Positions 1 to 64,000 of a stretch of DNA of 64,000 nt are shown one piece after another (within the stretch, counting starts at the first letter, position 1; every line of letters begins with the position of its first letter). The position numbers were made by a program, and so were the translations under genes. Source of the stretch: Candidatus Saccharimonadota bacterium (GTDB lineage Bacteria > Patescibacteriota > Saccharimonadia > Saccharimonadales > Saccharimonadaceae). The DNA lies in the NCBI GenBank assembly GCA_017513185.1, contig JAFXGL010000003.1, forward strand, positions 42,447 to 106,446, read 5' to 3'. The notes under the pieces are model-generated. The model had not been told where the DNA came from. It ran no database searches and worked only from the letters and a program-made list of their open reading frames with translations.

Positions 1-1064
1 ATGGATTTTAGACAGGTTTCGGTAATGTCAGCATAATCTTTGGTGGGGATAATGATAGATACAAGAGGTTCTTTTTTGACGTCGTAAATGACGCGATAGT
101 AAGTCGAGCGGGGGTCTTTTTCGACCGTGGCGTCTAATTTGCGACGCTTGAGGGCGGCCTCGATGGCAAGTTTGCCTTTGTCGCTGGCATAATCTTTGTT
201 GTCTAATTTTTGAGCGGTTGACCCCTCAAGCATACGCCAATGGTATAGGATTTTAGGGATATGGTAAATGTGATTAGTTTTTTCGGTGAAGCGCAGAAGC
301 ATGTCATAATCTTGAGCGCCTTCTAGCCCAACCGTAAAGCCGCCAATTTCGCGAAGAAGTTTAGTGCGGACGATAACGAGGTGACAAATGTAGTTAAGGC
401 CGAGAAGCGTATCTGGCGAGAAGTCCGGCTTGAAGTGCGGGTAGCATCTTCTGCCGTTTTCGTCGAGTTTGTCTTCGTCAGAATAAATCAAGTCGAGTTT
501 TTTATCGTCATTTAGAGCTTTGGCGACTTCGTATAATGCATCTTTTGCGAGCGTGTCGTCGTTGTCGGCTAGAGCTATAAAGTCGCCACTAGCTATCGCG
601 AGAGCGTCGTTGGTGGCGCGAGAAATATGGCTATTGATTTGGCGATGTTTGATTTTGACTTTTGGATTGGCTTCGTAAGACTTTAAGACGTCCTTTGTTT
701 CTTGAAGAGTAGAGGCGTCATCGACGAGGCAGAGTTCAAAATTGTCATAACTTTGCTGCAGAATTGATTCAATGCATTGTGTTAAGTACTCTGCTTTTAC
801 ATTATAGACTGGGATAAGCACCGAGATTAGGGGGCGATACTGAAGTTGTTCGTGCTCTGTGAGCGTTTTTTCGTTGTTTTTGTACCAATTACGATAGCCA
901 GACTTGCTCATTGGGTCGACGAGCGGAGACAGACCGATTAGAGTACCAATAAGATATTTGGCTTTGCTAAAGAATACCTTCGGCGGGATGAAAAAATGAT
1001 ACTGTTTCCAGAGGCTTTTAGCTCCGCGATAGAAATTTTTACTGAAGTTACTGATTCTTTGCAT
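1..1064 (-). CDS. Tandem-domain family 2 glycosyltransferase (3' part off window)
   Basis: Reading the minus strand from an ATG at 1064 gives an open frame that runs off the left edge, so only about the first 354 residues are present. An N-terminal segment of roughly 75 residues is followed by a GT2 domain: the strand LISVLIPVYN, then LCLVDDASTL and the metal-binding ADNDDT (DXD-type). Near the edge a second GT-A-like start appears (PLVSIIIPTKDY), so the full protein probably carries two GT2 domains, as in many rhamnan and teichoic-type polysaccharide transferases. The start overlaps the 3' end of the upstream membrane-protein gene by 17 bp, consistent with an operon. Donor and acceptor sugars cannot be told from sequence. 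Confidence 0.85.
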   Translation of the reverse strand, partial: MQRISNFSKNFYRGAKSLWKQYHFFIPPKVFFSKAKYLIGTLIGLSPLVDPMSKSGYRNWYKNNEKTLTEHEQLQYRPLISVLIPVYNVKAEYLTQCIESILQQSYDNFELCLVDDASTLQETKDVLKSYEANPKVKIKHRQINSHISRATNDALAIASGDFIALADNDDTLAKDALYEVAKALNDDKKLDLIYSDEDKLDENGRRCYPHFKPDFSPDTLLGLNYICHLVIVRTKLLREIGGFTVGLEGAQDYDMLLRFTEKTNHIYHIPKILYHWRMLEGSTAQKLDNKDYASDKGKLAIEAALKRRKLDATVEKDPRSTYYRVIYDVKKEPLVSIIIPTKDYADITETCLKS

Positions 1065-2991
1065 CTGTTACCTTTTGATAAATATGGTAGTTCCCTTCGG
1101 GGTCGTCGTATATTTTATCATAGAAGTCGCTTTCGTCATATAATTCGCCAGCAACAACCAAATACTCAACTGGCCACTTGAGCGAGTCTTCGTAGTTGAG
1201 GAGTAATGTGAATGTGTCGGCAGTGGCTCCTTCTAAGAATTGCGTGTCGCCACTAGTCATTTTTACTGCGATGTGGGCGTATCTATTATAGATGTCACGG
1301 TATTTTCCTTCTGGGTCAAGGATTTTCCATTTTGCGAAGTCGGGATAGAAATTGACGGCATTGAGCGTTTTGGCTCCGTTAGTAATAGTGAGGGCGGATA
1401 GTTTGATGTCGCCGACAGCTAACCAGTAAGCTTCGGGGTCAGATTGGGCGAGTTCGGAAATTTTTTGTTCGAGCGGGTGGCTAGTGAGAGCGCTAGTGCC
1501 GTGCGCCATAGGGTTAATAGTGCAGCCGGAAATAAGTATGAGGAGCGTGGCGCCAGTGATGAAGAAGGCTCGAGTCTTTGGAGCATTTTTTAGCATTAAG
1601 TAAGCGAGCGTAGCTAATCCCGCAATAATGATTAAGTATTGCCATAGCTCAAGGTAAGTGAGTTTTTTGGCGTCGATAAAGAAAATGTAGCTCGCGGCGA
1701 ACAAGATAACCGTGCAAATGATGCGCTTATGCGAGAGTATGCTTGGATTACGCCAGATTGCGTCGATGCCCCAAATTGTGAAGAGGGTGGCTATTAGGCC
1801 ATAGGCCTGATCCATGCGATTGATATAGGAGAACCCAGTAATTTTAGCAAGAAGTTCCGGAAAGCCGGCTAGCATGAAGACCGACATGACGGCAATGCAG
1901 ATTACGAAGGCTTTGCCGACAATCATGGTTTTGTCTTTGCTGAGTTTTTTTCGTAAAGCCGGGTAAAGCATGAGGATAAGCGGAGCAAAGTGAATAAAGT
2001 TGCTAACTTCGCAGTTGTTGGAATACGAGATTTGTTTGAAAGGTAGAGTAAAGGTGACGAGGTTAGTGAACAAATCTTCGAGCGTATTGGCGCCGCCAAG
2101 AGAAACGCGCTTCCCCGGATAAGCCGTATTCATTAGAGCAGTGATAGCATCTTTGCTAGTGTAGAGGGTGTAGCCTAGCACGGCTAGTGCGAAAATTGCC
2201 ATAACTGCAATCTGCCACCAGTCCTTTTTGCGGAAGGTAATCTGCTTTTTGTCGCGAATGAGAAAAGCTATGAGAAGCGCAAGCGCAGAGAGGCCGACGG
2301 AAAGTTGGAGCGACGGGAAAAGAGCCAAGACAAAAGTAATTGCCGAGAGCGGAAGTAGGATGGAAAATGTAATTTTGTATTTTGGGCTTTTTGCAGTGAA
2401 GAAGTGGTAAGCAAGGACGAGAAGCGACATGCCCCAGAAGAAAACGTCGACGATATGCGGGACGAACCACCATTGGACTAGTGGCGAAAAACTAACTAGA
2501 AGCGCGCCGAGGAGAGAGACTTTTTTATTGTTTTGCGTAATAATCATGCAGAGTTCAAAGCTGACAAGAACTAGCAAAATGAGTTTCATGCACCAATACC
2601 AGGACAGACCATATTCATTACCGAGTAAGACGTATCCCCATGTGAAAGGTTTGGCGATAATTGAAACGTCTAGAACTGGGGCGTTATAACCGACAATCAT
2701 GTCTTGCCCTTCTAAGCTCATCATGTCGCTAGATTTGGCATAATCGTTGTATGCCTGAGACATGTAGTATGGGGTGTGTACTAAAAATTCGTCGCTTCTA
2801 ATCTCGCGCGACTTGCCAACAATGTTTTGCTCTGAATTATGCTGCGGAGCATTGGCGAACATGTTATTATATACGCCGATGGAGGAGCCGTGAAGCTTAA
2901 AAATGACGCAGATAATGAAGACGACAAGGGCGATGAGATAGCGCCATTTGATGCAAAGACTTACGAATGATTTGAGTTTGGCAAGCTTCAT
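1048..2991 (-). CDS. Polytopic membrane protein of a polysaccharide cluster (GT-C-like)
   Basis: This 647-residue protein has one N-terminal membrane segment (about residues 17-33), an extracytoplasmic stretch containing the charged motif GKSREIRSDEFLVHTP, about ten further hydrophobic helices, and a C-terminal soluble domain after about residue 500. Large multi-helix proteins with a conserved R-x-I-R-S-D-E/W motif recur in Gram-positive polysaccharide loci and are thought to be GT-C-type transferases using lipid-linked sugars; I assign the class by that resemblance and not by a catalytic motif I can prove. Its ATG overlaps the stop of the upstream GT2 gene as ATGA, so the two are translationally coupled. 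It could instead be a polymerase or a flippase partner. Confidence 0.7.
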   Translation of the reverse strand: MKLAKLKSFVSLCIKWRYLIALVVFIICVIFKLHGSSIGVYNNMFANAPQHNSEQNIVGKSREIRSDEFLVHTPYYMSQAYNDYAKSSDMMSLEGQDMIVGYNAPVLDVSIIAKPFTWGYVLLGNEYGLSWYWCMKLILLVLVSFELCMIITQNNKKVSLLGALLVSFSPLVQWWFVPHIVDVFFWGMSLLVLAYHFFTAKSPKYKITFSILLPLSAITFVLALFPSLQLSVGLSALALLIAFLIRDKKQITFRKKDWWQIAVMAIFALAVLGYTLYTSKDAITALMNTAYPGKRVSLGGANTLEDLFTNLVTFTLPFKQISYSNNCEVSNFIHFAPLILMLYPALRKKLSKDKTMIVGKAFVICIAVMSVFMLAGFPELLAKITGFSYINRMDQAYGLIATLFTIWGIDAIWRNPSILSHKRIICTVILFAASYIFFIDAKKLTYLELWQYLIIIAGLATLAYLMLKNAPKTRAFFITGATLLILISGCTINPMAHGTSALTSHPLEQKISELAQSDPEAYWLAVGDIKLSALTITNGAKTLNAVNFYPDFAKWKILDPEGKYRDIYNRYAHIAVKMTSGDTQFLEGATADTFTLLLNYEDSLKWPVEYLVVAGELYDESDFYDKIYDDPEGNYHIYQKVTDAKNQ

Positions 2992-3929
2992 TTTCTGTTT
3001 TCTCGATTATTTATTGATAACAATTCGTAGAGCTGACGATGCTTTCTGACGATGACTTGTAGGATAATTCCGCAAACGAGCATCAAGATAGATATAATGA
3101 GCATGAAACCAGCAAAGATTAAGGTGGGAAATCTGGCGACGAGGCCGGTGGCGAAATATTCGGCAAAAACAGGAATGCCGAAGACGAGTGCGATGACGAA
3201 GAAAATCGCGCTGATAATGCCGAAGAATAGCATGGGGCGATGATCTTCGAACAGGCGCATGATGGTGAGCAAAACTTTGAAACCGTCACTCATGGTATTG
3301 AGCTTGGACTCGCTGCCCGCTTCACGGTCTTTGTAGTCGATAGGGAGTTCGGCTATGCAAAGATTTTTATCTAGTGCGTGCACGGTCATTTCGGTTTCAA
3401 TTTCGAAGCCTTTAGATAAAACTGGGAAAGTTTTGACGAAGTCTCGCGAAAAGGCGCGGTAGCCAGTCATGATGTCGCGGATGTTGCTTTTGAAAATTAA
3501 GTTAATCAGCCCGCGGACGAGGCGATTGCCAAAATTATGGAAGCGGCGCTTGTTTTCTTTGAAATAGGTCGAGGAGAGCCGATCGCCAACCACCATATCG
3601 GCACCCCCCTCTAGAACCATTTCGCACATTTTCTTCGCGGCGTTGGATGGGTAGGTGCCGTCGCCGTCAATCATCAAATAGCAGTCGGCATCAATATCTT
3701 TGAACATGCTGCGGACGACATTACCCTTTCCCTGGCGTTTTTCGGTACGGACAACGGCGCCGGCGGTTTTGGCAATATCGCCGGTTTTGTCGGTCGAGTT
3801 GTTGTCATAGACATAGATCGTCGCTTCTGGAAGAGCTTTTTTATAGTCCTTGACGACGTGCTCGATAGTCTTAGCCTCGTTGTAACAAGGGATTAGAACG
3901 GCAATTCTTGGCTTAGCTGTTTCTTTCAA
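2988..3929 (-). CDS. DPM1/GtrB-like polyprenyl-phosphate glycosyltransferase
   Basis: A GT2 catalytic domain begins almost at once (IAVLIPCYNEAKTI), continues with VYDNNSTDKT and the metal-binding LMIDGDGTYP, and has the GYRAFSR segment typical of dolichol/undecaprenyl-phosphate sugar transferases. Two hydrophobic helices (about residues 232-255 and 265-290) follow, as in GtrB proteins. Such enzymes move a sugar from a nucleotide donor to the lipid carrier for later use by GT-C proteins like those encoded next door. A GTG at 3935 opens the frame, but the AAGGAG ribosome site abuts it; the TTG at 3929 has a normal five-base spacing and is preferred. Three bases separate it from the epimerase stop. 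Confidence 0.85.
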   Translation of the reverse strand: MKETAKPRIAVLIPCYNEAKTIEHVVKDYKKALPEATIYVYDNNSTDKTGDIAKTAGAVVRTEKRQGKGNVVRSMFKDIDADCYLMIDGDGTYPSNAAKKMCEMVLEGGADMVVGDRLSSTYFKENKRRFHNFGNRLVRGLINLIFKSNIRDIMTGYRAFSRDFVKTFPVLSKGFEIETEMTVHALDKNLCIAELPIDYKDREAGSESKLNTMSDGFKVLLTIMRLFEDHRPMLFFGIISAIFFVIALVFGIPVFAEYFATGLVARFPTLIFAGFMLIISILMLVCGIILQVIVRKHRQLYELLSINNRENRK

Positions 3930-3938
3930 AACCACTCC

Positions 3939-4976
3939 TTACATCATCCATTTTAAGAGTTTAATAACTCCCATCTTGGCATTTTTCTTGTGCGCTGAGA
4001 CATCTTCGCGGCTTTCGATTTCTTTACGATTTTTATGATAATACATGTAGGCTTTATAAAGCATCTCTTCATTCGTGAGAGTGGGAGTGAACTTCAGTTC
4101 TTTCTTAATTTTTGAGGTGTCAAAGATGAAGCTAGAAGAAATCATTTTGTATTGGTATGGCCCTAGTGGGGACATATGAAGCGCAAAGGCGGTTTTCATA
4201 GCCGCAACCATTAAGGACTTTGGGAAATGGAAAAGGCGAGATTTAGAGCCAGACTTTTTGATGACGTAACCATAAACTTCGTTGAAGGTCTTTACGTTTT
4301 CGGAGCCGATGTTGAAGACGGCTGTTTTGTTGTATTTTAGAGCAGCTTTCATTGCGGCAACCATATCTTTGGCGTAGATGAATTGATATTTGTTTTCGCC
4401 ATTGCCGACGATTGGGATTTTTTTGTTGTCGTCAAGGAACTCAAATAATAGGCTAAGAAGGCCAAGTCTCCCTTCGTCAATAATGGTCGGGCTGCGGAAA
4501 GTAACAGAATTGAGTTTGTCTTTGTATTTTTCAAGAATCTTTTCGCCTTCTAGTTTGGAGCGGCCGTAGATTTCAACCGGGTTTGGCTCTTCCTCTTCGG
4601 TGACGGGATGATCAAAGCTTTTACCCCATAGACAGTTCGAGGAGACAAAAATGAGTTTTTTACATCCGTTCTTGATGGCGAATTTGGCCATGTTCTCGGT
4701 GCCGTCAACGTTGGAAGTCCAGAGTTCTTGTTTGTCCTTGACTTCGTGAGCAAGAAGAGCGGCACAGTGGAAAATGGCGTCGAACTTATATTCTTTGTTT
4801 AGCTTGTCGAGCAGTTTAGTATCGCGAATATCGCCTTTGATGGCTACGAAATTCTTATGGATATAATCATCGGGTTCGAGGTCGATACTGACGACAAAAT
4901 CTCCGTCTTTTAAGAGGGATTCTTTAAGGATACTGCCGTAGAAGCCGGCCCCACCAGTTATTAAATATTTTTTCAC
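3939..4976 (-). CDS. NAD-dependent sugar epimerase/dehydratase (extended SDR)
   Basis: A 345-residue extended short-chain dehydrogenase. The Rossmann glycine motif GGAGFYG lies at residues 8-14, an acidic residue ends the second strand (SIDLE), and the catalytic Y-x-x-x-K is seen as YGRSKLEGEK with an upstream serine in FVSSNCLWG. The family converts nucleotide sugars (4-epimerases, 4,6-dehydratases); the substrate here is unknown, but the location in a glycosyltransferase operon implies donor-sugar synthesis. A good ribosome site (AGGAGAT, four bases before the ATG) supports the start. The C-terminus ends in a hydrophobic LLKWMM. Confidence 0.85.
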   Translation of the reverse strand: MKKYLITGGAGFYGSILKESLLKDGDFVVSIDLEPDDYIHKNFVAIKGDIRDTKLLDKLNKEYKFDAIFHCAALLAHEVKDKQELWTSNVDGTENMAKFAIKNGCKKLIFVSSNCLWGKSFDHPVTEEEEPNPVEIYGRSKLEGEKILEKYKDKLNSVTFRSPTIIDEGRLGLLSLLFEFLDDNKKIPIVGNGENKYQFIYAKDMVAAMKAALKYNKTAVFNIGSENVKTFNEVYGYVIKKSGSKSRLFHFPKSLMVAAMKTAFALHMSPLGPYQYKMISSSFIFDTSKIKKELKFTPTLTNEEMLYKAYMYYHKNRKEIESREDVSAHKKNAKMGVIKLLKWMM

Positions 4977-5008
4977 GTGATCTCCTATTTTATGTTTATT
5001 ATATCAAA

Positions 5009-6757
5009 TTAATGCTTGGTTTTGGATTTTTGATGTTCCACAACGATACCTATGAGCGCCGACAGATAGGCGAGGGTTAGTAGTCCGGACATGCCGATGC
5101 GATAGAACAGGAAGATTTGTCTGGTGAACTCCTCGGTGAAGAACCAGGAAATGCCTAGACTGTAAGCGATGGCCGCGCCAAAGAACATAAAACTGGCGAG
5201 GGCAAGGCAAAGTGTAGTTTTGTGCTCTTTGAGGTATTTTTTTCGTGTTTTCCAATTCTTGAAAAGGCGTATGATTTGGGCAAGAATAAAGGCGAGGCTC
5301 GATAGTATTAAGACGGTGTTTATAATGCGATAGGCCCATGCAATAATATTGGCGACGGTTTTACCGAATTCTCTCTTTCTGCCCGTAGGGTTATTGACAT
5401 CGCCGATCATATGAAGGATTTTGCCATCCCGAAATTGATTGGAGTCATTACTGCTATAGCTGAAGCCGATAGTATATCCTTCTAGCCAGACTGCGTCCTT
5501 GAGCGAGGTCCAGGTTTGCCCAGGGAAATCCCAGGCCACTATTTCATCCCAAGTGTAGGGGTAGGCAGACTTAAGTGGCTGAATCCTACCTTCGGCTTTT
5601 TTAAGGGAGCCGTTCTTGAAGGCTTCGGATAGTTCGGTGTTAACTTGTTTAAACATGTCGCTAACGTCTTTTTCGGAAGTCCAAAGTCCGGCTTGCTTTA
5701 ATTCGGTGCGGATTACCCAGCCAAAAAACTCTCTTATTATTGGATGTTTTTCAATATCCCCCTCGAACCATTCGGTGGTGCGAATTCCTTCGAGTAGCTC
5801 TGGGTGAGATTTTAGAGTAGGTGAGGCTTCGAAGGTTGCTGCAATGGCATCGTAAGGACTCCAGACGAGCATATTGCGATTGGGCGAGTCGACGATGTAA
5901 GTTGTTTCGACGTATTTGGCTAGTTCGCCGTTGGTTCTAGTATTGGTTTCGTAGACGCCGAAGAAGGCGTGATTGATTCCCTTGTAGATGTTTGTCCAGG
6001 CGAAAAGAATGACAAAAGGCGTAAGGCAAATTGCAAGCCAACTTATAGTTTTTTTAAGCTCAAGCTTTCCTTTGACTTTTGTCTTGAAAAACCTATAGCA
6101 AATGATTATGAGGCAGACAAGTAGCATCACCAGCATGCAGGCCTTGAGCCAAGCAGCACCTTCTTGCAGGTGATAAGTAAAGGCATAGGAAAGGCCGGCG
6201 AAGATGGCCGTCCAAACTGTTTTTTTGGTTTTTTCTTTTTTGATTAAATCGATTAGGAGCATTAGCGCGAGGCTGAAGGTTAAGATAATGCAGGGGACGA
6301 AGATAGAATTACGATAGATTCTGAGCCCACTCCAAGATTCAAAGGCGGTCGGCAGAAATAGGACGTAGGCGAAGGCAAACAGGCGGAGCCACTTGTTCTT
6401 CGTGACCTTGCCAATGGCAAGCCATGCGACAAGAGCGGTTAGCGCCCAAAATAGCGACAGAACGATGGTGTATGGCAAATTAGTAACGGCCGAGACGCCC
6501 AAAAAGAGCGAGAAGCTCAAGTCTTTGATGAGGGACATTTCGTTGGGTTGCGTTATTCGCCATGGAGATAGGCCATTAAACATTGCTAGATCGTCGCATT
6601 CTTGGTTGGTGCCATACCAAGCGCCAATGGCGTAGCCCAGCCCAACTCTAGCGGCAACCAAGAGAAGCATAATGATATATATATAATTATGCTTAAGAAA
6701 TGCTTTTAGGACTTCCCGGAACGGTTTTTTCTGGGCAGGTTTTTTACTTGCTTTCAT
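5009..6757 (-). CDS. Polytopic membrane protein of the polysaccharide operon
   Basis: A 582-residue integral membrane protein with about ten hydrophobic segments: a basic N-terminus (KKPAQKKP), helices from about residue 28, a large extracytoplasmic domain around residues 265-450 and further helices at the C-terminus. No recognised signature motif is visible to me. An acidic pair follows the first helix ([10 protein letters not shown]), in the position where GT-C transferases place catalytic acids, so an integral-membrane glycosyltransferase is the leading guess. Its start overlaps the oxidoreductase stop by 14 bp. Function remains inferred from context. Confidence 0.7.
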
Positions 6758-8303
6758 GATATTCCTTTTCGGTGTTGACGTTCCAGACGTTGGATTTGTC
6801 GGTGGTGCCGCTCAAGATGTCTTTGACGGCCTCAAAGGAAGTACACATAGAATGGTCGAGGTTGTTATAGCGGTGTTGGCCGTTGCGACCGACGCAGAAG
6901 AGGTTAGGAATGGTGTCGAGATAGTTGCGGAGGTCGTCCATGTGTTCGTAGGTGTCGAAGTAGGCGGGGTAGGCCTTTTTGACGCGCTCAACGTGGTAAT
7001 CAAGAGCTTCGTCGGGAGATTTGATGATGTTGATCTTGGCCATTTCTTCGATAGCCATTTTGGCAAATTCGTCGTCAGTCATAGACCAGAGGTCGTCGCC
7101 TTCGTTACAGAAATATTCAAGGCCGACCCAAACGTGATTTTCTATGTCTTTGACGAGGTACGGAGACCAGTTGTTGTAGATTTGGAAGCGACCCATTTTA
7201 ACACTGCGGTCGTGAACGTAGACCCAGTTATCCGGGACGATGTTGCCGATGGTTTTGATGTCGGTTTTGTTTTCTAGAGCGAGTTTGTGGCTCAAGACGC
7301 CAACGGTCATGTAATCGCGATATGGGAGGCCAGAGGCGATTTTGAGATATTTTTGCGGAACGTCATTCATGGCTTCGACGAGGTCTTTAATCGGCATGGA
7401 GGAGATAACGTAGTCACCCTTTAGTTCAACTTTTTTGCCGTTCTTTTCGTAGACGACGCCGGTAAAGTGGTTCTTTTTGTCCTTTTTGACGCCGACAACT
7501 TTGGCTTCGGTGATGATTTCGCCGCCCTTTTTCTTGATTTCTTTGGCGGTGATTTCCCAGAGTTGACCAGGGCCGAGTTTCGGGTAGGCGAACTCTTCGA
7601 TGAGGGAGGTTTCTACCTTACGATTCTTTTTGTGGAAGACTTTGCCGAAGATGTCTTTCAAAATGGCGGAGATGGAGAGGCCTTTGACGCGTTGGGCGCC
7701 CCATTCGGGAGAGATGTCGCGCGGGTGGCGACCCCAGAGGTTTTCTGTGTAGTTTTCAAAGAACATGGAGTAGAGTTTTTTGCCGAAGCGGTTGATGTAG
7801 AAATCTTCGAGGGAGTTTTCTGGGCGTTTGTGGACGGCGGATTTGAGGTAGCTACAGCCAACGACAAAGGTGGTGCCGAGACCCATGTTTTTAATAGTGG
7901 AGGCTTTGAGCGAGATGGGATAGTCGAAGAAGTGCTGGTTGAAGAAGATGCGAGAGAGGCGGTTGCGACGAAGCATGACGCGGTCGGTTTTTTCTGGGTC
8001 GGGGCCGCCTTTTTTAGTGTTGGATTTGCGGTGGAGTTTTTTGTCGTCCATGGGCAGAGCGCCCTGGGTTGGGAGCATCTTTTCCCACCATTCGTTGACT
8101 TCGGGGACTTTGGAGAAGAAGCGGTGGCCACCCATGTCCATGCGGTTGCCTTTGTAGTTGACGGTGCGAGAGATGCCGCCGAAAACTTTGGATTCTTCAA
8201 GGACGACGACGTCGTAATCTTTGGATTTGTCTAGTAGTTCGTATCCGGCAGTGAGGCCAGCCGGACCGCCACCAATAATGATGACTTTCTTTTTCTTGGT
8301 CAT
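6744..8303 (-). CDS. FAD-dependent amine-oxidase-like oxidoreductase
   Basis: A 519-residue flavoprotein. The N-terminal dinucleotide-binding motif [15 protein letters not shown] (about residues 10-24) is followed by [10 protein letters not shown] and the MGGHRFF segment; the C-terminus has the second FAD contact [19 protein letters not shown]. This architecture is shared by protoporphyrinogen-oxidase-like and UDP-galactopyranose-mutase-like enzymes that occur in many capsule and cell-wall polysaccharide loci. The product is therefore probably a modified sugar or lipid-linked intermediate, but the substrate is not deducible. The start has a GTGGAG ribosome site, and a TATAAT box lies upstream near 8335, so it may begin a transcription unit. 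Confidence 0.8.
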
Positions 8304-8403
8304 GAAATATTACTCCACAATTAACTTAAGATTAATTATAGCATATATATCATTAAATAGAGAAATACTTCGCGACTACGAGTTTGGGCTTCTAGACGAC
8401 GCT

Positions 8404-9288
8404 TTATCGTCCGAGGAGGAGGAAGCGTAATTTTAAGTAGATTCTTTTGAGTAGGGGACGTTTGGTGTTTTCTCGTTTGTTGATGGCGGACAGGATGTTG
8501 TCAGTAATTCCTTTGAGTTCTTGGCGCGCATACCATTGTCCGACTTCGTTCATGATTTCTGGGTATTTGGCGAGTAGAACTTCATTGTGAAATTCCCTTT
8601 TGTCCAAGAATGATTGTGTGCCTTTGTGGAAAATGTATGTATCGTCACAAAAAGCGTGCTTGTAGCCGCGCTTGGTGCATCTGAAGCAAAAATCATTTTC
8701 TTCGCCGTAGCCTTTGCCAAAAGATTTTTCGTCGAACAGTCCGACTTCGTCGAGAGCTTTTCGTTTGATATACATACAGAAGCCGTGCGAGCTAGGTATT
8801 TCTGGGTATAGATGCGAAGAACAGTTTTCTACTGTTTTCGCCATTTCTTCTAAAGTCCAGCCGTCCGGGAAACCTTGTTTGCGAAAGCTTTCTGGTAGTG
8901 GAGTCATGGGCGTGAGATTGTTCGAAAATGGGGTTGCGGTAGCGATTTTTTTGTTTGAATAAGCGCAAGTTTGAAGTTTTTCGAGCCAGTTTTTTGTAAC
9001 TATCGTGTCGGAGTTTAACAACAAAACGTCGTTTTTAGAATATTTCATTCCTTTATTAACAGTCTTAACAAAGCCGAGGTTTTTCTTGTTCTTTAAGAGG
9101 GTAATCGTTTTGGGATTGGCGGCTTGATATTTTTCCAATAATGGCAAGACTCTTTTGTCTGGGCTTAGGTCGTCAATTAAAATGAGGTGGGCTGACTGAA
9201 AATCCGTGTGTTTGATTATGCTGTCGATACAGTCGGCTAAGCAGTTGTATGCGTTATAAATTGGGATGATGATGTCGCATTTTTTCAT
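8404..9288 (-). CDS. Family 2 glycosyltransferase
   Basis: A 294-residue GT2 enzyme with CDIIIPIYNAYN at the start, LILIDDLSPD, the donor/metal segment VLLLNSDTIV and the acceptor-side GYGEENDFCFR motif found in rhamnosyl/galactofuranosyl-type transferases. The frame is open further upstream to 9306, but the ATG at 9288 has a GGTGGA site close by and places the catalytic strand at residue 4, which is normal. Eight bases separate it from the upstream TupA-like gene. About 100 bp of AT-rich DNA with no gene follows before the next minus-strand start. Confidence 0.85.
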   Translation of the reverse strand: MKKCDIIIPIYNAYNCLADCIDSIIKHTDFQSAHLILIDDLSPDKRVLPLLEKYQAANPKTITLLKNKKNLGFVKTVNKGMKYSKNDVLLLNSDTIVTKNWLEKLQTCAYSNKKIATATPFSNNLTPMTPLPESFRKQGFPDGWTLEEMAKTVENCSSHLYPEIPSSHGFCMYIKRKALDEVGLFDEKSFGKGYGEENDFCFRCTKRGYKHAFCDDTYIFHKGTQSFLDKREFHNEVLLAKYPEIMNEVGQWYARQELKGITDNILSAINKRENTKRPLLKRIYLKLRFLLLGR

Positions 9289-9295
9289 AGTCCAC

Positions 9296-10138
9296 CTACA
9301 AAACAAGTTTTGCGCCTAGGTAGTCTAGCGCTTTTTGCTTGTAATACATGATGATGCCGGCACCCGGGGTGAGGGTGTATTCGCCGAAGTAGATATCCTC
9401 TCCTATTTCGTATAAATCTACTCTTACGAACGGAATGTCTTTTGATAATTTTTCGGCAATTGCGACCATTTTTTTGAGATTTTTGGGTCGTTTAAACTTT
9501 GCTTTGGAGCGATATTCTGGAGTGGTGTAGTCGAGTTCTTTCCAGTCCAAGTCGAAGTCGTTTAGTTTTAATTTGTTTTCACGGTTAGAACAGACCAAGA
9601 TGCTTTCAGCTTTGCCGTTGAAACAGTAGATTTTGTAGTCAATCGGGTTTTTGTGCTCGCCGTCATCGAGATATTCTTCGGCGATGATTAATGGTTTGAT
9701 GAAAGAGTAGTGATATTCTTTGTTGATGTCGGCGAAGTCTTTTTTAAGATCTTCGTTGAGTTGTTTTTTGGCCGCTTCTAGGTCGAAGTGTTTTTTGTCC
9801 TTGCAGATAAAAACGTGTCCGGAAAAGTGGTTGCATTTTAAGACGAATTTATCTGGCAATTTCGAGAGGTTGATTTGGTTGGCGTTCTTGTAAGTCGCGA
9901 GAGTTTTGGGGACTTTTAAGTCTTTAATGTGCTTATTTTCGACATACTCCTTGACGAGTTGTTTATCGGCTAGGTTTCCTTCCCTTTTGCCGTATCGATT
10001 TATGATTAGCCAGTGGATTTTTTCGTTGAAATCTTTTGGGTCGTCAAGGTTTAGGTCTTTCCCGGTGACCATTTTATATATCGCTTCGTGCTCTGATATT
10101 TTGGTCTTTTTAGTTTTCCATCGTTTTGACAGTTTCAT
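9296..10138 (-). CDS. TupA-like ATP-grasp enzyme
   Basis: A 280-residue protein resembling the TupA-like ATP-grasp family (teichuronopeptide-type amide ligases). Visible family features are the N-terminal KDFNEKIHWLIIN, the LADKQLVKEYVE segment, KLPDKFVLKCNHFSG, and the C-terminal VRVDLYEIGEDIYFGEYTLTPG, which holds the acidic metal-binding residues. These proteins sit in polysaccharide clusters and probably attach an amino acid or related group to a glycan. A TATAAT box lies six bases before the ATG with no ribosome site, so the transcript is probably leaderless and may start the operon that runs left to position 1. Confidence 0.8.
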   Translation of the reverse strand: MKLSKRWKTKKTKISEHEAIYKMVTGKDLNLDDPKDFNEKIHWLIINRYGKREGNLADKQLVKEYVENKHIKDLKVPKTLATYKNANQINLSKLPDKFVLKCNHFSGHVFICKDKKHFDLEAAKKQLNEDLKKDFADINKEYHYSFIKPLIIAEEYLDDGEHKNPIDYKIYCFNGKAESILVCSNRENKLKLNDFDLDWKELDYTTPEYRSKAKFKRPKNLKKMVAIAEKLSKDIPFVRVDLYEIGEDIYFGEYTLTPGAGIIMYYKQKALDYLGAKLVL

Positions 10139-10180
10139 AGGTATATTATACCATCAGAAATATGATATACTATATTTAAG
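10139..10180. promoter_or_regulatory. Divergent pair of leaderless promoters
   Basis: The 42-bp gap separates two outward-facing genes. On the minus strand TATAAT (10145-10150) is six bases before the ATG at 10138. On the plus strand TATACT (10166-10171) is nine bases before the ATG at 10181. Neither start has a purine-rich ribosome site. Confidence 0.65.
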
Positions 10181-11374
10181 ATGCGCAAAAAGATTTGTGT
10201 TTATACTTGTATAACTGGGGATTATGATAATTTGCACGAGATAGAGAAGCCCGAAGAGGGCGTGGATTATTATTGTTTTACGAATAATAAAAACTTGAAA
10301 TCAAAGACGTGGAAGGTTGTGCTGATTGAAAATGATGGACTAGACAATTGTAGATTGGCGCGCAAGACGAAGATTTTGGGGCATCCGATGATTGATGGAA
10401 AGTATGATATTTATGTCTGGAGTGATGCGGACGTGGTTTGGCAGAGAAAGATTACGGATTTTGTGAAAGAGTATTTGAAGGAAGCGCCGTTTGCAATTTT
10501 TAAACATCACTCGCGTAAATCGATTCGAGAAGAGGCGATTGCGTGTTTGATGTGTAGAAAAGACAGCAAAGAAATTATCGAGAAAACGCTTGGCTATTAT
10601 GATAAAGTTGGTTATGCTGACGACAATGGGCTGTTTGAGTCAACTGTGTTTATTAGCCGCCGGAATGACGATACAGTGCAAAAGACGATGGAAACTTGGT
10701 TTGGGATGGTGAGTAAATATAGTAGGCGAGACCAACTGAGTTTTTCTTATGCGGTTTGGAAAAATAATCTTAAGGTCGATTTGATTGACTTGAATGTTTG
10801 GAATAATGATTGGTTTGTAACAGAGAAACATTCGGCTAAGGGAGCGATGAAAGATTGTCATTTGTATTATGGTAATTTTAACAACGAAGAGTTTGCGTTT
10901 GATAAGTATCATATTGCGAGTTATGAGAAAGACGGGGATTATCTTAAAGTGAAAGACATTGTTCCGGTTGACACGGGGCGAATAGAAGTGAATCCAACGA
11001 ATTTGGTGGGGAGTAACTTCGTGGATGTGAAGTTTTCGCCGAAAGGGGCAGAAATAGAGCTTGTCGGGCTGTTTAATTATAAGAATAAGCGAGTGTTCTG
11101 TGGCGGGTGCAATACGGTGATAATTGCGGGCGATTTTAAAAAGGGACAGAAGGTGGAGTTTGCGATTAAACTGCACGAGCTTGAGGGATCGGAAATTGTA
11201 GATTTTATGGAGCAAGCATGGCAGAAAGATTTGAAAGCGTCTTGGACTATTGATGCTTTGAATGCGAAAGTGAAGCAGCTTGAACATTCAGAACGTAAGC
11301 TTGAGGAAATAAGAAATAGCGGCCTTTGGAAAATGAGTGCTCCGGTGAGGCGGGCAATAAATAAGTTTCGGTAA
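10181..11374 (+). CDS. Glycosyltransferase of the TOD1/MUCI70 (DUF616) type
   Basis: A 397-residue protein beginning KICVYTCITGDYDNLHE, characteristic of the DUF616 glycosyltransferase-like family. It keeps the WSDADVVWQ acidic motif around residue 88, the position of a DXD, and FAIFKHHSRKSI. The last third (from about residue 270) is a separate beta-rich region, followed by a short helical tail (VKQLEHSERKLEE). It faces away from the polysaccharide operon but is probably part of the same pathway. The stop lies two bases from the convergent ChW gene stop. Confidence 0.75.
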   Translation: MRKKICVYTCITGDYDNLHEIEKPEEGVDYYCFTNNKNLKSKTWKVVLIENDGLDNCRLARKTKILGHPMIDGKYDIYVWSDADVVWQRKITDFVKEYLKEAPFAIFKHHSRKSIREEAIACLMCRKDSKEIIEKTLGYYDKVGYADDNGLFESTVFISRRNDDTVQKTMETWFGMVSKYSRRDQLSFSYAVWKNNLKVDLIDLNVWNNDWFVTEKHSAKGAMKDCHLYYGNFNNEEFAFDKYHIASYEKDGDYLKVKDIVPVDTGRIEVNPTNLVGSNFVDVKFSPKGAEIELVGLFNYKNKRVFCGGCNTVIIAGDFKKGQKVEFAIKLHELEGSEIVDFMEQAWQKDLKASWTIDALNAKVKQLEHSERKLEEIRNSGLWKMSAPVRRAINKFR

Positions 11375-11376
11375 AA

Positions 11377-13107
11377 TTATTTCTTGACGAGCCTGATTTC
11401 GAGAGCTTCGAGCCGCTTGGATTCGCCGGTGGTGCCGGCGAGTTCGCCGTCTTTGACCCAGTCGAGCCAACCGTAAGCCTGGACATGAGCACGGTATTCG
11501 ATGCTGTATTTTTCGGCAAGTTCGCCATAAAGTTCGATTTTGACGGCTTCAAGGCGCTTGGATTCGCCAGTGGTGCCGGCGAGTTCGCCGTCTTTGACCC
11601 AGTCGAGCCAACCGTAAGCCTGGACATGAGGGGTGTATTTTATGCCTGCTTCGTCGAGTTTTATTTTGATGGCTTCAAGGCGCTTGGATTCGCCAGTGGT
11701 GCCGGCGAGTTCGCCGTCTTTGACCCAGTCGAGCCAACCGTAAGATTGGACGTGAGGAGTGTAGGTGAGACCCGGATCTTTTTCTGCTATCTTAATTTGG
11801 ATTGCTTCGATGCGGAGCGATTCGCCGGCGGCGCCAGAAACGGTGTCGTTTTTTACCCAATCAGTCCAACCAATTTTTTGAACGTGTGTGCGGTAGAAAA
11901 TGTCATAGTCATTGGCAAGTTCGCCATAAAGTCGAAGTTGAATCGCCTCGATGCGTTTAGACTCGCCGGTAGTGCCGCTAATTTCTCCGTCTTGCTTATA
12001 ATCGGCTTCCCAGCCGGAATCTTCAATGTAAGTGCGATATTCGATCCCTTTGAGGCCGTTGCTTAAGCTTGCTTTGAAAGCTTCCATGCGGAGGGAGAAG
12101 CCCGTAGTGCCGGCCATTTCACCACCATTCGTTGATTCCATCCAACCAAGTTTTTGGATGTGGGCGGAGTATTCGAAATCGAGGTCGGTTGCTTCGGCGT
12201 CGACTTTTTGGACTTTGGCGAGGATTTCTTCGGCGGTGAGTTCTTTTTTGCCAGCGTCGGGGTCGGACGTGGGGTCGCCGAACCAGTTGATGAAGAAGAG
12301 GAAGAAGTTGCGGTTGCCGTAGGCGCCGCAGGAGACGGTGCCGTAGCCGGCGGCAAGGGCGGCGGCGTTGGGTTGGTATGGCGTGTAGCGGTAGAGGGAG
12401 CTGGTGGCGAGGTTTTCGATATTGACGATGGAGCCGCCGCAGGCGGGGTTTGGATTGTAACCGATGTAGTTGTTGCCGAGGGGGTAGTTGGTCCAGCCGC
12501 CGTCGAGGACGGTGCGGAAGAGGTAGGCGGCGTTGTCGAGCTGGTTGTAAAAGCCGTAATAAACTTCGTTGCAGGGAGCGGTGTCGGGGCAGCCGAAGCC
12601 GGTGGCGGAGCGGTATTGGACGGAGTTAGGCCAAGAGTCGGAGATGAGTCCTTGCTCTTTTTCTAGTAAGACGAGGAGAACTTGAGGGTTGATTTTCCAT
12701 TCTTGGGCGACGTCGTAGATGATTTGGGCGGCGGTGCGAGTCTTGGCGTCGGCTGGGATGAGGTCGCCATATTCAACGCCGTCGGTAAAGACTTCGTCGG
12801 CAAGGCAGACGAAATGGCCGTCTTTGATGTGATAGTGGAGGTTGGGATACCAGGAGGCTTTGACGGTGTCACGGTCATTGCAGTTGCCATGGGCATGGAG
12901 GAAGGCATCGATGTCGGCGACAGACATGGTTTGATAGTTGCTCATGGTGTAGTCGGAGATGATGTTGCCGGGGTGGAAGTCGGCGAGGGAGATGGCGCCG
13001 GAGCCTTGGGGGAGTTTGAGGGCGAGAAAAGTGAAGACCGCAACAAAAGCGAAGAGGAAAGAAACTTTGTAAATGAGGCCGGGGTGCTTGCGATGGAGGG
13101 CTTGCAT
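11377..13107 (-). CDS. Exported ChW-repeat protein with an N-terminal hydrolase-like domain
   Basis: A 576-residue secreted protein. A hydrophobic segment at about residues 13-35 serves as signal or anchor. Residues 55-295 form a conserved extracellular domain containing LLVLLEKEQGLI, whose glutamate is reminiscent of lysozyme-fold enzymes, and a cysteine-containing, aromatic-rich end (GNRNFFLFFINWFGDP). A linker precedes six ChW (clostridial hydrophobic Trp) repeats with motifs such as HVQAYGW and GTTGESKRLEA; the last three are nearly identical. ChW repeats are surface modules thought to bind carbohydrate or protein. The start overlaps the upstream gene stop as TAATG, so the two products probably act together at the surface. 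Confidence 0.8.
   Translation of the reverse strand: MQALHRKHPGLIYKVSFLFAFVAVFTFLALKLPQGSGAISLADFHPGNIISDYTMSNYQTMSVADIDAFLHAHGNCNDRDTVKASWYPNLHYHIKDGHFVCLADEVFTDGVEYGDLIPADAKTRTAAQIIYDVAQEWKINPQVLLVLLEKEQGLISDSWPNSVQYRSATGFGCPDTAPCNEVYYGFYNQLDNAAYLFRTVLDGGWTNYPLGNNYIGYNPNPACGGSIVNIENLATSSLYRYTPYQPNAAALAAGYGTVSCGAYGNRNFFLFFINWFGDPTSDPDAGKKELTAEEILAKVQKVDAEATDLDFEYSAHIQKLGWMESTNGGEMAGTTGFSLRMEAFKASLSNGLKGIEYRTYIEDSGWEADYKQDGEISGTTGESKRIEAIQLRLYGELANDYDIFYRTHVQKIGWTDWVKNDTVSGAAGESLRIEAIQIKIAEKDPGLTYTPHVQSYGWLDWVKDGELAGTTGESKRLEAIKIKLDEAGIKYTPHVQAYGWLDWVKDGELAGTTGESKRLEAVKIELYGELAEKYSIEYRAHVQAYGWLDWVKDGELAGTTGESKRLEALEIRLVKK
11384..11770 (-). repeat. Near-identical tandem ChW coding repeats
   Basis: Three consecutive copies of a segment of about 80 bp (near 11405-11485, 11552-11632 and 11678-11755) are almost identical at DNA level, including the stretch coding for YGWLDWVKDGELAGTTGES. 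The three more N-terminal repeats share the motif but have diverged. This points to recent duplication or ongoing homogenisation. Confidence 0.8.
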
Positions 13108-13697
13108 TATTCGACCTTCCCTTCTATGGTGCCGGTTTTGTCGCCGGAGGTGAGGCGGATGGTGATGGATAGTGGCCTGGCGAAGTTAGAAAGTTCAGAG
13201 CCGGCAATGTCGAAACCTTCACAGGTGGAGGTGGCGGCGGAGGGGATGAGGTTGGCGGATTTAGCTAGGGTGTGAGTGCCGTCGCTAATGGTGAGATTAC
13301 AGGTGCCAGAGGAGAGGTATTGGTCGATATTGACGCGAAGGATGAGATTGTCACCGGAAAAACGCGCGGCAGTGAGAGAGCCGGTGAGGGAGGCGCTAGT
13401 GTTGGGGTCTTCCCCGTCGTATTTTGTTGGGGTCTTGCCGTCATAATCGGCAGAGGTGGTAGTGTCTGATGGGGTGGTCTTGGTTTCTGAAGACTGAGAG
13501 GCGTCTGGCTTGGTGGCGGAAGAAGTGGTTTGAGAAGGGGGCTGGGTGCCGGTGGTGGAGGGCTTTTTGGCGAGGACACGTGGGACGAAGATGACACCGG
13601 CAACGACGAGAGCAGTCAAAATTACCCAAAAAACTGGTAATTTATAAAATGGGCGATGACGGTGAATAGAGGGGGTGGGTTGTTTGTTTTGTTGCAT
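13107..13697 (-). CDS. Membrane-anchored protein with Ser/Thr/Pro linker
   Basis: A 196-residue protein: a basic N-terminus, one membrane helix (about residues 22-42), a low-complexity Ser/Thr/Pro/Gln linker to about residue 100, then a small beta-rich extracytoplasmic domain ending KTGTIEGKVE with two cysteines (SSGTCNL and TSTCEG) that could form a disulfide. I do not recognise the family. It is coupled by TAATG to the downstream ChW protein gene, suggesting a partner or anchor role. Confidence 0.7.
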   Translation of the reverse strand: MQQNKQPTPSIHRHRPFYKLPVFWVILTALVVAGVIFVPRVLAKKPSTTGTQPPSQTTSSATKPDASQSSETKTTPSDTTTSADYDGKTPTKYDGEDPNTSASLTGSLTAARFSGDNLILRVNIDQYLSSGTCNLTISDGTHTLAKSANLIPSAATSTCEGFDIAGSELSNFARPLSITIRLTSGDKTGTIEGKVE

Positions 13698-13724
13698 AGG
13701 TATTACTCCTATGTATATTATATA

Positions 13725-14057
13725 TTATTCTAGGTCGAGGTCAAGAATGGTGGCAGCTTTAAGAAGGGTTTCGATTTCTTCTTCGGAGGTGTCTGGAGCG
13801 TTAATTTTAGAATTGAATAGGGCGACGGTTTCGGGATGGGCGTCGATGAGGACTTCAAGAGAGCGAGCAGAGCCGGGAGTCTTTTTGAGGACACCTTTGG
13901 CAACGAGATTATCGATATGTTCGGCGACGGCAGAAACGGACGAGAGGCCGAGGCCAGTCATGATTTCGCGGTAAGTGGGGGAGTAGTTATTAGCTTTCAA
14001 AAAATCGATGATAAAGTCGACAATTTGCTTTTGCTTTTTTGTTAATTTCTCGGACAT
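13725..14057 (-). CDS. LexA-type winged-helix regulator without peptidase domain
   Basis: A 110-residue protein whose first 72 residues match the LexA DNA-binding domain: LTKKQKQIVDFI, SPTYREIMTGLGLSS (recognition helix region), AVAEHIDNLVAKGVLKK and the SARSLEVL wing end. The frame is open well upstream, but the longer version would cover the divergent LCP gene, so the ATG at 14057 is used. Real LexA has an S24 autoprotease of about 120 residues after this domain; here there is only a short acidic helix, so RecA-stimulated self-cleavage is impossible. It probably regulates a small set of genes, including itself and the LCP gene 22 bp away. Confidence 0.8.
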   Translation of the reverse strand: MSEKLTKKQKQIVDFIIDFLKANNYSPTYREIMTGLGLSSVSAVAEHIDNLVAKGVLKKTPGSARSLEVLIDAHPETVALFNSKINAPDTSEEEIETLLKAATILDLDLE

Positions 14058-14079
14058 GTATGTTATAATTGTATAATAA
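14058..14079. promoter_or_regulatory. 22-bp shared divergent promoter
   Basis: The gap between the LexA-like gene and the LCP gene holds overlapping -10 boxes: TATAAT (14064-14069) ten bases before the plus-strand ATG, and TACAAT on the minus strand about ten bases before the minus ATG. The two polymerases cannot bind together, so the genes are probably reciprocally controlled and leaderless. Confidence 0.6.
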
Positions 14080-15996
14080 ATGGTCAAAGAAGAAAAGACA
14101 ATCGACGGATTCCCCGTTCGCCGCGTAAAGGATTCTGCGCTAGTCGCAAGGTCAAAGGCGAATAAATTGCCGTCCAATAAGAAGGTAAAAAAAGTTAAAG
14201 CGGTGACGGAAAACGACCCGTTGGTGAAGGGCGCGAGTAAGCGGCCAGCAGCTAAACGAGTGACGAAGACGCCGAGCAAGCAGCCGGCGATGCGTCGTCG
14301 AAAGTCGGCAAGAAAAACAGCCGAGATGTTTGCGGCCGAGCCGAAGGCGTTTGATATTGATATTGAAACGTCGAAGGGCGAAATTGAGATTTTGGACGAA
14401 GAAGAGCGACTAGAGCCGAGCGTGCACGACGAGCAGCTAGAAGAAGAATTGTTTGGTAAAGTTAACGAAGAGGCGCATGATGAGTTTTTGGCGCCGGTAG
14501 AAACGTTTGATGATGGTGCAATTTCTGAACTGGACGATAAGGAAGTGAAAGACATGAAAAAGAGCAAGAAAGAGTTGAAAGAAAACGAGAAGAAAGCGAA
14601 ACTAGAGCGCAAACGTTTGGCGAAGGCCGAGAAGCACGAGAAGAAAAAGAAGTCGAAAGCGCGTAAAGTTGTGAAGTGGGTACTGATTGTGCTGCTAATT
14701 TTGATTATTGGCGCAGGTGTGTATCTGTATTTCTGGGGAGATGGGATTATTAAGAGGATTACTGGCGGAAATGGCGATATTTGGAGCGCTATTAACGCCG
14801 TGACAAGCGAGACCTATGAACCGCTTAAGACCGATGATAAAGGCCGGACCAATATCCTGGTGTTTGGGACGAGTGGATTCAATATGGAAGGCGAAGGCTT
14901 TGGTGGCTACGAGCATGATGGGTCGCAGCTGACGGACTCTATCATGGTGGTAAGCCTAGACCAAGATTCTGGAGACGTAGCGATGGTTTCCCTGCCGCGC
15001 GATTTGTATGCGAAAGATGCGACTGCTTGTACGGCGACAGCGAAGATTAATGAGGTGTATTGGTGCAATAATCAATATGGCAATAATGAAGCAGCTGGTG
15101 CAGAGGCGTTGCAGGCGAAGGTGAGAGAAATTTTAGGCATTGATACACAGTATTGGGTGCATATGAACTGGGGAGCGCTGCAAAACATTGTAGATGCGGT
15201 GGGCGGCGTGACGGTGGTGCTGGATGAAGATATTGAAGATTATTATTATACTGGCGCAGTGTATAAAGCGGGGACACCGTATCAGATAAACGGGGCGGAC
15301 GCAGTGGCGTTGTCTCGTGCAAGACACGGGACGGCTTATGGTGATTTTTCACGTGCGGCGAGCCAGCAGAAGATTTTGATTGGAATTAAGAACAAGGTCG
15401 TGGATAAAGGGCTGGGGCTGACCGAAGCGATGAATATTATTTCCGCGTTAGGTGATAATTTGAGAATGAGCTTGACGATTGGCGAGGTGAAGACGGGGAT
15501 GCATCTCCTTGAAACCTTTGACCTGGACAATATCCGACAGATTCCTTTGATGGATGATAATACGCATTATATGACGTTTGGAAATGAGAATGGGATTTCT
15601 TATATTGTACCGAGTGCAGGGATTGGCGTGTATTATCAAATCCAAGAATATTTGACGCAGCAGCTGAAGAGTAATCCGGCGGAGCGCGAAGGTGCGGTGA
15701 TTATAGTGTATAACGGTACTGGCGAAGACGGCGTGGCAGGGCAAGAGCAGGCGACGTTGGAGGAGAAGGGTTATCGCGTGAAAGAGGTTGCGAATGCACC
15801 GGAGGGTGAATATAAATATACGGAAGATATAGAAATCTATGACGCAAGTGAAGGACTGAAGCCAGATACGAAGAAGGCGCTGGAGAAGTATTATGGTGTG
15901 GCGATGAAAGATATGAGCCAGCTTCCGAACGGAATAAGCCCGATTGGATACGATTTCATTATCATTATAGGTAGTGCAACTAATAGTGCAGAATAA
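14080..15996 (+). CDS. LytR-CpsA-Psr (LCP) family wall-polymer ligase
   Basis: A 638-residue protein. An unusually long, highly charged cytoplasmic region (about residues 1-195, rich in Lys/Glu with coiled-coil tendency) precedes one membrane helix (VLIVLLILIIGAGVYLYFW). The LCP catalytic domain starts near 255 (TNILVFGTSGF), has the conserved DSIMVVSLD and SLPRDLY with its catalytic arginine, and GADAVALSRARH. A LytR C-terminal domain (about 535-635) follows. The family transfers lipid-linked glycopolymers to peptidoglycan, matching the glycan locus nearby. Start as given gives a leaderless transcript; a strong terminator follows. Confidence 0.9.
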   Translation: MVKEEKTIDGFPVRRVKDSALVARSKANKLPSNKKVKKVKAVTENDPLVKGASKRPAAKRVTKTPSKQPAMRRRKSARKTAEMFAAEPKAFDIDIETSKGEIEILDEEERLEPSVHDEQLEEELFGKVNEEAHDEFLAPVETFDDGAISELDDKEVKDMKKSKKELKENEKKAKLERKRLAKAEKHEKKKKSKARKVVKWVLIVLLILIIGAGVYLYFWGDGIIKRITGGNGDIWSAINAVTSETYEPLKTDDKGRTNILVFGTSGFNMEGEGFGGYEHDGSQLTDSIMVVSLDQDSGDVAMVSLPRDLYAKDATACTATAKINEVYWCNNQYGNNEAAGAEALQAKVREILGIDTQYWVHMNWGALQNIVDAVGGVTVVLDEDIEDYYYTGAVYKAGTPYQINGADAVALSRARHGTAYGDFSRAASQQKILIGIKNKVVDKGLGLTEAMNIISALGDNLRMSLTIGEVKTGMHLLETFDLDNIRQIPLMDDNTHYMTFGNENGISYIVPSAGIGVYYQIQEYLTQQLKSNPAEREGAVIIVYNGTGEDGVAGQEQATLEEKGYRVKEVANAPEGEYKYTEDIEIYDASEGLKPDTKKALEKYYGVAMKDMSQLPNGISPIGYDFIIIIGSATNSAE

Positions 15997-16026
15997 AAAA
16001 TAACCCCCGACTGGGGGTTATTTTAT
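15997..16026 (+). terminator. Rho-independent terminator after LCP gene
   Basis: An eight-base stem TAACCCCC/GGGGGTTA (16001-16020) with a four-base loop is followed by TTTTATT. With the A-rich flank it can also act on the converging khpB side. Confidence 0.9.
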
Positions 16027-16033
16027 TGGTGTT

Positions 16034-16513
16034 TTATTCTTCTTCAGAATCCCCTAAATCTTTTTTCTCAATGATGAGGACACGGTCGCGGCCTTCACCT
16101 TCGCTGTGGGTGGTGATGTCGGAGTAATCTTCGGCGAGTTTGTGGACGACGCGGCGGTCAGCAGCGTTGAGGTTGATGGTCATAGGTTCGCCAGTGCGGC
16201 GGACTTTAGAAATCCAACCTTCGGCTTTTTCTGCGATGCGGTCAGCACGTTGGCGCTTGTAGTCGGCGATGTCGACATTGACCCGAGTGAGCTCGGCGTT
16301 TTTGGCAACGAGAGACATACTGACGATATGTTGGAGGCAGCGCAGGTTTTCTGCGTTCTTCCCTATCAGTAAGCTGTTCATGCTGGTCGAGGGGACCGAA
16401 AGTTGAATGACTTCGTCGTCGACGGTAGACCAAACGGCGACGTTAATCCCGAAGAAGCTCAAAAGGTCTTCGAGGTATTTGGTGGCAAAACGGATAGATT
16501 CATCTCTGTCCAT
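16034..16513 (-). CDS. khpB: KH-R3H RNA-binding protein (KhpB/Jag)
   Basis: A 159-residue protein with a KH domain (GKNAENLRCLQHIVS, variant of the G-x-x-G loop, about residues 50-70) and a C-terminal R3H domain (PMTINLNAADRRVVHKLAEDY). It lacks the N-terminal Jag-N domain that longer homologues have. KhpB binds RNA and affects cell-wall synthesis and division in Firmicutes. Location directly after yidC is the classic jag position. The C-terminus is acidic. It is two bases from the yidC stop. Confidence 0.9.
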   Translation of the reverse strand: MDRDESIRFATKYLEDLLSFFGINVAVWSTVDDEVIQLSVPSTSMNSLLIGKNAENLRCLQHIVSMSLVAKNAELTRVNVDIADYKRQRADRIAEKAEGWISKVRRTGEPMTINLNAADRRVVHKLAEDYSDITTHSEGEGRDRVLIIEKKDLGDSEEE

Positions 16514-16515
16514 GA

Positions 16516-17571
16516 TTATCTCCTTTTCTTTTTAGTATCTTTGGCAGAGATTCTGGTAATTTTTGTTCCGGTTTTTTTATTTTCTATCACTTCAGCTTCC
16601 TGAATGTGTTTAAGTTCTTTAAGAACGGCTTTGTCGGCGGAGATTTCCATTTCTTTTTCCGCCTGATTTAGAACGAGCTTTTGTTGGATGAAGGTAATAA
16701 CATTACTTAAGAAGTAGTAGAGGATGAGGGCGCCAGGGAGGTTGATCATGATGATGAGGAGCATGATAGGCATGAAGGTACCCATTTGGGCGGAGGTCAT
16801 GTCGTTAATCTCGGCTTGGTCGAGCTCTTTACCTTCGCCGGCTTCTTTCATGAGCTGGCGGAAGCCTTTGCTCTTGGACTTGCCAGAGGGGCGAAGCTGC
16901 TTAGTGGTGAGATATTGAACGAGACAAGCGAGAACGGCGAGGAAGAGGGCGAAGATGGCGCTGGGGCTAGTGAAGCCAGGATTAGACTCTAGATTAACGA
17001 TGCCAAAGAGACTGGGGTGGAATTCGTAAGTTGGAGCTTCGAGAGCGTTCTTTTCTTCTTCAGACTTAGACTCATCGTTTTTGACGGCGTCGTAGGCGGA
17101 CTTTTCTTCGAGGTATTTATTTTGAAGACCGATGACGCTTTGGATGCGAGAGTCGTCTTGCTTGACGAAGGAGTAGGCGCGAAGGTCGAGGTTGGAATTT
17201 TCTGTAGGTGGATTAACCATGACGCGAATTGCGCCAAAGATAGCGATAAACATCGGGAGTTGAATGATGAGCGAGAGAAGGGAGCGGAAAGGCTTGACAT
17301 TGTATTTTTTGTAGAGGTCCATGGTTTGGAGGGACTCTAGCTGGCGGTTACCTTTGCAGTTCTTTTTAATCTCGGCGAGCTCGGGCTGAAGCTGGCGCAT
17401 AAGCTTGGTCTGGTGGAGCTGACGCTTCACGAGCGGCCACATACAGAGCTTAACGACGATGACGAAGAGGATAATCGCGAGACCAAAGTCGCCAACGAAG
17501 TTATAGATGAGGAAAAGGATATTGGTGATGGGGCGGACGATGATGAGATCTATAAAATCAAATATAAACAT
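16516..17571 (-). CDS. yidC: Membrane protein insertase YidC/Oxa1/SpoIIIJ
   Basis: A 351-residue insertase without the large periplasmic domain of proteobacterial YidC. The first helix is followed by FGLAIILFVIVVKLCMWPL, the conserved cytoplasmic positively charged hairpin (MRQLQPELAEIKKN), QLPMFIAIFGAIR and later TSAQMGTFMPIMLLIIMINLPGALILYYFLSN. The hydrophilic-groove arginine/lysine typical of the family lies in the VKLCMWPLVKRQ segment. A basic tail (KKTGTKITRISAKDTKKKRR) may contact ribosomes. It is part of the rpmH-rnpA-yidC-khpB operon. Confidence 0.95.
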   Translation of the reverse strand: MFIFDFIDLIIVRPITNILFLIYNFVGDFGLAIILFVIVVKLCMWPLVKRQLHQTKLMRQLQPELAEIKKNCKGNRQLESLQTMDLYKKYNVKPFRSLLSLIIQLPMFIAIFGAIRVMVNPPTENSNLDLRAYSFVKQDDSRIQSVIGLQNKYLEEKSAYDAVKNDESKSEEEKNALEAPTYEFHPSLFGIVNLESNPGFTSPSAIFALFLAVLACLVQYLTTKQLRPSGKSKSKGFRQLMKEAGEGKELDQAEINDMTSAQMGTFMPIMLLIIMINLPGALILYYFLSNVITFIQQKLVLNQAEKEMEISADKAVLKELKHIQEAEVIENKKTGTKITRISAKDTKKKRR

Positions 17572-17579
17572 AGTCTAAC

Positions 17580-17921
17580 CTATTGTAGCATACTTTCCTC
17601 TAATAGAGAACGCAGAAGTTTCTGAAGCTCGGGGAAAGGGAGGGCGAGGAGGTTTTTACTATATACGACGAAAATGTAGTCGCGGGGTTTCTTGAACTTG
17701 TCGAAGTCGAGACGGATGGCTTCATAGAGACGACGACGGATGCGGTTGCGGCCAACAGCTGTCTTGTCAATCTTTTTACTGACAACAACGGCGAAGCGGG
17801 TCTTGCCGCGGTCGTTGTCACAAAAAACTAGACTAAGGTCGGGACGACGGAGGGTTTTGCCATGTCTATAAACGAATTTGACTCCACCACGAGAGTGGAA
17901 GCGGTATTTTTTGTTCAACAT
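17580..17921 (-). CDS. rnpA: Ribonuclease P protein component
   Basis: A 113-residue basic protein with the RNase P protein signature KTAVGRNRIRRRLYEAIR (the RNR motif) and the usual N-terminal KYRFHSRGGVKFVYRHG. It supports the catalytic RNA in trimming tRNA 5' ends. Its ATG at 17921 has a TATAAT box seven bases upstream and no ribosome site, so it can be transcribed separately, without a leader, after the rpmH terminator. Confidence 0.95.
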   Translation of the reverse strand: MLNKKYRFHSRGGVKFVYRHGKTLRRPDLSLVFCDNDRGKTRFAVVVSKKIDKTAVGRNRIRRRLYEAIRLDFDKFKKPRDYIFVVYSKNLLALPFPELQKLLRSLLEESMLQ

Positions 17922-17938
17922 ATATATTATTATATATT

Positions 17939-17962
17939 AAAATCCCCTCGGCGGGGATTTTA
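17939..17962 (-). terminator. Terminator/attenuator between rpmH and rnpA
   Basis: AATCCCC-TCGGC-GGGGATT (17941-17959) forms a seven-base stem; on the minus strand it is followed by TTTTAA. It would end or dampen the rpmH transcript before rnpA. Confidence 0.75.
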
Positions 17963-17968
17963 TAAATA

Positions 17969-18106
17969 TTAGTACGTGAGGCGTTTGCGACCTTTGAGGC
18001 GGCGGCGCTTAAGAACGAGGCGACCGGCGTGGGTAGCGTTGCGCTTCATAAAGCCATGCTCGGCTTTGCGTTGACGCTTGTGTGGCTGATAAGTGCGTTT
18101 CGGCAT
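17969..18106 (-). CDS. rpmH: Large ribosomal subunit protein bL34
   Basis: A 45-residue, strongly basic protein starting [14 protein letters not shown] and containing [20 protein letters not shown] with the typical L34 end [10 protein letters not shown]. It is the smallest gene of the origin region, lying first in the rpmH-rnpA-yidC-khpB order directly beside the replication origin. A TATAAT box on the minus strand (18151-18156) can drive it. Confidence 0.95.
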
Positions 18107-18341
18107 AAATAATCCTATATAGTTTTGTTAGTTTAGCAAGTATTTGGTTTATTATACCGCACTTTTCCACCGAAAGCAAGAAGTTTTCCACATGTTGAAC
18201 AGGTTGGGCGAGAAAAAGTGGAAAAACTCTTCCCTGTTAAATAATTCTTTATTATAAAATAAAAAATCGTGGATGAAACCTGTGGAAAACTTTGGGAAGG
18301 TGGGTTATAATTAAGGATATTAAAGGAGGTCGAAAAATCCA
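18107..18341. other. oriC upstream half, with dnaA promoter
   Basis: The 235-bp gap between rpmH and dnaA holds several DnaA-box-like nonamers of the TTTTCCACA form: 18163-18171 (one mismatch), 18184-18192, 18218-18226 (reverse) and 18281-18289 (reverse), and an AT-rich stretch at about 18237-18270. The dnaA promoter box TATAAT is at 18306-18311 and a near-perfect ribosome site AAAGGAGGT at 18322-18330, so DnaA probably autoregulates. Confidence 0.75.
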
Positions 18342-19712
18342 GTGTTTGATGTATTCCAGAATGTACTAGCTGAAGTTCAAAAAGAACTGAGCGAAATGGC
18401 GTTTAAGACGTGGTTTAAGAACGTAACGCTAGTGGAGCTAGATAAGGAAGCAAAGACGGCGACGATTGGGGTGCCGAATGTGTTTTTGATTAAGACTTTG
18501 GAAGATAAATATAGTGGGATGCTGCTGGAGGCCTTTAAACATAATAATATTGAGCTAGAGCATCTGGATTTTGTGATTAAGTCTAGTAAGAATACGAAGG
18601 TGAAGGCACGAGAGGTGCGCGGTGAAGAGCGAGTAAAATCGACAAGAGAGATAGTTGAGCATGCGCAACCATTAAAGATGGTAGAAAATAAGGCGACGAC
18701 AGGGCTGAGCCCACAATATACACTAGATAATTTTGTAGTGGGAAGTAGTAATGAGCTGGCAGCGGGGGTGGCAAAGCTGATTGTGCAAAATCCGGGCGAT
18801 AAGCGGTTTAACCCATTTTTCCTGTATGGTGGGCCGGGGCTAGGTAAGACGCACTTGGTGCAAGCGATTGGTAATGCGATTGTTGAGAAAGACCCGAGTA
18901 AGAAGGTACTATATGTGACGACGAATCAGTTTTATTCGGAGTTTATTAATGCACTAATGAAGAAGCGCGGGGAGGACTTTGTAAAGAAATACCGTGCGCT
19001 AGACGTACTGATTGTGGATGATATTCAAATGATTATGGGGAAAGACCGGAGCCAGGAAGAATTCTTTAATATCTTTAACGATTTACATTTGGCGAATAAA
19101 CAGATTATTATTACGAGCGACCGGTTGCCGGAACAGATTAAGACACTAGATCCGAGGCTATCGAGTAGGTTGCGAGCGGGGGGAGCATATGATATACAGT
19201 TCCCTGGGTTTGAGGATAGATGTGCAATCTTGAAGGCAAAGGCGGAGTTTATGGGGCAAGACATTGAAGATGCGGCGATTGAATATCTAGCTGAGAATAT
19301 CAAGACAAATATCCGTGAACTAGACGGCGCTTTCCAACAGTTGATGTTGATGGTGGAAATTAAGGGGATGTCACCGCTAGAGCTGATAAACGAAGGGTAT
19401 ATTACTAGTACTAACACGCGACGACCAAGAAACGTGACGGCAAGAACAATCGTAGAAAAAGTAGCAAAGTATTACAACCTAACTGTGGTGGAGATGACGG
19501 GGCGAAGTAGAGTCTCAAACATTAAGACGGCACGACAAGTGGCGATGTATTTAATGTCGAAAGACCTTGGGATGAGTACGCCGAAGATTGCACCGGAAGT
19601 AGGAGTGAAAGACCACACTACGGTGATGAATGGGATAAAGAAGATTGAACGAGACCAAAAGAACGACCTGCGTCTGCGTGACCAAGTAGAACAGATTCGG
19701 GAGAGCCTATAA
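18342..19712 (+). CDS. dnaA: Chromosomal replication initiator DnaA
   Basis: A 456-residue initiator starting at GTG, 11 bases after a strong AAAGGAGGT. Domain I covers about residues 1-75 (FKTWFKNV), a short linker follows, and the AAA+ domain begins near 120 (YTLDNFVVGSSNELA) with Walker A GGPGLGKTHLVQ, Walker B DVLIVDDIQMI and arginine-finger region DPRLSSRL. Domain IV (GRSRVSNIKTARQ, KDHTTVMNGIKKI) binds DnaA boxes, which are abundant on both sides of this gene. Confidence 0.97.
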   Translation: MFDVFQNVLAEVQKELSEMAFKTWFKNVTLVELDKEAKTATIGVPNVFLIKTLEDKYSGMLLEAFKHNNIELEHLDFVIKSSKNTKVKAREVRGEERVKSTREIVEHAQPLKMVENKATTGLSPQYTLDNFVVGSSNELAAGVAKLIVQNPGDKRFNPFFLYGGPGLGKTHLVQAIGNAIVEKDPSKKVLYVTTNQFYSEFINALMKKRGEDFVKKYRALDVLIVDDIQMIMGKDRSQEEFFNIFNDLHLANKQIIITSDRLPEQIKTLDPRLSSRLRAGGAYDIQFPGFEDRCAILKAKAEFMGQDIEDAAIEYLAENIKTNIRELDGAFQQLMLMVEIKGMSPLELINEGYITSTNTRRPRNVTARTIVEKVAKYYNLTVVEMTGRSRVSNIKTARQVAMYLMSKDLGMSTPKIAPEVGVKDHTTVMNGIKKIERDQKNDLRLRDQVEQIRESL

Positions 19713-20026
19713 TGAACAAAGTAGAAAAATTGTGGAAAAACTTGCGAAAAAGTTTGTGGGAAATTTGCGAAATAGCTGTGTGTAAAATGGTGGAAAAGGA
19801 CAATTTTGGACGATTTACGACTTTTTGGCTGTGGAATTTCGGGTTTAACTGTGGAGTAAGTATGAACTTCTGCGAAAATCATTGCCGTTGTAGTGGAAAA
19901 AGTCTACAGATAGATAAACTATACAAATCGGAGGTTTCCACAGTTTCCACATAGCTTATTACTACTATTACTAAATAATATATTAATTAATAAAAGACGG
20001 GATTATATAAAAGAAAGGACAAAATC
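19713..20026. other. oriC downstream half (dnaA-dnaN intergenic)
   Basis: This 314-bp gap carries many TGTGGAAAA-type boxes: 19731-19739, 19755-19763, 19789-19797, 19830-19838, 19850-19858, 19892-19900 (several with one or two mismatches), and a tandem pair GTTTCCACA at 19934-19942 and 19943-19951. An AT-rich run then extends to about 19995. An 80-codon open frame inside it is rejected as coding. The density of boxes and the AT-rich end identify it as the probable unwinding half of oriC. Confidence 0.8.
19934..19995. other. Basal origin unwinding module: tandem DnaA boxes, DnaA-trios, AT-rich DUE
   Basis: Two adjoining DnaA boxes are followed after five bases by ATTACTACTATTACTA (19958-19973), which on the other strand reads as consecutive TAG/TAA triplets, the DnaA-trio pattern known from Bacillus subtilis. 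A continuous AT-only stretch (19972-19993) follows. Order and spacing match the box-trio-DUE arrangement. Confidence 0.7.
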
Positions 20027-21133
20027 ATGGAAATAGAAGTTGACTCGAGTAAACTAACCAAAGCTTTAAACGTAGTAAGTAGAACTGCGGTAGGTGGAAA
20101 AGCAACATTACCGATACTGAGTAATGTATTAGTAAGAGTAGATGATGGAAAGGTAAGCCTCACTACTACCAACCTAGACATGGCAGTGGTGGATTATTTG
20201 CCGGTAAGTGCAAGCAAAAATGGGGTGATTACGGTGCCAGCGAAGCTGTTAGCGGAATTTGTGGCGAACCTACCAAAGGGAGTGCCGGTAAAGATGACGG
20301 TGGAGGGGATGAAAGTGCTGACGGTGGCTGGTAAGTATAATTCAGTACTGAATGGGACGGCGGCGGATGATTTTCCGGAGCTGCCGGAGATTGACGAAGT
20401 GAAAATGGTGAAGTTTAAGATGGGGGTAGCGGAGTTTAAGGCGGGGGTGACGCAAGTGATGGTGGCGAGTTCGAACGATATGACGCGACCGGCGCTGACG
20501 GGTGTGTATTTTAATACGGATGGAGGGGCGCTATATATTGCGGCGACGGATGGGTATAGATTGGCTGAGAAGCAGTTTATTGAGAAGGTAGAGAGTGAAG
20601 TGAAGGCGATAGTGCCGGCCAGTTCCCTGTCAGAAGTGATGAGATCGCTGAGTGATGAAGAAGATGAAATTGAAATTTTGTTTGATGAGACGCAGGTGAG
20701 GTTTAGGTTTGGTGAGATTGAAATCACTTCTAAACTAATTGATGGGAGTTTCCCGGATTATCGACAGCTGATTCCGAAAGCGGCAGAGGCTGAAGTGACG
20801 CTAGAGAAAGCGGAGCTGGTGCGGGTGACGAAGCTAGCGGCATTATTTGCGCGCGAAGCAGGCGGGTCGATTGTACTAGAGGCGAAGACGGCAACTGGGA
20901 CCTTCTCGGTGGCGTCAGTAGCGAATGAGTTTGGTGAGAATACATCGGAGATTGAGACGGAAGTGGAAAAAGATGAACGGGTGACACTGAACTCACGTTT
21001 CTTAATTGATGCATTGAATGCAGTGGACGAGGATAAGGTGATGTTAGGGTTTTCTGGGAAGCTAAGTCCGATAATCGTAAGAAACGAGAAGAGTAAGAAA
21101 TATACGCATATTATTATGCCGTTGAAGTCGTAA
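20027..21133 (+). CDS. dnaN: DNA polymerase III sliding clamp (beta)
   Basis: A 368-residue beta clamp with the standard three-domain length. Recognisable segments are the N-terminal LNVVSRTAVGGKATLPILSN, PALTGVYFNTDGG and TDGYRLAEK in the middle domain, and the C-terminal IVRNEKSKKYTHIIMPL. It forms the ring that holds polymerase III on DNA. A good ribosome site (AAAGGA) precedes the ATG at the edge of oriC, and its stop overlaps the recF start (TAATG). Confidence 0.97.
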   Translation: MEIEVDSSKLTKALNVVSRTAVGGKATLPILSNVLVRVDDGKVSLTTTNLDMAVVDYLPVSASKNGVITVPAKLLAEFVANLPKGVPVKMTVEGMKVLTVAGKYNSVLNGTAADDFPELPEIDEVKMVKFKMGVAEFKAGVTQVMVASSNDMTRPALTGVYFNTDGGALYIAATDGYRLAEKQFIEKVESEVKAIVPASSLSEVMRSLSDEEDEIEILFDETQVRFRFGEIEITSKLIDGSFPDYRQLIPKAAEAEVTLEKAELVRVTKLAALFAREAGGSIVLEAKTATGTFSVASVANEFGENTSEIETEVEKDERVTLNSRFLIDALNAVDEDKVMLGFSGKLSPIIVRNEKSKKYTHIIMPLKS

Positions 21134-22149
21134 TGATTATAAAGGGATGTAAGCTAACAAATTTCAGGAGTCATGAGTTTTTTGAGCTGAAATGTTGGAA
21201 AGAGACGACGATGATTTCTGGGGAGAATGGGGGTGGGAAAACGTCGATACTGGAGGCGATTTATGAGTGCCTGAGAGGAAAAAGTTTCCGGGCGGTGGAT
21301 AGAGAGATTTTGCGGCGAGGGGCGGAGTTTTATCGAGTGGAGCTGGAATATATGAATGGGGAGAAGGTGGTAGTAGTGTATGAAAGAGATGGAAAGAAGT
21401 CGTTTCTAGTGGGGGATAAAAAGACGGCGAGACTACCGAAAAAGTACCGATACCCGGTGGTGCTGTTTGAGCCGGATGACTTGAACTTAGTGAGTAGTTC
21501 CCCGTCGCACAAGCGAGAGTATTTTGACCGGAGCTTTGGGCAGCTAAGTGATGGTTATAGTGCAAGCTTAACGAAGTATAATAAGGCACTGAAGCAGAGG
21601 AATGAGTTGCTGAAGAGTGAGTATGTGAGTGTGGACGCGGTGTTTTCTTGGAATGTGATGTTGAGCCGACTGGGGGTGGAGATTTGGAAGTATCGCGAAG
21701 AGCAGGTGAAAAAAATAAACGAGCGACTGACGGAGGTGTATCGATCGATTGCGGAGAATGAAGATGAAGTAGAGATTGTATTGCGACGCGATGCGGAGGT
21801 GATGAGTGAGAGTGGGTATTTGAAGGAGCTGGAGAAAGGGTTTGAGCGAGATAGGGTATTGGGATATACGAGTTTTGGGGTACATAGGGATAATTATGAG
21901 TTTAGGTTTAACGGGACGGAAGCGAGCGGGTCGGCGAGCCGAGGGGAGGTGCGGTCGATAGTAGTGGCGCTGAAGTTTATTGAAGCAGATGTGATATTAG
22001 CGGCGACGGGAAAGGCGCCAGTGGTGCTACTGGATGATGTATTTTCTGAGCTAGATGAGACGCGACAAAAGGCGCTGGTATATAATTTCAAAAAGAATCA
22101 AGTGATAATTACGAGCGTGAATGCGGTGGAGGATATAGAGACAAGCTAG
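21133..22149 (+). CDS. recF: DNA repair/recombination ATPase RecF
   Basis: A 338-residue SMC-like ATPase. Walker A is ENGGGKTSILEAI (about residues 30-42), the LTNFRSHEFFEL start is typical, the signature-like region ASGSASRGEVRSIVVALK stands where the LSQGQ motif lies in other RecFs, and Walker B is PVVLLDDVFSELD. RecF loads RecA at gapped DNA. It is translationally coupled to dnaN. Its stop TAG abuts the stop of the convergent gene with no intergenic base. Confidence 0.93.
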   Translation: MIIKGCKLTNFRSHEFFELKCWKETTMISGENGGGKTSILEAIYECLRGKSFRAVDREILRRGAEFYRVELEYMNGEKVVVVYERDGKKSFLVGDKKTARLPKKYRYPVVLFEPDDLNLVSSSPSHKREYFDRSFGQLSDGYSASLTKYNKALKQRNELLKSEYVSVDAVFSWNVMLSRLGVEIWKYREEQVKKINERLTEVYRSIAENEDEVEIVLRRDAEVMSESGYLKELEKGFERDRVLGYTSFGVHRDNYEFRFNGTEASGSASRGEVRSIVVALKFIEADVILAATGKAPVVLLDDVFSELDETRQKALVYNFKKNQVIITSVNAVEDIETS

Positions 22150-22827
22150 CTATTCGAGTGAGTTGAGTGATTTGACTTGGGACTGATCGAGGAAAGGAAG
22201 GTCTTTGTAGGTAAAGAGGAGTTGGGGCTTGGTCTTAGACTGTCCGTTTTCGTAGATGGCGCGGTAGGTATTAGTGGAGCCATCATAGAGAGTGTGGGTG
22301 AAAATCTGAACGGTGTAAGGCGAGTCGCCGAATTGATAAAGATTGCCTTTGGTGATGTTGGTAGGGAGGTTGTTACTAGCGAGGTCGTCAAGGGAGTAGT
22401 TAGTAAAGGGGTTGAAATAGTTTTCTAGAATGAGGTCATAGGTGAGAGGGTCTTCTTTGCCAAAGTTTTCTTCTAGAAAGCGCTTAATCATGGCATTACG
22501 GGCGGAGGCGGCGAAGGCATTTAGGACAAGCTGAAGGCTGTAGTTCCCCGCGTCATCACGGTCGAGCTGGTAAGAGATGGTGTAGGCGGGGTCTTTGGAG
22601 ATGATGGGGAGGGAGCTGGTGATGGGGAAGTTTTTGAGAGCCTCTTGGTCTTGTTTCATGGAAGCGTCGACGGCGCTAGAGTCGGTGCCAAGGACACCAT
22701 CGTTATCATTGGTTGTTGTAAAAATTACAACAATAATGGCGATGATGAGGAGAAAGCCGGCAAGGATAGAGAAAGCGACGACTTTGTGTTCTTTGAAGAA
22801 AGTTTGGAGACGGCCGGATTTTTGCAT
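22150..22827 (-). CDS. Membrane-anchored T4SS-associated protein
   Basis: A 225-residue protein with one membrane helix near the N-terminus (FSILAGFLLIIAIIVVIF) and an extracytoplasmic domain of about 180 residues rich in aromatic and hydroxyl residues. I do not recognise the family. Position as the last gene of the secretion operon, coupled by TAATG to the VirB1-like gene, and the single-helix topology make a VirB8/TcpC-like role possible, but no sequence motif proves it. Confidence 0.65.
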   Translation of the reverse strand: MQKSGRLQTFFKEHKVVAFSILAGFLLIIAIIVVIFTTTNDNDGVLGTDSSAVDASMKQDQEALKNFPITSSLPIISKDPAYTISYQLDRDDAGNYSLQLVLNAFAASARNAMIKRFLEENFGKEDPLTYDLILENYFNPFTNYSLDDLASNNLPTNITKGNLYQFGDSPYTVQIFTHTLYDGSTNTYRAIYENGQSKTKPQLLFTYKDLPFLDQSQVKSLNSLE

Positions 22828-24275
22828 TAGGAGTTTTCCTCTTTAACGATGTCGTTGGTGGCGATGTTGGCGTCGGAATTGGAGGTGAAGCGGTAAACGG
22901 AGTAGTGATATTTGTTGCCATTGTAAGAGGTGGTCATGCGGGTGGTGAGGTTAAGTGAAGGGGTCCAGGTGGTGTAGGAGGCAGAAGCGATATTAACTTG
23001 GCAGGTGCCACCGGGGCAGGCTTTGCCAACGACGGATTGCTCACCAATCCAGATTTGGATGTGGCCGGCGTTGGGGTCACCCGGGCCGGCGGAGAAGGCG
23101 AGGATGTCGCCGGGCTGGAGTGAGGTCATGGGGAAAGCTTGGCCGTCGGTACTAACCTTAGTCCATTTTTGAGAGCCGTTCATGTAGGCCATTTGAGAGC
23201 GAACGCCGACTTTGGGGAATTCGGTGTCGACCTGGCTATAGTTCATGACGGCGCCGACGAACTTGCCACAGTCGCGCAAAGAGAGGCCGCCGACGGCTTG
23301 CTGGGCGAGTTTACCTACGGGGGTGAGGGTGGCGGAGCAAGCCTGAGTGCCACCTGAGGCGCGAGTTTTCCAGGCGACGGGGCCGAGGGCGGAGTCGCAG
23401 GTGCCATCGGCGTTGGGCCAGGACATTTGTTTGGCGATTTCTACGATTTTATTAGCGGCGACGGAGCCGGCGGTGATACCAGCGCAGGTGAGGCTGGAGA
23501 CGGGAGTGGTTTCTGAAGAGGTGTCCGCAATGTCACCGACTTCGGCAAGAGCGGATTTGGCGTATTTGAGGCGGTTCATGAAGGCGGAGTAAGCAGAGGA
23601 AGTTTCGGTCTCGGAGAGGTCGGCGTAAGCCTTAGGGGCGTAGTTGTTGTAGCAGCCGGCTTTGTCGTTGGTGGTGCAGAAGGAGGAGCGGGGGGTTTCA
23701 AAATGGCGATACATGAAGAAAGTGGCTTCTTCAAGAGAGAGAGTGTTCATGTTTTCTAGCTTGCTAGTGGCGCCACGAACGCCGCGCTGGAGTTCATCGA
23801 AAAGGTAGCCGAGCTGAGCTTCCATGGAGATGACGGGGAGGCCGTTAGTGTCGGCGAAACTTTGGAGGGCGGTTTGGCGGCCGGCGGAAGTCCATTGGGC
23901 AATACCAAAGCCGCGTTTGCCGAACTTTTCCCAGTCGGTGAGGCGCCAAGATTGGTCGGTGATGAGTTCGCCACCTTCTTTTTTATTAGGAACTACGCCG
24001 GATTCGGCGATGAGGTTGCCGACGATGGCGGCGGCAGAAGTTTTGGAGTAGCCTTTTTTGATGAGGTAGTTTAAAGCGGTTTTGGAGTTGTCGCCGAGGT
24101 CGACGAGGTCGCCGTTGAGACAGTCGGAGAGAGGCGAGTCTTCGTCGTCGATGAACATGATGTTGTTTTGGGCGTAAAATTTAAGGTCGGCCTTGGAGAG
24201 AGCGGAAACGGAGGTGACTGGCAAGAAAAAGGCGAGCCCGAACGAGAGGAGGAGATAAAGGTAACGTTTGACCAT
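22827..24275 (-). CDS. VirB1-like peptidoglycan hydrolase (phage-type lysozyme plus CHAP domains)
   Basis: A 482-residue exported protein. The signal peptide ends near VTSVSALS. Residues about 70-215 resemble the phage tail-type lysozyme domain (NYLIKKGYSKTSAAAIVGN, RGFGIAQWTSAGRQ). After a linker, a CHAP-like cysteine amidase domain follows with LRDCGKFVGAVMNYS (nucleophile cysteine) and AGHIQIWIGE (histidine). Such bifunctional hydrolases open the wall for Gram-positive conjugation systems (CwlT type). It lies 41 bp after the VirB4 gene. Confidence 0.82.
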   Translation of the reverse strand: MVKRYLYLLLSFGLAFFLPVTSVSALSKADLKFYAQNNIMFIDDEDSPLSDCLNGDLVDLGDNSKTALNYLIKKGYSKTSAAAIVGNLIAESGVVPNKKEGGELITDQSWRLTDWEKFGKRGFGIAQWTSAGRQTALQSFADTNGLPVISMEAQLGYLFDELQRGVRGATSKLENMNTLSLEEATFFMYRHFETPRSSFCTTNDKAGCYNNYAPKAYADLSETETSSAYSAFMNRLKYAKSALAEVGDIADTSSETTPVSSLTCAGITAGSVAANKIVEIAKQMSWPNADGTCDSALGPVAWKTRASGGTQACSATLTPVGKLAQQAVGGLSLRDCGKFVGAVMNYSQVDTEFPKVGVRSQMAYMNGSQKWTKVSTDGQAFPMTSLQPGDILAFSAGPGDPNAGHIQIWIGEQSVVGKACPGGTCQVNIASASYTTWTPSLNLTTRMTTSYNGNKYHYSVYRFTSNSDANIATNDIVKEENS

Positions 24276-24316
24276 ATATTATATATATTATATCACGAAA
24301 TGTGGGCAGAAGCTAG

Positions 24317-26137
24317 CTAGCGCTGGGGTTGGGCGGAGGGGTTGGTGGTGATGAGAGATTCTTCGGTTTCCGAGGCGATGATTTGAATGTGGACGTGGTT
24401 GGCGCCAGCGAAGAAGAGGCCTTGGCCGACCGGGAAGTTGGCGAGACGCTTCTTTTCTTCGTCAGTGAGCTTGAATACGTCGGAGAGGACGTCGACGGCG
24501 GAAGCGGACTGTTTGAGAAGAAGCTGCATGGAAGAGTTGGCGACGATGGCACGGCCCATCTTGGTGGACATGAAATCTTCGACGTCCTGAGTGATGGTGG
24601 TGAGGCCAAGGTAGTATTTGCGGGCGCGCTTGGCAAGAGAGAAGAGGAAGTTAGCGGAGTCTTCAAACTGCATGAGCTGCCAGGCCTCATCGACGATGAG
24701 GAGGCGACGCTTTTGTTCGGCGCGGACGACGTTCCAAATGTGAGAGAGGACGATATACATGGCGACAGGGCGAAGCTCGTCTTCGAGGTCGCGAATGTTG
24801 AAGACGACCATTTGATTGTTAATGTCTACATTGCTTTGTTGTGAGAAGATGCCGGCGAAAGTACCAGTGGTGTATTTGCGGAGGCGTTGGGCGAGGCTGG
24901 GGCCAGTGCCTTCCATATGGAGGAGAGTGTCGTAGAGGTTGATGATGGTGGGCGGGGTGGACTGGTGGGTGAGGGGGTCGGAGGTGATGCCGGCGCGAGC
25001 GTAAGTGTCGATGAGGGCTTGGTCGAGATCAGCTTCTTCGTTAGGAGTGAGGGGTGCGGCAGGTTGGCCGTTCGTGGTGGCGCCACCGAGCATGAGGCGG
25101 AAGAGGCCGTGCAAAGTGACGAGGTTGGCGCGAAGAGCGTCGTTGGCGTCTTCACTATCGACGACTTTGGGAAGGTCGAATGGATTGACGCGGACGTCGG
25201 AGTTTAGCGAGAGACGAATGTAGGAGCCACCGACGGCGTCGCAGAGTTTTTGGTATTCGTTTTCTGGGTCGATGATGATAATTTCGGAACCAATCATCAT
25301 GGAGCGAAGAGCTTCGAGCTTGACGGTGAAAGATTTACCAGCACCAGACTTGGCGAAGACGACCATGTTGGCGTTTTCTAGGGAGAAGCGGTCGAAGATG
25401 ACGAGGCCGTTGTTGTGCATGTTAATGCCGTAGAGAATGCCTTTTTCTTGGGTGAGGTCGGCGGAAGTGAATGGGAAGGAAGTAGAAATGGCGCCGGTGT
25501 TCATGTTGCGGCGGATTTGGAGCTGGTCGGTGCATTGAGGCATGGTGGATTGCATGCCTTGCTCTTGCTGGGAGCTGGCGACTTTAGAAAAGACCATTTG
25601 CTGACCGAAGAGGGTTTCGATTTTTTGTTGGACGAACTTGAGTTCTTCGAGAGAGTCGGCCCATAAAGTGACGTAGAGACCAAAGCGGAAGAAGCGTTCG
25701 GCGCCGACTTGGAGTTGGTCGCGGAGCTCTTCGGCGTCGTTAATGGCGGCTTCGAGCTCTGGGTCGCGGACCCTTCCCTTTTCTGCGTTGACGTTCATCG
25801 ACGCTTCAAGCTGGGTGACTTTTTTGCGGAGGTTTTTCATGACAACGCCGGAGTCGACAGGGTAGATATACATGGAAATGTCGAGGACTTCGTCGATATT
25901 GATGAGGGGTGAGAGCCAGCCGGTGTAGAGGGAGCGGGGGTAACCGTAAATGTAGAGGGTGCGGCCATATTTGGTGCCAAGGCGGAAGTAGTCGGATTTG
26001 ATTTCGATGGAGCTAGGGGAAATGAGGTCGCGAAGGGTAGTGATACCCTGCTCGAAGGCTTGTTGGATTTGCTGGTCTTCGCTCATTTGGCTTTGCGCGG
26101 CGATTTGAGCGGCGGACTGTTTGTTTTTTCTAGCCAT
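24317..26137 (-). CDS. VirB4-family ATPase, catalytic half
   Basis: A 606-residue cytoplasmic ATPase of the VirB4/TraE/TrbE group. Walker A FAKSGAGKSFTVKLEAL lies near residue 265, the IIIDPENEYQKL segment follows, and Walker B is RRLLIVDEAWQLM with TQDVEDF after it. VirB4 energises assembly and transfer through type IV secretion channels. The N-terminal accessory domain usual for the family seems to be encoded by the preceding gene, whose stop overlaps this start by eight bases. The last residues (ESLITTNPSAQPQR) look disordered. Confidence 0.9.
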   Translation of the reverse strand: MARKNKQSAAQIAAQSQMSEDQQIQQAFEQGITTLRDLISPSSIEIKSDYFRLGTKYGRTLYIYGYPRSLYTGWLSPLINIDEVLDISMYIYPVDSGVVMKNLRKKVTQLEASMNVNAEKGRVRDPELEAAINDAEELRDQLQVGAERFFRFGLYVTLWADSLEELKFVQQKIETLFGQQMVFSKVASSQQEQGMQSTMPQCTDQLQIRRNMNTGAISTSFPFTSADLTQEKGILYGINMHNNGLVIFDRFSLENANMVVFAKSGAGKSFTVKLEALRSMMIGSEIIIIDPENEYQKLCDAVGGSYIRLSLNSDVRVNPFDLPKVVDSEDANDALRANLVTLHGLFRLMLGGATTNGQPAAPLTPNEEADLDQALIDTYARAGITSDPLTHQSTPPTIINLYDTLLHMEGTGPSLAQRLRKYTTGTFAGIFSQQSNVDINNQMVVFNIRDLEDELRPVAMYIVLSHIWNVVRAEQKRRLLIVDEAWQLMQFEDSANFLFSLAKRARKYYLGLTTITQDVEDFMSTKMGRAIVANSSMQLLLKQSASAVDVLSDVFKLTDEEKKRLANFPVGQGLFFAGANHVHIQIIASETEESLITTNPSAQPQR

Positions 26138-26960
26138 TGGGTTGTCCTTTCTTTACGTAAGTGGTCGCGAGCTGAGTGAAGTCGACGAGCGGCTCGCGGA
26201 CGGCCGTGTCGGGGTTGTTGAAGTCGTAATAAAGTTCGGCGAGTTGTTTGGTGTTGAGACGGACGGAGCGGATGCCGATTTGAAAGAGGCCGGAAGTGAC
26301 GGTGTCGACGCGGTTGTTGATTTCTGTGGCGGCCTTGTCGTAGGTGGCGCGGTCGATGCGGGCAACGGGCTGGACTTTGGTCTTTTGGAGGGAGGCGAAG
26401 AGGTTTTTGGTCTGAGTGAGCATCTTTTCCATTTCGGCGGAGGGGTAGTAAGGAATGATGATGAAGAAAGATTTGTCCATGATGTTGGCTTCTTGAGAGA
26501 GGACGTCGATAAAGTTGATGTAATCATCCATGAGGATGCCGAGAAGCATGTTGTCATTGTTTTTGCGGATGTCGGTGAGGCGTGTGATGTAGGGGCCGAT
26601 GTCGACGCGTTGGGAACGAATGAGGATTTGGGTGGTGAAATTGAGGGAGTTCAAGAAGTTTTGATAGGAGTATTCGACACCTTCGCGCTCGGTTTCTGAC
26701 ATAAGGTCGAAGTTGATGGATTGGCAGGCGACGACGGCGCGGAAGGAGCCGTCTTTCATGATGACCATGCCGTCACGGAGTTCGGAGATGAGGAGAGTGG
26801 TCTGAGTGGCATTAGGATGATCAGGAGTGGCCTGACGGAGGTTTTGTGGGGTGGTGGACATGATTTGACCGTTGACGATGGGGGCGGAGTTAGGCAAAGG
26901 CTGGCCGGGGTAGACGCCGGCGGCGGCGGATGCAGTTCGGTTTGGGGCTTGTGGATTCAT
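26130..26960 (-). CDS. VirB4-like N-terminal domain protein (separate gene)
   Basis: A 276-residue protein with a disordered Pro/Ala-rich start (about 55 residues), then LISELRDGMVIMKDGSFRAVVACQSINFDL and SYQNFLNSLNFTTQILIRSQRVD, which resemble the N-terminal domain of TraC/VirB4 ATPases. There is no Walker motif. Overlap with the downstream ATPase gene suggests the two chains form one functional VirB4. It lies 12 bp after the PrgI gene. Confidence 0.78.
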   Translation of the reverse strand: MNPQAPNRTASAAAGVYPGQPLPNSAPIVNGQIMSTTPQNLRQATPDHPNATQTTLLISELRDGMVIMKDGSFRAVVACQSINFDLMSETEREGVEYSYQNFLNSLNFTTQILIRSQRVDIGPYITRLTDIRKNNDNMLLGILMDDYINFIDVLSQEANIMDKSFFIIIPYYPSAEMEKMLTQTKNLFASLQKTKVQPVARIDRATYDKAATEINNRVDTVTSGLFQIGIRSVRLNTKQLAELYYDFNNPDTAVREPLVDFTQLATTYVKKGQPNG

Positions 26961-26972
26961 GCTTTGTTCTCC

Positions 26973-27902
26973 TTAATGTAAACTAATATAAACTTCTTTG
27001 TCATCGGTTTTATGAGGCCGGGGTTTGCGATGGGCTTCTTTGGCGATGGTAGCGACAGTGAAATCTTGATTTTTACTGAGCTCGACGAGGCGATGATTGT
27101 CAAGTTTGCCGAGCTCGGACTTAAGTTCGGGGATGATTTGAGGCGGCTCGGTGGGAGTGGAAGAGGTCTGGACGGCAGGCTCCTCAGAGGACTTGGGGGC
27201 TTCCTCGGGTGTTTCAGGAGGAGTGGTTTGGCTGAGGTTGGCGGCATTGAAGGTGGGAGCTGGAGGTTCGGGCTCGGTGGTGGCTTGGATGGTGATGGGA
27301 TTATTGGCGGCGATAGCAGCGCGCATTTGTTGGACGACTTCGGCGCGGTGACGGTCGGCCTCGGAGCTGAGGTCGGCAGCGACTTGAGTGGACTGGTAGT
27401 TTTCAAAAATGTCGGGGGTGGACTCGGCCTCGGCGATGAACTCGTCGCGGACGGGAGAGTCGGTGGGGGCAGCGATGCTGTCTTTGATGGAGTAGCCTTC
27501 GGAGTCTACGACGTTGGCGAGGAAGGAGAGACGACGGCCGGCCTCTTCCTCAGAAATGTCTTTAGTGAGGACCTTTTCAACGACTTTGGGGGCGGTGATT
27601 TCGATGGTGGATTCACGCTGGCCGGGATTCCAAAGGCGACGATTAGGCTTGGTATAAAAGCTGATGAGAGCGGCGATGTAAGTCTCCATGGGCTGGTCTT
27701 TTCTTAAAGGAAGAGCAAGGACGAGCAAAAAGAGAGCTGGGGGGATAGGCAGAATAGCAAAGAGTGGAAAAATCTGGCCTAGCGCCCATGCTAGAGCGAT
27801 AAGAGCGGCGACGATAAGAAGATAAATAAATTGGCGAAAATTAAAAGGGCCGAGAAGCTTATCGTCCGCTTCAACATCCTGGGGGACCTTATACTGCGCC
27901 AT
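26973..27902 (-). CDS. PrgI-family T4SS membrane protein
   Basis: A 309-residue protein. The N-terminal 95 residues match the PrgI family: YKVPQDVEADDKLLGPFNFRQ, two adjacent membrane helices, and LRKDQPMETYIAALI. The remaining two thirds are charged, Pro/Glu-rich and probably disordered cytoplasmic sequence. PrgI proteins accompany VirB4/VirB6 in Gram-positive conjugation systems. A TATTAT box nine bases before the ATG suggests a leaderless internal promoter within the 67-bp gap after the VirB6 gene. Confidence 0.82.
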   Translation of the reverse strand: MAQYKVPQDVEADDKLLGPFNFRQFIYLLIVAALIALAWALGQIFPLFAILPIPPALFLLVLALPLRKDQPMETYIAALISFYTKPNRRLWNPGQRESTIEITAPKVVEKVLTKDISEEEAGRRLSFLANVVDSEGYSIKDSIAAPTDSPVRDEFIAEAESTPDIFENYQSTQVAADLSSEADRHRAEVVQQMRAAIAANNPITIQATTEPEPPAPTFNAANLSQTTPPETPEEAPKSSEEPAVQTSSTPTEPPQIIPELKSELGKLDNHRLVELSKNQDFTVATIAKEAHRKPRPHKTDDKEVYISLH

Positions 27903-27969
27903 ATACTATATATAATAGCATAAAAATGACGGATTTTCGAGCATAAAGATTGTTTTTAATGCGAGAGTA

Positions 27970-30900
27970 TTAGACGTAGTTAGATGGGTCGTCAAGGAGG
28001 TCGCCGAGCTCAAGGAAGAGGTCGTCGGAGGTGGCGCCAGGGTTAGCGTCGTGGTATTCTTTGTATTTCTTGGCGATGAAGTCGAGACCGAACTTTTTAA
28101 GTTTCTTGAGGCTGCGTTTGTAGAATTCTTCGTCTTCGAGACCCTCGTCGTGGAGTTCGTGCATGGAGTCGACGAAGTATTCGTGGTTGTCGTAAGTAGG
28201 TGCTGGGCCGGCGTCGTCGTCAACATCAATTCCCTCTTCGCGGAGCTGGCGCTTGATTTCTTCTTGGCGCCTTTTGCGCTCGGCGGCTTTTTTGAGGTTG
28301 TATTTGGTGATTTTGGCGTCGTCGTTGAGGTCGAGCATATCACGAACTTGGGCTTTGGAGCCGAGGGCGGCACCGGAGCGGCGAGACTTGTAGATGAGCT
28401 CGAGGTTGCCTTTCTTGTCGAGGAGGGCCTGGAACTTTTCTTTGGCGTGCTCTTGGCGGGCAGCTTTTCTTTCTTCGTCGGTGAGATCTTTGTCCCAGTC
28501 GTCGGCAAGTTTGCCTTCTTTTTTGAGCTCGTCTTCACGTTCGTCAGCGAAGGATTCGATGAGCGGAAGGAGGAGGTCGGTGCGGAGGTTGAGGATTTGG
28601 CTGGAAGTTTGAGCCTCGATAAAGGTGTCGGTCTGCTTCTTGAAGTGAGCCTCGTCAAGACCGTAAAGCGGGTCGTCTTTGTCTTCCCAACGTTTGGTCC
28701 ATTTGCCTTTTTTCTTGCGATAGCCAGTGAGCCAGGCGGCTTGGTTTTGGATTTGTTCGGAGCCAGAAGGATATTTGAGGGCGGCGGAAATGAAGGCAGG
28801 GAGGAGGGAGTTGTAGATTTGGCCACGGCGCTCTATCATGCCGTCGTAGTCGACTTCGCCAGTTTCTGGGTTGGTGTAGGCCTTGCGGAGAGAGGCGTCC
28901 ATGTTGTCGTAGGCAGTGCGTTCGACGCCGTCCAAGGAAGTACCTTCCATGAGGATGACGGCGTCGCGCTTGACGTTGTCGGTGAAGTAAGTGCCGGTCT
29001 TGGGGTCGTATTCTTGGAATTTGCCGGTGATATATTCGTCGAAGGTGAGCGTGCGGTTGATGCGGGAAGGAACGCCGGTAGAGGTTTCGTTAAAGGCGCG
29101 GGCGGTTTCTAGGTTGATGAACTTACCATAGCGACGAAGGAGTGGGTCTTTATTGTTAACGTCGAACATGAGGAAGTTAGCAAGGGACTGGGAGGCGTGG
29201 GTGCCGAGCTGGACCTGGCCGTCTTTTAATACGTCGTCGATGGTGAGCTTGATGAGGTCGGTATCGCCGCGAAGGGAGAGAGTCTTCATGCCCATGACGA
29301 TGCTGTCGATGTATTGGCTGGACCTATGAGCATTAGTAAGGTCTTTGAGACGGTTAACCACTTCTTGGGTAGCAGGAATGTAGTCGAAGTAGTTGGCGAA
29401 TTTGCCATCGACAATCTTGTCTTGGACGGCGTGAGCCTGGGCAGCATAAGCGCCGGCGTAGTGGGTGTATTCGGTGTCGCCATCCATGATGCCTTTGATG
29501 CGATTGTAGTGTTCGAGGGCTTCTCGGTTGACCGGGCGGTGATAGAGAGCGTCTTGAGAGTGAGCGGTGAGGGCGGCCTCGAAACGTTCGTGGCGGAGCT
29601 CGGCGTTGTCGCGAGCAATCATTTCGCCGCGAGCGGTTTCGGTGATGAGGTCGTCAGCAGAATCACGGTTGCGAAGGTCTTGCGCCAAGACGGATTGGTA
29701 TTGGCGAGAGTTCGGGTCGATTTGTGAGCTGAGGCCTTTTTCGTAATCGTTGGCGTTTTTGGCGGCAAGCTGCTTGTTGCGGAGGTTTTGTTCGATGAGG
29801 GCTTGCATGGATTTGCCACGGCCAGTAACTTTGCCACGGCCGTTTTTGTAATTGGAGCTGAAGGCGGCGCCGCGGTTTTTGGCGGCTTCGAGGTAGGCGG
29901 CAGTGTCGGAAGCACGGCGGAATTTGAGATTTTGCATGTTTTGGCCAAATTGGCGACCATATTGCCAGGTGCGAGGCTTTTCTCCGAGATATTTGGCGCG
30001 GCGGTAAGCAGCTTCGTCTTTGCTCCAGCGGCTGACAGCGCCAACGGCAGGCTTTTGGATGGCTTTGGTAAGGGCGGAGTTGATTTGGCCAGGAAGAGTG
30101 CCGGACATCTTGAGGAGAGGCCAGGCGGCGAAGAGTGGAATGACCTTGACGGCGATACCCATGATGAGGACAACGGCGTCTTCGGCGGAGGCGATGATGG
30201 TCCAGCCGATGAGGGAGCAGGCGCCAAAGAGGGCGGCGAACATGGGGTAGAAGAAGAGCATTTGGGAGAGAGACTTTTTCCAGTTGGCGAACCATTTTTC
30301 TGTGTTGGGAAGGAGGTTGCAGACGAAGGCTAGGGGGCTAATCATGATGAGGAGGTAAACGAAGGCCTTGCGGGCGACGATGGTAAGGTAGGCGATACCA
30401 ACAGCGAGGACAGCGCCGAGGAGGACGGGGAGAAGGGCGATGAAGATGGCGCCGAGGCCGCCGGAAGCGCCAATGGCGAGGCCGCCCAAGGCGGTGCCGC
30501 CGATGAGGCCGGCGACTAGGCCGGAGAAGTCGACTTGGACGCCTTCGGCGCTGGCGATGAGGCCAGTGGCGGTGATTTGTTCTTCGACGCCGGTGAAGAG
30601 GTCTTTGACGGAGGCGCCGACGATATTACTAATGTCGACGAGAGCGGCGCAGATGATGTAGCTTAAGTTGATGAGGATGGCAGAGACGATAATCTTGGGG
30701 AGGAGTTTTTTGATACCATAGTTGGAGATGCCGAGGCCGGTGACTTGGGACCAGATGATGACGAGGAAGAAGATGACGAAGATGACGTTGGTGATGTCAC
30801 GGAAAATGGACCAGATTTGGTGGAAGGGGGAGTCGGAGTCGCTGGTGAGGGGGTCGACGACCAGCATGTCTTTGATGATGCCGTAGAGGCTGTCGGTGAC

Positions 30901-31158
30901 GCGGGCGAGGAAGCCGGTGGTGGGGCAGACAAGCCAACCAAGAGAGCCGGATTCATCGTAGCAAGTGTTGGTGGATTCCTCCTTGGTTTCCTCTTTGTTT
31001 TCTTCGGTTTTCTTTTCTTCAGTTTGACTTTGTTCGGAAGATGTGGTTTCTGGGTCGGCGTAAACAGGGGTAGTCAGGACTGCAAGAGGTGCGGTGAGCG
31101 CGAGAAAAAGAGCGCCCAGAGAAAGAACTAGTTTTTTGATTTTTTCTGACACACTCAT
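27970..31158 (-). CDS. VirB6/TrbL-like channel protein with long cytoplasmic tail
   Basis: A 1062-residue protein. The ATG at 31158 is chosen because a signal peptide (KKLVLSLGALFLALTAPLAV ending VYA) follows directly and AAAGGA lies upstream; the frame extends 27 codons further without support. A Glu/Thr-rich exported segment with two cysteines is followed by six to eight membrane helices (about residues 115-400, including Gly-rich GGTALGGLAIGASGGLG), and then about 650 charged residues. The topology matches VirB6-like proteins of Gram-positive T4SS. The tail is long and may act as a cytoplasmic platform. It heads the secretion operon. Confidence 0.82.
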   Translation of the reverse strand: MSVSEKIKKLVLSLGALFLALTAPLAVLTTPVYADPETTSSEQSQTEEKKTEENKEETKEESTNTCYDESGSLGWLVCPTTGFLARVTDSLYGIIKDMLVVDPLTSDSDSPFHQIWSIFRDITNVIFVIFFLVIIWSQVTGLGISNYGIKKLLPKIIVSAILINLSYIICAALVDISNIVGASVKDLFTGVEEQITATGLIASAEGVQVDFSGLVAGLIGGTALGGLAIGASGGLGAIFIALLPVLLGAVLAVGIAYLTIVARKAFVYLLIMISPLAFVCNLLPNTEKWFANWKKSLSQMLFFYPMFAALFGACSLIGWTIIASAEDAVVLIMGIAVKVIPLFAAWPLLKMSGTLPGQINSALTKAIQKPAVGAVSRWSKDEAAYRRAKYLGEKPRTWQYGRQFGQNMQNLKFRRASDTAAYLEAAKNRGAAFSSNYKNGRGKVTGRGKSMQALIEQNLRNKQLAAKNANDYEKGLSSQIDPNSRQYQSVLAQDLRNRDSADDLITETARGEMIARDNAELRHERFEAALTAHSQDALYHRPVNREALEHYNRIKGIMDGDTEYTHYAGAYAAQAHAVQDKIVDGKFANYFDYIPATQEVVNRLKDLTNAHRSSQYIDSIVMGMKTLSLRGDTDLIKLTIDDVLKDGQVQLGTHASQSLANFLMFDVNNKDPLLRRYGKFINLETARAFNETSTGVPSRINRTLTFDEYITGKFQEYDPKTGTYFTDNVKRDAVILMEGTSLDGVERTAYDNMDASLRKAYTNPETGEVDYDGMIERRGQIYNSLLPAFISAALKYPSGSEQIQNQAAWLTGYRKKKGKWTKRWEDKDDPLYGLDEAHFKKQTDTFIEAQTSSQILNLRTDLLLPLIESFADEREDELKKEGKLADDWDKDLTDEERKAARQEHAKEKFQALLDKKGNLELIYKSRRSGAALGSKAQVRDMLDLNDDAKITKYNLKKAAERKRRQEEIKRQLREEGIDVDDDAGPAPTYDNHEYFVDSMHELHDEGLEDEEFYKRSLKKLKKFGLDFIAKKYKEYHDANPGATSDDLFLELGDLLDDPSNYV

Positions 31159-31268
31159 ACAGATGTAGTTATCCTTTAAATTATAGCATTTTGAACGATA
31201 AAAGTCAAGATAATATAGAGGTTTTGCCTCGCTAGTCAAAAATCCTTTCCTTGTGTTATAATGAGAGT
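31159..31268. promoter_or_regulatory. Divergent promoters of the T4SS operon and pilin array
   Basis: Minus strand: TATAAT (31180-31185) with AAAGGA before the VirB6 ATG. Plus strand: TATAAT (31257-31262) exactly six bases before the pilin ATG at 31269, so that transcript is leaderless. The secretion machine and its presumed pilins share one 110-bp control region. Confidence 0.7.
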
Positions 31269-31757
31269 ATGAGAAAGAAACTTTTGGGGATTATTGCGGG
31301 GATGTTAATGGTGGCGGGGGCGTTGGCGCCGACGGGGGTGTTTGCGGCTACGTGTCGGTCTGATGTGAAGTTCCTGGGGATGGACCCGTGGTATGCGACA
31401 CTGGAGTGCAACGAGAATGGGGATATTTCTGAGAGTAATTTTAGCAAAGATAATTTGCAAGGAACAGTGTTGAGGATTATTGGGACGGTAGTGAAGGATT
31501 TGATGTTCCTAGGGGGGCTACTGGCGGTGGGACTAGTGATGTATGGTGGGTTCTTGATGGTGACGAGCCAAGGTAATCCGGCGGGGGTGGAGAAGGCGAA
31601 GAAAGTCATCTCTGGGGCGATTGTGGGGCTGATAATTGCGATATTGGCATATGCGATTGCGACGACGGTACTGAAACTGACGATGAACGCGGGGGCTAGC
31701 ACGACCGGGTTGGTGAGGAAGACGAGCGTGGCGCTAACGGAAGGAGGGGAGGCGTAA
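31269..31757 (+). CDS. VirB2/TrbC-like pilin, copy 1
   Basis: A 162-residue protein with signal peptide (KKLLGIIAGMLMVAGALAPTGVFA), a short exported loop with two cysteines (ATCRSD, LECNEN), and two membrane helices separated by a basic loop (NPAGVEKAKKVISGA), followed by AILAYAIATTVLKL. This two-helix topology with a small positively charged loop is that of VirB2/TrbC pilins. The ATG at 31269 fits both signal peptide and leaderless promoter. It leads the pilin array. Confidence 0.8.
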   Translation: MRKKLLGIIAGMLMVAGALAPTGVFAATCRSDVKFLGMDPWYATLECNENGDISESNFSKDNLQGTVLRIIGTVVKDLMFLGGLLAVGLVMYGGFLMVTSQGNPAGVEKAKKVISGAIVGLIIAILAYAIATTVLKLTMNAGASTTGLVRKTSVALTEGGEA

Positions 31758-31758
31758 G

Positions 31759-32076
31759 ATGATAAAGGAGCTATTGGTTAGGTTTGCCGTTGACGAGTCG
31801 GGAAAGTATGATGAGATAAAAGGACATATAAAGGATAGGGTGCCGAACGCTAATGCATCGGATTTTAGTGCGACGAATATTATCAATTATTTGTTGTATG
31901 CAGGTGGAATTGCGGCAGTGGTGATGATAATTGTGGCGGGATTACAAATGTCGGCGAGTGCGGGGGATGCTGGAGCGTTGGCGAAGGCGAAGAGGACGAT
32001 GATATGGGCGATTGGGGGGCTTGTAGTGATGATACTTGCGTATGCAATCGTCAATTTTGTGATTGGTAAATTGTAA
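31759..32076 (+). CDS. VirB2-like pilin, copy 2 (no signal peptide)
   Basis: A 105-residue protein with a charged N-terminus (KELLVRFAVDESGKYDE) in place of a signal peptide, then the shared two-helix unit: INYLLYAGGIAAVVMIIVAG, SAGDAGALAKAKRTM and VVMILAYAIVNFVIGKL. One base separates it from copy 1, whose 3' end supplies a GGAGG ribosome site. The lack of an export signal suggests insertion by YidC or a different role from the other copies. Confidence 0.75.
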   Translation: MIKELLVRFAVDESGKYDEIKGHIKDRVPNANASDFSATNIINYLLYAGGIAAVVMIIVAGLQMSASAGDAGALAKAKRTMIWAIGGLVVMILAYAIVNFVIGKL

Positions 32077-32147
32077 ACAAATTAGATAAGCCTTGATAAT
32101 GCTTGTGGTTTTTGGTATGATAAAAATAAGCTAAAAGAAAGGATAAA

Positions 32148-32570
32148 ATGGTTTTATCTAATAAAATTAAAACTGCAGTAGTGGCCGTGGTGTTGGCTGT
32201 GGCAGGGGCTGGTGCGGGCGTGTTGTTGATGCCGCAAGCGGCGCATGCGCAAACGTATGAGCAATGTATCCAAGCTGCGGGAAACGACGCAAAGAAGAAG
32301 GCGCAGTGCGGAATGAACAATACAGTGGACGATCCGAACAGTGAGCCGACGCTGGATGGAACTGTGAAGAATATCATCAATGCCGTGCTGTATGTCGTTG
32401 GCATCTTGGCTGTCGTGATGGTAATCATTGGCGGCGTGCAGTATACGACTTCTGGTGGTGATTCTGCCGCAGTGACTAAAGCTAAGAATACTATTCTCTA
32501 TGGTATTGTGGGTCTCGTGATTGCCATTCTGGCGTATGCCATCGTGAACTTTGTGGTTGGTAAACTTTAA
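32148..32570 (+). CDS. VirB2-like pilin, copy 3
   Basis: A 140-residue protein: signal peptide ending AAHAQ, a variable exported part of about 35 residues with two cysteines (YEQCIQ, AQCGMN), and the conserved 69-residue C-terminal unit starting TVKNIINAVLYVVG and ending IVNFVVGKL. It has its own TATGAT-type promoter and AGAAAGGA ribosome site. The C-terminal unit is residue-for-residue the same as in copies 4 and 5. Confidence 0.8.
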   Translation: MVLSNKIKTAVVAVVLAVAGAGAGVLLMPQAAHAQTYEQCIQAAGNDAKKKAQCGMNNTVDDPNSEPTLDGTVKNIINAVLYVVGILAVVMVIIGGVQYTTSGGDSAAVTKAKNTILYGIVGLVIAILAYAIVNFVVGKL

Positions 32571-32593
32571 TTAATAAATAAAAGGAGAAAAAG

Positions 32594-32992
32594 ATGTTAG
32601 ACAAGATTAAATTGGCGGTGGCATCCTTGGCCCTAGTAGTGGCGGGAGCCGGGGCGGCGTTGGCGCCGACGGCAGTGTATGCTGATGCGAAGGGTGAAGC
32701 GATGTCGGGCGTGAATGCGTCGCAGACTGGTACATCTGGGGATACGGCCGTACACGATACGGGTGCAGGGTCGCTCGATTCGACTGTGAAGAATATCATT
32801 AATGCCGTGCTGTATGTCGTCGGTATCCTCGCCGTGGTGATGGTAATCATCGGTGGTGTGCAGTATACGACTTCCGGTGGTGATTCTGCTGCAGTGACAA
32901 AAGCTAAGAATACTATTCTCTATGGTATTGTGGGCTTGGTTATTGCCATTCTAGCCTACGCGATAGTCAATTTTGTAGTTGGCAAATTGTAA
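32594..32992 (+). CDS. VirB2-like pilin, copy 4
   Basis: A 132-residue protein with signal peptide (cleavage near TAVYADA), a short Gly/Ser/Thr-rich exported part without cysteine, and the same 69-residue C-terminal unit as copies 3 and 5. Its DNA uses more different synonymous codons in that unit than the other two. AAAGGAG precedes the ATG. It lies 23 bp after copy 3, so the two are probably co-transcribed, and a terminator follows. Confidence 0.8.
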   Translation: MLDKIKLAVASLALVVAGAGAALAPTAVYADAKGEAMSGVNASQTGTSGDTAVHDTGAGSLDSTVKNIINAVLYVVGILAVVMVIIGGVQYTTSGGDSAAVTKAKNTILYGIVGLVIAILAYAIVNFVVGKL

Positions 32993-32996
32993 ATTT

Positions 32997-33027
32997 AAAA
33001 AGAAGCCCAAAAGGGCTTCTTTTTGTT
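32997..33027 (+). terminator. Terminator between pilin copies 4 and 5
   Basis: AGAAGCCC-AAAA-GGGCTTCT (33001-33020) followed by TTTTTGTT; a textbook hairpin ending the copy 3-4 transcript. Confidence 0.92.
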
Positions 33028-33084
33028 GATAAAATCGTTGCGGTTTGGTATGATAAGCTTAAGTAAAAAGAAAGGAAATTTCTA

Positions 33085-33486
33085 ATGAGTTTATCTAACA
33101 AAGTTAAAACTGCAGTGATGGCTTTGGTGCTAGCCGTGGCTGGCGTGGGAGTAGCATTGGCGCCGAATGCAACATATGCGACTGATGTTTGCCAGGGTTT
33201 GTCGGCGCAAGATTGTGCCAAGAAAGGGATGGGGGAAGCTGATCCCGATAACGGACAAGGTGCGACTTTGGATGCGACTGTGAAGAATATCATCAATGCC
33301 GTGCTGTATGTCGTTGGCATCCTCGCTGTGGTGATGGTAATCATTGGCGGCGTGCAGTATACGACTTCTGGTGGTGATTCTGCCGCAGTGACTAAAGCTA
33401 AGAATACTATTCTCTATGGTATTGTGGGCCTCGTGATTGCCATTCTGGCCTATGCGATAGTCAATTTTGTAGTTGGCAAACTATAA
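33085..33486 (+). CDS. VirB2-like pilin, copy 5
   Basis: A 133-residue protein with signal peptide (VALAPNATYA), a variable exported part with two cysteines (VCQGLSAQDCAKK) and the invariant C-terminal unit. At DNA level most of that unit follows copy 3, but its last 30 bases follow copy 4, a mosaic typical of gene conversion. It has its own TATGAT promoter and AAAGGA site. Confidence 0.8.
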   Translation: MSLSNKVKTAVMALVLAVAGVGVALAPNATYATDVCQGLSAQDCAKKGMGEADPDNGQGATLDATVKNIINAVLYVVGILAVVMVIIGGVQYTTSGGDSAAVTKAKNTILYGIVGLVIAILAYAIVNFVVGKL

Positions 33487-33490
33487 ACTT

Positions 33491-33579
33491 CGCTATACTT
33501 CGTTAGCGATTGCGCTTCGCAGGAGACGTACCATTGAGTACGTCTCCTTTGCGATGCTCGTCGCTGCCTTGTCTAGCTC
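33491..33579. repeat. Intergenic palindromic element after the pilin array
   Basis: An imperfect palindrome of about 89 bp centred at 33535. The core is a perfect 11-bp stem AGGAGACGTAC/GTACGTCTCCT (33521-33548) with a six-base loop; outer arms also match imperfectly (AGCGAT with GTCGCT, CTTCGC with GCGATG). The GAGACGTA core is shared with the palindrome inside murE. It could also end pilin transcription. Confidence 0.7.
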
Positions 33580-33595
33580 GTTTCTAGTTTACCAA

Positions 33596-33622
33596 CAAAA
33601 AGCCGCTCTTTGGAGCGGCTCG
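33596..33622 (-). terminator. Terminator of the hsp20 gene
   Basis: On the minus strand AGCCGCTC-CAAA-GAGCGGCT is followed by TTTTTG, three bases after the hsp20 stop. Confidence 0.9.
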
Positions 33623-33625
33623 AGT

Positions 33626-34159
33626 TTATTGAACTGGGATGACCTTGGGGGCCTCAACCTTTTCCTTCTCGAAGGTGATGGTGAGGACGCCGTCTCTTAA
33701 TTCGGCCTTGACGGAGTTTTCGTCTTCGCGGACGGCGACAGGAAGAGCGATGGTGCGAGAGAATTCGCCCCAGTAGCATTCCTGGATGTGCCAGCGCGTG
33801 GTTTGGTCGTCTTCCCCGCCGGAGAGGACGCCGGAAATGGTCAGAATTGAGTCGTGAATGGAAACGTTCAAATCGGACTTTTTAATGCCCGCGGTGCGAG
33901 CTTTGATAACTAGTTTGTCGGCGGTCTCATAGACATCTACAGCGAGCTGTCCAGGAAAATCATCGCCAGTTTCCCACCCATCATCCCCCTCATCTGATGG
34001 TTCGATAGCTTCTTCTTCCTCGGGCGCGGCGACGGCTTCTTCTTCTGCCGGGGCGGCAGCGGGCTCGTCGGGCTCGAGCATAGTGGTAGCGTCGTCTTCA
34101 AGAAAGGCGGCCGCTAATTCATCTTCCATCAGCATGTCATCGTTGGTTTTACGAGCCAT
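33626..34159 (-). CDS. Small heat-shock protein (Hsp20/alpha-crystallin domain)
   Basis: A 177-residue protein. An acidic Glu/Ala-rich N-terminal extension (about 70 residues) precedes an alpha-crystallin domain: QLAVDVYETADKLVIKAR, KSDLNVSIHDSILTISG and the closing SVKAELRDGVLTITFEK, with a C-terminal VIPVQ resembling the I-x-I/V tail that joins oligomers. It should hold unfolded proteins. A GGAGG site supports the ATG at 34159. The acidic extension is longer than usual for the family. Confidence 0.88.
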   Translation of the reverse strand: MARKTNDDMLMEDELAAAFLEDDATTMLEPDEPAAAPAEEEAVAAPEEEEAIEPSDEGDDGWETGDDFPGQLAVDVYETADKLVIKARTAGIKKSDLNVSIHDSILTISGVLSGGEDDQTTRWHIQECYWGEFSRTIALPVAVREDENSVKAELRDGVLTITFEKEKVEAPKVIPVQ

Positions 34160-34232
34160 ACTCGGTTTTCCTCCACTTTATATAGTATATGCTTAATTAT
34201 AAAGACAAGATTTGATAAAATCAAGGGAGAAT

Positions 34233-34943
34233 ATGAGATTTGACATAAAAAATGTTGTAAAAAATATTGCGGATGGGCTATTCCCTCCCCGTTGTCGGGG
34301 GTGCGGGGAGGCCGGGGCGTATTTATGCAAGTGTTGTAAAAAATACATAAGCGATAACATGAAGGCGAGAAAATTGGAGGGCGTGGGCGGGGTGTTTGAC
34401 GAGGCGGTGTATTTGGGATATAGGGATGAGATATTGGGCGAGCTTATTGAGGAGGCGAAGTATGAGAGCGTGAGAGGGGAACTTTTGGAGATAGCGGAGG
34501 TGGTGTGGCGAGGGTATTTGCAGGGGCTGGGAGAGGTGGTGCTGGTGCCGATGCCGACGAGCCGGAAACATGTGCGAGAGCGGGCGATGGACCATATGGA
34601 TAGGATTTGCCGGGAGGTGGAGAGGCTGTCGGGCGGGAAGGCAAAGAGGGTGAGGCTGCTTACGCGGGCGAAAGATACGGTACAAGTGGGGGCGTCGCCA
34701 GAGGTGCGAAAGAAGCAGGCGAAGGAGGCGGTGAAGGCGGATGAGAAAGTGGTGGCGGAGATTTTGCGAGAGAGGCCGGAGGCGAGAGTGGTGCTGATGG
34801 ATGATGTGTGGACGACGGGAGCGAGTATGATGGAGGCGGGGAAGCTATTACGCAAGGCGGGAGTGAGTAAGCTAACGGCGGTGGCTATCACAAAAAGCCG
34901 GACCCGCAAGAGTCCGGCAATAAGACATGGCGAGATTGACTAA
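34233..34943 (+). CDS. ComF-family phosphoribosyltransferase-like protein
   Basis: A 236-residue ComF-like protein with an N-terminal zinc-finger-like cluster (PPRCRGCGEAGAYLCKCC) and a C-terminal phosphoribosyl-binding loop RVVLMDDVWTTGASMMEA. ComF proteins assist DNA uptake in naturally competent bacteria. A TTG at 34212 in frame is possible, but the ATG at 34233 puts the cysteine cluster at the normal place. Its stop overlaps the stop of a convergent pilin gene, and its 3' end contains that gene's terminator. Confidence 0.87.
   Translation: MRFDIKNVVKNIADGLFPPRCRGCGEAGAYLCKCCKKYISDNMKARKLEGVGGVFDEAVYLGYRDEILGELIEEAKYESVRGELLEIAEVVWRGYLQGLGEVVLVPMPTSRKHVRERAMDHMDRICREVERLSGGKAKRVRLLTRAKDTVQVGASPEVRKKQAKEAVKADEKVVAEILRERPEARVVLMDDVWTTGASMMEAGKLLRKAGVSKLTAVAITKSRTRKSPAIRHGEID
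34891..34919 (-). terminator. Minus-strand terminator inside the comF 3' end
   Basis: On the minus strand GCCGGAC-8 nt-GTCCGGC is followed by TTTTTGTG. It lies within the last codons of the convergent comF gene, about 20 bp past the stop of pilin copy 6. Confidence 0.8.
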
Positions 34944-35311
34944 ACAACGAGGCCAAGCACGAAGCTGACGATAGAGTAGGCAAGAATGGCAATCACGAGG
35001 CCAATGAGGGCGTAGAGAATGGTGTTCTTGGCGTCGGTGACGGCTTTAGCGTCGCCAGCGGAGAGGGCGTATTTGACGCCGCCGACGATGAGCATGATGA
35101 CGGAGATGATGCCGAGGACGTAAAGGATGGTATTGGTGACGTTGTTGATGACACCGCCGTTGCCGATGAGGGTGGTGGGCATTTCGTCGGTCTTGGCAGC
35201 TTCGATACCGTCACGGACGGAGAGAGCCATGACAGCTTTGCCAGCGCTCAAAGTGGCAAAAGTGGCGATGCCGGCGATGGCTTTAGATGCGGTTTTAGTA
35301 ATTTTGTTCAT
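34940..35311 (-). CDS. VirB2-like pilin, copy 6 (divergent, separate locus)
   Basis: A 123-residue protein with a weak signal-like start (KAIAGIATFATLSAGKAVMA), a short exported part without cysteines and the two-helix unit: NTILYVLGIISVIMLIVGG, LSAGDAKAVTDAKNTILYA and AILAYSIVSFVLG. It is clearly related to the array copies but more diverged. The ATG at 35311 is the second Met of the open frame. Its own terminator is embedded in comF. Confidence 0.75.
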   Translation of the reverse strand: MNKITKTASKAIAGIATFATLSAGKAVMALSVRDGIEAAKTDEMPTTLIGNGGVINNVTNTILYVLGIISVIMLIVGGVKYALSAGDAKAVTDAKNTILYALIGLVIAILAYSIVSFVLGLVV

Positions 35312-35390
35312 ATGATCTCGCAATTAGTTAATGATAAATAATGATTTAGCTTATTATAGCACAGTTTGTAAGAAAATGCAAGAAGAAAAA

Positions 35391-35432
35391 TGGCGGAGGG
35401 TGGGAGAACACTGCGTGCTCTCCGGCCCCTCC
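35391..35432 (-). other. tRNA-Ser-derived acceptor minihelix
   Basis: A 17-bp copy of the tRNA-Ser 3' end (TGGCGGAGGGTGGGAGA) recurs here 87 bp from the gene. On the minus strand the 42-nt segment starts GGAGGG, ends CCCTCC-G-CCA like the tRNA acceptor stem, and folds through an internal loop into a nine-pair arm (GGAGAGCAC/GTGTTCTCC, one G-U) closed by GCA. It is either a decayed tRNA copy or a small tRNA-like RNA. Confidence 0.5.
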
Positions 35433-35439
35433 TTCAAAA

Positions 35440-35474
35440 ACAAAAATCCCGAAGATAAATCTTCGGATTTTAAT
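35440..35474 (-). terminator. Terminator of tRNA-Ser(GCU)
   Basis: On the minus strand AAAATCCGAAGAT/ATCTTCGGGATTTT forms a long stem ending in TTTTTGTTTTTG, directly behind the tRNA. Confidence 0.88.
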
Positions 35475-35477
35475 TTT

Positions 35478-35570
35478 TGGCGGAGGGTGGGAGATTCGAA
35501 CTCCCGCTCCAGGTTTCCCCAGACTAACGATTTAGCAAACCGTCCCCTTCAGCCACTTGGGTAACCCTCC
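35478..35570 (-). tRNA. tRNA-Ser(GCU)
   Basis: Ninety-three bases. The acceptor stem GGAGGGT pairs with ACCCTCC, followed by discriminator G (serine identity) and an encoded CCA. The anticodon loop reads TTGCTAA with anticodon GCT (codons AGC/AGU). A long variable arm (GTCTGGGGAAACCTGG region) confirms a class II serine tRNA, and the T-arm has GTTCGAATC. Confidence 0.95.
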
Positions 35571-35631
35571 GTCTCTATACATTCTATCATAGTTTTTTAT
35601 TTTGTGGAGAAAAATATGGTACAATGAGATT

Positions 35632-36105
35632 ATGGTAAAGAAAAATTCTAGTGATATTGTGAATTGGGAAGCGGAAGAGTATCTGCAAAGAAGCAAAGGT
35701 AAGGGGTGGTATATAGGGTTTGTAGTGGTGGTGCTGGGGCTAGTGGCGCTGTCGATAGTTTTGAAGTGGTGGACGTTTACGGCGCTCGTTGCGCTATCTA
35801 GTGTGGCGCTTTTGATATATGCCGTGAGGTCGCCGAGGAAGCTGCACTATTCCCTGTCTGACAAGGGGTTGCATGAGGGGAGTAAAGTGTATAACTACGA
35901 AGACTATAAGAGTTTTGGAGTGATGCAGGAGGGGGATAAATATGCGATTATTTTGACGCCGAGAAAGCGGTTTTCTCCGAGAGTGACAGTGTATTTTCCG
36001 CAGGAGAGTGGGGAGGAGATTGTGGATGCGTTTGGGATGAGGCTACCGATGGAGGAGGTGAAGCTGGATTTTTTGGATAAAATCGTGAGGATGCTTCGAA
36101 TATAA
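35632..36105 (+). CDS. Two-helix membrane protein with PH-like C-terminal domain
   Basis: A 157-residue protein: soluble N-terminus (about 25 residues, NWEAEEYLQRSKGKG), two adjacent membrane helices (WYIGFVVVVLGLVALSIVLK and FTALVALSSVALLIYAV) and a beta-rich C-terminal domain (LHYSLSDKGLHEGSKVYNY). I know it only as a kind of small membrane protein common in CPR genomes; no function can be given. TACAAT lies six bases before the ATG, so the transcript is probably leaderless. Confidence 0.75.
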   Translation: MVKKNSSDIVNWEAEEYLQRSKGKGWYIGFVVVVLGLVALSIVLKWWTFTALVALSSVALLIYAVRSPRKLHYSLSDKGLHEGSKVYNYEDYKSFGVMQEGDKYAIILTPRKRFSPRVTVYFPQESGEEIVDAFGMRLPMEEVKLDFLDKIVRMLRI

Positions 36106-36188
36106 GGCTTGTGCTTTCTTGTAAAGTGTGGTATATTAAGGGGTAAGTAGAGTTTTATATTAAAAATAAAATACAGAAAAGGGTGGCA

Positions 36189-36731
36189 ATGAATAACGAC
36201 GAATTGCAAAAAGCAATCGATGATATTACCAATAATAATGCGGCGGCAGAAGCGGCTCCGGCTGCTGATGCAACGGCCGAGAATGAGCAGCTTGCGAGCG
36301 AGCTAGCAGGGGCGGCCCCTGCAGCGGCGACGGCGGAATTTGCGCCGGCTCCTGCGCCTGCGCCGGAAGTGCCGGCCGAGCCAGGGATGCCTCCGGTGGC
36401 TGCGGCGGAAGCTGTAGCGCCAGAGATGGCAGAAGCAGTGGCGCCTGCGGCAGAGGCGGCTCCTGTGACGGAAGAAGTGGCGGCAGCGCCAGAGATAAAG
36501 CTGGGTAATGCCCCGGCGGCGGAAGCGCCGGCGTCTGATAATGCGACGCTAGAGGAGGCTTATAAGGAGCTGTATCCGCTCCTTGATAAGGTGGAGTTGC
36601 CGGTCGAGGAGAAGTTTGAGATTACGCTTAAATTCGGTGAGCCTTCGGAGGCGCTTGAGCTTGCGAAGCAGATTGCGGAGCCGACGGCGAAGGCGAATGC
36701 GTTGCTAAAGATAGTTAATAAGCTCAAATAA
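36189..36731 (+). CDS. Ala/Pro/Glu-rich low-complexity protein
   Basis: A 180-residue acidic protein. Residues 10-120 are an Ala/Pro/Glu repetitive, disordered stretch, and the last 60 form predicted helices (LEEAYKELYPLLDKVELPVEEK, ELAKQIAEPTAKANALLKI). An in-frame GTG six bases earlier overlaps the AAGGGTGG ribosome site, so the ATG at 36189 is preferred. No family recognised. It converges on groEL and shares a terminator with it. Confidence 0.7.
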   Translation: MNNDELQKAIDDITNNNAAAEAAPAADATAENEQLASELAGAAPAAATAEFAPAPAPAPEVPAEPGMPPVAAAEAVAPEMAEAVAPAAEAAPVTEEVAAAPEIKLGNAPAAEAPASDNATLEEAYKELYPLLDKVELPVEEKFEITLKFGEPSEALELAKQIAEPTAKANALLKIVNKLK

Positions 36732-36757
36732 AAAATAGCCCCTCGGGGCTATTTTTT
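36729..36757. terminator. Bidirectional terminator between the Ala-rich gene and groEL
   Basis: AAAAATAGCCCC-TC-GGGGCTATTTTTT is almost perfectly self-complementary, with A and T runs on both sides. Confidence 0.92.
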
Positions 36758-36762
36758 GTGGT

Positions 36763-38385
36763 TTAATACATTCCGCCCATGGAGCCGCCGGCGGGAGCTT
36801 CGGGTTCCTTTTCTGGGATTTCCACGATGAGGGCGCCCATCGTGATGGCTGTGGCGGCGATGCTGGTTGCGTTTTTAACAGCTTCTTTCGTCACGCGGGC
36901 AGGGTCGATGACGCCAGATTTTTTCATGTCGACAAGACCTTTTTCTGGAGTCATGACGTTGATGCCGAAGCCCGGCTTTGCTTTTTCTACTTCGGCAAGA
37001 AGGGCCTGGGCGTTTAGACCGGCGTTCTCTAAGATGTGGACGAGCGGACGTTTCAAGGCGTTTTTAACGATTTGGGTGCCGGCGTCAGTGCCTTTGAGAC
37101 TGTTTGCGAGGTTGACGAGCGTGACGCCACCGCCAGGGACGATGCCTTCACTAAGCGCAGCTTTAGTTGCAGCGACAGCATCGTCGACGCGATATTTCTT
37201 TTCGTCAATTTCGGTTTCGGTGGCACCACCGACTTTGATGACGGCGACCTTGCCCTGGAGGGCAGCGGCGCGTTTTTCTAATTGTTCCCTTTCATAGTCG
37301 GAAGTGGCGAGGCCAGCCTGGTTATTGATGAGGTCGATGCGGTCTTTGACGGCTTTTTTGCTGCCGGCGCCTTTGATGATGGTGGATTCGTCTTTGGTGG
37401 CGATAATCTTGCCAGCGCTACCTAGAACTTCGAGGCCGGCTTCTTCGAGCTTGAGGCCGCGGTCAGCAGAGACGAGCGTGGCGCCGGTGAGAATGGCGAT
37501 GTCTTCCATGATCTCTTTTCTGCGGTCGCCGAAAGCGGGAGCCTTGAGGACGAGGGAGTTGAAGACGCCTTTGAGCTTGTTTAAAACGAGGAGGGAGAGA
37601 GCTTCGCCTTCGACATCTTCGGCGATGATGACAAGGTCTTTTTGGCCAGCCTGAGCGCATTTTTCTAGAAGCGGGAGGATGTCGTTAGCGGCGGAAATCT
37701 TTTTGTCGGTGACGAGGATGGCGGGTTTGTCGAAGATGGCTTCCTGGCGGTTGACATCAGTGACGAAGAACGGGGAGGAGTAGCCTTTGTCGTAGGAGAA
37801 ACCCTCGACGATTTCTTGTTCCATTTCCAGACCTTGGCCAGCTTCAACGGTGACGACGCCGTCTTTGCCGATTTTACTGATGACTTCGGCGATGAGGTGG
37901 CCGATGGTTTCGTCGCCAGCGGAGATGGTGGCGACTTCGGCGACCTTGGAGTCGTCGCCTTCAATCTTTTCTGCTAGGCCGTCGATGCCTTTGACGATTT
38001 CTGCGCCGGCTTTTTCGATTCCCTTTCTGAGTTCCATCGGGTTTACGCCTGCGGCGATGAGCTTGTTGGCTTCATTTAGGATTTCGTAAGTTAAGACCGT
38101 GACGGTCGTCGTGCCGTCGCCGGCGGATTTGTTGAGTTTTTGGGCGGCGGTCTTAATCAGTTTAGCGCCGACTTCTTCGCCTAAGTTGTCTTCGGTCTTG
38201 CCGAGTTCGACGGCTTCGGCGACAGTGACGCCGTCGTGGGTGATGACGGGGGCACCGTATTCTTTTTCGATGACGACGTTTTTGCCCTTAGGGCCGAAAG
38301 TGACCTTGACGGCGTCGTAAAGCTGCTTGGCGCCGGATAAGACCTTTTCGCGGGCCTCGGCTTCGTAATAAATCTTTTTTGCCAT
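36763..38385 (-). CDS. groEL: Chaperonin GroEL (Hsp60)
   Basis: A 540-residue chaperonin of normal length. Visible hallmarks are AVKVTFGPKGKNVVIEK, the ATPase motif AGDGTTTVTVL, the apical VEGFSYDKGYSSPFF and the closing glycine/methionine tail GGSMGGMY. It forms the double-ring folding cage with GroES. It follows groES by 16 bases and shares its CIRCE-controlled promoter; an additional TATAAT lies just before its ATG. Confidence 0.97.
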   Translation of the reverse strand: MAKKIYYEAEAREKVLSGAKQLYDAVKVTFGPKGKNVVIEKEYGAPVITHDGVTVAEAVELGKTEDNLGEEVGAKLIKTAAQKLNKSAGDGTTTVTVLTYEILNEANKLIAAGVNPMELRKGIEKAGAEIVKGIDGLAEKIEGDDSKVAEVATISAGDETIGHLIAEVISKIGKDGVVTVEAGQGLEMEQEIVEGFSYDKGYSSPFFVTDVNRQEAIFDKPAILVTDKKISAANDILPLLEKCAQAGQKDLVIIAEDVEGEALSLLVLNKLKGVFNSLVLKAPAFGDRRKEIMEDIAILTGATLVSADRGLKLEEAGLEVLGSAGKIIATKDESTIIKGAGSKKAVKDRIDLINNQAGLATSDYEREQLEKRAAALQGKVAVIKVGGATETEIDEKKYRVDDAVAATKAALSEGIVPGGGVTLVNLANSLKGTDAGTQIVKNALKRPLVHILENAGLNAQALLAEVEKAKPGFGINVMTPEKGLVDMKKSGVIDPARVTKEAVKNATSIAATAITMGALIVEIPEKEPEAPAGGSMGGMY

Positions 38386-38401
38386 ATATATTATATCCTG
38401 T

Positions 38402-38659
38402 TTAGAGAGTTGCTAAGATGTCTTTTTCGTCGAGGATGATGTAGTCGACGTCCTCGATTTTGACGTTGGTGGTTGAGTATTCTTTGTAGATGATTTTGTC
38501 GTTCTTTTTGACGGATTTGACTTCGGGACCGACGGATTCGACGACGGCGAAAGATGGTTTTTCTTTTGAGTCGCTAGGCAGGAGAAGTCCGGAGGCGGTT
38601 TTTTCCGCGGGTTTTTCTACTTTGGCGACAACTCTGTCTTTTAGTGGTTTTAGGGTCAT
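38402..38659 (-). CDS. groES: Co-chaperonin GroES (Hsp10)
   Basis: An 85-residue protein, slightly shorter than the usual 94-97. LKPLKDRVVAKVEKPAEKTASGLLLP includes the mobile-loop region, and the C-terminus IEDVDYIILDEKDILA is typical. The frame opens upstream, but the ATG at 38659 has GGAGAAA at eight bases and matches family starts. A CIRCE operator lies 43 bp upstream. Confidence 0.95.
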   Translation of the reverse strand: MTLKPLKDRVVAKVEKPAEKTASGLLLPSDSKEKPSFAVVESVGPEVKSVKKNDKIIYKEYSTTNVKIEDVDYIILDEKDILATL

Positions 38660-38701
38660 GCGTTTATTTCTCCTTTTCTGTCGTCTATTGTAGCGCAAAA
38701 A

Positions 38702-38728
38702 TTAGCACTGTCAAGGGCGGAGTGCTAA
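38702..38728. promoter_or_regulatory. CIRCE operator (HrcA binding site)
   Basis: TTAGCACTG-N9-GAGTGCTAA matches the CIRCE inverted repeat TTAGCACTC-N9-GAGTGCTAA with one mismatch. Placement just upstream of groES predicts repression by HrcA and induction by heat. No hrcA gene lies in this window. Confidence 0.92.
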
Positions 38729-38735
38729 TTATAAG

Positions 38736-39872
38736 TTATTTTTCGTTTTTTGATTTTTTCAGAGAAAGAATAATTAGAGCGAGAATCATGGAGAGGACGG
38801 TAGCGAGTGCGACGGCGGTGACGATTTCGGTGTTGACGCTGGCTTTGTCTTTGGTTGCGGTGCCGGTGTTGGGCGGGACGATTTGGCCGTCTTTATAGGC
38901 TTCGGCGGTGAAGATCCATTTGATGTCGCCGGAAGTGTATTCGTAAGCGTTGCCGAGGCTTGACGGGGCGGAGAGTTCAATGGAGAGGTTGGTTTCTTTG
39001 CCTGGGTTGAAGGTTCCGAGTTCGTAGTTGGTGGCGAGGACGGATGGGTTGGAGGTGGGAACGGAAGAGAGGAGTTCGCCGTCTTGAGAAACTGTTAAGT
39101 TGAGTTTTGAGAGGAGGTCGGAAGCTCCGCTGTCGGGCTCGGCGCGGAGGTAGATTTTGACGAAGTCGTAGTCGGTGGCGATGTTTTTGACGGTGATGGT
39201 GCTTGAGCGAGTGTCGCCGGGCATGAATTGGCTTAAGTCACCGAAGAGGTTGCCTGTGGGGGAGAAAACGAAGTTTTCGGCGCCACCTTCGAAGCTGACT
39301 GTGGCGGTTGCGTAAGGGTTAGCGTCGAGGCCGCTGAGGCCGTTGTTTTTGGCTTGGGTGGCTTCGGCGGTGACGGTCAAGGTGTAAGTGGCGAGTTGAA
39401 ATTCGTCGTTGATGGTGTCGGCGAATTTGACCGAGCGGAAAATGGGTTCGGTTTGTTCGCCGTTATTTACTGCGAGGTTGTAATAATAAAAATTGTCCGG
39501 AGAAGCAGTCCAGTTTTCTCCGATTTCTTGAAGCGTCATGAGAGACGAAAAGTCAGTGATGTCGGTTTCGGTGCCGTCGCCGGCGGTCTTTTTGAGAGAG
39601 ACTTTGGCGCGAATCCAGACGGGTTCTAGGTCGATGTTCTCGACGTAGGGGATTTTGCTGTAAGTTTCTCCGGCGATGATGTTTTCTAGGTCGTGGAAGG
39701 GTTTTGAGCCGGTGGGGCCGTCGAGCTCGTTGAGGGCGATCTTGACCCCACCCATGGAGACGAGATTGTGCGCCGTTTCGGACGTGACGAAGTAGGCCAC
39801 GGTGCCACCCATCGCTAGGAGAAAAGCTATTCCTAGGATGAGAAGGGTCCGAATTTGAGGTTTGCGACGCAT
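38736..39872 (-). CDS. TasA/camelysin-like secreted protein with sortase-type tail
   Basis: A 378-residue protein. The SipW-type signal is LLILGIAFLLAMGGTVAYFVTSE. A beta-rich domain follows with TasA-like KIALNELDG, then a second beta region. The C-terminus shows PPNTG, a hydrophobic stretch (IVTAVALATVLSMILALIILSL) and a lysine-rich end, the layout of an LPXTG-like sorting signal. It is therefore probably cross-linked to the surface while its two upstream paralogues are released or polymerised. It is last in the sipW operon; 28 bp separate it from the preceding gene. Confidence 0.8.
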   Translation of the reverse strand: MRRKPQIRTLLILGIAFLLAMGGTVAYFVTSETAHNLVSMGGVKIALNELDGPTGSKPFHDLENIIAGETYSKIPYVENIDLEPVWIRAKVSLKKTAGDGTETDITDFSSLMTLQEIGENWTASPDNFYYYNLAVNNGEQTEPIFRSVKFADTINDEFQLATYTLTVTAEATQAKNNGLSGLDANPYATATVSFEGGAENFVFSPTGNLFGDLSQFMPGDTRSSTITVKNIATDYDFVKIYLRAEPDSGASDLLSKLNLTVSQDGELLSSVPTSNPSVLATNYELGTFNPGKETNLSIELSAPSSLGNAYEYTSGDIKWIFTAEAYKDGQIVPPNTGTATKDKASVNTEIVTAVALATVLSMILALIILSLKKSKNEK

Positions 39873-39900
39873 AATCTCTGTTTCCTGTTGGTGTTAGTGA

Positions 39901-40902
39901 TTAAAGGTTGTTGATGGCTTCGACGGCGTTGCTGAAGGTCTTGGCCTGGATGGCTTGGGCGTCAACCTTGACGTCGACTAGAGGGTTGCCGTTTGAATAG
40001 TCAAAATCAGTAACTTTGCTATCTTTGGTTAGTCTTACGGTGTTGATTGGGCTCCAGAAGGTCATTTCGGTCGGTTTGAGGGCCTGGGTTGTGACAGCGG
40101 CGTAGACTTTATATTCGACGTTGTCGATAGTTTCGGTGTATGGTTCGTAGTTATCCATGTCATCTTTAGCAGCGACTGGGAAGGCTTCATATTTGCCAGT
40201 GGTGGCGTTCTTTTTAACTGCGGTGAAGTAGCCTTGGATACCGTCTTCGGTTGCGTTAACGTCTTCTTCGTATGGGGTGCCTGGGATTTTTAGCTCGATA
40301 TTATCGGCGTAGCTGGTTGGGACCATGTAGCGAATTAAAACGTAGGCGTCGCTACTTTGGTCGTCGTTGCGGACGTAGGTGAACTTGCGAATCCATTGGC
40401 CAGGGACGATGTTTTCGGAGACGCGAGTGAAATATCCATCATGGTCATCGCCTTCTGCGATGCTCTTTTTGTAATCTTCGGCATCGTCGGAGATGAATGC
40501 GTCGGTGTAGCCCCAACTACGGTTGGCGGCGGTGTGACCAAAAGCGACGGCGGAGATGGTGTTGGCGTTGCCGACTTCAGCGTCTATGTTCGGGGTGCAG
40601 TAGCGGGCACTCTCATAAGAGCCGTTGATTAGAGAGTTGTTGCCGGCGGTGGTAGTAACGCTGGAAGAGGCGTTCCAGTCACAGTAGTCTGAGTCGGAAG
40701 CGAGAGCTGGGAAGTTACCCATGCGGCCAGAGTTTTCACGGTGAAGCTGAGATTCGAGAAGGCGGATTTTGACGTTGCCGACAGTGAAAGTGTTGGTTTC
40801 GGTCTTGGTGTCGGTGAAGTAGGCGATGGTGCCACCTGCGACTAAACCGGCGACGCCGAGGACGGCGGCGGCGGAGAGGATAGCTTTTTTGTTAGTTTTC
40901 AT
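39901..40902 (-). CDS. TasA/camelysin-like secreted protein, copy 2
   Basis: A 333-residue protein with the SipW-dependent signal ending VAGGTIAYFTDTKTETNTFTVG, a hallmark of TasA/camelysin family members, followed by an all-beta domain with NIVPGQWIRKFTYVRND, typical of the amyloid-like fibre subunits. No membrane anchor is present. TasA-type proteins build fibres in the Bacillus matrix. The sipW-like gene is two genes upstream in the same operon. Confidence 0.82.
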   Translation of the reverse strand: MKTNKKAILSAAAVLGVAGLVAGGTIAYFTDTKTETNTFTVGNVKIRLLESQLHRENSGRMGNFPALASDSDYCDWNASSSVTTTAGNNSLINGSYESARYCTPNIDAEVGNANTISAVAFGHTAANRSWGYTDAFISDDAEDYKKSIAEGDDHDGYFTRVSENIVPGQWIRKFTYVRNDDQSSDAYVLIRYMVPTSYADNIELKIPGTPYEEDVNATEDGIQGYFTAVKKNATTGKYEAFPVAAKDDMDNYEPYTETIDNVEYKVYAAVTTQALKPTEMTFWSPINTVRLTKDSKVTDFDYSNGNPLVDVKVDAQAIQAKTFSNAVEAINNL

Positions 40903-40940
40903 TTAATAACTCCTTTGATTATTAATAATTGTTTAACGAT

Positions 40941-41615
40941 TTAATATGTTTCGGCTAGATTTATGAAGGCGTCTTCGGCGTTCATAAAACCGGTGGTTTG
41001 GATGGTGTCGGAATAGACGCGAATGCCGAGCGTGCAACTGTTGGCGCCGGACTCACAAGTAAAGAGCGACTTGTCGACGCCGGAGAGGTCGCCGATTTTG
41101 ATGCTTTCTGTCGGCCAGGTGGCTGTGGTGCCATTTAGGTCGAGAGGGGTTTTACTTGTGAGGTAATATTCGGCGTAGGTGTCGGCAACGCTGGGGTTGT
41201 ATTTGACGATGTAATTATCGTCGCTACAAGTTTTTTCCGCGGCGGTTTCGACTTTGCAATCGTTCATGGACGAGGGTAGATTGAGCGTGATGACGTTAGC
41301 GAGGGCTTTCGGAATGACGATGCGGAAGCGTTGGTAAACGGGGATGTTACCGGTGTTTTTAGCCTGCGGGAAGAGGGGGATTTCGGACGTGTCTTCGATT
41401 GGCGGATAGTTGTTTGCGCTGAGTTCGCGCCAGTTGGCGCTGTCGGCGTTGGATACATCATCGTAAACGATGAATGTGCCCGAGGCGTTACCGACGGTGA
41501 ATTCGTTTTCTTTCGACTTCGTGTCGGTGAAATACGACAGGGTCATGGCCGAGCTGAGCGTGCAGAGCGCCATCACTACGAGCGCCGCAACGGTGATTCG
41601 AACCTTGTTGTACAT
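40941..41615 (-). CDS. TasA/camelysin-like secreted protein, copy 3
   Basis: A 224-residue protein with signal segment ITVAALVVMALCTLSSAMTL followed by SYFTDTKSKENEFTVGN, then a beta-rich domain with GNIPVYQRFRIVIPKAL and four cysteines (two near CKVETAAEKTC, two near FTCESGANSC) that could form disulfides. It is the smallest and first structural gene behind the signal peptidase, and shares signal and family with the next two genes. Confidence 0.82.
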   Translation of the reverse strand: MYNKVRITVAALVVMALCTLSSAMTLSYFTDTKSKENEFTVGNASGTFIVYDDVSNADSANWRELSANNYPPIEDTSEIPLFPQAKNTGNIPVYQRFRIVIPKALANVITLNLPSSMNDCKVETAAEKTCSDDNYIVKYNPSVADTYAEYYLTSKTPLDLNGTTATWPTESIKIGDLSGVDKSLFTCESGANSCTLGIRVYSDTIQTTGFMNAEDAFINLAETY

Positions 41616-41655
41616 CTATCTCCTTTCTCTACCTTTAGATTTAATATAACTTCAC

Positions 41656-42357
41656 TCATGCTACACTTTTTCTCGCAGTTTTCCTCCTTTCTTCCAATGT
41701 CCCTGGCAGGAATGTCCACGCCAGTAGGAGAGTGCCCGCTACCAGTGTGATATAAATGCCGGGAGGCTGTTGGATGTTATGTGCGATGTAACCAAGATAC
41801 GGAATGGTGAGAATTGGCGTGCCGAGCACGTTTTTGTAGTGGACGAGGGCGGCGTCTGGGGAGGAGTTGGCATCGCCCTGGGTGCGGAAGCGGAGAACAG
41901 TGGGGTCTTTTTCGTCAACTTCGATGCCGACGATGCGGTGGGTGACGACGGTTTTGTCGTTGTTGGCGACGTAGGAGATGACGTCACCGACCTGGAGAGA
42001 TTTGTAATCGGCAGGCTGGACGTAAATCATGGAGCCGACGGGATAATCTGGCTCCATGGAGCCGGACATGACAGTGAAAGTGCGGAAGCCGAGGATCTTG
42101 GCGCCGACGAGGGCGACAGCGAGGATGGCAACAGCGGCGGTGGCGAGAGTGCCAAGTTTGCTGCGGAGAAGTTTGAAGCGGGAGCGCTTGGGGGCGGAGG
42201 TGTCTGCAAACTTGGTGACGGTAGTGGTGAGGATGGGGGCGGGAGTTTCTGTAGGATCTTCGACGAAGTTGACCGGAATGACACGAGTGCGAGAGACGGA
42301 AAATTTTGGATAAAAAATTTCACTATAAACCACAACCGGAATCTTGGTTTGTGACAT
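41656..42357 (-). CDS. sipW: SipW-like (ER-type) signal peptidase I
   Basis: A 233-residue membrane protease. The catalytic serine lies in TVMSGSMEPDYPVGS; the second motif is VVTHRIVGI, with His where bacterial type-I peptidases have Lys, which defines the SipW/ER type; the third is FRTQGDANSSPD. One membrane helix is at about residues 68-90 and one at the C-terminus, giving the SipW topology. It should process the three TasA-like precursors encoded downstream, whose signals carry the matching YFTDT pattern. The N-terminal cytoplasmic part of 60 residues is long. Confidence 0.88.
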   Translation of the reverse strand: MSQTKIPVVVYSEIFYPKFSVSRTRVIPVNFVEDPTETPAPILTTTVTKFADTSAPKRSRFKLLRSKLGTLATAAVAILAVALVGAKILGFRTFTVMSGSMEPDYPVGSMIYVQPADYKSLQVGDVISYVANNDKTVVTHRIVGIEVDEKDPTVLRFRTQGDANSSPDAALVHYKNVLGTPILTIPYLGYIAHNIQQPPGIYITLVAGTLLLAWTFLPGTLEERRKTARKSVA

Positions 42358-42464
42358 TCCACCTCCACTTAATTAACATATCTATTATAGTCGATTTTTA
42401 ACGTGAGCGCAATGGCTTAATTTATAAATAAAAAATGGTGTTTTTATGATATAATCAGGGTGCA

Positions 42465-43946
42465 ATGAACTTGAAGAAGAAGGTCATGGAAGTTCCTGGG
42501 TATAATAAGCTGGTGAAGCCGGTGCATTTGACGCGGGCGATTTCTGCTGGGATGAAGTATAAGTTCCCGGCGAAGGGGATGAAGGTGATAGGGGTGACGG
42601 GGACGAACGGGAAGACGTCGACGTGTTTTTATATCTGGAAAATGCTGAATGAATCCGGACATCCGTGCGGCATAATGACGACTGTAGGTTGGGGCGGCGT
42701 CTCGCGGCGGTCTGCGTCTTCAGCAGATGCGTTGCTCACTCGACGTATGTCAAATACGTCTCGTTCCGCTACTCCTGCTTCATCGCATACCATCCGCGAT
42801 ACATCCGCCTTTAAATTGCACTCCGAATTAAATCACATGACTACTGTCGATCCGAAGGTTTTGAATCAGAGAATAGACGCTATCAAGCGTGCGGGGGCGA
42901 AGTATTTGGTGCTAGAGGTGACGAGCCATGCGATGGAGCAGTTTAGGACGCTGGGGGTACCTATTGAGGTGGCGGTGTTTACTAACCTGACGCACGAGCA
43001 TTTGGACTATCATAAGACGATGGAGAATTATCGCAAGGCGAAGTGTAAATTGTTTAAGAAGGCGAAGTTTGGAGTGATAAATGCGGACGACAAGAATAGT
43101 CGAGCGTTTATGAAGGTGGCAAAAGAATATATCACATATGGTATAAAAAACGGAAAGTTGCGCGCTAGGAAGGTGAAATTTGGCGTGGATGGCGGAGAAT
43201 ATGCATGCGGTGATATGAAAATTAAAACGAAGCTTCCGGGGGAGTTTAATGTGTATAATTCCCTAGCGGCAGTGGCAGTGGGGCAGAGGCTGGGGCTGGA
43301 TGATGAGGAGATAGAGAAAGGCATTGCGGCGCTAGAGAGCGTGGAGGGGCGGATGACGCGAGTGGATGAGGGACAGGATTTTAGCGTGATAGTGGACTAT
43401 GCGCATACGCCGGATGCACTAGAGAAGGCGTTTAAGGCGCTGGGCGAGGTGAAGGGGCGAGTGATTTCTGTGCATGGTGGGGCGGGGAGGAGAGATGAGA
43501 CGACGAGAGCGGAGCGCGGGGAGATATTGGCAAGAAATAGCGATATTGTGATAATTACCGAGGATGATTCGAGAGACGAGGACCCGGAGAAGATTGCCCG
43601 GCAGTTTGTGGAGGGGGCGGAAAAAGGTGGGAAGATTGAGGGGAAAAATTTGGCGGTGAACCTGGACCGGGAGGAGGCGATACGAGCAGCTATAAGACTT
43701 GCAAGGAAGGGGGATGTGGTGTTGCTACTAGGTAAGGGGCACGAGAAGAGCATCCTTAGGGCGGACGGGGCGCACGAGTTTGAAGATATAAAGGTGGCGC
43801 AGAAGTATTTGCGCGAGAGGGTGAGAGAGGATGAGCTGCGGCGAGAGGCGGCGGAAAAGGCGCGGAAGCTCAAAGAGGAGGTGGAGCGTAAAGAGGCAGA
43901 GCGAAAGCGCAAAGAGGAAGATAGGTACGGAAACATTACGGAGTAG
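42465..43946 (+). CDS. murE: Mur ligase, MurE-like (UDP-MurNAc-tripeptide synthetase)
   Basis: A 493-residue ligase that adds the third residue of the peptidoglycan stem peptide. The ATP loop GVTGTNGKTSTC lies near residue 46, so the usual N-terminal UDP-binding domain is mostly missing. LELDYHKTMENYRKAK, VDYAHTPDALEKAF and VHGGAGRRDETTR follow the family, with DDSR near the position of the DNPR motif that reads the diamino acid. Between VGWGG and ELNHMTTVDP there is an extra segment of about 39 residues coded by a palindrome. A charged helical tail of about 40 residues is also extra. TATAAT nine bases before the ATG suggests a leaderless transcript. Confidence 0.88.
   Translation: MNLKKKVMEVPGYNKLVKPVHLTRAISAGMKYKFPAKGMKVIGVTGTNGKTSTCFYIWKMLNESGHPCGIMTTVGWGGVSRRSASSADALLTRRMSNTSRSATPASSHTIRDTSAFKLHSELNHMTTVDPKVLNQRIDAIKRAGAKYLVLEVTSHAMEQFRTLGVPIEVAVFTNLTHEHLDYHKTMENYRKAKCKLFKKAKFGVINADDKNSRAFMKVAKEYITYGIKNGKLRARKVKFGVDGGEYACGDMKIKTKLPGEFNVYNSLAAVAVGQRLGLDDEEIEKGIAALESVEGRMTRVDEGQDFSVIVDYAHTPDALEKAFKALGEVKGRVISVHGGAGRRDETTRAERGEILARNSDIVIITEDDSRDEDPEKIARQFVEGAEKGGKIEGKNLAVNLDREEAIRAAIRLARKGDVVLLLGKGHEKSILRADGAHEFEDIKVAQKYLRERVREDELRREAAEKARKLKEEVERKEAERKRKEEDRYGNITE
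42693..42809. repeat. 117-bp palindromic element inserted in murE
   Basis: The segment starts GGCGG and ends CCGCC, with an imperfect inverted repeat throughout: TCGCGG/CCGCGA, CTGCG/CGCAT, AGCAG/CTGCT and the central GACGTATGTCAAATACGTC. It is 39 codons long and keeps the frame. The encoded Ser/Arg-rich stretch (RRSASSADALLTRR) has no counterpart in MurE proteins. Confidence 0.75.
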
Positions 43947-43962
43947 CCGACAGGGCTAGTGC

Positions 43963-43991
43963 TTGATATTTTTGCTGTTTTATGATATAAT
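43963..43991 (+). promoter_or_regulatory. Consensus-type promoter of the LRR gene
   Basis: TTGATA (43963-43968), 17-bp spacer, TATAAT (43986-43991) with TATG before it. The transcript begins with a small hairpin (GGCAC/GTGCC, 44003-44019). A near-identical promoter with a similar hairpin precedes the gene at 48793. Confidence 0.7.
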
Positions 43992-44062
43992 GAAGGGAGA
44001 TAGGCACTTTGGAGGTGCCATTGTTGTTTTGTAATCTGTTGCGAAGATAAAGGAGGGGTAAA

Positions 44063-44761
44063 ATGCAAGGTAAACGCGAGCCAATGAATTTGGCAGACTT
44101 ACGGGAGAAATTGAGAGAAGATAAGATTGAGACGGAAGGAGTGACTGTGGAGCCAGTAGTGGAGCCGACGGAAGCGCCGAGGCGCAGACGTAGGCGGAGG
44201 TATTATGAGGCGAGCGATACGTCGTCGAGACTGACGATACCGGAAGGAACGGAAACGATTGAAGAAAGTGCCTATAGAGACCGGGCGGAATTGGTGACAG
44301 TGGTGTTGCCGAAGACGCTGAAGTATATCGGTAAGGGCGCGTTTGAAGATTGCAAAAATCTGAGAGAGATTGTGTTTCCGGAGGGGCTGAAGCTGATTGA
44401 CGACCGCGCGTTTAAGGATTGTCGGAATCTAGAGAAGGTAGTGATACCAGGAAGCGTAGAGAGAGTGGGCGCGTTTGCGTTTTGTCGCTGCGAGAGTTTG
44501 GAAGAGTTGAAGATTATGGATGGAGTGCGACAACTGGGAAGGTGGGCCTTTGCGGACTGCTATGCCCTGACGAATTTTCATAAGCGAGACTTGCCGAGAA
44601 GCCTGAGTAAGACGATGCAGCTGGCGGATACGCGAGTGGTGCCGACCTGGACGGAAGCGTTTTATGGGTCGCCCTGTGCGAGGACAGTGAAAGACAAGCG
44701 GCGGCAAAAGGCCGCGAGGAAGTGGAACGAGAAAATGATAATGCTGCAACGGATTATGTAA
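44063..44761 (+). CDS. BspA-type leucine-rich repeat (LRR_5) protein
   Basis: A 232-residue protein with no signal peptide or membrane helix. After a charged N-terminus (RRRRRRRYYEAS) come about four LRR_5 repeats: LTIPEGTETIEESAYRD, VVLPKTLKYIGKGAFEDC, IVFPEGLKLIDDRAFKDC, VVIPGSVERVGAFAFCRC. LRR_5 repeats are best known in host-binding surface proteins, so a cytoplasmic form is unusual and probably mediates protein contacts. The start has AAAGGAGG at five bases. A terminator follows directly. Confidence 0.82.
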   Translation: MQGKREPMNLADLREKLREDKIETEGVTVEPVVEPTEAPRRRRRRRYYEASDTSSRLTIPEGTETIEESAYRDRAELVTVVLPKTLKYIGKGAFEDCKNLREIVFPEGLKLIDDRAFKDCRNLEKVVIPGSVERVGAFAFCRCESLEELKIMDGVRQLGRWAFADCYALTNFHKRDLPRSLSKTMQLADTRVVPTWTEAFYGSPCARTVKDKRRQKAARKWNEKMIMLQRIM

Positions 44762-44797
44762 AAAATCCCCCGGATTATATCCGGGGGAGATTTTTGT
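44761..44797. terminator. Bidirectional terminator between the LRR gene and rny
   Basis: TCCCCCGG-7 nt-CCGGGGGA with AAAAA before and GATTTTTG after; it serves both converging genes. Confidence 0.9.
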
Positions 44798-44799
44798 GT

Positions 44800-46317
44800 T
44801 TATTTGGCGTATTCGACTGCTCTAGTTTCTCGAATGACATTAACTTTTATTACCCCTGGGTAGGACATGGTGGCTTCAATCTTGTTGGCGATGTCGCGAG
44901 CGAGTTTGAGGGCGGTTAAGTCGTCGATTTGTTTGGGCTCGACAATGACACGGATTTCTCTACCGGCGGAGATGGCGTAAGCCTTGTCGATGCCGGGGAA
45001 GGAGGTGGCGATGTTTTCTAGGTCGCGCATGCGTTCGGCGAAGTTTTCTGCGGAGATGTTACGAGCGCCGGGGCGAGCGGCAGAGATGGCGTCGCAAATC
45101 TTGACGATGATGGCTTCGGGGGTGGTGGGCTCGATGTCGTCGTGGTGAGCGGCGATGGCGTGGACGATGGCGTCGGGCATGCCGTATTTTTTGGCGAGTT
45201 CGGCGCCGATGTCGGCGTGCTTGCCTTCGATTTTGTGGGTGACGGCCTTGCCCATGTCGTGGAGGAGGGTGGCGGTCTTGGCGATGCGCTTGTCGGCGCC
45301 AATTTCTTCGGCAATCATGCCGGCCATGTGGGCCATTTCGATGGAGTGCAAGAGGACGTTTTGACCGTAGGAGGTACGGAATTTGAGCTCACCTAGGAGG
45401 TGGAGAATCTCGCGCGGGATACCGACGACGCCAACTTCGCGAGCGGCGTCTTCGCCGGCGCGAACGACTTCTTTTTCTATTTCTTTTTCGCCTTTTTGGA
45501 CGGCTTCTTCGATACTAGCGGGGTTGATGCGGCCGTCTTTCATGAGGCGCTCAAGAGCGTAGCGAGCGACTTGGCGACGAATGGGGTCGAAGGAGCTTAA
45601 GATGACCATGCCGGGGGCGTCGTCGACAACGATGTCGACGCCGGTGGCGCGCTGGAGAGCCTGGATGTTACGGCCTTCCTTGCCGATGATGCGGCCTTTC
45701 ATCTCGTCGTCGGGGAGCTTGAGGGCGGTGATGGTGCGGTCGGCGGTGACTTCGCTAGACATGCGCTCCATAGCGGTGAGGAGGATGCTTTGCGCGGTCT
45801 CGTCGACGTCGTGTTTGATTTCTTTTTGTTCTTTGGCGACGAGGTTGACGAGATCTTGGCGGATGTCGTTTTCGGTCATTTTCATGAGCTTTTCGCGGGC
45901 TTCAGTTTTGCTTAAAGCGGCGATTTTCTCGAGCTTTTCGTGCTGTTTGGCGCGGATGTCACGGACTTCGTTTTTTAAATCTTCAAGTTCTTTTTCGGAC
46001 TTGTTGAGGCGCTCGGTCTTTTTCTCTAGTTGGTCGAGCTTGCTGTCGAGGGAAGTTTCGCGTTCCATGAGGCGATTTTCGGTGCGCTTCCATTCTTTGC
46101 GGCGTTCAGCTTCCTCGGCCTGGGACTTGGACGCGATGCGGGAGGCTTCTTTTTTGGCTTCGAGGACGATGTCGCCGGCCTCGTGTTTGGCCTTACGGAT
46201 GAGGTCGTCGGCTTTGTTTTTGCCGCCGTTTTCTTTCTTTTTATTGTATGCGAAAAGGCCGCCGGCGCCTAAACCAAGGCCAGCTACGACAGCTATCACA
46301 ATGGAGACTATTTCCAT
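44800..46317 (-). CDS. rny: Ribonuclease Y
   Basis: A 505-residue endonuclease of mRNA decay. An N-terminal membrane helix (VSIVIAVVAGLGLGAGGLFAY) is followed by a long coiled coil (about residues 30-190), a KH domain with GRIIGKEGRNIQAL, and an HD domain with HSIEMAHMAGMIA and LLHDMGKAVTHKI, ending VKVNVIRETRAVEYAK. Length and domain order match the family. RNase Y starts bulk mRNA turnover in Gram-positives lacking RNase E. The stop lies three bases from the shared terminator. Confidence 0.96.
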   Translation of the reverse strand: MEIVSIVIAVVAGLGLGAGGLFAYNKKKENGGKNKADDLIRKAKHEAGDIVLEAKKEASRIASKSQAEEAERRKEWKRTENRLMERETSLDSKLDQLEKKTERLNKSEKELEDLKNEVRDIRAKQHEKLEKIAALSKTEAREKLMKMTENDIRQDLVNLVAKEQKEIKHDVDETAQSILLTAMERMSSEVTADRTITALKLPDDEMKGRIIGKEGRNIQALQRATGVDIVVDDAPGMVILSSFDPIRRQVARYALERLMKDGRINPASIEEAVQKGEKEIEKEVVRAGEDAAREVGVVGIPREILHLLGELKFRTSYGQNVLLHSIEMAHMAGMIAEEIGADKRIAKTATLLHDMGKAVTHKIEGKHADIGAELAKKYGMPDAIVHAIAAHHDDIEPTTPEAIIVKICDAISAARPGARNISAENFAERMRDLENIATSFPGIDKAYAISAGREIRVIVEPKQIDDLTALKLARDIANKIEATMSYPGVIKVNVIRETRAVEYAK

Positions 46318-46429
46318 GGGTTGCTCTTTCTAATTGTCGTGTGTCTAGGGTTTGACTGTCCTAGACGGTATAACAAATTATCAAAATTTTATATTCCACC
46401 TCTATTGTAACATATTTTGTGGATTTTGG

Positions 46430-46777
46430 CTATTTTTTCGGCTGGGAGATGTTGGCGGGGCGACCGTAGTCGGGGAGGATAATCTGGTGTTTAATTCCCT
46501 TGTGGTCGTAGAGAGGGATGTTTAATTCGTGGCTTAAAGTGTTGACGATGGCGCTGCCGATGCGAAGGCCGGTGAAGGAGCCGGGGCCGGACATGAAGGT
46601 GATTTTTTTGAGGTCTTTCCAGGTTTTGCCGTGGTCTTTGAGGTGAGATTCTAGGGTGCTGAGGAGTTTTTCTGCCATTTCGCGACCTAAGTTGTCCTCG
46701 TAGCTAAAAGTTTGGCCGGTTTCGTCGGTGAGCTGGATTTTGGCGATGAAATCGGAGGTGTCAAGATATAAGTTCAT
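46430..46777 (-). CDS. tsaB: TsaB-like t6A-modification subunit, minimal form
   Basis: A 115-residue protein that matches only the N-terminal lobe of TsaB: LYLDTSDFIAKIQL, the dimer-interface region, and the hallmark ITFMSGPGSFTGLRIGSA. Standard TsaB has about 220-230 residues, so the second lobe is absent. TsaB scaffolds TsaD and TsaE in forming t6A37 of tRNAs. The frame is open upstream but the ATG at 46777 starts the family domain. It overlaps the tsaE stop by 17 bases. Confidence 0.82.
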   Translation of the reverse strand: MNLYLDTSDFIAKIQLTDETGQTFSYEDNLGREMAEKLLSTLESHLKDHGKTWKDLKKITFMSGPGSFTGLRIGSAIVNTLSHELNIPLYDHKGIKHQIILPDYGRPANISQPKK

Positions 46778-47234
46778 TTTTAAGTCCTTTGATTTGAAGG
46801 TCGCGAGAGCCGTCTTCGAGGGTGCGGAAGGTGATGGTGATGTGGTCTTTTGGGAGGATATTTTTGACGGAGTTGGCCCATTCGAGGATGACGATGGCGG
46901 AGGGGTTTGTGAGTGATTCCTGAAGGTCGTCGAGCATGAGACCGGGGTTTTCAAGGCGGTAAAAATCATAGTGAATGAGCTCAAAATTACCGACAGGGGT
47001 GGCACCTCTGTGGCTTGCGCGTTTTTGCTGCGCGCTCCATTCGTAGCGGTTGCAGATGGTGAAGGAGGGGGAGGTGACGGGAGCTTTGATGCCGAGGCCT
47101 TTGGCGAGAGCGCGGGTGAAGGTGGTTTTGCCGGCGCCGACGTCGCCGATGAGCTCAAAAACTAGAGGCGGCTCTAAAGTCCTACCTAAGTTTTCGGCGA
47201 AGGTGGTTAGTTCTTGTTCGGTCTTAAATAACAC
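46761..47234 (-). CDS. tsaE: tRNA t6A-modification ATPase TsaE
   Basis: A 157-residue ATPase with Walker A ELIGDVGAGKTTFTRALA, PVTSPSFTICNRYE, HYDFYRLENPG and the late VILEWANSVKNIL. It drives turnover of the TsaBD complex. GTG at 47234 is taken as start because TATAAT sits six bases upstream and VLFKTEQELTTFAENLG aligns with family starts; the longer open frame would run through the tRNA-Gln. Between NRYE and FELIHYDF there is an insertion of about 18 residues (WSAQQKRASHRGATPVGN) coded by a palindromic segment. Confidence 0.88.
   Translation of the reverse strand: MLFKTEQELTTFAENLGRTLEPPLVFELIGDVGAGKTTFTRALAKGLGIKAPVTSPSFTICNRYEWSAQQKRASHRGATPVGNFELIHYDFYRLENPGLMLDDLQESLTNPSAIVILEWANSVKNILPKDHITITFRTLEDGSRDLQIKGLKNELIS
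46992..47040. repeat. Small palindromic insertion in tsaE
   Basis: Two adjoining inverted repeats: ACAGGGGTG-G-CACCTCTGT (46993-47011, one mismatch) and TGGCTTGCGCG with CGCGCTCCA (47011-47039). Together they code for the extra 18 residues in TsaE without shifting the frame. Confidence 0.6.
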
Positions 47235-47297
47235 GGATACATTATAGCATGCTTGACGATTTGAGGAAATAAGGGTAGAATGTAAGGGTCCACGTGG

Positions 47298-47372
47298 TGG
47301 ACCGTCGCCAAGTGGTAAGGCACTGGGTTTTGATCCCAGCATTCGCAGGTTCGAATCCTGCCGGTCCAGCCA
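47298..47372 (+). tRNA. tRNA-Gln(UUG)
   Basis: Seventy-five bases. TGGACCG pairs with CGGTCCA, discriminator G, encoded CCA. The anticodon stem CTGGG/CCCAG holds the loop TTTTGAT with anticodon TTG (codon CAA, and CAG by wobble). The T-arm carries GGTTCGAATCC. The U1-A72 first pair is typical of glutamine tRNAs. Confidence 0.95.
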
Positions 47373-47388
47373 AGATTTGATTAAAATG

Positions 47389-47415
47389 AAAGAGCCAGCC
47401 CTTAGGGGGCTGGCT
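47389..47415. terminator. Hairpin shared by tRNA-Gln and GGDEF gene ends
   Basis: AGCCAGCCC-TTAGG-GGGCTGGCT (47393-47415). On the minus strand it is followed by CTTTCATTTT. It overlaps the last codons of the GGDEF gene. Confidence 0.7.
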
Positions 47416-48616
47416 GATTTGATGAAGGTGGGGGAGTAGTGTCGCTTTTGTGTGAGGCGGCTTTGTTTTGGTACATGCGCCGGTCGGCAAGTTCGATGAC
47501 TTTTTCGAGAGAGATTTGTTCCTTGATGCTGGGGTAGCTGGACTGGGAGTAGAAGATGCCGTAGCCCTGGGAGATGCCAGAGGACAGGTAGCTGTCGGCG
47601 TTGGGCTTGTTTTCGGCGCGGATGAGTTCTTCTAGACGGGCCATGAGTTTGCTAGCCATAGAGTAAGCGTCGTGGTGAGGAGTTTCTTCGATTAATCTCT
47701 CGAAAGCGCCGGGTTTGAGGATGGCGCAAAATTCGTCGCCGCCGGTGCGGAAGCAGTAGGCGTATCGGCTGTAAGCTTTGCAAATGAGGCCGGCGAGCTG
47801 CCGCAAGGTTTGGTCACCACATTCGTGACCGTAAGTGTCGTTGATTTGTTTGAAATCGTTGACATCAATGGTGATGACGATAGTGGTGTAGCTAATCTTT
47901 TTGATGAGTCTAGAGTAGACCTGGCGGTTAAGCAGCTTAGTCAAGGGGTCGATGCGAAGCGTGACGTGCGAGTAGTAGACGAGTATAAACGGGATAGAGA
48001 CGGACATGCAGAGGAAGTCGTAGTTGGTGTTTGGGAAGATGTTGCGAAGGACGATGCCGGTGATGAGGATGATGGTGAAAGAGGACAAGGTGCCTTTCAT
48101 GATACTCTGAGTTTTGTTGGAGAAAGTGAGGATTCCGAAAACCAGGAGTATGATGGTGATGAGTAGGACGACGAGGTAGGCGTACACGAGTGGTCCGCGG
48201 TGGTAGGCGTTGGCTTCGTCGATGAAGAAAACGCCTTTGCCGAAGATGGTGGCAGCCTGGAGCGCGATGTCGAGGATAATCATGGCGAGCATAGCGTGGT
48301 GAATCTTGATCATGGTGTGGTCGTGTCGGACGGATTTTTTGTCGTAAAAAATGCCGAAGACGAGGAACGCCAGGACAGGATTGAGGCTGAGCTCGAGGTA
48401 CTTGATGAGATAAAGGAGACTGCTGGCGACGGATTGCTTTTCGAGCAAGGCGAAGGCACAGTCGATGATAATCTCAAACATGAGGACATAGGTGAGTGTC
48501 TGGAATTTTCTGATGGTTTTGACCGAGAAGGTGTCATTTTCTCCGAGGTGGACTAGACAGCCTATCAAAAAAAGGATTGATGTCCCTGCAGTGATGCAGT
48601 AGTTGGTAATTTCCAT
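47402..48616 (-). CDS. Membrane-bound diguanylate cyclase (GGDEF)
   Basis: A 404-residue protein with about seven N-terminal membrane helices (residues 5-215), then a GGDEF domain: DPLTKLLNRQVYSRL, VITIDVNDFKQINDTYGHECGD and CFRTGGDEFCAIL, keeping the active-site residues. The inhibitory RxxD site before GGDEF is absent (RYAY). Such enzymes make cyclic di-GMP from GTP. No EAL domain, HD-GYP domain or PilZ receptor is seen in the window. A Pro/Ser-rich tail ends the protein. Confidence 0.9.
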   Translation of the reverse strand: MEITNYCITAGTSILFLIGCLVHLGENDTFSVKTIRKFQTLTYVLMFEIIIDCAFALLEKQSVASSLLYLIKYLELSLNPVLAFLVFGIFYDKKSVRHDHTMIKIHHAMLAMIILDIALQAATIFGKGVFFIDEANAYHRGPLVYAYLVVLLITIILLVFGILTFSNKTQSIMKGTLSSFTIILITGIVLRNIFPNTNYDFLCMSVSIPFILVYYSHVTLRIDPLTKLLNRQVYSRLIKKISYTTIVITIDVNDFKQINDTYGHECGDQTLRQLAGLICKAYSRYAYCFRTGGDEFCAILKPGAFERLIEETPHHDAYSMASKLMARLEELIRAENKPNADSYLSSGISQGYGIFYSQSSYPSIKEQISLEKVIELADRRMYQNKAASHKSDTTPPPSSNQPAP

Positions 48617-48704
48617 AAGCCCCTCCTTATCAAAATGGAAATGTGCGTTCTGAACGAATTGATGTATTATAGCACAAAGAGAGCGCTAAGGGAAGGGGGT
48701 ATAT

Positions 48705-48764
48705 TGACTTTTTTATTGTTTTATGATATAATGAAAGGATAGTGCCTGCCTATTATGCGGGCAG
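48705..48764 (+). promoter_or_regulatory. Promoter and leader hairpin of the helical-protein gene
   Basis: TTGACT (48705-48710), 16-bp spacer, TATAAT (48727-48732) preceded by TATG, then a leader hairpin CCTGCC/GGCAGG (48745-48764). It parallels the promoter at 43963 in sequence and layout. Confidence 0.65.
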
Positions 48765-48792
48765 GTAGATTAAAATGGGGGAGGTCATTTCT

Positions 48793-49170
48793 ATGAACGA
48801 AGCTTTGTTAACTAATAGGCAGAACAATTTTGCCGCGCGCAAGTGCGAGGCAGAGAGCCTGTACGATGAGTCGGAAAGATGGTGGCAGAAGAATGAGAAA
48901 GAGTCGGATTTTTGGAAGCTGACAGATGCAGAGGAGGAGTTGTATAAGAGGCTGCGCTATGTGGATGGGCTGATGGATGCGATTTGGAAGTTTTTGGATG
49001 AGCTGTGGGCGATTGAGTCGCCTTCGGCGGAGGAGAAGGAAGCGAAAGATTATCTGGTGAAGCTGTACGATGAAGTGCATAGCGTGTACAAGAAGTTTTC
49101 CGAGCTACTGAGAACGGCGCGTGACCGGATGGTGCTGGTGCATGCACTGGCAACAGAAGAAGAAAATTGA
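48793..49170 (+). CDS. Predicted all-helical cytoplasmic protein
   Basis: A 125-residue, charged protein without signal or membrane helix, rich in Glu/Lys/Trp (SERWWQKNEKESDFWKL, MDAIWKFLDELWAIE) and with heptad-like patterns pointing to helical bundles or a coiled coil. I do not recognise it. The ATG at 48793 has GGGGGAGG at eight bases; an in-frame ATG 18 bases earlier lacks a site. It shares promoter architecture with the LRR gene, hinting at co-regulation. Confidence 0.7.
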   Translation: MNEALLTNRQNNFAARKCEAESLYDESERWWQKNEKESDFWKLTDAEEELYKRLRYVDGLMDAIWKFLDELWAIESPSAEEKEAKDYLVKLYDEVHSVYKKFSELLRTARDRMVLVHALATEEEN

Positions 49171-49234
49171 CGTGGCGCGAGCTGCGCGAGGAGGAGAAGA
49201 AGAATTTGTGAAGAGAAAGGAGATGACCTAAAAA

Positions 49235-49265
49235 AGTTTAGCCCCGATATTATCGGGGCTTTTTG
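49235..49265. terminator. Terminator between the helical-protein gene and valS
   Basis: AGCCCCGATA-TTA-TCGGGGCT followed by TTTTTG; on the minus strand the flank is AAACTTTTTT, so it can serve both genes. Confidence 0.9.
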
Positions 49266-52016
49266 CTATTCGATGACGGAGAGTTCGAGCTTCAGCCGTT
49301 CGATTAAAGCTTTCTTTTCTGTGATGCCCTTTTTGGTTTCTTCGACGAGGTGGGCGGGGGCTTTGGCGACGTAGTTAGGGTTGAACATGCGGGCGTTAAG
49401 GGCGTCTAATTCCCTGCCGACTGAGAGAATGCGGTTTTCTAGCTGGGCCTTGTAGGTCTTGACGATGTCGGTGGGGACGTCGAGATAGACTTCGCGGCCG
49501 GAGAGGGCGAGCCGGATGCCCTTGGGCGTGCCGTCGGTGGGGCGGATGTAGTCGGTGCGGGTGAGGTGGCGGATAAGTTCGGCGTTGTCCGCGACGAGGC
49601 CGTCGTCACCGTAGAGCAGGCCGACAGAAATGCCCTTTACAGTGTCCTTAAGGCCCGCTAGGACCTTTCTAGCCTCCGAGACGGTAAGCATAAGCCTTTC
49701 GAACTGTTCGGCGCTTATAGGGTCGTATACGAGGCTTTCCGGCCATTTTTGAGTGATAAGGAGGCCGTCGGTCCAGCTGAGGGCTTGCCAAATGGTCTCC
49801 GTGAGGAAAGGCATGAAGGGGTGAGAAATGATGAGAAGGTCTTCCAGGGTGCGCTTTAAAAGTGGGAGGTTTTTGAAGAGTTTTTGGCTTTCGAGGAACC
49901 AGTCGGCGTATTTGTCCCAGATGGTGCTGTAGATGGCTTCGACGGCTTCGGAGAAGCGATAGTGCTTCATGCAGTGTTCGACGGTTTTCTTGAGGTTGTC
50001 GAGTTCGCGACAGATCCAGTCTTCGCCCATGGAGTCCGTGTCGTAAGTATAATGATTCGTTCCTTTCTCGGACACGAAGTCCTCGCTCCCGTCGTCACGG
50101 GGCTCGGCTTCTACGTCTCGGCCGTGGCCTGCGACAAGTCCTCGAGAGGAATCGAATTCATTATCCATCCACGAGTCGATGAGGCGAGCGATGTTCCAGA
50201 GTTTGTTGCAGAGATTGCGGCTGGCGACGACGGAGTCTTCGGAGAAGGCTTGGGCGAGGCCGGCGGAGCGGCCGCGAAGGATGCCAAGGCGGAAGGCGTC
50301 GGAGCCGTATTTGGCTACGAGGTCCATGGGGTTTATCACGTTGCCTTTGGACTTACTCATCTTTTTACCCTTGGAGTCGAGGACGAGGCCGTGGAGGTAG
50401 ACTTCTCTAAAGGGGACTTCGCCGGTGACGTAGAGACCCATCATAATCATGCGGGCGACCCAAGCGAAGAGAATGTCGGCGCCGGTCTCCATGACGTTAA
50501 GCGGGTAGAAGGGAGAGCCGTGCTGTGGTGTCCAGTCGGTGGTGACGATGGGCCAGTGGGAGGAGGAGAACCAAGTGTCGAAGGTGTCTTCGTCGCGGGT
50601 GTATTTGATGCCGCCGAGTTCGATTTCTTGTAAGTTGGTGCGGGTGTCGAAGACCCAGTCGGGGGCGTCGGCGAAGTTTTGGCTGCCGGTGCCGGCAGAT
50701 TCGGTGTGGGTCTTTTTGAACATGGGGATGGGGATGCCCCAAGGGATTTGGCGGGAGATGTTCCAGTCTTTGAGACCCTTTAGGTAATTGATGATGACTT
50801 GTTTTTTGCTGGCTGGGTAGAAGGTGATTTCCCCCTTTTCTAGGTGGTCGATGGCGGTCTTAGCTAGAGTTTCTACGTCGACGAACCATTGTTCTTTGAG
50901 AGTGGGTTCGATGATAGTGCCGCATTTGTAGCAGTGGGCGACAGAGTGAGTGATTTCTTTTTGACCCATGAGGAGGCCTTGGTCGGCGAGGTCTTTTAGA
51001 ACTTTGGCGCGGCATTCTTCGGTGGTGAGACCGGCGTAGTCTGGGCCGGCGGTTTCGAGCATGGTGCCGTCGTCGCCGATGACTCTCAAGTTTTCTAGGC
51101 TGTGGCGCTTGCCGACTTCAAAGTCGTCGAAGTCGTGAGCGGGAGTGATTTTGACGGCGCCGGTGCCGTATTCGGGGTCGGCGTGTTCGTCGGCGATGAT
51201 GGGGATTTCTCGGTCGGTTAATGGGAGTTTGACGTGTTTGCCGATGAGGTCTTTGTAACGCTTGTCGGCGGGGTTGACGGCGACGGCTTGGTCGCCGAAG
51301 AGAGTTTCGGGGCGGGTGGTGGAAACAATAATATAGGAAAGAGAAGTTTCCGAATCTTCTACTATTTCGTATTTTATATCCCACAAGTGGCCGGGCTCGT
51401 CAAGGTGTTCGACCTCGATGTCGGCGAAGGCGGTTTGGTGCTTGGGGCAGTAGTTGACGAGTTTTTCGCCACGGTAAATCATGCCGTCGTTCCACATTTT
51501 TTCAAAAGTTTGGTAGACGCGGCTGACGACGTTTTCGTCGAGGGTGAAGGTGAGGTCGTCCCAAGCGCAAGAGGCGCCAAGGGCGCGGACTTGGAGTTCC
51601 ATGTTTCCCCGTTGTTCTTGGACGAAGTCCCAAACTTTGGCGTAGAGTTCGTCGCGGGAGTATTCGAAGCGAGAGTGGCCGACCGCCTCGAGGGCGCGTT
51701 CGTAGACGACCCAAGTCTCGAAGCCGGCGTGGTCGGCGCCAGGGATGTACCAAGTGCTGTTCCCTTTTAGTCTGTAATATCTAGTGAGGGAGTCTTCGAG
51801 GGCGATGGTGAGGCCGTGGCCGATGTGGAGGTTGCCGTTGGCGTTGGGAGGGGGCATGACAATGGAGTAATATGATTCGCTTGCGCCAGGATTTTTAATC
51901 CCATCCCGCCCGCCCAGGGATTCTGGCGCAAGCGGATTGAAGGCGCCGGAGGCTTCCCAGGCGCGGTAGATTTCGGATTCAAATTTGTCGGGTTCGTAAG
52001 AAGAGGTGAATTTCAT
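49266..52016 (-). CDS. valS: Valyl-tRNA synthetase
   Basis: A 916-residue class I synthetase. The HIGH signature is NANGNLHIGHGLTI; the editing domain carries TTRPETLFGDQAVAV; KMSKS is KGKKMSKSKGNVI; the C-terminal coiled coil (IEKKALIERLKLELS type) is present. The ATG at 52016 is used because TATAAT lies six bases upstream and the protein then starts MKFTSSYEPDKFES, as the family does; 37 more in-frame codons lie beyond. Two insertions coded by palindromes occur: about 20 residues before YYSIVMPPPN (APESLGGRDGIKNPG) and about 38 residues near residue 630-670 (AGHGRDVEAEPRDDGSE). Both fall in loops. Confidence 0.96.
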   Translation of the reverse strand: MKFTSSYEPDKFESEIYRAWEASGAFNPLAPESLGGRDGIKNPGASESYYSIVMPPPNANGNLHIGHGLTIALEDSLTRYYRLKGNSTWYIPGADHAGFETWVVYERALEAVGHSRFEYSRDELYAKVWDFVQEQRGNMELQVRALGASCAWDDLTFTLDENVVSRVYQTFEKMWNDGMIYRGEKLVNYCPKHQTAFADIEVEHLDEPGHLWDIKYEIVEDSETSLSYIIVSTTRPETLFGDQAVAVNPADKRYKDLIGKHVKLPLTDREIPIIADEHADPEYGTGAVKITPAHDFDDFEVGKRHSLENLRVIGDDGTMLETAGPDYAGLTTEECRAKVLKDLADQGLLMGQKEITHSVAHCYKCGTIIEPTLKEQWFVDVETLAKTAIDHLEKGEITFYPASKKQVIINYLKGLKDWNISRQIPWGIPIPMFKKTHTESAGTGSQNFADAPDWVFDTRTNLQEIELGGIKYTRDEDTFDTWFSSSHWPIVTTDWTPQHGSPFYPLNVMETGADILFAWVARMIMMGLYVTGEVPFREVYLHGLVLDSKGKKMSKSKGNVINPMDLVAKYGSDAFRLGILRGRSAGLAQAFSEDSVVASRNLCNKLWNIARLIDSWMDNEFDSSRGLVAGHGRDVEAEPRDDGSEDFVSEKGTNHYTYDTDSMGEDWICRELDNLKKTVEHCMKHYRFSEAVEAIYSTIWDKYADWFLESQKLFKNLPLLKRTLEDLLIISHPFMPFLTETIWQALSWTDGLLITQKWPESLVYDPISAEQFERLMLTVSEARKVLAGLKDTVKGISVGLLYGDDGLVADNAELIRHLTRTDYIRPTDGTPKGIRLALSGREVYLDVPTDIVKTYKAQLENRILSVGRELDALNARMFNPNYVAKAPAHLVEETKKGITEKKALIERLKLELSVIE
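50049..50164. repeat. 116-bp palindromic insertion in valS (C-terminal side)
   Basis: Arms ATAATGA-TTCG-TTCCT at the left match AGGAATCGAATTCATTAT at the right, with further matches CGGACACG/CCTGCGAC and CACGG/CCGTG flanking the centre near 50105. The centre contains TACGTCTCGG, the complement of the GAGACGTA core seen in other elements. The frame stays open. Confidence 0.7.
51875..51938. repeat. 64-bp palindromic insertion in valS (N-terminal side)
   Basis: Perfect 12-bp arms CGCTTGCGCCAG (51878-51889) and CTGGCGCAAGCG (51923-51934), extended by GGATT/GGATT-type matches, enclose a GC-rich loop (CCCATCCCGCCCGCCCAGGG). The element lies in the coding frame just before the catalytic MPPPN segment. 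Confidence 0.8.
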
Positions 52017-52132
52017 GAGATTATTATAGCATGATTTTTGGTAGATTGACAGACGGAGAGGGAGTTGATATAATGATTTCCTAGCTTCTCGAGGGAGGGG
52101 CTTGAAATTTTTTAGGAAGGAGGACAAGCTGA

Positions 52133-52321
52133 ATGAAAGACTTGTCCAAGAAGAAGCGTGGTTTTAGGTATCTGTTGGCGGCTGCGGCTGCGGAAGGGGA
52201 GTCGATTAAGAGTCCCAAGCCCAGCTATGTGGACCGGCGTTTGACGAAGCCTGGAGTGGGGAGGTGTCCGTTCCGGACCATTGTCCCATGCCGGGCGACC
52301 GGCAATGGAACCAAAAAGTGA
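52133..52321 (+). CDS. Small basic protein
   Basis: A 62-residue basic protein (KDLSKKKRGFRYLLAAAAAEG, SYVDRRLTKPGVGRC) with two cysteines near the C-terminus (GRCPF and VPCRA). A TATAAT promoter near 52069, a strong AGGAAGGAGG ribosome site and a perfect terminator 24 bases after the stop support a real gene. No family recognised. It could bind nucleic acid. Confidence 0.65.
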   Translation: MKDLSKKKRGFRYLLAAAAAEGESIKSPKPSYVDRRLTKPGVGRCPFRTIVPCRATGNGTKK

Positions 52322-52344
52322 TGTTTCTTCCTTCCCTATGCAAT

Positions 52345-52370
52345 TCCCTGCCAGTTGGCAGGGATTTTTT
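52345..52370 (+). terminator. Terminator of the small basic protein gene
   Basis: TCCCTGCCA-GT-TGGCAGGGA followed by TTTTTT. Confidence 0.93.
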
Positions 52371-52723
52371 ATGAATTTTTTTGACATCAAAACGTAAACG
52401 GTTTATTTTATTTGACAATGTCAAAAAATTGTATGCCGTTTGTGCTTTTTGTGTGATTTTTGTATGTTTTGTTTCTACACTCGCCCAAAAGCTTGATTTT
52501 TTTGTACGCAGTTGCGCTTTTGGTTAGTTTTATTGTAATAAACTTGGGTTGCTAAGTCAAGAGGGTGCTAATAATAGGTGATTAAGTAATATTTACTTTG
52601 TGGAAAATATAGATTTTTTCTAAACCGAAAAAAGTGAATATACCCCTTGGGCGCCTTCGGCGCCCAAGGGCGCTCGCTTCGCTCGCGCCCTTTTTCCGAA
52701 AGTTTTTGTGGTATTATAAAAGT
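52371..52723. other. AT-rich intergenic region with operator-like palindromes
   Basis: No gene is seen in these 353 bases. TTTGACA-A-TGTCAAA (52411-52425) is a perfect 7-bp palindrome with a TTGACA -35-like arm, suggesting a regulator site. Base composition is T-rich on this strand. The right end holds two GC-rich hairpins. Confidence 0.5.
52645..52695. repeat. Double GC-rich hairpin before the DUF3800 pair
   Basis: CCTTGGGCGCC-TTC-GGCGCCCAAGG is a perfect 11-bp stem (52645-52669), followed at once by GGGCGCTCGC-TTC-GCTCGCGCCC and TTTTT. It may act as an insulating terminator, a palindromic element of the type found in genes nearby, or a structured RNA. Confidence 0.65.
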
Positions 52724-52930
52724 ATGGCGTTTATAAGAAAGTTCAAGACAGGGTCGGGGAAGACTGGGGTGCAGGTGTGTTATAAAAGGGAAGGGAAGGT
52801 CGTGAGAACGGTGCATGTGGGGAGTGCGGAGACAGAGGAGGGGATTGAAAGGTTGCTCCGCAAAGCGCAGGGAATTATAGACGAGGGGAAGAGTCCGTTA
52901 TTTGATTTGAGTGATTTTGATAAGAAGTGA
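52724..52930 (+). CDS. Small protein resembling an IS1634-type transposase N-terminus
   Basis: A 68-residue protein: FIRKFKTGSGKTGVQVCYKR, VHVGSAETEEGIERLL. This resembles the short N-terminal domain of IS1634-type transposases (VKTGSGATAVQ... HIGSAHTE...), but no catalytic domain follows. The ATG at 52724 has TATTAT six bases before it. It lies 23 bp upstream of a DUF3800 gene, a pairing I believe recurs elsewhere. It is either a domesticated DNA-binding domain or an accessory of the DUF3800 protein. Confidence 0.65.
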   Translation: MAFIRKFKTGSGKTGVQVCYKREGKVVRTVHVGSAETEEGIERLLRKAQGIIDEGKSPLFDLSDFDKK

Positions 52931-52953
52931 TACCTCTGTGATATAATTTAGGG

Positions 52954-53664
52954 GTGATAAGAGTGTATGTGGATGAGTCGGGGAATATGGGTGCAGAGGG
53001 GGAGTATTTTGTGTTGGCTGCGGTGGTGTTTAAGACGGAGAAGAGTGAGGCGAGAGCGAGGCGGTTGATTCGGAAGGAGCAGCGACTGGGGGCGGCGGGG
53101 GAGAAGCTGAGGAAGGTGCGGCGGGAGGTGAAGTTTTCTAAAATGAAGTTTGAGCAGCGGCAGCGAGTGTTGAACGAGATTGCCCGGGAGGAGAGTGTGG
53201 ACGTGTTTTATTTTGTGGCGTATAAGCCAAGGTGCGCGCTGTTGATGGCGGGGAAGAAGAAAAATTTGATATATAATTATTTTTCTAAACTTTTGATGGA
53301 GCGGGTGTTCCGCCGGTATGATGATGATTTTGAGATTGTGTTTGATCAGCGGGCGACGGCGGTGAAGTCGATGAATAGCCTAACGGAGTATATACAGATT
53401 TCTGCGTATGTGGATTTTCCGAATTTGACGGGGAAGAGGGTGACGGTGAATCAGGCGGATTCGCGGACGAATTTTTTGTTGCAGGTGGCGGATGTGGTGG
53501 CCGGGGCGGCGGCGCAGGCGTATACGCTGGGGAATCGGCATTTTTTGGAGATATTGGGGAGGAAGATTAAGGCGATAGATGAGTTTCCGAAAAAAGGGTT
53601 TAGAGGTTCGCAGAAGCTGGGGATTGGAAAATTGTTGTTAATTGATAAGTTGCGCGGTTACTAA
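52954..53664 (+). CDS. DUF3800 protein
   Basis: A 236-residue protein starting at GTG with RVYVDESGNMGAEGEYFVLAAVVF and later FDQRATAVKS and FLLQVADVVAGAAAQA, the conserved YxDESG and QxADxxAG motifs of DUF3800. The acidic residues fit an RNase H-like nuclease fold. Genes of this family are scattered by horizontal transfer and often near mobile or defence genes. TATAAT six bases before the GTG indicates a leaderless transcript. It probably works with the small upstream protein. Confidence 0.82.
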   Translation: MIRVYVDESGNMGAEGEYFVLAAVVFKTEKSEARARRLIRKEQRLGAAGEKLRKVRREVKFSKMKFEQRQRVLNEIAREESVDVFYFVAYKPRCALLMAGKKKNLIYNYFSKLLMERVFRRYDDDFEIVFDQRATAVKSMNSLTEYIQISAYVDFPNLTGKRVTVNQADSRTNFLLQVADVVAGAAAQAYTLGNRHFLEILGRKIKAIDEFPKKGFRGSQKLGIGKLLLIDKLRGY

Positions 53665-53690
53665 AAAGACGCCCCGAAGAGCGTCTTTAA
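53664..53690 (+). terminator. Terminator of the DUF3800 gene
   Basis: AAAGACGC-8 nt-GCGTCTTT (53665-53688) immediately after the stop codon; the trailing T run is short. Confidence 0.7.
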
Positions 53691-53772
53691 AGCTGCTTTT
53701 GATTCGGCGCCGGGAGGCGCTAACTTATTTTAACGGTAAGCTCCTCAAAAGTCTTATGCCGTTTATATTATA

Positions 53773-54723
53773 TCATATTTTGCGTAATTTGTGGTTAACC
53801 TTGCGGAGGGCTTTGTAGAGGGTGTATTTTTGTTTGTTTAAAACGAGGTCGTAGGTGCCGGAGTAGGTGAGGGGTGCGCCGCCGAAAGATTTTTTGAAGC
53901 GGGTGAAGCCGGCCCAGGGGTGATCTTTGGGTGCGTCATCGGGGGCGATACCCCAGAAGTCGAAGGTTTTGAGGCCTTTTGCTTTGGCGTCGAAGATGGA
54001 GGCGCAAAGGAGGCCGACGGTGGTGGGGAGGTTTTTGTAGGTGGGGTCGGAGGCGGATTGCATGTAGTAGCGAGTGGAGTTGGTTTCGTCGTCGAAGAAG
54101 AGGGAAGCGGCGACGATTTGGTCTTTCTGAGTGTCAGGATCTTGAAGGTGGACGAGGTAAAGGGAGGCGAAGGGCTGTCTAAGTTCGTTTTCTAGGTATT
54201 TTTGGTCGTAGGCGGTGATGCCTTTTTTCTTGGCGAGGGCGGTTTGAAGGCGGACGAGGTGGGCGATGTCTTTGGGGTTGTGTGAGACTTCGACAGAGAG
54301 GTGTCTGCGAGGGAATTGGTTGTGGCCGAGGCGGGTGCCGTGCGAGAAGCCCAAAATGAGGTCTTCTCTCGCTGGGGAGAGGTCGAGGCGCCAGGTGTGG
54401 GCTGGGTCGATGTCTTTGGTCTTGGTGAGGCCCATATGAGCTAATGTGGAGGCCGAGAAAGCGTAAGTGGGTTCGAGACGGATGAAGATGGCTTTTTGGT
54501 CCTTTGCGAGGCTTACGAGCGATTCTAGGGCCTTTTTAAGGCATTTTTCTGGCTGGGTGGTGCTGATGCTGGGGCCATATGGTACGAAAAGGTAGGGGCC
54601 GAGCTTGGTGGGTTTTTTTATGGCGAGGTAGGAGAAGTCGGGGGTGGAGTGGCGGAAAGTTTGGTGGCCGAGGGATTGTTCAAAAGTTTCCCAGTCTTTA
54701 GATTGAAGGAAGTGTTGATACAT
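53773..54723 (-). CDS. FemX/FemAB-like peptidoglycan bridge transferase
   Basis: A 316-residue protein with FLQSKDWETFEQSLGHQTF, PYLFVPYGPSIS, IFIRLEPTYAF, FSHGTRLGHNQFPRRH and YYMQSASDP, matching lipid II:glycine glycyltransferase-like enzymes (GNAT-like double domain). These add amino acids from aminoacyl-tRNA to the peptide stem of wall precursors. The C-terminal basic tail (KQKYTLYKALRKVNHKLRKI) may contact tRNA or membrane. TATAAT six bases before the ATG makes the transcript probably leaderless. Confidence 0.85.
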   Translation of the reverse strand: MYQHFLQSKDWETFEQSLGHQTFRHSTPDFSYLAIKKPTKLGPYLFVPYGPSISTTQPEKCLKKALESLVSLAKDQKAIFIRLEPTYAFSASTLAHMGLTKTKDIDPAHTWRLDLSPAREDLILGFSHGTRLGHNQFPRRHLSVEVSHNPKDIAHLVRLQTALAKKKGITAYDQKYLENELRQPFASLYLVHLQDPDTQKDQIVAASLFFDDETNSTRYYMQSASDPTYKNLPTTVGLLCASIFDAKAKGLKTFDFWGIAPDDAPKDHPWAGFTRFKKSFGGAPLTYSGTYDLVLNKQKYTLYKALRKVNHKLRKI

Positions 54724-54745
54724 AATTTTATTATATCACAAGGTA

Positions 54746-55182
54746 TGAAAAAGGGCCCGCGATGGTGCGGGCCCAGGGTAGTAGGTCGTGCAGTTTTGTG
54801 TGACAGAAGCACCTTTGGGTTCTAGGTGTCGCTCAAGCGACAAGCGCGAGGGCAACGATAGCTCGCTTTGCGTTGGCTATCCAAAACCTGAAGGGTGGCG
54901 GGGCGCGCGATCGTTCCTAAAGGGGCAAAATTGCAGCAGATGGGAATTTCTGAACTTGGGCGAACCGTGGTATTTTGGTATGTTGTTGGTTATTTGTCGT
55001 TTGTCCGAAACATGGAGCGTTAGGATATATCGAGAATCTACTGCTGATAGTGCCGGCCTAAAGGGCGAAATTAATTAACCGCTAGAGCTTCAGGCGCTTC
55101 GCGCGTGGAAAATTGCCCATTGGGGCCACCTCCTACCTATTGGAATTAAAGGGCAACCTAGAAACCTCCTTTCGTAGGTGAT
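54746..55182 (-). ncRNA. Probable structured RNA of about 430 nt, unassigned
   Basis: The 468-bp gap has no credible long gene. On the minus strand a promoter is visible: TTGCGC, 17 bp, TAAAAT (55189-55194), and the transcript would end at a strong hairpin GGGCCCGC-6 nt-GCGGGCCC (54753-54774) with TTTTT. A long-range helix joins GGTTTCTAGGT (55156-55166) with ACCTAGAACC (54818-54827), ten pairs with one bulge; TTGCCC/GGGCAA and GTCGCT/AGCGAC are local stems. Length fits RNase P RNA or tmRNA, but I find neither the RNase P core nor a tmRNA tag or CCA end. It also contains two strong Shine-Dalgarno-like motifs, one before a 12-codon frame. Confidence 0.6.
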
Positions 55183-55191
55183 GAAAAGATT

Positions 55192-56397
55192 TTAACACAA
55201 AAGACTACGGGGCGCAAGGGTTAATTTGTAGGGGTCGGTGGGGCTGACGCCGCTCTTGATTTCCCAGTAGGCGGCCATGGCGACCATGGCGGCGTTGTCG
55301 CCAGAGAACTCTGGGCTCGGGAAAAAGATTTTTGGCTTGGCTTCTAGGGCTTGCGGTCGAGCGCTCTTGTCGGGGTCTCCAGACTCGGTCCGGGACGTCA
55401 TACTCTGGGAATCCGGGAAAGATTGCTCATTCTTCGCAACTTTCTCGGTTCCGTCAGGAATATACGTCGCGGCCCTCGCAGGTGGAAAAGACCCCGACGA
55501 AGAGCATCTCTCCCCGCGCCTAGAAGCCGCTCCCCGTAGCTCTTTATTTGCCGATACTCCTCCTGCGAAGACTATGCTTTTTATGTCTCTGTATTCTAAT
55601 AAAGCCAAATTTAATTTTTCTAACAAAATGTCGATAGCGGTCTTTTGGAAGCTGGCGGCGAAGTCGGCGATTTGTTCAGTGGTGAGTAAGTTTTTTAAGT
55701 CGTGGGAGGGGTAGTCGAGGCCGACGTCGCATTCTTTTTGAACGGTGCGGAGGACGGCGGTTTTGAGGCCAGAGAAGGAGAAGTTGAGGCCGTCGACCTG
55801 GGGGTGGGGGAAGCGATATTTGGTTGGGTTGCCTTTCTGGGCGGCTTTGGCGATGGAGGGGCCGCCGGGGTAGGGAAGACCTAAGATTTTGGCGATTTTG
55901 TCGAAGCATTCGCCGACGGCGTCGTCTAAAGTGGTGCCGATAATCTGAAAGTCGTTATGCCTAGGCATGTAGATGATTTGGGTGTGGCCGCCGGAGATGA
56001 CAAGGGCTAAAAGAGGGAACTCAGGAGTTTGGTCTGAGAGCCAATTGCTATAAATGTGACTTTTGAGGTGGTGGACGGCGTAGAGGGGTTTGTTGTGCAG
56101 GATTGCTAGAGTGCGGGCGGTGAGAGTGCCAATGAGGAGGCTGCCGAGGAGACCGGGGGTGTGGGTGACGGCGATGTGGGTGATGTCGTCCCAAGTAACG
56201 TGGGCGTCTGCGATAGCTTTGTCGATGACAGGGAGGATGGCCTCGAGGTGGCTGCGGGCGGCGACTTCGGGGATGACGCCACCGTAAGCTTTGAAGATGT
56301 CGATTTGGGAGACGACGACGTTAGAAAGAAGTTCACCGTCTTTTAAGATGGCGGCAGCTGTTTCGTCACACGAAGATTCTATCCCCAAGATAATCAT
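55192..56397 (-). CDS. tsaD: tRNA t6A threonylcarbamoyl transferase TsaD
   Basis: A 401-residue catalytic subunit. LGIESSCDETAAAIL starts the ASKHA fold; the metal-binding region holds HHLKSHIYSNWL; GGHTQIIYM, DDAVGECFDKIAKILGLPYPGGP and FAGGVSANKELR are family motifs; the end has FFPSPEFSGDNAAM. After NKELR, about 60 extra residues (SFPPARAATYIPDG, SQSMTSRTESGDPD) are coded by a 190-bp palindrome; homologues have about 12 residues there. Since the flanking motifs are intact the protein is probably functional. TATAAT eight bases before the ATG. Confidence 0.93.
   Translation of the reverse strand: MIILGIESSCDETAAAILKDGELLSNVVVSQIDIFKAYGGVIPEVAARSHLEAILPVIDKAIADAHVTWDDITHIAVTHTPGLLGSLLIGTLTARTLAILHNKPLYAVHHLKSHIYSNWLSDQTPEFPLLALVISGGHTQIIYMPRHNDFQIIGTTLDDAVGECFDKIAKILGLPYPGGPSIAKAAQKGNPTKYRFPHPQVDGLNFSFSGLKTAVLRTVQKECDVGLDYPSHDLKNLLTTEQIADFAASFQKTAIDILLEKLNLALLEYRDIKSIVFAGGVSANKELRGAASRRGERCSSSGSFPPARAATYIPDGTEKVAKNEQSFPDSQSMTSRTESGDPDKSARPQALEAKPKIFFPSPEFSGDNAAMVAMAAYWEIKSGVSPTDPYKLTLAPRSLLC
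55339..55528. repeat. 190-bp palindromic element inserted in tsaD
   Basis: Begins GGCTTCTAGG and ends CCTAGAAGCC. Inner matches include GCTCTTGTCGGGGTCT with AGACCCCGACGAAGAGC and, at the centre, GGGAAAGATTGC/GCAACTTTCTC around CTCATTCTTC. It is the longest of the set and keeps the reading frame open. Confidence 0.8.
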
Positions 56398-56416
56398 ATC
56401 TTTATATTATACCACA

Positions 56417-57649
56417 CTAGGCCCAAAATTTCAAGGAGTAGATGGGGTTTTTGTGGGCGGCTTTCATGGCGGGGTAGAGGCCGAAAATGAGGCCAACGAG
56501 GACGGAGACGCCGAAAGTGATGGCGAGGATTTGCCAGGAGATGAAGGGGTTGAACGGGGTGATGAGGCAGAGGAGGAAGGAGAGGAGGTAGCCGAGGAGG
56601 AGACCCATGAGGCCGCCGATGACGGAGAGGATGAGGGCTTCGATGAGGAACTGGAAGCGGATGTTGCCAGAGGTGGCGCCGATGGCTTTACGAATGCCGA
56701 TTTCGTGAGTGCGTTCAGTAACAGAGACTAGCATAATGTTCATGATGCCGATGCCGCCGACGATGAGGGAAATGCCAGCGACGAGCGAGAGGATGCCGGA
56801 GACAATGGAGAGGAGGGAGCCAGCGGGATGGGTGATTTCGTCGCCCTTGAGGACGGTGAAGTTGGTGTCGCCGGATTTGGCGGCGGTGAGGGATTCGTGG
56901 ATGGTGCTGGCGGTGTCGTCAATGGAGCCGGTGTTTTCGACGCGGATGTTAATTTGTTGGATTTGGAGAGAGTTGTCGATTTTGTTGAGGGCAGAGGCGC
57001 AGACGAAGAAGGCGTTGTCGAGGTCGATATTGTTGAAGTTGATGGGGTCGTCAACCTCGGCAAGGACGCCGATGATGATGAAACGTTGACCGAGGAGAGT
57101 GATGGCTTTGCCGATGGGCTCGGCGGTGCCAAAGAGGGTGCCGGCGAGTTTGGAGCCGATGACGGCGGTGGGGGTCTCGGCGTCTTCGCGGAGGAAGGTG
57201 CCGTTTTTGAGACTTAAGTTTTGAATTTTGATGAAGTCGGGATTAGTGCCGACGACGGTGGCGCTGGGGACGGTGGTGTCGGTCTCGCCCTTGAGAGAGT
57301 TGACGGAGACGGCGAGGGGGGAGACGGCGGCGACGTTGTCGATTTTTTTAATGGTGGTGACGTCTTTTAGAGTGAGGTTAGACTTGAGATATTGGGTGGA
57401 GGTGGTGAGCTCGCTGACGATGGAGTCGACGGTGGAGAGGGTGGAGGAGGGGCGGACGACGATAAGGTTGGAGCCGATTTTGCTGACCTGGGAGGAGACA
57501 AGGGAAGAGATGCTGCCCATGAGAGAGAGAATGAGAACGATGGAGGCGACGCCGATGGAGATACCAAGGCAGGTGAGGAAGGAGCGCGTGCGATTGCGCT
57601 TTAAGGAAGATTTGGCAAGTTCGTAGTGGGTGCGAAAAAGTAGGGCCAT
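56417..57649 (-). CDS. MacB/FtsX-type ABC transporter permease
   Basis: A 410-residue permease: N-terminal cytoplasmic segment, first membrane helix (FLTCLGISIGVASIVLILSLMG), a periplasmic MacB-type domain of about 230 residues (SAVVGTNPDFIKI region), and three C-terminal helices with VTERTHEIGIRKAIGATSGNIRFQFLIEA, the FtsX-family hallmark. It pairs with the ATPase gene two bases upstream. MacB-like systems use mechanical movement to act on envelope substrates; lipoprotein or peptide export are possible roles. Confidence 0.9.
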   Translation of the reverse strand: MALLFRTHYELAKSSLKRNRTRSFLTCLGISIGVASIVLILSLMGSISSLVSSQVSKIGSNLIVVRPSSTLSTVDSIVSELTTSTQYLKSNLTLKDVTTIKKIDNVAAVSPLAVSVNSLKGETDTTVPSATVVGTNPDFIKIQNLSLKNGTFLREDAETPTAVIGSKLAGTLFGTAEPIGKAITLLGQRFIIIGVLAEVDDPINFNNIDLDNAFFVCASALNKIDNSLQIQQINIRVENTGSIDDTASTIHESLTAAKSGDTNFTVLKGDEITHPAGSLLSIVSGILSLVAGISLIVGGIGIMNIMLVSVTERTHEIGIRKAIGATSGNIRFQFLIEALILSVIGGLMGLLLGYLLSFLLCLITPFNPFISWQILAITFGVSVLVGLIFGLYPAMKAAHKNPIYSLKFWA

Positions 57650-57651
57650 GG

Positions 57652-58470
57652 CTATTTTTTACCTTTTTTCTTAGATTTTTTGGCGGTTTTTTTGCGACTC
57701 TTGAAGATTTTCTTGGGGGTCTTGCGTTCGATGGGGACGGGGAGGTCACTGTCTTTGACGGTCTTGATGTCGGTGTCGATGGCGCCGTCGAGCATGTTGA
57801 TGACGCGTGTGGCGTAAGAGGTGAGAGCGGGGTTGTGAGTGACCATGATGATGGTGTTGCCTTCAGAGTGGATGCGCTTGAGCTCGTCCATGACGGTGAT
57901 GGAAGATTTGGAATCGAGATTGCCCGTGGGCTCGTCGGCGAGGATAATCTCTGGGTGGGAGACGATGGCGCGGGCGATGGCGGCGCGCTGTTGTTGGCCG
58001 CCGGAGAGCTGGAAAGGAAGGTAGTATTCTTTGTCTTTCATGTTGAAGCGGTCGAGAGACTCGGAGGCTTTGATGAGCCGGCGGGTCTTGTGGTAGCCGG
58101 AGTAGACGAGGGGAAGGGCGACGTTTTCGATAATGGGGAGGTTAGGGATGAGGTTGAAATTTTGAAAGATGAAGCCGATTTTCTTGGCGCGGAGGCGAGC
58201 CTGGCGGCGAGGGGAGATGCGGTTGACGGGCTCGTCGTTTAAAAAGTAGGAGCCGGAAGTGGCAGTGTCGAGCAGGCCGATGATATTAAGCAGGGTGGTT
58301 TTGCCGCAGCCAGAGGGGCCCATGATCATGATAAATTCGCCACGCTTGACTTCAAGGTCGAAATTTTTGAGAGCGAAAGAGGCGGCGTCGCCATAACCGA
58401 AGCGCTTAGACAGCCCTTCGAGCTTGATGATGGTTTCGTTAATGTTGGATTTGCCTTGTTCCTCGTTCAT
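57652..58470 (-). CDS. MacB/LolD-type ABC transporter ATPase
   Basis: A 272-residue ATP-binding subunit with Walker [17 protein letters not shown]-loop [12 protein letters not shown], signature [15 protein letters not shown] and Walker [14 protein letters not shown] followed by the H-loop VTHNPAL. A lysine-rich C-terminal tail (about 25 residues, [18 protein letters not shown]) is unusual. TATAAT eight bases before the ATG suggests a leaderless start of this two-gene operon. Confidence 0.94.
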
Positions 58471-58597
58471 TAATTTTTATTATAGACTTTTGAAGACGGT
58501 TTTTAAAGAGGAATTTTTAAGAAAATGTTGTAAAATTGACAACATTTGTGATGGGGGTGGAAATTGTGGTAGGTTTTTGGTATAATAAGTGTCGCGC

Positions 58598-58687
58598 GGA
58601 AGTGTGTCCGAGTGGTTTAAGGAGCACGCTTGGAAAGCGTGTGTGCGGGCAACCGTACCGGAGGTTCGAATCCTCTCGCTTCCGCCA
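58598..58687 (+). tRNA. tRNA-Ser(GGA)
   Basis: Ninety bases. The acceptor GGAAGTG pairs with CGCTTCC (one T-G), discriminator G, encoded CCA. The anticodon stem CACGC/GCGTG holds TTGGAAA with anticodon GGA (codons UCC/UCU). A long variable arm and GGTTCGAATCC support a serine tRNA. A TATAAT box lies 16 bases upstream and a T-rich run follows. Confidence 0.95.
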
Positions 58688-58777
58688 TTTTTTGTTTTTT
58701 TGAGATTTGTGTTATAATATTGCGGATTGAGGGGAGTTCTTTGAGAAAAGGATGTTTGATGAGAGGAGTGATGCGTT

Positions 58778-58960
58778 TTGGAGGAAAAGCCGCGTGTGCA
58801 TATCGGTGTTATTGGTCATGTTGACCATAGTAAAACTACGCTAACGGCGGCGATTGAGCAAGTTTTGGCAGCGAAGAAAAGTAGAAGAGGTGTTGGTGAT
58901 GAAAGTGAGGAAAGCGTACCGGAAAGCGCGGTGGATAAGGGCGAATTTAAGGAAAAGTAG
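58778..58960 (+). CDS. EF-Tu-like N-terminal fragment (mini-ORF)
   Basis: Sixty codons starting at TTG after [33 protein letters not shown] is almost the EF-Tu start, with the P-loop GHVDHGKT changed to GHVDHSKT. The rest ([17 protein letters not shown]) is unrelated, and switch regions and domains 2-3 are missing. It is either a degraded tuf copy or a small expressed protein; the frame is intact and a hairpin terminator follows at about 59034-59058, so expression is possible. It cannot be a working elongation factor. Confidence 0.5.
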
Positions 58961-59033
58961 GGGTATGTTCCCGTTGTTTAAAAATCCGAGGCTACTGAAG
59001 CATTGGAAAAATCGTTGAATATCCTGTTGACCG

Positions 59034-59058
59034 GAGCGCTCCTGAGAGGGCGCTTTTT
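59034..59058 (+). terminator. Terminator after the EF-Tu fragment
   Basis: AGCGC...GGCGCT with an interrupted stem followed by TTTTTAA. Confidence 0.7.
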
Positions 59059-59082
59059 AATGATTTTTGGTATAATGGGAGC

Positions 59083-59298
59083 ATGAATGGGTTTGCGATT
59101 TTGATGTTTATATTTGGGGGATGTACGTTTTTGGTGGGGTTATATATGTTGACTGGGCATAAGCTTCGGATTTTGGCGTGGAAGGCGGCGTTTAAGGGGC
59201 TTGATAAGGAGGGTTGGAAGAAGGTGGGGAAGGGGACGATGGTGGCGAGCGGGATTATTTTTCTGATTGCGGTAGTTGGGTGGGTTTTGGGGTGGTGA
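59083..59298 (+). CDS. Small two-helix membrane protein
   Basis: A 71-residue protein: helix 1 (FAILMFIFGGCTFLVGLYML), a basic amphipathic loop (HKLRILAWKAAFKGLDKEGWKKVGK) and helix 2 (MVASGIIFLIAVVGWVLGW). TATAAT lies six bases before the ATG, so a leaderless transcript is likely. No function known. Its 3' end overlaps the convergent HD-domain gene by 44 bp. Confidence 0.7.
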   Translation: MNGFAILMFIFGGCTFLVGLYMLTGHKLRILAWKAAFKGLDKEGWKKVGKGTMVASGIIFLIAVVGWVLGW

Positions 59299-59971
59299 TT
59301 TTATGGTTTTGGGCTGATGGGGATGACGCGAAGCGGTGGCGGTTGAATTCGGTTTGGATTTGGTAGAATTTTTCTGGGGTGGAGGTGATGTCGTCAACTT
59401 GTTTAAGAAATTCGTCGAATTCGGGGTTTTTGAAGTACATCTTTTTGGCGCCGTAGGCTCCAGGGATGTATTTGCCGCGGAGGACGAGGCGGATGTTTTC
59501 GATGGTTTCTTCTTCGGTGAAGTCAGGGTGGAGAGTTTTGTTGTAGTCGTAGGCACGGATGAGGATTTCGGTGATGTCGCAGGAGCGGTCGGCGGAGGAG
59601 ACGATTTTGCCGTAGAGATTGCGAGGGTCATGCGGGAGGCTGGCGCGGTGGTCTTCGACGGCTTCGGCCATGGTTTTTATTTCGACGGGAGAGAAGAAAG
59701 TCTTGAGAGTCTGGTCGGCGCGGAGCATTTTGGCGGATTCTAGGTGGTGAGTTTCGTTATCAACGAGGCGGCCGAGGTCGTGATAGGCGGCGATGACGTA
59801 AACCATATCGAGATTGATGTTGTCTAGGTTTTCGGCGATTTTGAGGCTACGACGGATGACGTCGGTGATGTGGGTGTTGGTGTGGCCTTTGAGCTGTTGG
59901 TATTGGGGGAGGATTTCGTTGCCGATGTAGCGACGGATGGCGGGATTGATCTTTTTTAGACTGGATTCCAT
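59255..59971 (-). CDS. HD-domain phosphohydrolase
   Basis: A 238-residue protein with HTNTHITDVIRRSLKIAE, the HD pair in VIAAYHDLGRLVD, HHLESAKMLRAD, EAVEDHRAS and SSADRSCDI, the metal-coordinating pattern of HD hydrolases. Substrates in this superfamily range from nucleotides to signalling molecules; none can be fixed here. TACAAT seven bases before the ATG suggests a leaderless transcript. The C-terminus (about 15 residues, TPKPTQLPQSEK) lies within the overlap with the small membrane protein gene. Confidence 0.85.
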   Translation of the reverse strand: MESSLKKINPAIRRYIGNEILPQYQQLKGHTNTHITDVIRRSLKIAENLDNINLDMVYVIAAYHDLGRLVDNETHHLESAKMLRADQTLKTFFSPVEIKTMAEAVEDHRASLPHDPRNLYGKIVSSADRSCDITEILIRAYDYNKTLHPDFTEEETIENIRLVLRGKYIPGAYGAKKMYFKNPEFDEFLKQVDDITSTPEKFYQIQTEFNRHRFASSPSAQNHKITTPKPTQLPQSEK

Positions 59972-59998
59972 GGGTATAATTGTAGCATATTTTGAGAT

Positions 59999-60021
59999 GA
60001 AAAACCGCCCGAGGGGGCGGC
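59999..60021 (-). terminator. Terminator of the carboxypeptidase gene
   Basis: On the minus strand CCGCCC-CCTC-GGGCGG followed by TTTTTCATC. Confidence 0.88.
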
Positions 60022-60039
60022 TTTGCAGAGGGTTATTTC

Positions 60040-60741
60040 TTAGGGCTGGAGCTCGGGATGTTGAGCGACATATTCTTCGAGGGTGAGTTTTTGTTCGAAG
60101 ATTGCCTTGGCGGCGTCTTCGCCGACGAAGCGGAAGTGCCAGGGCTCGTAGTTGTAGCCGGTGATGGCCTCTTTGCCTTCGGGGAAGCGGAGGATGAAGC
60201 CGAACTGGGCGAGTTTTTCGTGGATTTTGGCGAAGGTCTCGCGGTCGGCGATCATTTCGTCATTTTCGCGTTCGTGCGTGCCGTCGGGCTTGATGATGAA
60301 AATGTCGATGGCGAGTCCAGTGTGGTGTTCACTGTAGCCGATGGGCGAGAGGTACTGGGCGCAGTAGTCCGGACCTTTTTCTGGGTCGGCGGACCATTCG
60401 TCCCAAATCTCTTGCTGTTCCTCGGGGCTCCGATAGGTGCTGTCGAGTTCGATCTGGATGCCCTCGTTTTCTAAGAGGTAAGTTCTTAAAGCCTCAAAGT
60501 GTTGGAGAGTGACGTCTTCGACGAGGAAGGTTTCTCCGAGGGAGTTTTGAGTTTCTACCAGTTTGATGTAGTCGAGCCAGTTGTCGGGAAGCTTGTGTTC
60601 TTTGTTGACTAGGACCTGGTAGGGATTCTGGATGGGGAATTTGCCTTCCAGGGTGGGTGAGGGAACGTAGCTTTCCGCAAAGGCGATCAGGCAGCTGGTG
60701 ACGAGAAGGTAACAGAGAATCAGGAAAAATAACCGTTTCAT
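60040..60741 (-). CDS. VanY-like D-alanyl-D-alanine carboxypeptidase (M15)
   Basis: A 233-residue exported metallopeptidase. The N-terminal hydrophobic segment ends LVTSC, a lipobox-like sequence, so it may be a lipoprotein. The M15 zinc motifs are STYRSPEEQQEIW, SEHHTGLAIDIFI (His and Asp ligands) and EPWHFRFVG (third His). It trims the terminal D-Ala of wall stem peptides. A strong AGGGGGTG site supports the ATG. Together with murE, the FemX-like gene and the LCP gene it forms a wall-modification set in this window. Confidence 0.9.
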   Translation of the reverse strand: MKRLFFLILCYLLVTSCLIAFAESYVPSPTLEGKFPIQNPYQVLVNKEHKLPDNWLDYIKLVETQNSLGETFLVEDVTLQHFEALRTYLLENEGIQIELDSTYRSPEEQQEIWDEWSADPEKGPDYCAQYLSPIGYSEHHTGLAIDIFIIKPDGTHERENDEMIADRETFAKIHEKLAQFGFILRFPEGKEAITGYNYEPWHFRFVGEDAAKAIFEQKLTLEEYVAQHPELQP

Positions 60742-60817
60742 TAAGGTACACCCCCTATAAAGATTTATATCCCTATTATATCACAAAATGCTTATTTTTG
60801 CAAGCTGTTTGAGGAGT

Positions 60818-61087
60818 TTATGAGCGGCGTTGTTTGCGGGAGGACTTTTTGGTGTTTTGATGGGATTTGAGCCTAAAGATAGAAAAGAGAGCAATGGACG
60901 CCCAAATGATTTGAAGGGCGAAGGAAAACCAAACATTTTTAGGGTAAAGACCGATTGCCATGAAAATGCCGGCAAAAAGATTGAGAAGCTGATAAAGGAG
61001 GCCTTTTTTGATGATGTTAGCAGAGAGGAGGATGTAGGCAAGGAGAACGAGAACCATGCCAATCCAGCCGATGATGTCATATACCAT
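60818..61087 (-). CDS. Small CBU_0592-like membrane protein
   Basis: An 89-residue protein with three close membrane helices: IIGWIGMVLVLLAYILLSAN, LLYQLLNLFAGIFMAIGLY and WFSFALQIIWASIALFSIF, then a basic tail (KSHQNTKKSSRKQRR). It resembles the CBU_0592-like small membrane family of unknown role. The frame extends 83 codons upstream, but the ATG at 61087 has TACAAT six bases before it and starts the family region. Confidence 0.75.
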   Translation of the reverse strand: MVYDIIGWIGMVLVLLAYILLSANIIKKGLLYQLLNLFAGIFMAIGLYPKNVWFSFALQIIWASIALFSIFRLKSHQNTKKSSRKQRRS

Positions 61088-61205
61088 AAGCGTATTGTAC
61101 CATAAGTTGGGCGATTTTGGAAAATGTAGGGAAATGATTGATAGTTTGATAGTGCTTGTGGTATAATGGAGGAAATAAGCGTGGGCGGAAAAGGAGGTAC
61201 CCACA

Positions 61206-62804
61206 ATGAGAGAAAATAAAAAGGAAAAACAAACAAAGTATATTTTCGTGACGGGGGGCGTGCTGAGTGGTGTCGGGAAGGGAATTACTGCGGCCAGCAT
61301 GGGGGCGATTTTGAAGGCGAAGGGGTATAAGGTCACGATGCAGAAGTGTGACCCGTATCTAAACGTCGATGCGGGGTTGCTGAATCCGGTGGAGCACGGG
61401 GAGTGTTTTGTGACGGCGGATGGGGTGGAGACGGACCTGGATTTGGGGCATTATGAGAGGTTTCTCGATTTCGAGACTAGTCGCTATTCGATTACGCTTT
61501 CGGGGGCGATATTTAAGGAGTTGATTGATAAGGAGCGGAGTGGGGGTTTCCATGGGAAGACAGTGCAATTGGTGCCGCATTTTACGAACTTGGTGCAGGA
61601 GAAGATTGAGAAAGCGAGTGAGAATAGTGATATTCACATTGTGGAGATTGGGGGGACGATTGGCGATTACGAGGGATTGTCGTTTGTGGAGGCCATACGG
61701 CTCTTTGCGAATAAAGTGGGGCGGCGGAATTGTCTGTACGTGAGCGTGGTGTATGTGCCGTGGATTAATACGAGCGAGGAGTTTAAGACGAAGCCGGCGC
61801 AAAATGCGCTGAAAGATTTGCGCGGGTTTGGGATTATTCCAGATATTGTGTGTACGCGGACGGAGAGGCCGGCGCCACGGGAGATTCAGGAGAAGATTGC
61901 GGCGTTTGCAGGAATTGATAAGGACGCGGTGGTGAATTTGCCAGATATTAAAAGTGTGTATGATGTGCCGTTTAACGTGCTAAAGTCAGGGGTGCTTAAT
62001 ATTTTGAATGAGTTTGTGGGTGAGAAGAAGAAGCCGGATATGAGTAGGTGGGAAGAGTTTTCTAGACTCCGCAATAAAGAGTTTACGAAGACGGTGCGAG
62101 TGGGGCTGGTGGCGAAGTATGTGGGAAATAGTGATACATATATGTGTGTGACGGAGGCTTTGAAGGCGGCGGCGGCGTGGAATAAGGTGAATTTGGATTT
62201 AAGGTGGGTGAATGCGGAAGAGGTGAAAGAAGAGGATTTGAAAGACTTGGATGGGGTTGTTGTGCCGGGGGGATTTGGAAGCCGTGGAGTGGAGGGGAAG
62301 ATACTCGCGGCGAGGTATGCTTTAGAAAAAGATGTGCCATACCTTGGTCTCTGTTTGGGAATGCAAGTGGCTTGTATTGCGGCGGCTCGGATGGGCGGAA
62401 TTGAGAAGGCAAATTCGGAAGAGTTTGGGGCGAGCGAGAAAGATTGTAATAATGTGATATATATTATGGAAGGGCAGAAGGGGAAGGAGTCAACGGGCGG
62501 GACGATGCGGCTAGGGAATTATCCAGCAAAGCTGGTGCGTGGTTCGCAGACCGCGAAGATTTATGGGGCGACGGATGTGGTGGAGCGGCATAGACATCGC
62601 TATGAGGTGAATCAGAAGTTTTTGCCAGAGATTGAGAAGGGCGGACTGAAGGTTTCTGGGACGAGCCCAGATGGGAAATTGGTGGAGTTTGTGGAAGCGC
62701 CAGGGAAGAAGTTTTTCCAGGCGACGCAAGCGCATCCGGAGTTTAAGAGCCGGCCACTGCACCCACATCCGCTATTCTTGGAATTTATCAGGAAGTGTAA
62801 ATAA
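61206..62804 (+). CDS. pyrG: CTP synthase
   Basis: A 532-residue enzyme that aminates UTP to CTP with glutamine. The synthetase domain starts KYIFVTGGVLSGVGKGITAAS, with KCDPYLNVDAG and GGTIGDYE; the glutaminase domain has GGFGSRGVEGK, LGLCLGMQ with the catalytic Cys, and the His/Glu pair in QAHPEFKSRP. AAGGAGGT lies six bases before the ATG; promoter boxes TTGATA (61138-61143) and TATAAT (61162-61167) are visible. Confidence 0.97.
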   Translation: MRENKKEKQTKYIFVTGGVLSGVGKGITAASMGAILKAKGYKVTMQKCDPYLNVDAGLLNPVEHGECFVTADGVETDLDLGHYERFLDFETSRYSITLSGAIFKELIDKERSGGFHGKTVQLVPHFTNLVQEKIEKASENSDIHIVEIGGTIGDYEGLSFVEAIRLFANKVGRRNCLYVSVVYVPWINTSEEFKTKPAQNALKDLRGFGIIPDIVCTRTERPAPREIQEKIAAFAGIDKDAVVNLPDIKSVYDVPFNVLKSGVLNILNEFVGEKKKPDMSRWEEFSRLRNKEFTKTVRVGLVAKYVGNSDTYMCVTEALKAAAAWNKVNLDLRWVNAEEVKEEDLKDLDGVVVPGGFGSRGVEGKILAARYALEKDVPYLGLCLGMQVACIAAARMGGIEKANSEEFGASEKDCNNVIYIMEGQKGKESTGGTMRLGNYPAKLVRGSQTAKIYGATDVVERHRHRYEVNQKFLPEIEKGGLKVSGTSPDGKLVEFVEAPGKKFFQATQAHPEFKSRPLHPHPLFLEFIRKCK

Positions 62805-62808
62805 TATA

Positions 62809-64000
62809 TTATAAGAATGAGGCGGGGGAGCGGTTGGTGCGCTGATTGATGACTTCTACTTTGTTGACCCAATAGTTAGTATTGGGATTGCTATAGGTAC
62901 GCGCAATAATCCAATAGCGACCGTCGCTGTCTTTGACTCTAGCACGGTCGGAGCGGATGATGTGCGTGGCATATTGAGCTTCGCGCCCGCGAATGTCGCT
63001 GAAGTACCAGAGGCGGTCGTAGAAGTAGATGGTGATTTTGAGGTTTTTGTAGTTCCAAAAGTCGGGGATGGTGGAGCCACTACCAAAATAAGTAGAGGAA
63101 CTATCATCGACAAGAGAGTCTCTGTCTAGATAAAGAATAAACTCTCCGTCGGTATAGCTGCTGAGCGTCGCGTATGGATACATGCAGTGGCTTAGGTTTG
63201 TTCTGCCACCATAGCTGCATGAGCTTGGGTTGACGTTGACGCCGCTAGCGACAGAATAGACGTAGGGGATGTTTTGACTACTATTGGTTCTCTTGACGGC
63301 TATGGCGGTGGAATCGTTGGGTTCAAACTCGATATCGAAGAACTGAAGTTGTTTGCCTTCGGAAGCGACGATGGTTTCTTCGACGTCGGTATCGATGACT
63401 GGGTCGTCTGGGCGCTGCTCGTCATCACCACCAAGGTCGATAGTGTCGTTATTTGCTACAGGCGTCTCAGTCCTATAACACCCACCCTCTTCGGAGGGGG
63501 AGGGAGGCAGAGTAATGTCGACAGTGGCAGTGGCTTTGTAGATAATGTCACAGCAGTGATCGTAGTGGCTCATCCAAAAAGCCAGTTGGAGACCAGTGCT
63601 TTGGTCGTTGTCGAACTCCACAAATTCACTACTATTACCTTCAATATAGCCTTTGTAGTGGGTACCAGATTTTTCTAGGACGATAGTGACGTTACTATAG
63701 CCACTAATGCCCACGGTCTTAATGGGACTAAAGCTAGTAGTCTCGCCTGTCGGCATTTCTTGCACAGTACGAGTGTCGTTAAGGAAGGAGATGTGAGTCA
63801 TATCCTGGGAGCTTAGGATGGCACTGAGAGGACCGAGCTTGACGAGGAAGAAACCACCCGGGTGACCATTGAAGGTACTGACGGCGAGGTTGAGGGAGAC
63901 GGTCATAGTGTCACTAGGCTCAATGTCGATGTAGGTGCCTTGGTTAGCCGGAGTACAGCCATAGCCAGTAAGAACAATCTTCTTACCTTCAGGGTCGGAA
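62809..64000 (-). CDS. Large exported or surface protein, N-terminus off window
   Basis: An open minus-strand frame runs from the right edge to the stop at 62809, so about 397 residues of the C-terminal part are present; an internal Met at 63906 is not taken as start because the frame and protein-like sequence (KKIVLTGYGCTPANQGTY) continue beyond it. The sequence is rich in Ser/Thr/Asp/Tyr, with an Asp-rich linker (LGGDDEQRPDDPVIDTDVE) between two beta-like domains and several cysteines (CSYGG, HCMYP). I do not recognise a family; composition suggests an extracytoplasmic adhesin-like protein. No C-terminal anchor is seen. Confidence 0.65.
   Translation of the reverse strand, partial: SDPEGKKIVLTGYGCTPANQGTYIDIEPSDTMTVSLNLAVSTFNGHPGGFFLVKLGPLSAILSSQDMTHISFLNDTRTVQEMPTGETTSFSPIKTVGISGYSNVTIVLEKSGTHYKGYIEGNSSEFVEFDNDQSTGLQLAFWMSHYDHCCDIIYKATATVDITLPPSPSEEGGCYRTETPVANNDTIDLGGDDEQRPDDPVIDTDVEETIVASEGKQLQFFDIEFEPNDSTAIAVKRTNSSQNIPYVYSVASGVNVNPSSCSYGGRTNLSHCMYPYATLSSYTDGEFILYLDRDSLVDDSSSTYFGSGSTIPDFWNYKNLKITIYFYDRLWYFSDIRGREAQYATHIIRSDRARVKDSDGRYWIIARTYSNPNTNYWVNKVEVINQRTNRSPASFL

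Follow-up and report, generated by a model that had tools for sequence, protein, structure and literature searches.

The window, a 64 kb stretch of the genome of a Saccharibacterium whose genus comprises very small gut bacteria, has hairpins both inside conserved genes and between genes. In murE, an R1-type hairpin element lies in frame on the forward strand at 42693–42809 (model match 42702–42811), scoring 130.1 bits against a model for which this sequence was itself among those used. R1 elements fold into a single long stem whose internal loops are conserved. The element's upstream arm (42693–42701, GGCGGCGTC) corresponds to the WGGV motif of the host protein, and it is mirrored by GATACATCCGCC at 42798–42809. 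The site is empty in 15 of the 17 other genus genomes searched, and the peptide of the insert recurs, in frame, in other genes of genomes G017 and G007. The second site of valS, on the reverse strand, contains an R2-type element in frame (50047–50166; model match 50060–50152), showing what defines the R2 fold, an outer stem plus two arms whose loops are conserved; its 76 bits are again the score of a sequence from which the model was built. Among 20 readable valS genes of 23 (the remaining three were not matched by the search expression), this second site holds a strong hairpin in seven, a long, weakly folded insert in one and a short linker, i.e., an empty site, in twelve.

A third type of hairpin element is found in frame in tsaD (55338–55530, reverse strand), with arms at 55520–55529 and 55339–55348 and the heptamer CGCAAGC at 55349–55355; an insert in the tsaD of L033 shares 80% identity with it over 84 nt, and a structure model of TsaD gives an ordered fold in which the insert residues, 296–340, are disordered. 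One tsaD gene holds two copies that are 99% identical over 128 nt. Fold z-scores were judged against 100 background windows from the same 64 kb, the lowest of which reached −1.74: the values for murE (−2.2), valS 50047–50166 (−3.3) and tsaD (−3.8) all lie below that minimum. The closest relative by valS, G002, has no insert in murE or at either valS site, and its tsaD carries a different hairpin at another site.

An earlier note on this DNA had proposed palindromic inserts in four housekeeping genes, and for murE, the second valS site and tsaD the proposal holds: the inserts are long, imperfect hairpins that stay in frame, and many relatives have none at those sites. The evidence is moderate for the first valS site (51875–51937, reverse strand), a small hairpin insert with 18-nt arms that are 89% complementary, CGCAAGC on both arms, and a fold z of −1.78. 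It is weak for tsaE, where an insert of about 13 residues (46987–47036, reverse strand; CGCAAGC at 47013–47019) makes the protein that much longer than the two relatives found, and where the palindrome is weak and the fold ordinary (z −1.22). The two intergenic palindromes listed in the same note likewise part company. One, at 33484–33596 on the forward strand, is R1-like (37.4 bits, a score also reached by unrelated hairpins outside the genus; z −3.2) and has an apical AGACGTACCATT.AGTACGTCTC stem in common with intergenic R1 copies. The other, at 52645–52695, consists of two neighbouring hairpins followed by a run of T's (z −1.66), matches neither model, and is rejected as a member. A single family for all of these palindromes is not supported, and the shared core GAGACGTA fails as a family marker: it has 15 sites in the genome versus 18 for a reversed control; six of the 15 lie within R1 matches, and the R2 match in valS accounts for one. 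When the window was scanned for generic inverted repeats, other hairpins mostly came out on top, and an Rfam scan of five loci matched only tRNA.

Beyond the window, the R2 model has matches in all 24 genus genomes (260 matches; 2–31 per genome) and in none of 16 genomes from other families of the order. R1 exceeds its best out-of-genus score in 6 of the 24 genomes of the genus; outside it, 11 of the 16 genomes have weaker matches, up to 72.8 bits, and we therefore rejected a low R1 score as a genus-specific sign. Four virus contigs share an exact 16-mer with the R2 core, with just one marginal model match (18.7 bits) among them. The stems covary strongly among 96 (R2) and 28 (R1) distinct copies, and this covariation was already visible in MAFFT alignments made without model fitting. 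Copies are either intergenic or in open frames of genes for tRNA synthetases, LepA, TruB, DNA polymerase I and others, and 39 of 40 scanned host proteins could be assigned to a named family. Open reading frames of at least 150 aa contain 66 of the 96 R2 and 14 of the 28 R1 copies, and the two families use them differently: all 14 R1 copies are in the sense orientation and a single phase, with the same type of peptide, while R2 copies are sense (35) or antisense (31), occur in all phases and have no peptide conserved across the family. Selection against stops in R2 was unsupported (3.56 open frames in coding copies versus 3.53 in shuffled sequence), and six R2 and three R1 copies are flagged as possible gene breaks.

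Taken from sequence, then, these are families with a conserved core fold, whose copies occupy either intergenic sites or the open frames of conserved genes, and fixed sites gain or lose them between species. In essential genes the reading frame runs unbroken through the small hairpins, which should thus be translated as extra protein loops. Host proteins would survive because variable linkers tolerate hydrophilic, unstructured peptides, and insertions causing a frameshift or a premature stop would be lost. The proposal that palindromes invade housekeeping genes in frame, at loops where the proteins tolerate them, is accordingly upheld by the empty sites and by the presence of the same element in unrelated genes; the near-identical pair in one tsaD, a LepA site that holds both orientations (8 of 16 lepA genes are filled) and the further copies also back it. 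Two observations might have spoken against it: where the same loops with ordinary sequence were looked for in orthologues, murE, valS and LepA instead gave empty sites in relatives, and further R1 and R2 copies are present in the genome.

A further observation concerns the sequence just beyond the core. Here, the two flanks of any given copy are complementary to one another and not to those of other copies, so that the outer stem is private to the copy: R2 copies pair their own flanks in 62 of 96 cases versus 22 of 759 cross pairs, and R1 copies, anchored at the stem end, in 24 of 28 versus 18 of 243 (anchored 13 unpaired model columns further out, 1 of 28). In LepA, arms that encode a PxP motif (G003, G006, G012) or RAL(IF) (G001, G013) are mirrored on the opposite side; in L037, two copies are 98% identical inside, and their outermost stems differ yet are each paired. 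Where an arm consists of a conserved host motif, its partner is the reverse complement, which suggests that insertion inversely copies one flank. Against this, some R2 copies, such as the two of G016 and the two of G011, have no new outer stem, and past the point where R2 copies lose homology with their nearest copy only 13 of 40 pair, versus 8 of 389. Paired arms could also arise by compensatory selection; automatic assignment of the host arm gave no clear call on which arm was copied.

We hypothesize that insertion adds the element together with a reverse-complement copy of some 8–25 nt of one host flank. The strand that has copied the element would fold back and use its own 3′ end as primer; it would then copy the adjoining host flank and return to the original template, and the palindrome would thus be lengthened at every new site. 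Such a self-extending mobile hairpin, whose core acquires a new site-specific stem by priming on the host flank, possibly without a dedicated transposase, is a reading we put forward tentatively, as quite conceivable and a little short of probable; the strongly positive R1 flank test, anchored at the stem end, counts in its favour.

Searches of genus genomes for Y1 transposases and for the reverse transcriptase domain RVT_1 yielded no mover. Y1 transposases are rejected, being absent from all 18 genus genomes searched. RVT_1 was found in 11 of the 15 genus genomes searched and in none of nine others, but a reverse transcriptase is rejected as mover too, being missing from copy-rich G003 (21 R2 matches) and G004 (15). 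The two reverse transcriptases of the host genome lie near FISUMP proteins and resemble components of diversity-generating retroelements. The missing Y1 enzyme counts against the alternative that the whole hairpin moves by ordinary MITE- or REP-like transposition, catalysed by an unrecognised enzyme, with compensatory change keeping the outer stem paired. The end boxes common to copies of G022, G000 and G016, the near-identical G016 and G011 copies without a new outer stem, and the covariation throughout the helices would all fit; however, outer stems are copy-specific in 24 of 28 R1 copies despite a like core, the arms contain conserved host codons, and inspection by eye of the few copy pairs whose ends are clear revealed no direct target duplication. 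We regard this alternative as unlikely, albeit one to be taken seriously.

It is more improbable still that the hairpins are retained as mRNA structures (for stability, pausing or protein folding) and that their mobility is rare or ancient: this would account for the strong covariation, the conserved unpaired motifs, the intergenic copies and the hairpins adjoining tRNA genes, but not readily for sites at which about half of the genus has no insert, R2 copies that run either with or against the gene, or near-identical copies within one genome. Finally, ordinary variable linkers, assembly errors or chance hairpins might be invoked since the insertion sites are variable linkers, the tsaE and 52645–52695 folds are no better than background, and coding R2 copies have stops as often as shuffled sequence. 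Against this stand the R2 matches in every genus genome and in none of the 16 others, the same peptide in unrelated genes and near-identical copies at different sites; for R1 and R2 these family matches, repeated peptides and copies exclude such an origin, which overall we consider extremely improbable. Our preferred reading is that the hairpins are non-autonomous mobile elements of about 60–250 bp, outer stems included, in one Saccharibacteria genus. We judge it probable, by no means certain, and that judgement covers jointly the mobility, the inverse copying of a flank and the tolerance of translated inserts.

If the self-extending scheme is true, it would represent transposition with an inverted rather than a direct target duplication. 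In-frame coding palindromes have been presented as characteristic of Rickettsia and Wolbachia, in accounts whose relevant passages leave their movement unexplained; strain comparison would make the mode of movement testable in a distant lineage whose genomes each have 2–31 R2 matches, with copies in either orientation and an outer stem specific to the site. For streamlined bacteria, the elements would mean an ongoing supply of new protein loops in essential genes, loops that should not be taken for functional domains.

REP elements with RAYT transposases, as outlined in part of one study, are 20–40 bp long with a GTAG or CGTC tag, and some are found within genes, of which many serve replication and repair (PMC3733652). 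Our elements are also palindromic repeats, some within genes, but their model cores span 99 and 110 positions, the consensus has no conserved GTAG/CGTC end tag, and the Y1 (IS200/IS605-type) enzyme is absent as stated above. MITEs are described as small and non-autonomous with inverted repeats, in-frame fusions being known (PMC10969869, in part), and in these respects they resemble our elements; here, however, no parent transposon was found, no direct target duplication is seen in the few pairs inspected, and end boxes (GCGAGCGGGGA / GACCGCAAGCGAGC) occur in some copies only; 12 of 96 copies have CGCAAGC close to their right end. Nematomorpha mitochondria, according to a partial account, also embed inverted repeats in protein-coding genes (PMC6649704), but theirs are perfect and animal mitochondrial. 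The closest parallel is with Rickettsia palindromic elements, described in the portions drawn on here as palindromes of about 100–150 bp in several families, in frame in unrelated genes, with the same peptide within a family and with insertion sites shared among orthologues that carry different element types (PMC10969869, PMC3767692). Our elements differ in their Saccharibacteria host, in the two-armed R2 core with its use of both orientations and all phases, and in how they fold and the unusual signature of their insertion, the outer stems being specific to each copy. They agree in that palindromic repeats of about 100–150 bp, several copies per genome, lie in frame in conserved, unrelated genes, in that orthologues share insertion sites with different element types, and, for R1 though not R2, in a conserved family peptide. 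A likeness to the Rickettsia elements is thus supported at the level of behaviour.

The genome (755,095 bases, completeness 99.26%) holds the window at positions 42447-106446 of its contig C6. The earlier note had claimed inserts in murE and at two sites of valS, and comparison with relatives upholds both claims (murE 42693-42809, plus strand; valS 51875-51937 and 50047-50166, minus strand): alignments skip murE residues 78 to ~116 in 15 of the 17 other genus genomes searched, including G002, the closest relative by valS (82% identical), which also lacks both valS inserts. The murE insert is common to the window and genome G017; G014 has a different linker. At the second valS site, readable in 20 of 23 genes, seven genes carry hairpins of 156-243 nt (-58.9 to -109.7 kcal/mol), one has an insert of 141 nt that is long but folds weakly (-29.9 kcal/mol) and 12 have a short linker of 60-90 nt (-5.8 to -14.2 kcal/mol). 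For tsaE (46987-47036, minus strand), where a palindromic insert had likewise been proposed, the extra length stands (~13 residues more than in the two relatives found), but the fold is ordinary.

TsaD from the window was aligned with 18 relatives, leaving out 11 further loci that yielded no frame with the filter applied; the 13 named loci retrieved with it are Candidatus Saccharibacteria assemblies, mostly from the ruminant gut. Internal inserts of at least 12 residues occur in 9 of these 19 proteins (one N-terminal extension disregarded), and in the tsaD of G016 (locus L021) one insert lies at two places in the gene with 99% identity over 128 nt. The window's tsaD insert (55338-55530, minus strand) is a third element type, distinct from the two families described below, and occurs again in the tsaD of locus L033 (80% over 84 nt). 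The predicted window protein would keep the TsaD fold (mean pLDDT 81.8; best match 4ydu from E. coli), with a predicted pLDDT below 50 at residues 296-340.

Other proteins of G017 and G007 also matched part of the murE query, and did so in the insert's own frame. Five such in-frame copies gave a covariance model, R1, and four valS-type copies a second, R2, the window's copy being included in each. The families seen in the window gain members when this and related genomes are scanned with these models: the window's own genome has eight R1 matches and at least five R2 matches, and R2, with at least 260 matches at E ≤ 0.001 (copy counts being lower bounds for some genomes), is spread over all 24 genomes of the genus (G000-G023) and has no match at that threshold in 16 genomes from other families of the order (G024-G039). 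R1 matches 9 of the 24 genus genomes and 11 of the 16 outside, where its best score is 72.8 bits, a value exceeded in six genus genomes (up to 130 bits); therefore, either R1 extends beyond the genus or its low scores catch other long hairpins. The hairpin pair between genes at 52645-52695, put forward as a similar palindrome, must be set aside as a member of neither family. An Rfam scan of five loci returned six tRNAs and no other family. Strong intergenic hairpins adjoin tRNA genes at L043 18776-18950, L037 14276-14475 and L039 1-175, with a GCTCACTCGACG-like motif common with the R1 core.

R2 folds into two arms on an outer stem. Motifs conserved at 85% are CGAG, adjoining one arm, and CCCGTNNNGACGGG, within the other. 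In alignments fitted to the models, which biases them towards the structure, and of copies that are related to one another, 96 distinct R2 copies have standard pairs in 93.7% of pair cells (65.9% shuffled), both-side changes in 30 of 32 pairs and a covariation score of 0.62 (0.15 shuffled, at most 0.07 slid), while 28 R1 copies reach 90.8% (63.9% shuffled) and 0.70 (0.19 shuffled, at most 0.11 slid). In MAFFT alignments predating any model, double changes affect 14 of 28 pairs and 13 of 32.

We examined the surroundings of these 96 R2 copies, largely top scorers among the at least 260, and of 28 distinct R1 copies. A frame of at least 150 aa runs through 66 R2 copies, six of which have a second such frame, and through 14 R1 copies; 24 R2 and 11 R1 copies are apparently intergenic, and six and three, respectively, are possible gene breaks. 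All 14 R1 copies in frames are read in sense and in one phase; those of R2 lie in sense (35) and antisense (31), with all phases used. Coding R2 copies show no depletion of stops relative to shuffled versions (3.56 versus 3.53 open frames out of six), so the open frames are most simply explained by the loss of harmful insertions; the values for coding R1 copies are 2.0 and 1.5. In a non-random sample of 40 host proteins chosen by hand, 39 belong to a known family. Twelve entries are aminoacyl-tRNA synthetases (arginyl, isoleucyl type, lysyl, alanyl), two of them being the same G017 argS gene, which contains three elements; further hosts include LepA, TruB, TrmD, MnmA, Der, GatB, DNA polymerase I, DnaG, LigA, PcrA, exonuclease III, cysteine desulfurase, PepN and RlmD.

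Beyond the limits of the R2 model, left and right flanks belonging to one copy pair with each other (anchored score of at least 5 in 62 of 96, versus 22 of 759 cross pairs), and after subtraction of the part common with the nearest relative they do so in 13 of 40 (versus 8 of 389). R1 flanks anchored at the stem end pair in 24 of 28 copies versus 18 of 243 cross pairs, and in one of 28 when anchored 13 columns further out. Of 16 lepA genes of the genus, eight have a hairpin in the linker (-46.4 to -113.4 kcal/mol) and eight lack one (-2.4 to -27.7 kcal/mol), with R2 lying in sense in G003 and in antisense in G006, G007 and G012. In G003, G006 and G012 a PxP motif, present also in six of the eight empty genes, sits in the upstream arm and its reverse complement forms the downstream arm; for G001 and G013 it is the downstream arm that extends into the RAL(IF) codons, with the upstream arm as its mirror. 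The murE gene has a mirrored copy of its WGGV codons on the downstream side. From the pairing within single copies and the mirrored host motifs of LepA and murE, we infer that insertion probably copies one host flank inversely, in either direction; compensatory selection could also give paired arms.

Some copies in G022, G000 and G016 have a common left end, GCGAGCGGGGA, and a common right end, GACCGCAAGCGAGC. In 12 of 96 R2 copies, CGCAAGC is found no more than 60 nt from the right end (~0.4 expected, from fetched loci); its 10 occurrences in the window are not above chance, and four of them fall in the inserts of tsaE, tsaD and the first valS site. At two G022 loci (L169, L203), the left flanks of R2 copies end in an apparent half R2 element (CTCGGGAATRTCCGGAGCT), as if one element had inserted into another. 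Two stretches of G008 (L221 on C54, L228 on C32) have many alignments of ~220-240 bp within and between them, which suggests repeat units arranged in an array and containing R2-like elements.

Among candidate movers, a Y1 transposase is absent from all 18 genus genomes searched. Eleven of 15 genus genomes and none of nine others have reverse transcriptases, and none was found in G003 or G004 despite at least 21 and at least 15 R2 matches. Two G000 loci (L287, C11:10500-16500; L288, C10:4000-10000) encode reverse transcriptase frames of 386 and 372 aa, both containing a YxDD motif and having a FISUMP-domain protein and a further ORF upstream; they resemble diversity-generating retroelements.

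The window also contains three tandem small membrane-protein genes (32148-33486), nearly identical in their C-terminal halves and possibly VirB2-like pilins, and three minus-strand ORFs (38736-42357) that resemble TasA/camelysin, next to a signal peptidase-like gene.

The matches listed in the literature, a set with preprints and most subscription papers outside its scope, include no description of such elements in Saccharibacteria, Patescibacteria or the candidate phyla radiation. The earlier note had likened the palindromes to Rickettsia palindromic elements, and published descriptions agree with it: the elements behave as described for those of Rickettsia, the likeness drawn here being one of behaviour.
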